IMG/VR virus record: IMGVR_UViG_3300008516_002040
Coordinates: 1 to 25,342 of that record
DNA length: 25,342 nucleotides
DNA from: a virus
Strand: one strand, 5' to 3'
Positions within the stretch are counted from its first letter, which is position 1, and the number at the start of each line of letters is the position of its first letter. The notes under the pieces are model-generated. The model was not told the origin of the DNA and searched no databases. It worked only from the letters and a program-made list of their open reading frames with translations. Position numbers and translations under genes: made by a program. Of the stretch, positions 1 through 25,342 are shown piece after piece.

Positions 1-2148
1 TCAGAAGACGTCCCCCCAGCACTCGACCTGTATCGTCAGGTTGGAGCCTGGCGTGGTGCTGCCTATGGCGGTTATGGACATATCGAGATACTCTCCGGAG
101 GCCAAAGTTCCAGCAGCAACCACATTGGCATCATTCGCCCCGTCTGCGATGGTCACCGTGGCAACCAATACGTCATTCTTGTAGACGCTCGCGATGATCG
201 CGCTGCCCACGGGGGCGGTGATCACGTGTGCGATGAGTTGCTTGATCTCAAAAGCGTAACGATAGGCCACAAAGGACGGGGCCGACCGAGCTGGAGGGCT
301 TTCGGCAGTCAACACTCCAGGCACGGCGAAACATACGAAATGCTGGGTGCCGTAGCTCATGACCTCGAGGTGCGCTATCTCATCACGGAGAAACCGCGTC
401 TCCGTCCAGAGAGCCTTGGTACTGACGGAGCGATCTCGCTTGATAATCGCATCGGCTATTATCGATTCATTGGTCATAGCCCGACGCCCGCCGATAGTGG
501 TAATCTCTAACTCAGCAGCTAGAAATCCAGCCTGATCAAAAGTAGAACGCACGAATACCACATTGACTGTGGTATCTATATCGATCGTCCTGTCGCCCTG
601 GACCGTGGCCTCTGAGTCCAGCCCAATCGTATAGCCTGGCCTGAACATCGCCCGGAAGCCAGTAGCTGAGGCCTCATAGAAGTTTGCAATCGTATCATGT
701 TGTTTGAGCCACCCAAGAGCCTTATCACAGAGCGCATTCGCCGTCAAAACGGGGTGATAGAAGAATGAATCCTCTGGTGCTGCTGAGCTGATTTCAAAGT
801 CCATCGCCCGATCACGACGTCCGTAGGTCGTCTCCGCGTCGGTGTTGCGGATGAATCCCGCATCCAGATCCATCTCATAAGGTGCCGACATCTCTCGTGT
901 AGTGTCGGCCAAGACCGCGTTTTCTGTGGTAGGATAAATCCTAGTAATAAACTCGGTGAGATCGGTCTTGGGCACTAGCTTGGTCAACCGCACGTGCGTC
1001 TCATCGGGTTGCTGCAGGCCGGATGCGGTGATCCCCGAGGCAGAGAAGCTGGTGAACCACTGCAACTGCATCTCCCCACCGACAAATTCCGCTCGGAAGT
1101 GCCCCCCTAGCTGCTCGCGTAGCCGATCCAGCGCCGCCAGCACCGTCATTCCAGCGATCACATCGTAGGCAGCTTCGTCCGTAGCCGCATAGCCACTCTG
1201 CTTCCATGTGGCTGGCGCGTAAGCCATGATGAGATTGAGAGCGTTTTTGGTAGGTACGTCGCTATAGATCCGCACATCACGAATATCGATCTCATCAGTG
1301 CGGCTCGTACCCGCCTTATAGAAACGCACCCAAAACCAATTGCCCGAGGTTTCTGTCGGCGTGTTACGCTTCCAATCATCAGGCATGGTCCAGGTGATCT
1401 CGCCGTCCTGAGCGAAGGTGTAGCTCCCGCTCTGTGTTCCATCCACCAGATCTGCAACACCCGTCCATCCACCTTCCTCAGCGAAATATTGCGCGGCCAA
1501 CGCGCCAGTCGCGCTTGTATTTGGCGTCAATATATCCAGATACGTGCGGTCGAACCGAGTGTCGAATCCCACGTAGAGATAGTCGTATAGAAGCAGGTGG
1601 CAAGGAGCATCATTCCAGGTCGGCTCTCGCAATCGCACAGCAGCGTCTGTAGTCAAATCTGGTAATGTGGGATCGCCAGCATCGTTATCGTACATCTCTG
1701 GCCGGTCCAGATCGTGATACAGGCAATCTGGGCCACATTTCAACCAACGCACCCGCCCACGCACCACAGTATCCGGAGCTACCAGCCGCACCCAACCCCG
1801 CTCCAGAATGTTCAACGATAGAATAACCCGTGTGGCCAGTTCGGCGATCCGATCCTGGCCGGTAACATAAAACGTCGAGCCACCCAGATTCATAGTCGGC
1901 TCGATGCCCGAGATCGGTCCCGAACTCAATGCCTGCTCGACGCCCTCCAGCGTACCGTACAGATCGACGCGCCGCCCCTCGACTAGCAGATCCTTATTCT
2001 CCTGCGTGGCCCAACATTCCAGATGCCACTCGCCCGCACCGTCGAGCACCTGGGTATAGTTCCAGTCCCAGATTGCGGCCACTATGCCCAGCTCGGCGCC
2101 GGCCGGACTGTAGACCTGCGCCTGGAGATCGCTCACTCGTTCCGTCAC
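1..2148 (-). CDS. minor tail protein, Gp37-like (baseplate/Tal region)
   Basis: A complete 715-aa protein; its TGA is the first three bases of the window. The N-terminal part (about 5-165) with DWNYTQVLDGAGEWHLECWA, NKDLLVEGRRVDLYGTLEGV and ITGQDR-like FYVTGQDRIAE resembles siphovirus Gp37-type tail proteins. Residues about 170-296 look like an inserted beta-sandwich (YFAEEGGWTGVADLVDGTQS, ITWTMPDDWK, WFWVRFYKAG), possibly carbohydrate-binding. The Gp37-like frame resumes at about 300-590. Residues about 610-715 form a further jelly-roll-like domain (YAFEIKQLIAHVITAPVGSA, ASVYKNDVLVATV). It starts with GTG in a GTGA overlap. Likely role: tail tip and host recognition. Confidence 0.75.
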   Translation of the reverse strand: MTERVSDLQAQVYSPAGAELGIVAAIWDWNYTQVLDGAGEWHLECWATQENKDLLVEGRRVDLYGTLEGVEQALSSGPISGIEPTMNLGGSTFYVTGQDRIAELATRVILSLNILERGWVRLVAPDTVVRGRVRWLKCGPDCLYHDLDRPEMYDNDAGDPTLPDLTTDAAVRLREPTWNDAPCHLLLYDYLYVGFDTRFDRTYLDILTPNTSATGALAAQYFAEEGGWTGVADLVDGTQSGSYTFAQDGEITWTMPDDWKRNTPTETSGNWFWVRFYKAGTSRTDEIDIRDVRIYSDVPTKNALNLIMAYAPATWKQSGYAATDEAAYDVIAGMTVLAALDRLREQLGGHFRAEFVGGEMQLQWFTSFSASGITASGLQQPDETHVRLTKLVPKTDLTEFITRIYPTTENAVLADTTREMSAPYEMDLDAGFIRNTDAETTYGRRDRAMDFEISSAAPEDSFFYHPVLTANALCDKALGWLKQHDTIANFYEASATGFRAMFRPGYTIGLDSEATVQGDRTIDIDTTVNVVFVRSTFDQAGFLAAELEITTIGGRRAMTNESIIADAIIKRDRSVSTKALWTETRFLRDEIAHLEVMSYGTQHFVCFAVPGVLTAESPPARSAPSFVAYRYAFEIKQLIAHVITAPVGSAIIASVYKNDVLVATVTIADGANDANVVAAGTLASGEYLDMSITAIGSTTPGSNLTIQVECWGDVF

Positions 2149-4340
2149 GGCAGATACCCTCGCCTCTTCAGCTCATCGATCACGTCCTGCCCCGCCCGAT
2201 CGGGATCCGGCGAGTTGATGTTGATGTTTTCGATCCTCACCCAAGTCTTCGGCCCCCCAACCGCGCCGCCCGTAGTGGATACCGCTTCCATCGCCCCCGG
2301 CTCCATGCCTTTGAGCATTGGAGGAGGCATGCCCATCGCGGCCAAGTCCATCATGCGCTGTCGGTCGGCCAATCGTAGCTCAAGAGTGGTGCCAAAGAGC
2401 TGCTTCCCGAACTCGGTGATGTCCCCTACGATGCTGGCAATTTGCTCAGGCGGCAGTATGCCCCGCACATAGGGGGTGACCGCCCCGGGCTCCCCGAGCG
2501 TGCCAAAGAAGTCCTTGCCCCACTCGGTCATCTCCTGGAAGAACTCCTTGGGGCGCTTGCCCGTGATGAGGAACAGCAGCCCATACTCACCTTTGCCGAA
2601 CTTCGCCAGGACGTCCAGGAGGTCGGCGATCGTGCCGACCCACTTTCCCAGATTCTCCAATCCTTCCGTCTCCGACAGCTCCTCCGAGAGCAGGCGCATA
2701 CTCTCTCGGAATGTCTCTCCCTTCTCGCTGCCCAGCCAGAGCGATGCCGCCAGCCCGCCGATGCCCAGCCCCGCCAGAAACGCCGGCAACCCGATGGCTC
2801 CGATCGCGCTCACCAGAGGCGCTAGGCCCATGGCCAGCGGCCCTATCGCGGCCAGCGCCAGACCCATCTGCACGACGACCCCCTGTACATCCGGGTCGAG
2901 ATCGGCGAACTTGCCCGCCAGAGTCTCCACCACGGTGATCAGAGGGGTTGCCTGGTCTATCAAATCCTTCAAGATGGGCAGTAAGGGATCTCCTATGGTG
3001 ATGGCCACAGTCTTGAGCCGGTTCAGTAGGATCTTCAACTGCTCCTCGGTGGTCCCGTATCTTTCGGCCGCTTCCTTTGATAGGGCAATATTCTCTCCAA
3101 AAGCCTCCGATCCCAGGTTCATCGCATCTCGCAACAGAGGACCCGCGCGCGCAAGGCCCAGCATGGCCATACTTACTCGACTCTCGGACAGCCCCAGCTC
3201 ATCCAGCACGAGGAAAAGGCTTTCCCCCCGTTCCTCTACTCGCCCCAATCCCTCGACAAAGGCGACAATGGCCGCCGCTGCATCCCTCTCAAACACGTCC
3301 CGAAACTCGCTCACATTCATGCCAGCGATCTCGGCGAACTTCTTGAGCTTCTTCGGGTCTAGCGCTTTCCCCTGGGTCGCCTCCAACTGGGCCAGCATCT
3401 CCTCCGTGGCCTCGAGCTCGTCCCTATACTTGTCCATCCTCAGTTGGTTGGCCATCCGGGTCGATTCGGCCGTCTTGTCCGTAAACTCACTCTCTCGCTG
3501 CGCTCCGATCGCCAACTGGCTATTGAGCAGGTCCAGTTTGGCCTGCTGTTTGGCGATCGCCTCTGTGTTGTCCACCATCCCGATCGTGGCCGATGCGACC
3601 GTGCTGGCTATGTCGATCATCACCCGAGAGAAAGCCGAGCCACCCGCCTGGGCTTGCATGCCCACGGTCGACAGCGCCGCAGCTATACCCAGAATCTGCG
3701 CCTCGGTCAGTCCTATCACCGAGCCGGCTCCGGCCAGGCGCAGCCCCATGGTCACAATCTCCGACTCTGTGGTCTTGAAGTTGTTCCCCAGGGCCACCAC
3801 CGCACTGCCCAACTCATCAAACTTGTCCTCTGGCATCCCGGTGATGGTGGCCAGTCGCGCCAGCGCCACCGCTGCCTCAGTGGAAGACAGATCGGTCGAG
3901 ACGCCCAGATTGATCATGGTCTCGGTAAAGTCCAGCAGATAGTCCTTGCTGATGCCCAACTGCCCGGCCGCCTCCATCACGGCCGCGATCTCCTCCGGGG
4001 TCGCAGAGATCCGCTTGGACATGTCGATGATGCCCGTCTCCAAGACCGCGTACTCCTCTTCGGTGGCGTCCACCGTCTTGCGCACGCCGGCGAACGCGGT
4101 CTCAAAGTCGGCGGCCGCCTTGACCACCAGGGCGCCGAGTCCCAGAATAGGCGCGGTCACTTTCAAGGAGAGTTGTTTCCCCACGGCACTCATTTTCTGG
4201 CCGACAACCTTGAGCCCAGCAGAGAGCCGGGTTTCGATATTCTGCTGCGCCTTCTTCAGATCTTGATTGAGCTGGGTCAGATCCGCCGATATGGGAATCC
4301 GGGCCCTACCGAGGATTGATTCAGATCCCCTAGCGACCAT
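2145..4340 (-). CDS. tail tape measure protein, TP901-type
   Basis: A 731-aa protein that sets tail length. The TP901 core runs from about residue 75 to 440: FETAFAGVRKTVDATEEEYA, KRISATPEEIAAVMEAAGQL, GVSTDLSSTEAAVALARLAT and SLFLVLDELGLSESRVSMAM. A coiled-coil segment (about 259-326) interrupts this core. Long hydrophobic stretches follow (VVVQMGLALAAIGPLAMGLA and FLAGLGIGGLAASLWLG, about 488-537). At roughly 0.15 nm per residue (the usual rule) the tail would be near 110 nm. GGGAGAG precedes the ATG. The C-terminus is Pro/Met-rich and the stop overlaps the minor tail gene as GTGA. Confidence 0.9.
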   Translation of the reverse strand: MVARGSESILGRARIPISADLTQLNQDLKKAQQNIETRLSAGLKVVGQKMSAVGKQLSLKVTAPILGLGALVVKAAADFETAFAGVRKTVDATEEEYAVLETGIIDMSKRISATPEEIAAVMEAAGQLGISKDYLLDFTETMINLGVSTDLSSTEAAVALARLATITGMPEDKFDELGSAVVALGNNFKTTESEIVTMGLRLAGAGSVIGLTEAQILGIAAALSTVGMQAQAGGSAFSRVMIDIASTVASATIGMVDNTEAIAKQQAKLDLLNSQLAIGAQRESEFTDKTAESTRMANQLRMDKYRDELEATEEMLAQLEATQGKALDPKKLKKFAEIAGMNVSEFRDVFERDAAAAIVAFVEGLGRVEERGESLFLVLDELGLSESRVSMAMLGLARAGPLLRDAMNLGSEAFGENIALSKEAAERYGTTEEQLKILLNRLKTVAITIGDPLLPILKDLIDQATPLITVVETLAGKFADLDPDVQGVVVQMGLALAAIGPLAMGLAPLVSAIGAIGLPAFLAGLGIGGLAASLWLGSEKGETFRESMRLLSEELSETEGLENLGKWVGTIADLLDVLAKFGKGEYGLLFLITGKRPKEFFQEMTEWGKDFFGTLGEPGAVTPYVRGILPPEQIASIVGDITEFGKQLFGTTLELRLADRQRMMDLAAMGMPPPMLKGMEPGAMEAVSTTGGAVGGPKTWVRIENININSPDPDRAGQDVIDELKRRGYLP

Positions 4341-5211
4341 TATCTCTCCCTACATATTCATGCTGCCAGACATCGACTGGCTTTGTGCCCTTCGAACCAT
4401 TACAGTGAGCACAAGCCGTAACTAGGTTCGCCCTTGTGTGTGGTCCCCCTTTCGCCAGAGGAATGACATGATCCAGGGTCAAGTTCTCGGTGGCACCGCA
4501 ATACACGCACCGATAGCCATCACGCTCGAAGATCGACTCGCGATCCACGGATTCGTAAACCACCTGCGCCAATCGAGCACGGCGTTTTAGGTGTCCCCGA
4601 CGATCACAGGCTCTTGCTTTCTCTGGATTAGCTTCGCGCCAGCGCCTGAGTCCCGCCCTCCTCTCATCGGGATGGGCATCGCGCCAGCGTTTGCTTTTGG
4701 CTCTCCTCTTGTCAACATTGGCCTCGTAATGGCGCTTCTGTATCACCTTCACTTTACCGGGATTAGCCTCACGCCATCGCTTTGCTCTTGCCGCCATCTT
4801 GTCGCGATTGGCCTCGCGATAGAGCTTATGTCTCGCCCTCTCCTTATCGGGATGGGCTTCACGATAGCGTTTCTGTATTGCCCTCACCTTGTCGGGATTG
4901 GCCTCACGCCATCGTTTGGCTTGCGCCGCCGCTCGGTCACGATGAGTTTCATAATATCGTTTGCTTCTCGCCCTGTTCTCCGCGCGATGGGCTTCATAGT
5001 ATCGCTTGCGTCTCGCCCTCTCATTGTCGGGGTTCGCCTCACGCCTGCGTCGGGCGAGCGCTGCAGCTTGTTCTCTGTGAGCATCATGATAAGCTCTGTT
5101 GTATGTGCTTAGACACGATTGGCAAATATAGTCACCCCGCCGCTGATGCCCCAGCGTCCAGTTGTCCCCAGGTACGAGCTCAGTCCCGCACTTACGGCAG
5201 TATCGCGTCAC
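4330..5211 (-). CDS. HNH homing-type endonuclease with a 15-aa repeat array
   Basis: A 293-aa protein in three parts. Residues 1-35 form a zinc ribbon (YCRKCG and YICQSC: C5, C8, C30, C33). Residues 40-204 are eleven tandem 15-residue units of the type R-W-R-E-A-N-P-D-K-x-R-A, strongly basic and helical, probably contacting DNA. Residues 228-276 are an HNH nuclease: YRCVYCGATENLTLDHVIPL, NLVTACAHCNGSKG (C235, C238, H248, N262, C267, C270). It starts with GTG and AAGAGGA about 8 bases upstream, overlaps the chaperone stop as GTGA, and overlaps the tape measure start by 11 bp. I infer a free-standing homing endonuclease inserted without breaking a gene. Confidence 0.85.
   Translation of the reverse strand: MTRYCRKCGTELVPGDNWTLGHQRRGDYICQSCLSTYNRAYHDAHREQAAALARRRREANPDNERARRKRYYEAHRAENRARSKRYYETHRDRAAAQAKRWREANPDKVRAIQKRYREAHPDKERARHKLYREANRDKMAARAKRWREANPGKVKVIQKRHYEANVDKRRAKSKRWRDAHPDERRAGLRRWREANPEKARACDRRGHLKRRARLAQVVYESVDRESIFERDGYRCVYCGATENLTLDHVIPLAKGGPHTRANLVTACAHCNGSKGTKPVDVWQHEYVGRDNGR
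4600..5094 (-). repeat. tandem repeat, about 11 x 45 bp, inside the HNH gene
   Basis: Eleven consecutive 15-codon units encode residues 40-204. At DNA level the units share a core around the codons for REANPDK/YEAHRD but are diverged. The exact period of 15 residues with no phase slips suggests duplication followed by divergence. Copy number may vary between related phages. Confidence 0.8.
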
Positions 5212-5552
5212 GGGTTTTTCCTCTTTGTGCCCGGTTTGTTCTCCCCCATTCGCTTTACCATCTCTGCGTGCTCATGGGCCCGCTTGGCGGCCTCATCCCC
5301 GTTCAGCTCCTTGGCCGCCGGCATCCGCATAAGCCTCCTCAGCGAGGGGAGTCGCTTGGCTCGCCCCAGGGCCGCGATATGCCACACCAGCCATGCCGCC
5401 TGCTGACGTTCGCGGTCGTATCGCCACATCGCTGCCTCGAACGCCAGGGCGGTCTCTCGGGGCGTCATTCGCCAGAACTCGTCCACCGAAAGGCCGATCT
5501 TCAGCGCGTCAGCCAGGAGCTTCGGCCAATCCCACCCCTGGCTCAGTCCCCT
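5208..5552 (-). CDS. tail assembly chaperone, second frame (gpT-like), read as GT fusion
   Basis: This frame has no good independent start except a GTG at 5486. It is reached by -1 slippage from the upstream frame at codon 130, adding 114 residues for a 244-aa fusion. The sequence has KLLADALKIGLSVDEFWRMT, then PRETALAFEAAMWRYDRERQ, QAAWLVWHIAALGRAKRLPS and a basic tail. The V-x-x-F-W-x-M-T-P-R-E pattern is typical of the T part of phage chaperone pairs. The T domain normally recruits tail tube protein to the tape measure. The stop overlaps the HNH start as GTGA. Confidence 0.78.
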   Translation of the reverse strand, partial: RGLSQGWDWPKLLADALKIGLSVDEFWRMTPRETALAFEAAMWRYDRERQQAAWLVWHIAALGRAKRLPSLRRLMRMPAAKELNGDEAAKRAHEHAEMVKRMGENKPGTKRKNP

Positions 5553-5560
5553 GGGGGGGA
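5511..5560 (-). other. -1 programmed ribosomal frameshift site
   Basis: Slippery heptamer C CCC CCA (0-frame codons CCC, CCA) at 5558-5552, inside a run of seven C's. After a 9-nt spacer, AGCCAGGGG (5543-5535) pairs with CTCCTGGCT (5519-5511) through 9 bp including one G-U, with a 15-nt loop. A -1 shift opens the frame that continues without a stop to 5208. This is the lambda G/GT arrangement. Slippage frequency cannot be judged from sequence. Confidence 0.8.
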
Positions 5561-5941
5561 TTCGTCGGCCTCCTGCTCATTGGCCTCCTGGGAATAGCTC
5601 AGTACCTGGGCCAGAGCGTCAAAGACCGCCACCAGCACTGCCCTGAATCCCGCAGCATCGAGAACATCCCAGGCGTCGTTGAGGGCGTATGGCCGCTTGC
5701 CGTCTCGGGCATCGCGCCGACCCTCCTCCAATCCTATGAGCAGCATCCGTACCAGATCGCCCATGCTCAGAGTCTGCTCAGAGAGTGCGCTGGTGATCTG
5801 CAGCACCGGCTTGCCAATCACTCGCTCCGCTCTGAATATGGCCCGGTTGGTGAACAGGATCGGATAGCTCTCGTCTCCTGCCTGGAGAGAAGCCTCGCCC
5901 CGCGCTCCCGTGCCAGGGGATTGTCGCTTTCTTTGCGCCAT
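5543..5941 (-). CDS. tail assembly chaperone, first frame (gpG-like)
   Basis: A 132-aa helical, acidic-tailed protein (MAQRKRQSPGTGARGEASLQ, YPILFTNRAIFRAERVIGKP, LIGLEEGRRDARDGKRPYAL). Position between tail tube and tape measure, and the frameshift at its end, mark it as the gpG-type chaperone that keeps the tape measure soluble during tail assembly. The last codons read TCC CCC CCA GGG GAC TGA. A longer start at 5971 lies inside the tail tube gene and has no ribosome site, so I use 5941, one base after the tube stop. Confidence 0.75.
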   Translation of the reverse strand: MAQRKRQSPGTGARGEASLQAGDESYPILFTNRAIFRAERVIGKPVLQITSALSEQTLSMGDLVRMLLIGLEEGRRDARDGKRPYALNDAWDVLDAAGFRAVLVAVFDALAQVLSYSQEANEQEADESPPGD

Positions 5942-5942
5942 C

Positions 5943-6344
5943 CTAGCTCCAATACTCCGACCACTCGCCATCGATGATTAGATCGACAGCGACCGTCGCC
6001 TCTGCCTGATCCGGCATCCCCTGGCTCAGCCCAGTCACCACTGCATAGGCATATTCTAGGGCCGCCTCCGATTCCTGACGCTGGATCTGGATCAAATTGC
6101 CAAGCCGCATTGCATCCCGCAGAGCCAGAAAGGCGCTGTCATCGGGTACATAGAGCGCATCCAGTGAGACATCGGCGCTGTAACGGCCGGGGCCCACCCT
6201 CCGCGCCCGGCTGTCCTTGCTGGACAGGTCGATCTCAGCGGTGCTCTCATTGAAAGTCGCATCGCGCTGACTCCCAACGACGGCCCAAGTGGGATCGTCC
6301 TCGGTTCCCAGATTGACCAACAACAATACATCTGACCCATTCAT
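5943..6344 (-). CDS. major tail tube protein (TP901-1-like)
   Basis: A 133-aa protein that polymerises into the tail tube. The pattern NGSDVLLLVNLG, VGSQRDATFNESTAEIDLSS, RRVGPGRYSADVSLDALYVP and AVDLIIDGEWSEY matches TP901-1/lambda-type tail tube proteins. I prefer the ATG at 6344, with GGAGG 7 bases upstream. The ATG at 6350 forms an ATGA overlap with the terminator but lies only one base after GGAGG. No sheath gene lies nearby, which supports a non-contractile tail. Confidence 0.85.
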   Translation of the reverse strand: MNGSDVLLLVNLGTEDDPTWAVVGSQRDATFNESTAEIDLSSKDSRARRVGPGRYSADVSLDALYVPDDSAFLALRDAMRLGNLIQIQRQESEAALEYAYAVVTGLSQGMPDQAEATVAVDLIIDGEWSEYWS

Positions 6345-6346
6345 TC

Positions 6347-6760
6347 TCATTCCTCCATGATCATCATGCGAACGCTCACGATGCGCCCCTGCACATCAGG
6401 TTCGCTCACCACCACCGGCCCCAAACACTCCATCAACCACACTCCGAACCCCTCGATCGTCAGCGGTTGCCTATGCAAAAGCTCCCGCACCCGCTCGGCG
6501 ATCGCCTCCACCAGCGTGGCCGATCCATCCGCCTCCGCATAGCAACGCACATCACGAGCCAGTTCGCGGCCTCGCGTCGTCTTGGTGTCAAACGCCCTTG
6601 CCCAGACTTGGCCAGCCGTCACGACGTAAGGCAACGCAGCATCGCCCGGCACCGGATCCACGGTGAATACGGCCGGCGCCTCCCCGTAAGTCGCCAGCAG
6701 GACGCCCAGATCATAGTCGCCTACCAATCGATCATAGATTGCCTCCGTGACCAAGCCCAC
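6347..6760 (-). CDS. tail terminator protein (DUF3168-like)
   Basis: A 137-aa protein of the size and layout of DUF3168 tail terminators, which cap the growing tail tube. The sequence has VTEAIYDRLVGDYDLGVLLA, VFTVDPVPGDAALPYVVTAG, a central RDVRCYAEADGSATLVEAIA and a final VSVRMMIMEE. A GTG start has GGGAGG upstream. The next gene is the tail tube gene, the usual neighbour. Confidence 0.78.
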   Translation of the reverse strand: MGLVTEAIYDRLVGDYDLGVLLATYGEAPAVFTVDPVPGDAALPYVVTAGQVWARAFDTKTTRGRELARDVRCYAEADGSATLVEAIAERVRELLHRQPLTIEGFGVWLMECLGPVVVSEPDVQGRIVSVRMMIMEE

Positions 6761-6761
6761 C

Positions 6762-7091
6762 TCAGCCTCCCGTCAGCTTGCGCACGATCTGTCTGGCGTT
6801 GTTGAATACCGCCGGCCGCAGGAACGGCTGGGCCTTCATTCGGGAAGTCCCTAGCTCCACAAAGTAGGCATAGAATCGTTTCGCAAGCGCCCCCACCCAA
6901 CCAGTGACGGCCAGCCCCTGCACCACGATCTCATAGGTGATGTCCGACCTTAGTATCCCTGTGCGCACGGGCACTCGTGGCCGCACCTGCTCCACCACAT
7001 ACTGGCAGGCCCGATCCATGTTATCCACCACCCTGCCCGACATCTCGGCCAGGAACTCCTTCTGTCGCCACTCGGTGATGATCTTGGTCAC
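6762..7091 (-). CDS. HK97 gp10-like tail completion protein
   Basis: A 109-aa protein with the family signature near the C-terminus, AYFVELGTSRMKAQPFLRPA, and the earlier RPRVPVRTGILRSDITYEI. In HK97-like phages this protein helps join or complete head and tail. It starts with GTG, overlaps the previous stop as GTGA, and ends one base before the next gene. Confidence 0.88.
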   Translation of the reverse strand: MTKIITEWRQKEFLAEMSGRVVDNMDRACQYVVEQVRPRVPVRTGILRSDITYEIVVQGLAVTGWVGALAKRFYAYFVELGTSRMKAQPFLRPAVFNNARQIVRKLTGG

Positions 7092-7450
7092 GATCCGAGC
7101 TCCGCCGTAGCCTCGTACTGTCGCTCCAGGCAGTCGATCTCCAGATGGTGCCCGGCCCTCGAGGGTTCTCGCACCCCCAGAATCTCCACGATCACGCCAT
7201 CGCCCTCCACCTGATCGCCACGCTGCACGTCGCTATCCGCTGTCACATAAAGGACGTGCCTGATCTCTCTCTCCTCCCGCGCAGCCGGAGTCCGGTCCCC
7301 CGCCCGCTCGCCTCCACCGATTGGCCGCAGCCGCCCCTCTACCGTCCCCACCTCGTTGTAGGCTATGGCCCAGCCCCCCTGGCCATCGCTCAGCCGCTCT
7401 CGGCGGCGCACGGTGAACGTGTGATTGAGTAGTGCCTCGAAGAGTGTCAT
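7088..7450 (-). CDS. head closure / head-tail joining protein
   Basis: A 120-aa protein with the typical beginning of phage head-tail joining proteins: MTLFEALLNHTFTVRRRERL, then DGQGGWAIAYNEVGTVEGRL, and a strand-rich end with DQVEGDGVIVEILGVREPSR. It seals the connector after packaging. It lies between the adaptor and the gp10-like gene, as in HK97-like phages, with 4-base overlaps (ATGA and GTGA). Confidence 0.8.
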   Translation of the reverse strand: MTLFEALLNHTFTVRRRERLSDGQGGWAIAYNEVGTVEGRLRPIGGGERAGDRTPAAREEREIRHVLYVTADSDVQRGDQVEGDGVIVEILGVREPSRAGHHLEIDCLERQYEATAELGS

Positions 7451-8049
7451 ATCCGGTACCTGTTCAACAGTTCCTTCTCGCTACGCAATAGCACCGGCGC
7501 AGCGCTGGCCCCCAGCACCCCTCCGGTGCCCCCGCCTGCCTCTCCCCCGTAGGATACCGAATAGTCGCCCAGCCCTATTGCCGTCACTCCCGGCACCGCA
7601 CCCGTCTCCGCTGACTTCAACCCCGCTTGATAGGCCCTGGCTGCCGCCCGGGTGCATATGGCCACTACATCGTCAGGGATCGGATCGTGCCCGTGCGTGT
7701 AGGTGACCGTGACGATCTGAATGCCACTGGCCCAGTTCTGACCGATCCGATGCAGGATCCCGTGCTGGCCGAGCTGATAGTCGTCGGCCTCCACCAGTAC
7801 CTCGCCATCCTCGATGACCCCCGAGATCGCCGTCACCGGCAATTCAGGCAGAAACAGCCGTCTGTCTCCTGCCGAATCCAGGGTGATCTCGTCGTCCTCC
7901 ACTTCTTCGATCTGCTGGCGGCAATAGTTCTGGATGGCCACCGACGCCTCCAGGATTGCCCGATCCGCTGCGTCGATAGATGCAGCGGGGACGATCTCGA
8001 TTTGCAGAAACTGTTCCAGATCCACGACGCTACCAAATATGGCTGTCAT
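7447..8049 (-). CDS. head-tail adaptor / connector protein (gp6-like)
   Basis: A 200-aa protein that should bind below the portal. The helical N-terminus (VDLEQFLQIEIVPAASIDAA, then ILEASVAIQNYCRQQIE) and the strand-turn middle (GDRRLFLPELPVTAISGVIE, then YQLGQHGILHR and VTVTYTHGHDPIPDDVVAIC) follow the gp6/gp15-like connector pattern. It is first in the usual head-tail block, followed by head closure and tail completion genes. ATGA overlaps occur on both sides. The assignment is by gene order and pattern. Confidence 0.75.
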   Translation of the reverse strand: MTAIFGSVVDLEQFLQIEIVPAASIDAADRAILEASVAIQNYCRQQIEEVEDDEITLDSAGDRRLFLPELPVTAISGVIEDGEVLVEADDYQLGQHGILHRIGQNWASGIQIVTVTYTHGHDPIPDDVVAICTRAAARAYQAGLKSAETGAVPGVTAIGLGDYSVSYGGEAGGGTGGVLGASAAPVLLRSEKELLNRYRI

Positions 8050-8159
8050 CCTGCGTTCACCTTGTCAGGTTTTGGGTGTTGCGCCTTGTTCCTTAATGGT
8101 CCCCGAGCCTTGTTTGGCCTCTTACGCCGAGCTTTCTTATCAAAGGGCTTAGCCATCAT
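8046..8159 (-). CDS. 37-aa highly basic peptide, coupled to both neighbours
   Basis: A short ORF between the 211-aa gene and the head-tail adaptor: MMAKPFDKKARRKRPNKARG, continuing to a KPDKVNAG end. Fourteen of its 37 residues are Lys or Arg. Evidence that it is real: its ATG overlaps the upstream stop as ATGA, its stop overlaps the next ATG as ATGA, and an AGGAGG-type site lies 6 bases before the start. The adjacent ATG at 8156 is an equally good start, giving 36 aa. Function unknown; a nucleic-acid binder or capsid-bound basic peptide is possible. Confidence 0.55.
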   Translation of the reverse strand: MMAKPFDKKARRKRPNKARGPLRNKAQHPKPDKVNAG

Positions 8160-8791
8160 CGCCGCCCTCCTCTCCTGAGTTGCCTCTGCCACTGCTTCAA
8201 GGTCTTTTCCTCCTCCCCTGGCTTACAGCGCACGTAGCGCCCAGGAGCTATCTCCACCCTCACCAGATTGCTCCGCCGGCCGTGGCGCCCAACGGGCCGC
8301 TCCTTGGGCCGCCTCTGCACTTCGCTCGACCATGTGCGGGGCAGCGCCAGGAACAGCGGCTTCACCCGATACACCGCCCGCAGGAATGCCAACCGTGCCG
8401 AAGGTCCGCCATCCACCATCTCCTGCTCCCAGGCTGCCAGCAGCGCACGGCCATCGGGGCTATCCCGCACGAACAGCAGCTCGTGGGCGTACAGCAACAC
8501 CCTCAGATCTCGTGTGATCTTCTGTGTGCGTTTCTGCTCCGCTGGTGTACCCACATCGGCGGCCACTTTCCCATATCGCCACAGCGGCGCTGCCGCATCC
8601 CACCGCTCTAGGAAGTGGAATCCATGCCCCACCAAGTCCCACGGCACGATCGTGCCCGGCGCCACGATCAGCGCGCGGTCGAACTGTGTCTCGGCCAGAC
8701 TGCCATCGGCGACCACTACCTCCAGCCTATACCTCTTGGCCTGCGCCTGGACCTGTTTGTCTGGCTCACGCAGGATCAGCACGTCCTTCAT
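8156..8791 (-). CDS. unknown 211-aa protein of the glycan cassette
   Basis: I do not recognise this family. The product begins MKDVLILREPDKQVQAQAKR and has a mixed alpha/beta core (FDRALIVAPGTIVPWDLVGH, WDAAAPLWRYGKVAADVGTP, DLRVLLYAHELLFVRDSPDG). The C-terminus (LVRVEIAPGRYVRCKPGEEE) is very basic (KQWQRQLRRGGRR). A longer frame from 8863 lies inside the methyltransferase gene, so I prefer the ATG at 8791 with its ATGA overlap. No membrane segment or signal peptide is seen. It could be a glycan-related enzyme or a head protein; the basic tail suggests contact with DNA or an acidic surface. Confidence 0.6.
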   Translation of the reverse strand: MKDVLILREPDKQVQAQAKRYRLEVVVADGSLAETQFDRALIVAPGTIVPWDLVGHGFHFLERWDAAAPLWRYGKVAADVGTPAEQKRTQKITRDLRVLLYAHELLFVRDSPDGRALLAAWEQEMVDGGPSARLAFLRAVYRVKPLFLALPRTWSSEVQRRPKERPVGRHGRRSNLVRVEIAPGRYVRCKPGEEEKTLKQWQRQLRRGGRR

Positions 8792-9240
8792 TTGCAGACC
8801 CGCAATGTCACGATGATGGATGACCTCTGGTCGTTCAGCCTGGGCCCTTTGACGAATGCCCATTTGCGCCCGGTGTAGAATCCAAGCTCCTTCCCCAACT
8901 TCGTCTGAGGATTGAAAACGTCGAAGCAGCGCAAACTATACCGCCATTGATGCGTCGGATCGGCATAGGCGTTATCGTGCTGCCAATGGGGCACTTTGAC
9001 CCGCAGCGTTCCCTTTGGACGCAGAATCCGCCAGCATTCATCCAGAGCCATCACCAGGTCAATCTTCAGATGCTCGAACACCGAGGAGGCTGCAATCTGG
9101 TCAAAACTGCCGTCCTTCCACGGCCAGGGCAATATGTTCAGGTCGTGGGCCACGTCGATCTCCGGGCGATGCTTGTGCAGGTCATGGTTCACCGCGCCCC
9201 TCCAGATATGATTGCCCGCACCGAGGTTCAGGATTCTCAT
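8788..9240 (-). CDS. class I SAM-dependent methyltransferase (small)
   Basis: A 150-aa protein with a Rossmann-type beginning, MRILNLGAGNHIWRGAVNHD. LNLGAGN is motif I for S-adenosylmethionine, and D-L (about residues 20-21) ends the second strand. FDQIAASSVFEHL and ECWRILRPKGTLRVKVPHWQ match the later methyltransferase-11-type motifs. In a sugar cassette it may methylate a glycan or sulfated residue, which is inference. ATGA overlaps exist at both ends. Confidence 0.8.
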   Translation of the reverse strand: MRILNLGAGNHIWRGAVNHDLHKHRPEIDVAHDLNILPWPWKDGSFDQIAASSVFEHLKIDLVMALDECWRILRPKGTLRVKVPHWQHDNAYADPTHQWRYSLRCFDVFNPQTKLGKELGFYTGRKWAFVKGPRLNDQRSSIIVTLRVCK

Positions 9241-9959
9241 AACTGCTCATCCGCCAGGCAATAGGCCAATTCACTTTGCGCTACGGCCTTTTGCACCTCA
9301 TTCCAATTCAGAAGAATCTCCCGAAGCGGATGAGGATTGATAGCCCTCAGCCGACAACTCATTATCAGTGGTGACACGCCCAGAAAGCTGCAAAGCCGCC
9401 TCGATGTTGGCGGAGGTATACTTGTTGCATCTATTCCCTCCCCCCCTACAAGATCCGCATAGGTTATTTCCAAAAGGCTCGCAAATACTTGGCACCGCTC
9501 GTGTGCACCTACAGTCGCCTCCCTATAGCTCCGCGCACGTCTCAATAGCACCTTGGGCGCCAACCTCATTCGGGCTTTTAGCGAGCTGCCCATGCTATGC
9601 GGAGGCTGCTGAATCTTCCCCTGTTTGTTCATCTTGGCGAGCATTATCTCCACGATTTGACGGATGACATTCTCACGAGATAGAAGGAGTACCCTTGGTT
9701 GCATGCCGGTCAGGTATTCCCAGAATGGGCCAAAAGCTTCCCTTCGGGTCAATTCACACATACTGACCGCATAGAACGGTTGATGCAGTAGACAGTGGAG
9801 TAGATCAACGCTTATGAATCTTCCCCACACGCTTCTGGTGTGCATTGGTTCGCCACGACAGCAGAATATATCCGGGTGATTGCTCAGACAATGCGTCAAA
9901 AACGTGCTGCCCGATCGCGCTTGAGAAATGATGAGAGCGGGTCGTGGCTCGAAGATCAT
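9237..9959 (-). CDS. sulfotransferase family protein
   Basis: A 240-aa protein starting MIFEPRPALIISQARSGSTF. The ARSGSTFL loop (about 14-21) is the 5'-phosphosulfate-binding motif of PAPS-dependent sulfotransferases, and RVLLLSRENVIRQIVEIM matches the 3'-phosphate-binding region with R and S/N residues. I infer sulfation of a glycan hydroxyl, supported by three glycosyltransferase genes next door; protein or lipid acceptors remain possible. I chose the ATG at 9959 for its ATGA overlap and a GGAAG upstream; an in-frame start at 10019 would sit inside the previous gene. It may not be fully typical: the C-terminal region is less conserved-looking than the N-terminus. Confidence 0.75.
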   Translation of the reverse strand: MIFEPRPALIISQARSGSTFLTHCLSNHPDIFCCRGEPMHTRSVWGRFISVDLLHCLLHQPFYAVSMCELTRREAFGPFWEYLTGMQPRVLLLSRENVIRQIVEIMLAKMNKQGKIQQPPHSMGSSLKARMRLAPKVLLRRARSYREATVGAHERCQVFASLLEITYADLVGGEGIDATSIPPPTSRRLCSFLGVSPLIMSCRLRAINPHPLREILLNWNEVQKAVAQSELAYCLADEQL

Positions 9960-10561
9960 CGCTTCCAACTGCGCCTCCCCTCGCCGATATGCTCCGCCAG
10001 CGGCAAGGCGCATAGCCACCGCCCAGCCTCATTGAGCGCTGCGCACACTCGATGGTCATACTTATGAGAATTGTCCGGGATCAGCGATTCGATCTCTCCC
10101 CACAAACCAGGCCGGAACGACCAGTTGGCGCCAGGTACCGTACGCCGTACCAGGACCACCTGTCCCCCGATGACCTTGGTGCTGAGCACCGGCGACCAGT
10201 GATAGGCCGGCTCGATACTGAGCGTGCAGATCGCCACGTCCGCTGGTGCAGCTCGCCAGAACGCCACCAAGTGCTCCAGCCACCGATCGTGATACTCATA
10301 GTCATCGCCGCTAAGGAGGACCAGCTCTGGCCGACGATTCAGGGCCAGGCCCACTGCCGCCCGAACTCCGTGCCCGATGCTATGATTGCCCGTCTTATTG
10401 CACACCCCGCCGCGCTGGACTACCAATGCCTCCGTGCCATCGGATGACCCATTATCGTAGAACACGAGCTCCAACGGCAAAGTCGAGCGATCCAAACTCT
10501 TGACAGTGCGCTTCCACAGAGCACGTCGATTGTAGCTCAGCACAGCCGCCACCACTTTCAT
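9956..10561 (-). CDS. glycosyltransferase family 2
   Basis: A compact 201-aa GT-A protein. It opens with MKVVAAVLSYNRRALWKRTV, a typical GT2 start, then LVFYDNGSSDGTEALV (the D-N-G-S nucleotide-sugar motif) and VLLSGDDYEYHDRWLEHLV, where D-D fills the DxD position. The C-terminal part (WSFRPGLWGEIESLIPDNSH) is consistent with an acceptor region. It is shorter than many GT2 enzymes but covers the catalytic domain. ATGA overlaps join it to the genes on both sides. Substrate unknown. Confidence 0.8.
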   Translation of the reverse strand: MKVVAAVLSYNRRALWKRTVKSLDRSTLPLELVFYDNGSSDGTEALVVQRGGVCNKTGNHSIGHGVRAAVGLALNRRPELVLLSGDDYEYHDRWLEHLVAFWRAAPADVAICTLSIEPAYHWSPVLSTKVIGGQVVLVRRTVPGANWSFRPGLWGEIESLIPDNSHKYDHRVCAALNEAGRWLCALPLAEHIGEGRRSWKR

Positions 10562-11247
10562 CGCTTATACACCTGCCAGTGATGAAGCATCAGAAGCCAG
10601 ACCATGACTATCTCCAGCATACCGCCCAACGTCAGAGACGATCGCCCCGCCCAATAGCTGATAGGAACCTCTTGCACCGTCATTCCAAGCTCTCGTGCCC
10701 GGGCCAGCACCTCGATCTGCCATGCGTGCATCTTCGCCCGATAATTCAGCTTCAGTAGTTCCTTCACTATCGAAGCAGAATAAACGCGGTATCCACTGGA
10801 CCAATCTCGTATCCAGAGACCACCTTGGGCCAAATTACACAACAGCCCAACCAACCGACTGCCCAACCGCTTCCACCAAGACCCGCCTAAATAGAGACTC
10901 TGCGATAGAAAGCGAGAGCCGATCACCAACTCCGCATTTCCTCCCAGCAGTCTCCACATCTCCGGTGCAGCGTGTGAGCCACCCGCATCCATCACCACAA
11001 CGCGCTCTGCTCCGCACTTGAGAGCCGCACGCCAGCCATCTCTGATTGACCTACCGATGCCCTCAGATGTCGCATGACGGATAACATCCGCACCCGCAGC
11101 CCAGGCCAGCTTCCCTGTTCCATCTCCGGAGCCGTCGTCTACCACGATCACTGGCCCGAATTGCTTGGCTGCGGCGACCAACATACCGATCGTGCCCACT
11201 TCGTTGAGGGCCGGAATCACTATCACGATACTTGCACCACCACTCAC
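10558..11247 (-). CDS. glycosyltransferase family 2, polyprenol-phosphate mannosyl/glucosyltransferase-like
   Basis: A 229-aa GT-A enzyme. It has IVIVIPALNEVGTIGMLV, a nucleotide-binding VVDDGSGDGT (D37, D38), VVMDAGGSH in the DxD position (D87 followed by A-G, so the second Asp is missing), WSSGYRVYSASIV and VQEVPISYWAGRSSLTLGGM. These are features of dolichol/polyprenol-phosphate sugar synthases. A hydrophobic segment near 208-222 might touch the membrane. It starts with GTG preceded by AGGAGA and overlaps both neighbours by 4 bases. Possibly it charges a lipid carrier, or transfers directly to a virion or host glycan. Confidence 0.8.
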   Translation of the reverse strand: MSGGASIVIVIPALNEVGTIGMLVAAAKQFGPVIVVDDGSGDGTGKLAWAAGADVIRHATSEGIGRSIRDGWRAALKCGAERVVVMDAGGSHAAPEMWRLLGGNAELVIGSRFLSQSLYLGGSWWKRLGSRLVGLLCNLAQGGLWIRDWSSGYRVYSASIVKELLKLNYRAKMHAWQIEVLARARELGMTVQEVPISYWAGRSSLTLGGMLEIVMVWLLMLHHWQVYKR

Positions 11248-13061
11248 CGACGTCTCCTGCGCTGGCTCCCACTAGGTCCCCGCCCCTCGAACCGCCGTAC
11301 CATCCTCCAGGCCTCCGGGCTGTCGATGCGCCCAGGAATCATCCCTTTCCATCGCCTAGCATCGCCCGGATAGTGCATCAGACCCGCCGTCTTGATGCCC
11401 CGCGTGTATTTGGGGAACGTATTCCATTCGTTGCCCAACACCAGCACCTTAAGTGGGTCGCTATACAACGCCCGAATCAAGGCCCCCTGGTCTCGCTGGG
11501 CGTGCTTCTCCCATGCAATCTGCCACCGCCTGAAAAAGGCCGCTATCCGCTTGCTCCGACCGAATGCCCATACACCCCCGTTCAACTGGAGAGTGTGCAG
11601 AGTGCTCACCGTCTTCTCGGTCTCGGCCAGCTCCCGCTTGTTGTAGCGACGCTCGAATGAGTGCATCGTGTCCATCAAGTGGGGATCTTTGCAGATCACG
11701 AACTCCCAGCCATCCTCGATCCACTCAAAGTAGCGGTAGATCGGCGCCACTAGCTCGGTGTCTGCATCCAGATAGAGCACCGCCCCCCACTCAGCCGGGC
11801 TCAGTTCGTATGCCTTGAGTTTGGCCCGGCGCCCACCCACGTCGCTGTCAGGCTGCACGATCAGCAAGTCCTCTGGTCCGATCTTCCGGTCCGAGCACAG
11901 GGCGATGGGGATGTCCGGCATGTATTTCTTGATGCTCTTCATCAGACGCAAAGCGCACGTCCGCGCCGGATCGCCAAAGGCCACGCAGTAGATCCCACGC
12001 GTCTTCCCCGTTCCTTGCTCCACAGGTGGTCGAAGATGCACAGCCTCGATCTCCTCATCGGGGATCTTGATAGGCTGTACCATCGTAACAGTCGCATCCT
12101 CCTCGAGGCCGCCGTTCACCCGTTCCTCGACTCGCTCAGCCATCAACCCCCTGAATGCCCTCATGTGATCTTCACACCATGCCTCCACCGAGTAACCCTC
12201 CGTCACCGCTCGCAGTGCCTCTCGATCCACGTCGCCCCGCGCTTTGACCGCCTTGCCCAACGCCTTGATCAGACTCGTCACATCGCCACGCTCATAGCGA
12301 TGGATGCCCAGCGTCTGGGGCAACTCGTCCAGTATGCCCACCCCGCGCGGCACGACAACACTCACTCCGCAGGCCAGCGCCTCCAGAGGGGGCATCGGGA
12401 TCCCCTCCACCCGCCCGGTGGCCACCAGCACATCCAAGGACTGGTAGAATCCAGGCATGTCCGCCCAGGCGTATCGCGTGGTCGGCACTGGCCAACCCCG
12501 CCCGCTCGCTTTCCATTCCACTCGCTGCCCGATCGCAGACTTGAGCAGCGCGATTGCCAGGTCCTGGCCCTTCCGCTTGTTGACGTAGGTGTAGCCCGAG
12601 AGCCCCACGACCGGGCACTTGCGCCCCTTCTCCCACTTTGGCCGAAGGCCACTTTCAGTTTGCGCGATCACGAAGCGATCACGCTCGATGGGCGGGGCCA
12701 CCTGGACGGTCGGCCCATACTTCCGCAACGCATCGGCGTACATCCGGCACGTGGCCACGCGCAGCTGCACCCGCTCCGCCATCTGATCGTAGAGCCTGGC
12801 TTTCGCGTTTCGGGGAGGGAACTCCTCCCGATGGGTGAAATAAGCCGCCACCGGCACGCGGGGCCAGCGCTGCACCTTCTGCCCTTCAAAGTAGGCCAGC
12901 AGATACAGCGCGTCGGCCCCCCGCACATTGGGTGCCGCAGTCAACGACCATCCCAGCTGGTCCGCCAAGGCACGGGCCATCCGAGGAAGGACCCGATCCG
13001 CCTTATAGTTCCGGCAGACGACATTGACCCGTAGGGCTATCACTTTGTTCGCGGCACCCAT
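11244..13061 (-). CDS. two-domain glycosyltransferase (GT4-like plus GT8-like)
   Basis: A 605-aa protein with two predicted catalytic domains. The first (about 8-310) is GT-B type: VVGLSGYTYVNKRKGQDLAI and an E-x7-E motif in VEGIPMPPLEALACG (E219, E227). The second (about 355-590) is GT-A type: YCVAFGDPARTCALRLMKSI, a DxD in VLYLDADTEL (D432, D434), LNGGVWAFGRSKR and RDQGALIRAL, as in GT8-like nucleotide-sugar transferases. It should move sugars from nucleotide donors onto an acceptor; sugar and acceptor are unknown. GGGGAG precedes the ATG, and the end overlaps the next gene as GTGA. The stretch at residues 134-141 is encoded by a 24-bp dispersed repeat and may be an insertion. Confidence 0.8.
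   Translation of the reverse strand: MGAANKVIALRVNVVCRNYKADRVLPRMARALADQLGWSLTAAPNVRGADALYLLAYFEGQKVQRWPRVPVAAYFTHREEFPPRNAKARLYDQMAERVQLRVATCRMYADALRKYGPTVQVAPPIERDRFVIAQTESGLRPKWEKGRKCPVVGLSGYTYVNKRKGQDLAIALLKSAIGQRVEWKASGRGWPVPTTRYAWADMPGFYQSLDVLVATGRVEGIPMPPLEALACGVSVVVPRGVGILDELPQTLGIHRYERGDVTSLIKALGKAVKARGDVDREALRAVTEGYSVEAWCEDHMRAFRGLMAERVEERVNGGLEEDATVTMVQPIKIPDEEIEAVHLRPPVEQGTGKTRGIYCVAFGDPARTCALRLMKSIKKYMPDIPIALCSDRKIGPEDLLIVQPDSDVGGRRAKLKAYELSPAEWGAVLYLDADTELVAPIYRYFEWIEDGWEFVICKDPHLMDTMHSFERRYNKRELAETEKTVSTLHTLQLNGGVWAFGRSKRIAAFFRRWQIAWEKHAQRDQGALIRALYSDPLKVLVLGNEWNTFPKYTRGIKTAGLMHYPGDARRWKGMIPGRIDSPEAWRMVRRFEGRGPSGSQRRRRR
12640..12663 (-). repeat. 24-bp dispersed repeat, copy in the two-domain glycosyltransferase
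   Basis: Core GGCCGAAGGCCACTTT on the plus strand, followed by CAGTTTGC. It matches the portal copy at 22 of 24 positions and the protease copy at 21. It contains a small hairpin (TGGCC-TTC-GGCCA read on the coding strand). Confidence 0.7.
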
Positions 13062-13075
13062 TGCTCCCCTGGCGT

Positions 13076-14386
13076 CTAGGTGCCCGCCGTCAGGTCAACC
13101 AGAATGAAGCCCGACGGACGGATCACGCCAAACGCCGCCCTCATCTCGGCCAGGATGGCCACCATGTTCCGGATGAAGAAATCCTCGTGGCTGTCCGAGA
13201 CAGAGATATTGGCTCGCTCCCTGTCCCACACCACGGCCTTTCTCCAGTCGCCCAGCAAGGCGCTTCCCTGCGTCATCCGTGTGTTCTGCACCACCGGATA
13301 GCCCCAGAGCGTCCGGGTTCCCAGACGAAGCGGCCCGCCAAAGTAGAACAGCCCATTGGTGGCTGTAAGCAGATCGATCGTCTCCCAATCCGACGGATGC
13401 ATGACCCACGCTGTCGGCATAGCCCGTCCGGTCACCATCAGGGTTGTGATGGCCTGGCGGGTGGTGGTCAGGATGTCGGTGTTCCACACCTGAGCCAGTA
13501 TCCCAGCGGTGTTGAGCAGGCCGGTAAAGTTCTCCCCGACCCCGTTCCCGTTGAGAAGCTGGTCCTCAAACTCCTCGGCCAGATCGTCGCGCAACTCAGA
13601 GTCGATGATGCCCCGAATCTGAGCCGCATCCGACAATGCTCGCTTCGTCGCCGGGATCCAGACTGCGATGGTCTTGACCGGTTCGCTTACCTGCTCGAAC
13701 TCCATCGCGCCTTCCGGCTTCTCGCCGGAGACTTCCCCTGTGGCCCCCGAATACTCGGTCACGTTGGCCTCAGGCACCGGGGTCGCCTGAGTGATCTGCA
13801 GCACCTGACGCACAAAGTAGATCAGATCGCTCGTGGTTTGCCGGATGGTGACCAAGCTACGGAGATTGAGTGGAAGCCGACCAAGCGGCTCATAGATGCC
13901 CGTGTAGTCAGGGGTTATAAACGCCCCCGCACTGGTCGGATCGGCTCCGGTGATCAGATCCTTTTGCAAGCCCAGAAGCGACTTGAACTCGACGGGGGGA
14001 GAAGTTAGCCCCCTGGCGCCTTCAGGTATGCGCCCGCCTGGAGCGACCTGCTTCATCCAGGCCTTGAACGCTGGCGCGTTCACAAACTGCGCGCCGATCG
14101 TTGCGCCCCTTTGCGCGGCCAGACCACCAACGGCTTGTGGATCGCCGCCGCCGTTCCCGCCCAGCTCCAAGCCCGCGCCCAGATCCAAGACTGCCTTGCG
14201 CAATGCCTCGTCGCCCTCGGCCGCCTTGATCTTCTCTTTCCACTGGCCAGCTTCCGTCAGATAGCCGGCCACCTTCTGCCGCTCCTCGTCGGTGAAGTCA
14301 CGTTTGGCTTCATCCGCCGTATCGCAGATCGCCTTCCCGGCCAGCAAAGCCGCCTGCAGTTTTCCTTTCAGTTCTTTGAGGTTCAT
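13076..14386 (-). CDS. major capsid protein, HK97 family
   Basis: The 436-aa shell protein has an N-terminal helical, charged delta domain (about residues 1-75, MNLKELKGKLQAALLAGKAI) that acts as built-in scaffold, then a Gly-rich linker and the HK97-fold shell. Diagnostic stretches are TSAGAFITPDYTGIYEPLGR, AMEFEQVSEPVKTIAVWIPA and FEDQLLNGNGVGENFTGLLN. Cleavage by the neighbouring protease probably falls between the linker and TSAGAF. GAGGGGG precedes the ATG and the gene starts 2 bases after the protease stop. It is complete, with no frameshift. The next gene, 14 bases downstream, begins the accessory cassette rather than the usual connector genes. Confidence 0.95.
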   Translation of the reverse strand: MNLKELKGKLQAALLAGKAICDTADEAKRDFTDEERQKVAGYLTEAGQWKEKIKAAEGDEALRKAVLDLGAGLELGGNGGGDPQAVGGLAAQRGATIGAQFVNAPAFKAWMKQVAPGGRIPEGARGLTSPPVEFKSLLGLQKDLITGADPTSAGAFITPDYTGIYEPLGRLPLNLRSLVTIRQTTSDLIYFVRQVLQITQATPVPEANVTEYSGATGEVSGEKPEGAMEFEQVSEPVKTIAVWIPATKRALSDAAQIRGIIDSELRDDLAEEFEDQLLNGNGVGENFTGLLNTAGILAQVWNTDILTTTRQAITTLMVTGRAMPTAWVMHPSDWETIDLLTATNGLFYFGGPLRLGTRTLWGYPVVQNTRMTQGSALLGDWRKAVVWDRERANISVSDSHEDFFIRNMVAILAEMRAAFGVIRPSGFILVDLTAGT

Positions 14387-14388
14387 GG

Positions 14389-15381
14389 CTATGCCCCCTC
14401 CTCAGAGGCTTGTAGATCATACGCAATCATGTCTATCGCAATCCGAACGGCGGTGCTCTCTCTGGCCGAAGGCCACTTTTGCTTTGCTGGCTTCTCTCTC
14501 GACTTACCGTCACCGGCTGTTCTTTCATGCCGCTTTGCGGCCTCGCCTTCGATCTCGCCACCATCACCACCCGATCCGTTAGGACTATCAGTTTGTGCGC
14601 CAAACTCCTCGAGGTACTCCCGCAATATCCGTTGTCGCTTCTCCGCCGCTGCTTCAAAGCGACCATCATGGTCTTGGCAATGGGACTTTGCCTGACTTGC
14701 TGACCAGCCAGCTATTGGATATCGATAGGCTTGCTCCGTCAGCGTCGTCTCCTCTTTCAGCCTTCCCATGATGACCCCGTAGATTTTTCCGTCATGCTCC
14801 CGCGACATGCGCCGAAAACTGTCCGCCTGAAAATCCCCTGGCTCGCGCAGCCGGCAGGCGTGCTCGTTGGGATATGGCTTTGCCCCTTTGATGTCCAGAG
14901 TCCGCGTATCGATCCCTGCCCCCAACATCACCGGGCTCACCTCATGCACCTTCAGGTGCTTGAGGAATCGCACATCCTGATCGTCCATCTTGCCGTACTC
15001 GTGCTCCAGGATGTCGAATGAGTAACTCCATTCCTGCAGCTCGCCCAGGGCCTTCACCGTCAAATAGTGCTCTTTCCCCGCCAGAGTGTCCAGGAAGAAC
15101 CGTCCGTCCATCCTGGCCTCAGTCACCTTCGGGTGTCCTACGGACTCCGTCTCGTGGATCTCGCCCCTGCCCACCGGGAGCTCGTTCCAGTCATGGTTCC
15201 AGGCGGCGATGGGCGCCGGCGCATTCTCCTCAAAAGCACCTGGCAAAGTGACGTCGCGATCGTGGTCGATGACGTTGAGGGTGCTGAACACTGCCGAGAA
15301 CGTTCCCGGCTCGCCATCCTCTTTGAACTCCATCCGCGCTCGATATGTCTTGCGCTCTGGCTTTGCCATGCCTACGGTCAT
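14389..15381 (-). CDS. HK97-family prohead protease with extended C-terminus
   Basis: This 330-aa serine protease cleaves the capsid delta domain during head maturation. The catalytic core occupies about residues 10-165, with His in AAWNHDWNELPVGRG (H63), Ser in LQEWSYSFDI (S119) and the conserved VHEVSPVMLGAG. After residue 168 there is a second module (PNEHACRLREPGDF, YGVIMGRLKEETTLTEQAYR, WSASQAKSHCQDHDGRFEAA), a Cys/His-containing segment I have seen described only as an accessory region in phage head proteins. A charged, Gly-rich tail follows. GGAGGTGAGGG precedes the ATG at 15381; an ATG four codons later is too far from it. A 24-bp dispersed repeat lies in the tail. Confidence 0.9.
   Translation of the reverse strand: MTVGMAKPERKTYRARMEFKEDGEPGTFSAVFSTLNVIDHDRDVTLPGAFEENAPAPIAAWNHDWNELPVGRGEIHETESVGHPKVTEARMDGRFFLDTLAGKEHYLTVKALGELQEWSYSFDILEHEYGKMDDQDVRFLKHLKVHEVSPVMLGAGIDTRTLDIKGAKPYPNEHACRLREPGDFQADSFRRMSREHDGKIYGVIMGRLKEETTLTEQAYRYPIAGWSASQAKSHCQDHDGRFEAAAEKRQRILREYLEEFGAQTDSPNGSGGDGGEIEGEAAKRHERTAGDGKSREKPAKQKWPSARESTAVRIAIDMIAYDLQASEEGA
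14464..14487 (-). repeat. 24-bp dispersed repeat, copy in the protease tail
   Basis: Core GGCCGAAGGCCACTTT followed by TGCTTTGC. It is read in a different frame from the other two copies (encoding KQKWPSA), so the likeness is at DNA level rather than protein level. Confidence 0.7.
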
Positions 15382-15396
15382 CCCTCACCTCCAATG

Positions 15397-16110
15397 CTAG
15401 GCGGACACAGCCCTCGTTACGTCCGCAGTGATCTTGACTCTGCTCTCGGTCAACGTAGACACGATACCGGCTATCAGCACCTGTACATCATAGTACAGAC
15501 TCACCGGCCGCAACTTCGCTGTCTCCACAGCCTTCAGCACGATAGTGATGTCGCCAGCATCCTCATCATCGACCGTGAGCGATCCATTGCCAGCAGTGCC
15601 CTCAGCCCCATTCAGACGCTCCAGGCCTTCCGCTTCGGTGATCTGTACGATCGCCGACGTGTCAGCATCACCCTTGCTGCGCTTGACTGTGAACCAGAGT
15701 TTGGTGCGACCAGCAAGGCTGCCCAGACCGGTGAGTGAGATGGAGACGTCGTCGCCGCGATGGACCGTGATGCGGCTACCCTCCAGCGCCGCCTGAATCT
15801 CAGCCGCTGTCTGGGTCAGTGTTCTGGGGACGTACCCCCAAATCTCGCTTGCTCTCGCATCGTCTAAGGGCACCACCCTCATCGTTGCGAAAGCAGCTTT
15901 TACACCGTCTTCCATGAAGAGCATCGGCCAAGTACCAGCGGTATCGAAGTCATATTCCAGGTAGTACAAGCCGTCGCTGATCTCGGTCAGCGTCTGGAGC
16001 GCAGTCTTCACCAATGAGGGCGACCAGAGATAGGCAGTTACAGTCAATCCCGCCTGGAACCCAGTCGCCTTGTAGAAGATGCGCCCGGAACCGGTCGCAA
16101 AGATTTGCAC
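15397..16110 (-). CDS. structural protein with BppU-like C-terminal domain
   Basis: A 237-aa protein starting at GTG with AGGAG about 8 bases upstream. Residues 1-85 resemble the Ig-like N-terminal domain of the previous gene (GLYYLEYDFDTAGTWPMLFM). Residues 112-237 (ITVHRGDDVSISLTGLGSLA, LWFTVKRSKGD, YYDVQVLIAG, ITADVTRAVS) have the strand pattern of the BppU N-terminal domain that anchors baseplate or fibre proteins. I infer an anchor for a receptor-binding or decoration structure. The similarity is by pattern, not alignment. Confidence 0.6.
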   Translation of the reverse strand: MQIFATGSGRIFYKATGFQAGLTVTAYLWSPSLVKTALQTLTEISDGLYYLEYDFDTAGTWPMLFMEDGVKAAFATMRVVPLDDARASEIWGYVPRTLTQTAAEIQAALEGSRITVHRGDDVSISLTGLGSLAGRTKLWFTVKRSKGDADTSAIVQITEAEGLERLNGAEGTAGNGSLTVDDEDAGDITIVLKAVETAKLRPVSLYYDVQVLIAGIVSTLTESRVKITADVTRAVSA

Positions 16111-16137
16111 TCGGTTCTCCTCTTAGCGAATCAGGAA

Positions 16138-17055
16138 CTAGCCCACCATTGCCGGTGACGAGTATACGTCAAGCTGATCGCTGAGGGTCTTCAGACTGTC
16201 ACCATCTGCCCCGCGAATACCACCCGTTGCACCCGTGGCTGTGTCGATAGCAGCAGTGTCCACCAAGATGTCATCCACGATGCCATCAATCACCCCAACC
16301 TCAGTGTCTACAGTGGTCAGCGCCGCAGCAGTTGCCACAGCCCCCGTGAGGTATCCCATTTCCGTGTCGTACTCGCTCGCCGGGGCGGGGGAAGCTGGTA
16401 TGTTATCAGTCTTGGCTTTGACCTGCTTGGATATTGACACTATGCTGGTTCCACCCACGGTGTCGGTCTTCTTCCCGACAACGTCCCGCATCTGAGCATC
16501 CGTAGCGGCGTCCTCAGTGGGTACATCGTGGAACCCGTCAATGACCCCAACTTCTGTGTCAATGGTCTCGATCTCATTGTCCACAGTGGTCAGGGCAGAA
16601 GCGGTTGCCAAAGCTGTCGTTCCGAGAACATCAAGCTCGGCCTTTGTTGGAGCATCGTAGGTTCCAAGCTCGGTAGCAACTTCCGCAGGGGTGGCAGCTC
16701 CGTCCGCAGCAGTCTTGATGGCTCCCAGGCCATCTGTGACGTTATCAAGATCGGTCTGGATGCCATCCACGACAGTCTTGATGCCGAACTCGTCTACCGT
16801 TGCGACACGGAAGGCTTTGACAACTTCACCACCCCCACCATCCTTGTACATCAGAGCAATCCACTCGCCCGCCGCGTCCGGCGTGAACGTGGCATAGTAT
16901 CGGCCAGTCGTGCCGATCTCCGTCATCGCGGCTACGGATTTCGCACCGTCAAGGGCATGTGCCTCATCGTAAATGTCCATCTTGATGGTCAGACCAGTCG
17001 CAGCCGCTGCCGCCTGGTAGGTTACGATGATCGCAACTCCACTTTTGTAAGCCAT
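16138..17055 (-). CDS. fibre-like structural protein with repeated helical stalk
   Basis: A 305-aa protein. Residues 1-85 form an Ig-like beta domain with GRYYATFTPDAAGEWIALMY, a motif shared in outline with the next gene. Residues from about 86 to 300 are Ala/Thr/Asp/Val-rich with heptad-like spacing and an internal duplication: ALTTVDNEIETIDTEVGVIDG at 154-174 and ALTTVDTEVGVIDG at 245-258, with QVKAKTDNIPASPA between them. This looks like a trimeric fibre stalk. There is no C-terminal knob. The ATG has GGAGG upstream. Attachment to head or tail cannot be decided; the gene lies in the head block. Confidence 0.65.
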   Translation of the reverse strand: MAYKSGVAIIVTYQAAAAATGLTIKMDIYDEAHALDGAKSVAAMTEIGTTGRYYATFTPDAAGEWIALMYKDGGGGEVVKAFRVATVDEFGIKTVVDGIQTDLDNVTDGLGAIKTAADGAATPAEVATELGTYDAPTKAELDVLGTTALATASALTTVDNEIETIDTEVGVIDGFHDVPTEDAATDAQMRDVVGKKTDTVGGTSIVSISKQVKAKTDNIPASPAPASEYDTEMGYLTGAVATAAALTTVDTEVGVIDGIVDDILVDTAAIDTATGATGGIRGADGDSLKTLSDQLDVYSSPAMVG

Positions 17056-17079
17056 GACATTCCTCCGTTTGTCTGTTGC

Positions 17080-17556
17080 TCAGAAACTGACCTTGGCTGA
17101 AGGTAGTGCGTCGGTTTTGGATTTGATCGCGTCCACAATTCCGTCTATCGTGTCCTGCTTGCTCTCGTTCGCAAGCGTATTGCCCTCGTCGTCCTTGACC
17201 CTCAGATAGTCCGTCGCCGCAGCAGCAAAGAGAGAGTCGTACACATTCGCGTTCACAACCATGAAGTCCTTCCAAACTGGCAGGCACACATCCGTATCCA
17301 TGATGAGGACCGTCAGCCGTCCCTCTGTGTCTGTGTCGCCAGTGCCTAACGTCAGGGTGTACCACCCACCCTCTTTGTGCGTGAATGTGCGGCTGTCGCC
17401 CGTAAGGTCAACGAATGTGGTGCCATCATGCTTCATCAGCTCGGCGTGGTCAGCAGCAGCCAAAGTAATGCCCGTCTCAGGCGTCACCCCATCGCCCTTG
17501 TCCACGAACGGGCCAATCAGAACCGTGGCTGCCGTGTCGGCTTTGAGGAATTGCAC
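17080..17556 (-). CDS. phage structural protein with fibre-type N-terminal domain
   Basis: A 158-aa protein that starts at GTG with GGAGG 7-8 bases upstream. The sequence runs MQFLKADTAATVLIGPFVDK, then a DGVTPETGITL segment, a GGWYTLTLGTGDTDTEGRL strand pair and LPVWKDFMVVNANVYDSLF. This arrangement is familiar from small phage and metagenomic tail-associated proteins, which I cannot name further. The C-terminus (DTIDGIVDAIKSKTDALPSA) resembles the helical KTDNLPASPA stretches of fibre proteins and echoes the next gene. It could be a fibre adaptor or a truncated fibre. Confidence 0.6.
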   Translation of the reverse strand: MQFLKADTAATVLIGPFVDKGDGVTPETGITLAAADHAELMKHDGTTFVDLTGDSRTFTHKEGGWYTLTLGTGDTDTEGRLTVLIMDTDVCLPVWKDFMVVNANVYDSLFAAAATDYLRVKDDEGNTLANESKQDTIDGIVDAIKSKTDALPSAKVSF

Positions 17557-17557
17557 G

Positions 17558-18538
17558 CTACCTCCTCATTCTCATGTAGTGCATCATCTGAACAGCCACG
17601 CCTTCAGGCGGCCCTTCTGCCGTGTACGTGACCTGTATCTGCACCATGCCGACGTACATGGTGTTGCCCTTGGAGATATCGTTCTGCTCTACGTCGCAGT
17701 CGAGGTTCTGGATGTCGGTCCAAAGCCAAGCCCCCACCGTCTGGAATAGAAGATCAATCGTTGCACTCGGAGTTTGCCAAGTTGCGCCAGAAGTGGTACT
17801 ATAAACCCGACTCCCATCTGGATAGGCGTTCTCACCGCGCAATCGCCAAGCCACATAATTGCTTATGTCGCCGCTTGGCGCGCGAACCACCATTGCATAC
17901 ATTGTGCTTGCAGATAGGGCATATGGCGTTTCAAAGTCGCATATAATCCAGGCATTCTCTGTCGGCAAATCGGCTTCCAAAACAGTGCCAGTAGCGAGGT
18001 CGCCACCCGTTGGCTTGCCGTCTGACGTTGCTCGGATGCTAATTGTCAAATCCCCAGGGCTGAGGACCTTACGGCCATACATCTTGACCCCTGTAATAGA
18101 GTAGCCACCAGAGGTTGTAAAGGTCTGGGCAAGCCAGCTAGCCCCGTTAACGGTCTCTGTGCTAGTATCCCCACTTATCAAGCCCTGCTTGATTATTGGC
18201 GCATTCGTATCCCCCGTTATATCCTGCCACGCCTTCCACCCCGCCGTAACCCCAGGGGCTTCTACGTGGTCGTCCCCGTCGTCAGTGCCACCGAACACGG
18301 GCCGCAGGATCAGTTGGTCGTCAGCGTCGGAGTAGGCGTAGGCCCGAATCTCGACCTTGCTGATAGTGCCCAAATCTTCACCGACGCACTCATTGTCTAT
18401 GAGTTTCTGGATGTCGCCATCGGTGGTCGTCGAGGCGTAGTCTGTCTCAACGCCATCCACCATCTCGCCAGGGTTAGTTGACCACTCCTCAACTCCCTCG
18501 GCCCAGGCGTCGAACTCGTAGATGACTGTATCAGCCAT
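17558..18538 (-). CDS. beta-sandwich structural protein, probable decoration or fibre-type
   Basis: A 326-aa protein made of beta-strand-rich segments. A first part (about 1-110) reads MADTVIYEFDAWAEGVEEWS and ends around VEAPGVTAGWKAWQDITG. A central domain (about 125-275) has SWLAQTFTTSGGYSITGVKM, LTISIRATSDGKPTGGDLA and YAMVVRAPSGD, a pattern typical of galactose-binding-like jelly rolls in phage and surface proteins. The C-terminus returns to strand-rich sequence ending in MMHYMRMRR. No signal peptide or membrane segment is visible. The start at 18538 uses TGATG coupling; an upstream frame extension lies inside the previous gene. Its place between portal and protease suggests a head-attached protein, but that is inference. 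Confidence 0.6.
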   Translation of the reverse strand: MADTVIYEFDAWAEGVEEWSTNPGEMVDGVETDYASTTTDGDIQKLIDNECVGEDLGTISKVEIRAYAYSDADDQLILRPVFGGTDDGDDHVEAPGVTAGWKAWQDITGDTNAPIIKQGLISGDTSTETVNGASWLAQTFTTSGGYSITGVKMYGRKVLSPGDLTISIRATSDGKPTGGDLATGTVLEADLPTENAWIICDFETPYALSASTMYAMVVRAPSGDISNYVAWRLRGENAYPDGSRVYSTTSGATWQTPSATIDLLFQTVGAWLWTDIQNLDCDVEQNDISKGNTMYVGMVQIQVTYTAEGPPEGVAVQMMHYMRMRR

Positions 18539-18897
18539 CAGTCCACCCACTCTATCGTGAAGCCACAAGTCGGCGGTAGCTCAAAGAGCCCGTCACGCAA
18601 AGCCTGGATGTCCTTGACCCTGGCAGGCCATATCGGGCAGTTGTGCTCAAACCACGCGATCTGCTCGTCCGTCATCTTCTCGCCGAAGCGGTCACGGACT
18701 TTCGGGTAGACTCTCTTGGCTTGCATGACCAGACAGTGCCCGTACTTGCCAAGTTCAGGGTCCACGTCGTCCGTGTAGAACTTGCACCTGTCCTCGCCGA
18801 GAGAGATGCAGGGGTTCTCCCGCATGAAGCCACCAAGGTCTTCATGCAGGCAGCACACGCCGCAGTGCGCACACGAACCGCTTACGATCCAGGGCAT
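18538..18897 (-). CDS. Cys-rich protein, possible metal or Fe-S binder (YkgJ-like CxxCxxCC)
   Basis: A 119-aa protein with nine cysteines. The N-terminal SGSCAHCGVCC gives C-x2-C-x2-CC (C9, C12, C15, C16), followed by C30, C38 and C55. This resembles the YkgJ-type zinc/iron-chelating family (CxxCxxCC). C87 and C111 follow a helical middle section. It is preceded by AGAGGAAG, starts 6 bases after the portal stop, and its TGA overlaps the next ATG as TGATG. No role in virion assembly is known to me. It might be a virion component stabilised by metal or an enzyme-like accessory protein. The family call is tentative. Confidence 0.6.
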   Translation of the reverse strand: MPWIVSGSCAHCGVCCLHEDLGGFMRENPCISLGEDRCKFYTDDVDPELGKYGHCLVMQAKRVYPKVRDRFGEKMTDEQIAWFEHNCPIWPARVKDIQALRDGLFELPPTCGFTIEWVD

Positions 18898-18903
18898 CTT
18901 CCT

Positions 18904-21900
18904 CTATCTCCCGAAACTCACCGAACACTGGCAATTGGCGACCTGTTCGGCCCCGCCACTCGGATCGCCCGGCCACTTCATCCCGTTGGGGAACAGCTCC
19001 CCAATCCCCACCGTCGTCCCGTCCAGGGCAGCGTGATCCTCGCGTGGATTCGCGCTGTTCACCTGCCAGGTCTTAGTCTTGAGCCCGCCCTGCCGCGCAG
19101 CCTCTTGCGACCCAAAGTTGGCCGCCGTGGTCACCTTGCTGCGGGCGATCTCCGCCGCCCGCACGCCCAGGGCCAACTCGAACAGATGCTGTATCGCACT
19201 ACGAGGCTCCTCCTCGGTTGGCCAAAGGCCACTTTCACTTTGCAGCCCATTGGCCACTCCATCGCGCGTCGTCGCATTGATCTCCTCCGCCGCGATTCGG
19301 GCGTTCTCGCTCAGCCAGGGCAGCATCAGCTCCTCGTCGATCTCAGTCTCGAGCTCCGTCGCTACTCTCTGCCCCCAGGCTCCCGCCGTCAATAGATTCA
19401 ATCGCAGCAGATCGGCACCCAACTCCTCGTTCCACCTGTCCCCATCGAACCAGATCTCCCCGATGAATTGCTTGGCTTTTATCCTGCTGACGATCGCCGC
19501 CCCCTGCCGCCGAAAGTGTCCCGATAGTACCTCCACCCACTTAGCCTCATGCCGCTCCCGCAGCGGCAGATAGGCCGTATCCACCTGCCCTTCTGCTGCT
19601 TTTGCCTGAACTACAGTCTTTGGGGGCGCGCTATCGCGCGGCGAGGCCTGCCCACCCACCAGCACATTCAAGGGCACCACCAGCACCTCGGCATCCCCCC
19701 CCATACTGGGCAGATTCATCCGCGCCCGTGCCTCGTCTGCCGTCATCCAGGGCCGCCCCACTGCGCTCTGCAGCGCCTTCGTCTGCTCGTCGAATGACCC
19801 CTGCAGCTTCTCCTGGATGTTGAACTCCACGTAGACGCCCTTTGTATCTGGGAAGTCGGGCAGCAGCTGCATCTCGATGTCCTGCTCGATCATCGCCAGC
19901 CACGGACCCAAGCTGTCCTGATACAGATTCTTGTGCTGTTCCCGGATGTTGGAATTGTGGACCACGATGCCGGCGGCGACAAAGTTGTGCGTTCCCTCGA
20001 TCTCCAGATCAAACACCGGCTCCGGTGGCAATTGCTCAATCGACACCACGCGCGAATACTCACAACCAGCAGGTGGCTCGGACCGCCTGCCCCTGGCAAA
20101 TGGATAGTCCTTGCCCTTCTTATCCCACCCCTTCCCCTGAGCCAATCGCCCGTGGTAGCGCGGATCATGCGAGCCGATCATCCGATTCGCCTCGGGATCG
20201 GAGCAAGTGATTATCCACTGATCGACATCCCCGATGTCACCAGTTGGCAATACCGTCTGCCCGAGTCGGTGGTAAGCATTGTTGACCGGGATCCCCAAGC
20301 CCATGCACAGATGACGGACATCCTCTATGAGCTTCTGATTGCATGAGGAATAACTGATCTTGCCGCGCTTATCGACCGACCCATCCGAGTCCAGATAGCC
20401 GCGCAGCAACGCCAGCCGTTCCGCGCGGCTTGCCCCGAACACCCACCCAGGCACCCGCTTGGTATGCGCCGTGCCTGAGAATCCCAATTTGGCAAGCTCC
20501 TCCGCGGCCAGCACCGATGCAAACCGCGTCTGCCGGTCTCCCTCAACCAGTGTCACTGGCTGAGTTTCCAGCCCCTCGCGCGTACTCCCATTCCCATGCT
20601 TGCCAAAAGAACGAAACTCTTGCTGCATGACTTGCCGGTAATGGTCCATGTACGCTGCATCGTTGGCGCGGGCAATTGATACCGCACCACGTTCCGGATA
20701 CACGTTGCCATCGCCAAGCAGCAGGCCAAAGAACTCCATCCGCGGGATCGACTGGCGAGGCGTCCCTTCTGGCAGTTCCTTCAGCGCCACAAGGATGTCG
20801 CCGCGCTTTATCTCGCTTGCTGGCACATAGACATGCTGCACTTCATAGTGCCACCGAGATTGACCGGCTCGTATCTTTGCGCCGGCATCAGGATCCGGTG
20901 TGCCCTTCACCTTCACCAGGCGGCGAACGAGGACCGGATGCGTCGGGTTTGCTTCCAGCGTCCTGTTTTGTGTCTTGATTCGCAGGATCGGGTCGATGCC
21001 TGTCTGACCCGATCGCATCACCCGCTTCAAACAGAATCCATCCCCGATGTGGCTCCAGACCTGATCCCCCGCCTGTACCTCAGCAATAGGCTTCGGTCCC
21101 CCCGATGCAAACACTGCCACATGGCCAGGCAGACAGAACGTCGCGTGCTCCAGAATGCCCACCATGGGCAAGGGGATGTGATAGGCCCGCGCGCACTCCT
21201 CCCTGGTCAGCCTCCGCCCCGTCAGATACTCGCTCTCCTGGGCGTTGAAGGTGTTCTGCTTCCAGACCATTCCTTCCTCAAGGATCGCCGTCTTGCCGCT
21301 GTTATCGCCCCCGCTATAGAGAGCCTCGAACTCCGCCTTGAACCGCTCCCGCGCTGGCTTCCCCCACATCGGTGCCTCCACCGGCCGCTCGATGATCCCC
21401 CCCATCCGAGCCGCGTTCTGCCAGAACGCCTCCCGATAATCCCCCGCCGCGTGCTCCTCGGCCAGTACCCGCCTCAAGGTCTCCAATGGTGACAGTCCCA
21501 AGATGGCGCTCTCTGCGTTGTATCCCCGAAAGTGCACCATCCCCTCGGGCGCCACCTTGAGCAACTTGCCCCCGATAGTCACTTCGTATCTCGTGGGCAT
21601 GAGTCCGCCCTTGACCGCCACATAGGAAGGCGGGATCCTCAGCAACCCCTTCGGGCCATTCGCTGGCTTCACCTTCAGCCAGAAGGCATTGAAGTATACG
21701 CCCAGGTCCCCCATCAATGCCTGGATCAGATGATACCGCGTCACCTTGTACTCGGGCGGCAAAGGCCGACCCAGCAATTGCGCCAGTGGATGCTCCCGCA
21801 GCCGCTTGCGGTCCGTCTCGCTCACCCGCCGGAACACGTGTAGCCCTAGTTGGGCGATGTTCCGGGCCAGGAAATCCACGCATGTCCTGACGTTGGGCTG

Positions 21901-22029
21901 GGTGCGGTACAGCGTCGCATAGTCATAGTAGTGCGTGTCATAGAGGCGGAGTCGCCCATAGAACACTGACGAGCTCCACCCCATCTCGAGATCGGCCAGC
22001 GCCCCTAGGCTCTGCACCACTGCCGGCAT
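18904..22029 (-). CDS. HK97-family portal protein, intein-split, with C-terminal MuF-like domain
   Basis: The precursor is 1041 aa. Residues 1-298 and 693 to about 800 form an HK97-family portal, the dodecameric ring through which DNA enters the prohead. Residues 299-692 are an intein. The region from about 820 to 1041 resembles the Mu F/SPP1 gp7 head morphogenesis domain, with NPREDHAALDG near 994-1004, a PNG-x-x-x-P-G-D-P stretch and a terminal NCQCSV. Splicing would join ATF to SNIREQ, restoring a conserved portal motif and giving a 647-aa portal-MuF protein. I chose the ATG at 22029 because GAGGGA sits 8 bases upstream and it forms a TGATG junction; an ATG at 22056 is the longer alternative. 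One of the 24-bp dispersed repeats lies in the MuF-like part. Confidence 0.9.
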   Translation of the reverse strand: MPAVVQSLGALADLEMGWSSSVFYGRLRLYDTHYYDYATLYRTQPNVRTCVDFLARNIAQLGLHVFRRVSETDRKRLREHPLAQLLGRPLPPEYKVTRYHLIQALMGDLGVYFNAFWLKVKPANGPKGLLRIPPSYVAVKGGLMPTRYEVTIGGKLLKVAPEGMVHFRGYNAESAILGLSPLETLRRVLAEEHAAGDYREAFWQNAARMGGIIERPVEAPMWGKPARERFKAEFEALYSGGDNSGKTAILEEGMVWKQNTFNAQESEYLTGRRLTREECARAYHIPLPMVGILEHATFCLPGHVAVFASGGPKPIAEVQAGDQVWSHIGDGFCLKRVMRSGQTGIDPILRIKTQNRTLEANPTHPVLVRRLVKVKGTPDPDAGAKIRAGQSRWHYEVQHVYVPASEIKRGDILVALKELPEGTPRQSIPRMEFFGLLLGDGNVYPERGAVSIARANDAAYMDHYRQVMQQEFRSFGKHGNGSTREGLETQPVTLVEGDRQTRFASVLAAEELAKLGFSGTAHTKRVPGWVFGASRAERLALLRGYLDSDGSVDKRGKISYSSCNQKLIEDVRHLCMGLGIPVNNAYHRLGQTVLPTGDIGDVDQWIITCSDPEANRMIGSHDPRYHGRLAQGKGWDKKGKDYPFARGRRSEPPAGCEYSRVVSIEQLPPEPVFDLEIEGTHNFVAAGIVVHNSNIREQHKNLYQDSLGPWLAMIEQDIEMQLLPDFPDTKGVYVEFNIQEKLQGSFDEQTKALQSAVGRPWMTADEARARMNLPSMGGDAEVLVVPLNVLVGGQASPRDSAPPKTVVQAKAAEGQVDTAYLPLRERHEAKWVEVLSGHFRRQGAAIVSRIKAKQFIGEIWFDGDRWNEELGADLLRLNLLTAGAWGQRVATELETEIDEELMLPWLSENARIAAEEINATTRDGVANGLQSESGLWPTEEEPRSAIQHLFELALGVRAAEIARSKVTTAANFGSQEAARQGGLKTKTWQVNSANPREDHAALDGTTVGIGELFPNGMKWPGDPSGGAEQVANCQCSVSFGR
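19220..19243 (-). repeat. 24-bp dispersed repeat, copy in the MuF-like part of the portal
   Basis: Core GGCCAAAGGCCACTTT followed by CACTTTGC. It is read in the same frame as the glycosyltransferase copy (QSESGLWP against QTESGLRP), although the host proteins are unrelated. Confidence 0.7.
19954..21135 (-). mobile_element. intein with LAGLIDADG (DOD) homing endonuclease in the portal gene
   Basis: A 394-codon in-frame insertion. It starts with Cys (CLPGHVAVFASGG, splicing block A), has an ANPTHPVLV block B with the conserved His (N replaces the usual T three residues before it), and ends with VFDLEIEGTHNFVAAGIVVHN (blocks F and G, terminal His-Asn) followed by Ser as +1 residue. The two endonuclease signatures are FFGLLLGDG and LRGYLDSDG, each ending in an acidic LAGLIDADG-type motif. 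All splicing residues appear present, so the element looks active for splicing. Homing activity is likely but cannot be proven from sequence. Confidence 0.93.
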
Positions 22030-22286
22030 CAGCTTTCCCTCAGATACTCTCTGCATGCCTCTAAGGCGACAGGTGGTTGGCTTGACCCACTGAGGACGGC
22101 GAGCCAGATATATCCTCTAAATAGGATATGAAGACGTTCACGGAGAGACATCTTCCAGCAGGACACACATTGTTCCCCATCTGTCCAAACAGGCAATGGA
22201 TCAATGCCAGCGACATTCTCTGAATACTGCCGGCCTTTCGGCGCCAGCAATGTCGTCGTGCCCCCCTTGAAAGCCACAGGTTTCAT
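22029..22286 (-). CDS. small phage structural-module protein, function unknown
   Basis: The 85-aa product begins MKPVAFKGGTTTLLAPKG and contains LPVWTDGEQCVSCWKMSLRE with a CxxC-like pair (C-V-S-C), then a hydrophobic FRGYIWLAVLSG segment and a SQPPVALEACREYL tail. This layout resembles a small hypothetical protein often found between terminase and portal genes; I know no function. The start at 22286 has an excellent GGAGG 7 bases upstream and an ATGA overlap with the previous gene. A longer frame upstream has no support. Its TGA shares a base with the portal ATG (TGATG). Confidence 0.7.
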   Translation of the reverse strand: MKPVAFKGGTTTLLAPKGRQYSENVAGIDPLPVWTDGEQCVSCWKMSLRERLHILFRGYIWLAVLSGSSQPPVALEACREYLRES

Positions 22287-22507
22287 GATTGTCCTCCTAG
22301 TACCTGCACAAAGTCGATATTGGCCACGTCGATCACCACCTCGCCGTCCATCGGCACCACCTCGCCACGCCCTTTGAGCAACTGCGCATCCCTCAACACC
22401 AGATACCCCCTGCGCCGCCGCCACAGCACCCCACGAAACGACTTGTCCGTCTTTGTGCTCACGATCACCCGTCGCAGCACCGGATATCTCGGACCAAGCA
22501 GCCTCAT
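22283..22507 (-). CDS. small phage protein, possibly LSm/SH3-like beta barrel
   Basis: From the ATG at 22507 the product is 74 aa: MRLLGPRYPVLRRVIVSTKT, then a KSFRGVLWRRRRGYLVLRDA segment and a final PMDGEVVIDVANIDFVQVL. Alternating hydrophobic strands, a G-V-L-W turn and a basic loop resemble a small RNA- or ligand-binding barrel, but this is inference from strand pattern only. The ATG forms an ATGA overlap with the DUF551 stop but has no good ribosome binding site. Upstream TTG/GTG codons at 22546 and 22543, with GAGGG nearby, are alternatives that would overlap more. The stop overlaps the next ATG as ATGA. Confidence 0.65.
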   Translation of the reverse strand: MRLLGPRYPVLRRVIVSTKTDKSFRGVLWRRRRGYLVLRDAQLLKGRGEVVPMDGEVVIDVANIDFVQVLGGQS

Positions 22508-22758
22508 GTCGGCGTCGGAGGCGCTGGATTGGGTACTTGACACCAATGAGTTACGCCCTCAAGGGGCGTCTCTCTTTTCAGATCACCATTCGCCCATGTC
22601 GCCCACCAGTCTTGACCGCCCTTGTATTTGCGACAAAACCCCCAACTCACACCGCCTTCGTGGGCAATCCAGACATCCGCACCCTTACCAGGTAGTTCGT
22701 TGTCATCTCCGACTGGAATCCACTCTAGATTCGGATATACTAATGGAGGTTTCTCCAT
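22504..22758 (-). CDS. DUF551-like small phage protein
   Basis: An 84-aa protein with the DUF551 pattern: an N-terminal W-I-P-V-x-D-x-x-x-L-P-G segment, a central aromatic region (WWATWANGD) and a C-terminal VTHWCQVPNPAPP that matches the family's V-T-H-W-x-x-x-P-x-P-P ending. DUF551 proteins are common small phage proteins of unknown function. I chose the ATG at 22758 because AAAGGGG lies about 6 bases upstream; a TTG one codon earlier is the alternative. The stop overlaps the next ATG as ATGA. Confidence 0.7.
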   Translation of the reverse strand: MEKPPLVYPNLEWIPVGDDNELPGKGADVWIAHEGGVSWGFCRKYKGGQDWWATWANGDLKRETPLEGVTHWCQVPNPAPPTPT

Positions 22759-22871
22759 CAAGAACCCCTTTCCCCAAAGATATGATTTATCGTTAGATAA
22801 CTCATATGTTCTAGTCTGAGTCGCCCCACCTCAGTACGACGCAGCTCTCTTGGCGGCGGGGCGACCTCCAT
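22758..22871 (-). CDS. possible 37-aa small ORF filling the terL-DUF551 gap
   Basis: An ORF begins at an ATG two bases after the terL stop. It runs 37 codons (MEVAPPPRELRRTEVGRLRL...) and ends in a TGA that shares its A with the next ATG (TGATG), the same junction type as two other genes here. Against it: there is no clear ribosome binding site apart from the terL tail, it matches nothing I recognise, and two inverted repeats lie inside it. It may be a small coupled gene or a regulatory leader that happens to be open. Confidence 0.3.
   Translation of the reverse strand: MEVAPPPRELRRTEVGRLRLEHMSYLTINHIFGERGS
22779..22808. promoter_or_regulatory. AT-rich imperfect palindrome upstream of the DUF551 gene
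   Basis: GATATGATTTATC and GATAACTCATATG are separated by GTTA; 11 of 13 positions pair. It is the most AT-rich stretch I see in a GC-rich window and lies about 20-50 bases upstream of the start at 22758. A protein-binding operator, a promoter element or a short RNA hairpin are all possible. I do not see a convincing -35/-10 pair. Confidence 0.35.
22820..22865. repeat. inverted repeat GTCGCCCC / GGGGCGAC just after terL
   Basis: Perfect 8-bp arms at 22820-22827 and 22858-22865 flank a 30-nt loop. The hairpin would form just after the terL stop. No U-tract follows on the minus strand, so it is not a typical intrinsic terminator. It could act as an RNA-processing or stability hairpin. Confidence 0.4.
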
Positions 22872-22873
22872 CC

Positions 22874-24547
22874 CTACACAATTTCCAGCCCCCTGTCTTC
22901 ATACACGCTTTTCTTCCCCGGCCCGTGGCGGATAGTCCGATCCAGGGCCATCACCAGCGCCACGACGCCATCGACCTTCCCCTGGCTCGTTGCCTTGTCG
23001 ATCTTCAAGTTCGCCGCCGGATCCATCCTCACCGCCACGTTGTCCACCATGAACCTCAGCACCGGATTGCCCCCGTGGTGCAGTTTCCTCTCCAGCAGCC
23101 GGCGCTCGAACTCTCGCATCGGCACGGCCATGGAATAGAATCCCTGTCCCATGCCAAACACGGTCAGTCCTTCGTCCATCAGTTCCTGAGAGAGCTGGTA
23201 GCCCTGGAACAGCCGGTCCACGTTCAGATCTCGCAGATTGAATTGCGCCGCATCCTCGAGCACGCACTGCCTCACAAAGCCATAATCCACCGCGTCGCCC
23301 GGCGTCACCTGCAAGAACCCGGCCCGGGCCCAGGCCTGGTATTGATCGGCATACTTGTTAGCAGGATCGCCTATCCGCGCCCCCGGACACCAGAACCGTG
23401 CCAGTATGTCTACCGCGTCCGGATCCTCCGTTCTCGGAAAGACCATCAGCCACGCCGTGATGTCGCTCACGCTCGATAGGTCCAGGCCCCCGTAGCATTC
23501 ACGCCCTTTCAGATCCTCCTCCGCCACAGGATCGCCCGCGTTCTCGTCCCACAGGTCCAGGTCTATCCACCGGTCCGTCTGCTGCGTCCACTCGTTCAGA
23601 TGCAATCGCCTGAATGCATTCTGGGCCGCCGGCAGTCTCTTTGCCTTCTGGGCTGTGCGCCGCAGACTATCCAGCTTCACGCTCACTCCTAGATTGGGGT
23701 TCGCCTTCCTCCAGGCCGCCTCGTCCAGCCAGTCGTCGTCCTCGTCCAGACAGGCGATATAGGCGAACCAGGTATCGTCCTCGATCGTCCCCTCCAAGAT
23801 CTGCCGCGCATACTCGTGATGCTCGTAGCAGATGCTGGTCTGGTCGCTGCCCGCCGTTGTGATCTCACATATCAGGGGTTGCCTCCGCGCGCCTGTGGCC
23901 GTCTCCAGTACATCCACCACGCGCCGATTGCGATGCGCGTGCAGCTCATCGATGATGGCGCCATGGACGTTGAGTCCATCCATGGTGTTCGCGTCCGCGC
24001 CCAGCGGCTCGTACTTGCTCGCCGTTGCCCGAATGTGCAGGTTGTCCTTGACCACCCCCACCATGCGACTCAGAGCAGTCGAGCTTCTCACCATCCGCAC
24101 CGCTTCGCCATGAGAGAGGCGCGCCTGCTCCCTCTTCGTCGCGGCTGAATAGACCTCGGCCCCCGGCTCTCCATCTGCCACCAGCAGATAGAGTCCCAGC
24201 CCGGCCCCCCAGGTCGTCTTCCCATTCTTGCGCGCCACCTCGATATACGCTGTCCTGAACCGTCTCAACCCGTCGGCCCGTTTCCAGCCGAAGATCATCC
24301 AAACGAGCCATTGCTGCCATGGCTCCAGCACGAATGGCTGACCAGCCCACTCGCCCTTGCTATGCTTCAGGAAGCCAAAAAACCGCACGGTATGTTCTGC
24401 TGCCGCACGATCAAATCGCAGCCCTCGCGATCTGCCCTCCTCCAGATCGCGTAGATGCCGCTCCACTGCCAGCCGGATGAGACGCCCCGCTGGTATCGAG
24501 CCATCCTCGACTCCACGCATATACGCAACCGCTGGATGCCTAACCAC
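22874..24547 (-). CDS. terL: terminase large subunit, HK97-type (Terminase_1)
   Basis: The 557-aa packaging motor and headful/site nuclease pumps DNA into proheads through the portal. The ATPase half has a Walker A-type ARKNGKTT (about residues 105-112) and a Walker B GAIIDELHAH (about 196-205, D200/E201). The RNase H-like nuclease half starts with GGLDLSSVSD (D356, D362) and has a late acidic residue in GKVDGVVA (about D526). Length and motif order fit HK97-like large terminases. The start used is a GTG overlapping terS by 8 bp; an internal ATG at 24520 is an alternative. The protein appears intact, with no intein or frameshift. Confidence 0.95.
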   Translation of the reverse strand: MVRHPAVAYMRGVEDGSIPAGRLIRLAVERHLRDLEEGRSRGLRFDRAAAEHTVRFFGFLKHSKGEWAGQPFVLEPWQQWLVWMIFGWKRADGLRRFRTAYIEVARKNGKTTWGAGLGLYLLVADGEPGAEVYSAATKREQARLSHGEAVRMVRSSTALSRMVGVVKDNLHIRATASKYEPLGADANTMDGLNVHGAIIDELHAHRNRRVVDVLETATGARRQPLICEITTAGSDQTSICYEHHEYARQILEGTIEDDTWFAYIACLDEDDDWLDEAAWRKANPNLGVSVKLDSLRRTAQKAKRLPAAQNAFRRLHLNEWTQQTDRWIDLDLWDENAGDPVAEEDLKGRECYGGLDLSSVSDITAWLMVFPRTEDPDAVDILARFWCPGARIGDPANKYADQYQAWARAGFLQVTPGDAVDYGFVRQCVLEDAAQFNLRDLNVDRLFQGYQLSQELMDEGLTVFGMGQGFYSMAVPMREFERRLLERKLHHGGNPVLRFMVDNVAVRMDPAANLKIDKATSQGKVDGVVALVMALDRTIRHGPGKKSVYEDRGLEIV

Positions 24548-25022
24548 GCCCTATCACCATCTGCTCAGTCTCGTCCAGGAACTCCGCAAACGGGCTTTTC
24601 TCCTCGCGCTCTGCCACATTGATCCGCGACCGATCGCTGGGCGTCATCCCAAATCGCGCCGATAACGCAGTCATCTGTTTGATCATCTTGTTCATCACGC
24701 CTACGCTAGGCCGTGGCCCCTCGTATCCTTTCTCCGTCCTGAACGTCGTCCCGTTCTCTCGAATGTCCCGAACCGCCTCGACGTACATTCCCCAGCATTG
24801 GCACCACATCGAGATCATCGCCCGATCGATCTTCGCCAGTAGCCCCAGCCGCAGCAGCTCCGGCACAATCCGCGACCATTCCCGCTTGGCCTCCGGCAGG
24901 AGCCAGTGCGGCCGTGTCGGGCGCCCTATCTCCGGCTGTGGTTCATTCTCCGACAACGGCCGCCGGCCCGGATTCCCTTGTAGCAGCTTGAGACGCGTCG
25001 GTTTAGCTGCTGGCCCACTCAT
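24540..25022 (-). CDS. terS: terminase small subunit, P27 family
   Basis: This 160-aa protein recognises phage DNA for packaging and recruits the large terminase. The N-terminus carries the basic start and GNPGRRPL motif (about residues 16-23) typical of P27-family small terminases, followed by a Pro-rich linker and a helical core with WLLPEAKREWSRIVPELLRLGLL. The length matches the family. The ATG overlaps the upstream stop as ATGA, and the TAG stop lies inside the start region of the large terminase, as expected for a terS-terL pair. The ribosome binding site is weak, consistent with translational coupling. The family assignment is by recognised sequence pattern. Confidence 0.9.
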   Translation of the reverse strand: MSGPAAKPTRLKLLQGNPGRRPLSENEPQPEIGRPTRPHWLLPEAKREWSRIVPELLRLGLLAKIDRAMISMWCQCWGMYVEAVRDIRENGTTFRTEKGYEGPRPSVGVMNKMIKQMTALSARFGMTPSDRSRINVAEREEKSPFAEFLDETEQMVIGRG

Positions 25023-25342
25023 GCTGGTTGCGCCTGTTCTACAGCGGCTTCCTCACTATCAGGCTTCGGCTTCCAGAAGTCGGTGCAACCGGGGAGCCGT
25101 TGCTGGGGATCCGGTATCCGTCTTGCTCTGGTGCGGCAAAAGATCGGGTGTAGGCAGTAGTACACGGGGATTCCCACGAAATAGCCTCTAAGGTCGCCAT
25201 AGTTGCAGTTATCGCACGTGCCGGCCAGGATCGTGTCGTCTTCGTCGATCACAATAGACCGCGCCGCGCCCACCTCTTGCAGCGAGTCTACAAGCATATC
25301 GATGTTGCGCCGGCTGTGTTTCCGGGCATTCTTCGGGTCCGC
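25019..25342 (-). CDS. ParB-like N-terminal segment fused to a Cys-rich domain (5'-partial)
   Basis: The frame is open to the right window edge, so the true start lies outside. Its first visible residues read ADPKNARKHSRRNID, then a GAARSIVIDEDDTILAG stretch; both are typical of the N-terminal half of phage ParB/Srx-type domains. In that family the next residues normally continue with an Asn/Gly/His-rich conserved segment (AGN or AGHGR). Here the sequence changes at once to TCDNCNYGDLRGYF and a compact Cys-rich tail (CDNC, YYC, FC, PGC), which looks like a small metal-binding module. The ORF ends in an ATGA overlap with terS. ParB-like genes are common just upstream of terminase genes. I infer that the ParB part is catalytically incomplete and that this is either a deletion fusion or a real two-part protein. 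Confidence 0.65.
   Translation of the reverse strand, partial: ADPKNARKHSRRNIDMLVDSLQEVGAARSIVIDEDDTILAGTCDNCNYGDLRGYFVGIPVYYCLHPIFCRTRARRIPDPQQRLPGCTDFWKPKPDSEEAAVEQAQPA

Follow-up and report, generated by a model that had tools for sequence, protein, structure and literature searches.

Results

A predicted glycan-modifying island lies between the capsid and adaptor genes

The window, by which we mean the whole 25,342-nucleotide stretch of viral DNA that was analysed, carries an island of modifying enzymes inside its head operon. Its upstream boundary is the gene for an HK97-type major capsid protein (MCP; 13076..14386, - strand; PF05065, 1e-45; phrog_10, 2.4e-57), and its downstream boundary is the head-tail adaptor gene (7447..8049, - strand; phrog_442, 7.4e-32). 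Between them lie a fusion of GT4 and GT8-like glycosyltransferase domains, two family 2 glycosyltransferases (GT2a and GT2b), a sulfotransferase, a methyltransferase, and a 211-aa protein (U211), all on the - strand and at the positions where an earlier note on this DNA had placed them. Fourteen bases separate the MCP stop (13076) from the first glycosyltransferase start (13061); the MCP is the immediate upstream neighbour and a candidate acceptor. As the earlier note had it, every junction from 11247 to 8046 (7/7) is a 4-base start/stop overlap: GTGA at 11247/11244, and ATGA at 10561/10558, 9959/9956, 9240/9237, 8791/8788, 8159/8156, and 8049/8046. Because the downstream head genes overlap likewise (7450/7447, 7091/7088, and 6350/6347), such overlaps characterise the operon throughout, and we discarded them as evidence peculiar to the cassette.

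The first gene encodes a 605-aa protein with two catalytic domains. The GT4 domain (12162..13061, - strand; GT-B, Pfam glycosyltransferase group 1) matches Glyco_trans_1_4 at 2.5e-7, and the glutamates of its EX7E motif, E219 and E227, are invariant across 19 relatives. The second domain (11244..12029, - strand) has no Pfam match; its AlphaFold2 model (pLDDT 92) adopts a GT-A fold, for which Foldseek returned the PDB structures of alpha-1,3-GalT (GT6), LARGE1, glycogenin-2, and UGGT at E about 1e-9, and its invariant motifs are D432-x-D434, NGG, and DQG. The domain thus combines the GT-A fold and DxD of a GT8/GT6-like retaining enzyme, and in some relatives it is a gene of its own. A tblastn search of 50,697 isolate phage records gave no match to the 605-aa protein at 1e-5. 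The two family 2 genes follow (GT2a, 10558..11247, - strand, PF00535, 1.9e-6; GT2b, 9956..10561, - strand, PF00535, 3.8e-10), and the three glycosyltransferase genes of the earlier note, one of them with two catalytic domains, are therefore confirmed, by Pfam for the GT4 and both GT2 enzymes and by fold for the second domain. GT2a resembles GtrB and polyprenyl-phosphate-sugar synthases (phrog_841, 2.8e-10; NF058614, 2.3e-20, below cut-off), and provides the GtrB-like GT2 of a gtrABC system; it has no clear transmembrane segment (no KD19 peak above 2.2).

The sulfotransferase (9237..9959, - strand) is Sulfotransfer_3/Stf0-like. The window's copy matches the Sulfotransfer_3 N-terminal motif at 1.1e-4, below the Pfam cut-off, and its full-domain match misses the curated cut-off (23.3 bits vs 27); all seven aligned members match Sulfotransfer_3, with a best E of 1.3e-7. 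Across these seven, an RSGSTFL-like PAPS 5'-PSB loop has invariant R15, G17, and L21, and an LxREN-like 3'-phosphate-binding motif has invariant L93 and R95, bearing out the PAPS-type enzyme proposed earlier. Sequence searches of the PDB gave sub-threshold matches only, and isolate phages contained nothing matching the relative in L058 at E 0.01. Because the gene has low GC3 (0.55 vs about 0.76 for the backbone) and is missing from the closest relatives L055 (the nearest) and L059, it appears to be recently gained cargo. The methyltransferase (8788..9240, - strand), likewise anticipated as a SAM enzyme, matches Methyltransf_11 at 5.1e-8, is conserved over 22 aligned sequences, and has six weak matches in isolate phages.

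U211 (8156..8791, - strand), to which the earlier note had assigned no kind, is present as described and proves to be a core gene. Its AlphaFold2 model (pLDDT 90) has GT-A or nucleotidyltransferase proteins as top Foldseek matches, nucleotide-diphospho-sugar transferases among them (E 2.8e-4 in the PDB and 6e-6 among viral proteins; TM below 0.55), and hhalign pairs it with the GT8 domain (E 2e-5, probability 76%). No DxD occurs among the invariant columns of its family alignment, and U211 has LIVAPGT on the strand where the GT8 domain has LYLDADT. Sequence searches found nothing in the PDB and no match among the 50,697 isolate phage records. We describe U211 as a predicted GT-A-like protein that lacks the DxD motif, with a fold match at TM below 0.55; its C-terminal tail resembles a small head protein.

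The last gene before the adaptor encodes a basic 37-aa peptide (8046..8159, - strand) whose family has KxRxPxxNK-like repeats in relatives. Both this peptide and gp7 of Mycobacterium phage Charlie match the family profile, weakly. In ordinary phages such as Charlie, the MCP is followed by a small protein of the head operon, of which this peptide would be a reduced version. We remove it from the cassette, in which the earlier note had counted it as a member; the repeat family and the Charlie gp7 match indicate a small gene native to the head operon rather than one of the modifying enzymes. Mycobacterium phages, for example Charlie and Butters, have the closest isolate MCPs (about 46%), and in Charlie the slot between MCP and adaptor holds one 77-aa gene alone, as an empty site would.

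A fixed core with variable cargo

Among relatives in which the whole MCP-to-adaptor interval is visible, GT4, GT8, and U211 are present in 47/47, the methyltransferase in 39/47, and a sulfotransferase, from one of two Pfam families, in 17/47; GT2a is missing from most relatives, and many lack the sulfotransferase and GT2s. GT4+GT8 and U211 form the core, usually together with the methyltransferase, and the sulfotransferase and GT2s are optional cargo. Other carriers have swapped in uronic-acid dehydrogenases, epimerases, an aminotransferase, or other methyltransferases, and the cargo enzymes resemble O-antigen and capsule genes. Dozens of contigs share this core in an identical location, which puts the gene set far above chance.

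GT4 lies next to the MCP in 33 of 35 deduplicated loci that were found by MCP alone and had at least 250 bp visible 3' of it; the two others have distant MCPs (46% and 35%). Counting all loci, most of which came from glycosyltransferase or U211 scans, an MCP lies within 1 kb upstream of 83/89 GT4 genes, and the head-tail adaptor comes next after 75/81 U211 genes. Five further contigs (L050, L052, L054, L061, and L192) carry the core within other head operons, representing at least three other phage lineages (TerL/portal phrog_979/104; TerL phrog_15 or portal phrog_21/protease/MCP phrog_29; MCP phrog_1005), from which we conclude that the core has been transferred from one head module to another, unrelated one and has been retained there. 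The head-operon comparison proposed in the earlier note thus finds the cassette fixed between MCP and adaptor family-wide and recurring in the head operons of unrelated phages. Relatives in host-surface-conversion loci, sought as counter-evidence, were not seen: among the loci found in our scans, no relative of the cassette lies in a surface-polysaccharide locus.

Clear transmembrane segments are missing from all 278 labelled cassette ORFs (no KD19 value above 2.2). Core distances follow MCP distances (Mantel r 0.41-0.62; portal 0.54), and dN/dS of 0.12-0.33 vs L055 shows purifying selection. The contig of L055 carries an integrase. In a host search, eight metagenome bins matched, three of them Chloroflexota and the rest from various phyla; among 400 genomes belonging to the same phylum as G001, the matches were G001 itself and one weak partial match, nothing else.

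Discussion

We propose that the island is probably a phage-encoded virion-glycosylation module, situated in the late head operon and probably co-expressed with it, in which exchangeable decorating enzymes accompany a conserved core. Working in the cytoplasm, the GT4+GT8-like enzyme would assemble a short chain or a sugar primer on freshly synthesised head protein, probably with U211 as partner or scaffold. Cargo GT2s would lengthen the chain by adding sugars, the core methyltransferase would cap or modify the glycan, and in the present virus the PAPS-dependent sulfotransferase would add sulfate; other phages would instead employ their uronic-acid dehydrogenases, epimerases, aminotransferase, or other methyltransferases. 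The result would be a particle coat that varies, is sometimes charged, and may serve receptor contact, stability, or defence avoidance. This proposal is supported by the adjacency of GT4 to the MCP, the invariant core with variable cargo, the five other head operons, the two different sulfotransferase families that fill one role, the absence of clear transmembrane segments, the tracking of MCP by core distances, the dN/dS values, the empty-like slot in Charlie, and the precedent of mycobacteriophages Che8, Corndog, and Myrna, whose capsids and tails are reported to be glycosylated. It is weakened by the resemblance of GT2a to GtrB, a surface-glucosylation enzyme, by the dispensability of the sulfotransferase and GT2s, by the service of unrelated MCPs, and by a C-terminal MCP serine that we considered as an acceptor mark and found non-diagnostic, being present in Charlie yet not in all carriers. 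The earlier suggestion that virion proteins receive a sulfated, possibly methylated sugar is accordingly supported in part, by the fixed place in head operons, and less generally for the sulfate, the sulfotransferase and GT2s being optional (L055 does without the former).

The MCP is the likeliest acceptor, with another head, neck, or tail protein possible. That the acceptor is instead a minor virion protein, for instance of the tail or neck, or the small basic protein, is a somewhat doubtful variant that would still be virion decoration, though no capsid coat; it overlaps our proposal and differs in narrowing the acceptor. The core is common to phages with unrelated MCPs, and therefore a specific MCP site is not required; the U211 tail is like a small head protein, and mycobacteriophages glycosylate tail tubes too. 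Against this, the place beside the MCP is the most constant feature of the main family, though position cannot name the acceptor. A bolder version, which we hold tentatively, is a virion-coat island that can be transferred: its fixed core would initiate the glycan and dock on new head proteins, and cargo would be exchanged O-antigen-style to give variable, sulfated or uronic-acid coats. U211 would then be a GT-A protein without catalytic activity, anchored to the head by a tail that was copied from a small head protein.

Late alteration of host cell-wall or lipid-linked polysaccharide, for receptor masking or superinfection exclusion in the manner of gtrABC, would account for the match of GT2a to GtrB-type PHROG 841 and polyprenyl-phosphate-sugar-synthase models, for the O-antigen- and capsule-like cargo, and for the integrase in L055. 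We consider it unlikely: the 278 cassette ORFs include no flippase, polymerase, or membrane glycosyltransferase and none with a clear transmembrane segment, most relatives lack GT2a, and the cassette always lies within head operons, those of three unrelated head-gene lineages included. Head operons are usually silent in lysogens. Glycosylation of modified bases in the phage genome is a known role of many phage glycosyltransferases (PMC12619734), but here it is highly improbable, fitting poorly with the fixed MCP-adaptor position and the sulfotransferase. No base-hydroxylating gene was recognised among the window ORFs, nor by PHROG in ten large ORFs from the rest of the L055 contig, some of which had no match at all; the genome is incomplete.

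The nearest known systems are Che8, Corndog, and Myrna, for which capsid and tail glycosylation is reported (Freeman et al. 2023, as cited in PMC11256854, PMC12363180, and PMC12619734); the earlier note's list of usual phage glycosyltransferase targets, DNA or host surface, was in this respect incomplete. As these accounts describe them, those phages share with ours phage-encoded glycosyltransferases and siphophage-type head operons, and the nearest isolate MCPs to the present virus are also mycobacteriophage; capsid and tail tube acceptors are their own feature, whereas ours has a multi-gene island with a fixed core and a sulfotransferase between MCP and adaptor, to which relatives add sugar-nucleotide enzymes. 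Kinship of the Che8 gp110/Corndog gp38 type was not seen for the 605-aa enzyme, which at the sequence level (tblastn) matches nothing in isolate phages, and Maravista, a Che8 relative, has its putative glycosyltransferase genes near the genome 3' end, unlike the present locus. The gtrABC systems of temperate phages share one GtrB-like GT2, but our cassette has no GtrA flippase or membrane Gtr transferase, sits in a head operon, and treats the GtrB-like gene as optional. Sulfotransfer_3/Stf0 enzymes of marine phages are likewise phage-borne with PAPS-binding motifs, and those of OM43 phages have a function called 'unclear' (PMC10580990); here the enzyme is part of a glycan-building island next to the capsid gene. 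Chloroviruses and giant viruses, as far as our sources describe them, have capsid glycans encoded by the virus and also supply their own glycosyltransferases and sugar enzymes, but are eukaryotic viruses with unrelated capsids.

The known kind is thus phage virion glycosylation, demonstrated in the cited literature, as far as these sources go, for few mycobacteriophages only; what is new here is the multi-enzyme version. These uncultured phages form a large family with a glycan locus that is dedicated, modular, and fixed beside the capsid gene, and the core of this locus has also entered other lineages of head genes. If our proposal is true, phage particles themselves would show serotype-like surface variation, with effects on receptor binding, particle charge, stability, and virion-sensing host defences, and phage sulfotransferases would gain a testable role.

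Results

The window, a virus record of 25,342 bases, carries a siphophage-type packaging, head and tail operon on the minus strand. Only 14 bases separate the major capsid protein (MCP) gene (13076-14386) from the gene of a 605-aa glycosyltransferase (11244-13061, minus strand). Behind it lie, in this order, two family 2 glycosyltransferases (GT2a and GT2b), the sulfotransferase, the methyltransferase, U211 (a protein of 211 aa) and a basic peptide of 37 aa; the head-tail adaptor (7447-8049, minus strand) closes the MCP-to-adaptor interval. The 4-base overlaps from 11247 to 8046, from which an earlier note had argued that these genes are made together with the virion proteins, hold at all seven junctions; genes below the adaptor overlap likewise, so the overlaps are a habit of the whole operon, which supports joint translation yet does not distinguish the cassette.

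The N-terminal half of the 605-aa protein is a Pfam GT4 domain whose EX7E pair is invariant in aligned relatives. The C-terminal domain had no Pfam match; its DxD, NGG and DQG motifs are invariant among relatives, and its AlphaFold2 model (GT8 domain, pLDDT 92) matches retaining GT-A enzymes at E ~1e-9 (alpha-1,3-galactosyltransferase, LARGE1, glycogenin-2 and UGGT). GT4 and GT8 are separate genes in a number of relatives, and two loci (L196, L130) have a tandem pair of GT8-like genes 3' of MCP, which suggests duplication inside the cassette.

We scanned IMG/VR by MCP, glycosyltransferase, U211 and GT8 domain, and prokaryote genomes once, yielding 196 loci, 128 after deduplication. Wherever the MCP-to-adaptor interval was fully visible (47 loci), GT4, GT8 and U211 were present (47/47), usually with the methyltransferase (39/47). 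The rest of the interval varies across the family: GT2s, UDP-sugar dehydrogenase-like proteins, epimerases, a DegT-type aminotransferase, further methyltransferases and sulfotransferases, one family of the last in 14/47 intervals and a second, Sulfotransfer_4, in 3/47. Between the window and its closest relative (L055), dN/dS was 0.12-0.33 for shared cassette genes and 0.09-0.25 for structural genes, with GT2a and U211 a little above the latter.

The MCP scan carries no bias to the cassette, and the glycosyltransferase and U211 scans none to MCP. GT4 lay directly next to MCP in 33 of 35 informative loci from the MCP scan; with the other two scans added, 83/89 GT4 and 75/81 U211 genes occupied the MCP-adaptor slot. 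In five contigs the core lies elsewhere, each time in the head and packaging region of a different lineage: L052 has it between TerL phrog_979 and portal phrog_104; L061, L192 and L054 have it 3' of TerL phrog_15 or 5' of portal phrog_21; and L050 has it 3' of an MCP of phrog_1005. Core protein distances track MCP distances roughly as well as portal distances do. A host-surface module would have no reason to persist in unrelated head operons. O-antigen or capsule loci are built of genes like those in the variable part of the interval, but none of 278 cassette ORFs was predicted to encode a membrane protein. The cassette first proposed from one sequence is real, and more general than that sequence could reveal. 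L050 also has, 5' of its different MCP, a very large ORF (1258 aa, L050:2-3775) that combines segments of methyltransferase, ATP-dependent ligase-like and head maturation protease type and may be a fusion or a polyprotein.

The sulfotransferase has a PAPS loop and an LxREN-type motif; all seven aligned members match Sulfotransfer_3, the window copy falling under the Pfam cut-off. Its GC3 is 0.55, and that of GT2a 0.61, versus 0.76-0.78 for TerL, MCP, GT4, GT8 and U211. L055, a contig binned as Dehalococcoidia whose glycosyltransferase matches the window's at 88%, has GT4+GT8, GT2a, GT2b, methyltransferase and U211 and lacks the sulfotransferase, as does L059. The core belongs to the phage itself, and the sulfotransferase looks recently acquired. 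L055 is probably temperate, since the remainder of its contig (L198) encodes an integrase, a replication initiator and a radical SAM protein (phrog_9298).

U211 has a confident AlphaFold2 fold (pLDDT 90), and its top Foldseek matches in PDB and viral libraries are GT-A or nucleotide-sugar transferase proteins, at modest TM-scores. Aligned by profile to the GT8 domain, at E 2e-5 and 76% probability, it has LIVAPGT where that domain has LYLDADT. From these matches and this replacement, U211 is probably a GT-A protein without a metal site, serving as a scaffold or very divergent enzyme.

In the isolate group closest by MCP (~45%), Mycobacterium phage Charlie has MCP, a 77-aa gene (gp7, C-terminal end KAKAPANKAKTPANKANG) and adaptor in that order. 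In the window's relatives, a small protein with gp7-like repeats is encoded between U211 and adaptor, and the 37-aa peptide is a shortened version of it; the family profile matches gp7 at 2e-4 and the peptide at 0.005, weak values from a small target set. Those aside, only U211 among window proteins scored better than E = 1, through its C-terminal tail LVRVEIAPGRYV; 17/26 U211 proteins passed inclusion. The cassette therefore looks like an insertion that separates MCP from a small, native head gene, of which U211 may carry a copied piece, and the basic peptide, previously counted as part of the cassette, is better read as that gene in reduced form.

Discussion

Virion-linked glycosylation is well supported as the cassette's function. 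Most likely, core enzymes would start a glycan on a head protein in the cytoplasm, before or during assembly, and cargo enzymes would extend, methylate and, in the window phage, sulfate it; acceptor, sugar identity, sulfation and benefit we infer. No acceptor signature was found at the MCP C-termini of the family. A C-terminal serine (57/89 MCPs with a visible end) is not diagnostic as an acceptor mark, being missing in many carriers and present in non-carriers.

Five genes between portal and protease (15397-18897, minus strand; one 119-aa, cysteine-rich), absent from most relatives, may encode head-fibre or decoration proteins, and hence possible glycan acceptors; for the last of the five, L055 carries a relative of 1.6 kb. 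HNH genes occupy this position in L012 and L024. In the window, a 293-aa HNH endonuclease-type gene (4330-5211, minus strand; PF01844, 5e-13) with many KRWREANPDK-like repeats lies directly ahead of the tape measure gene. The 1050-aa portal (18904-22056, minus strand) contains an intein-like insertion, CLPGHVAVFASGG ... NFVAAGIVVHN, and resumes at SNIREQHKNLYQ; portals of most relatives are shorter (~640 aa).

Virion decoration, as suggested in the earlier note, is a kind of process already known: PMC12363180 and PMC11256854 describe virion proteins of Che8, Corndog and Myrna glycosylated via phage glycosyltransferases, and PMC12619734 places the glycans on the capsid and tail-tube C-termini. 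What is new is a conserved, modular multi-enzyme island, moved between head operons, with recurrent sulfotransferases.
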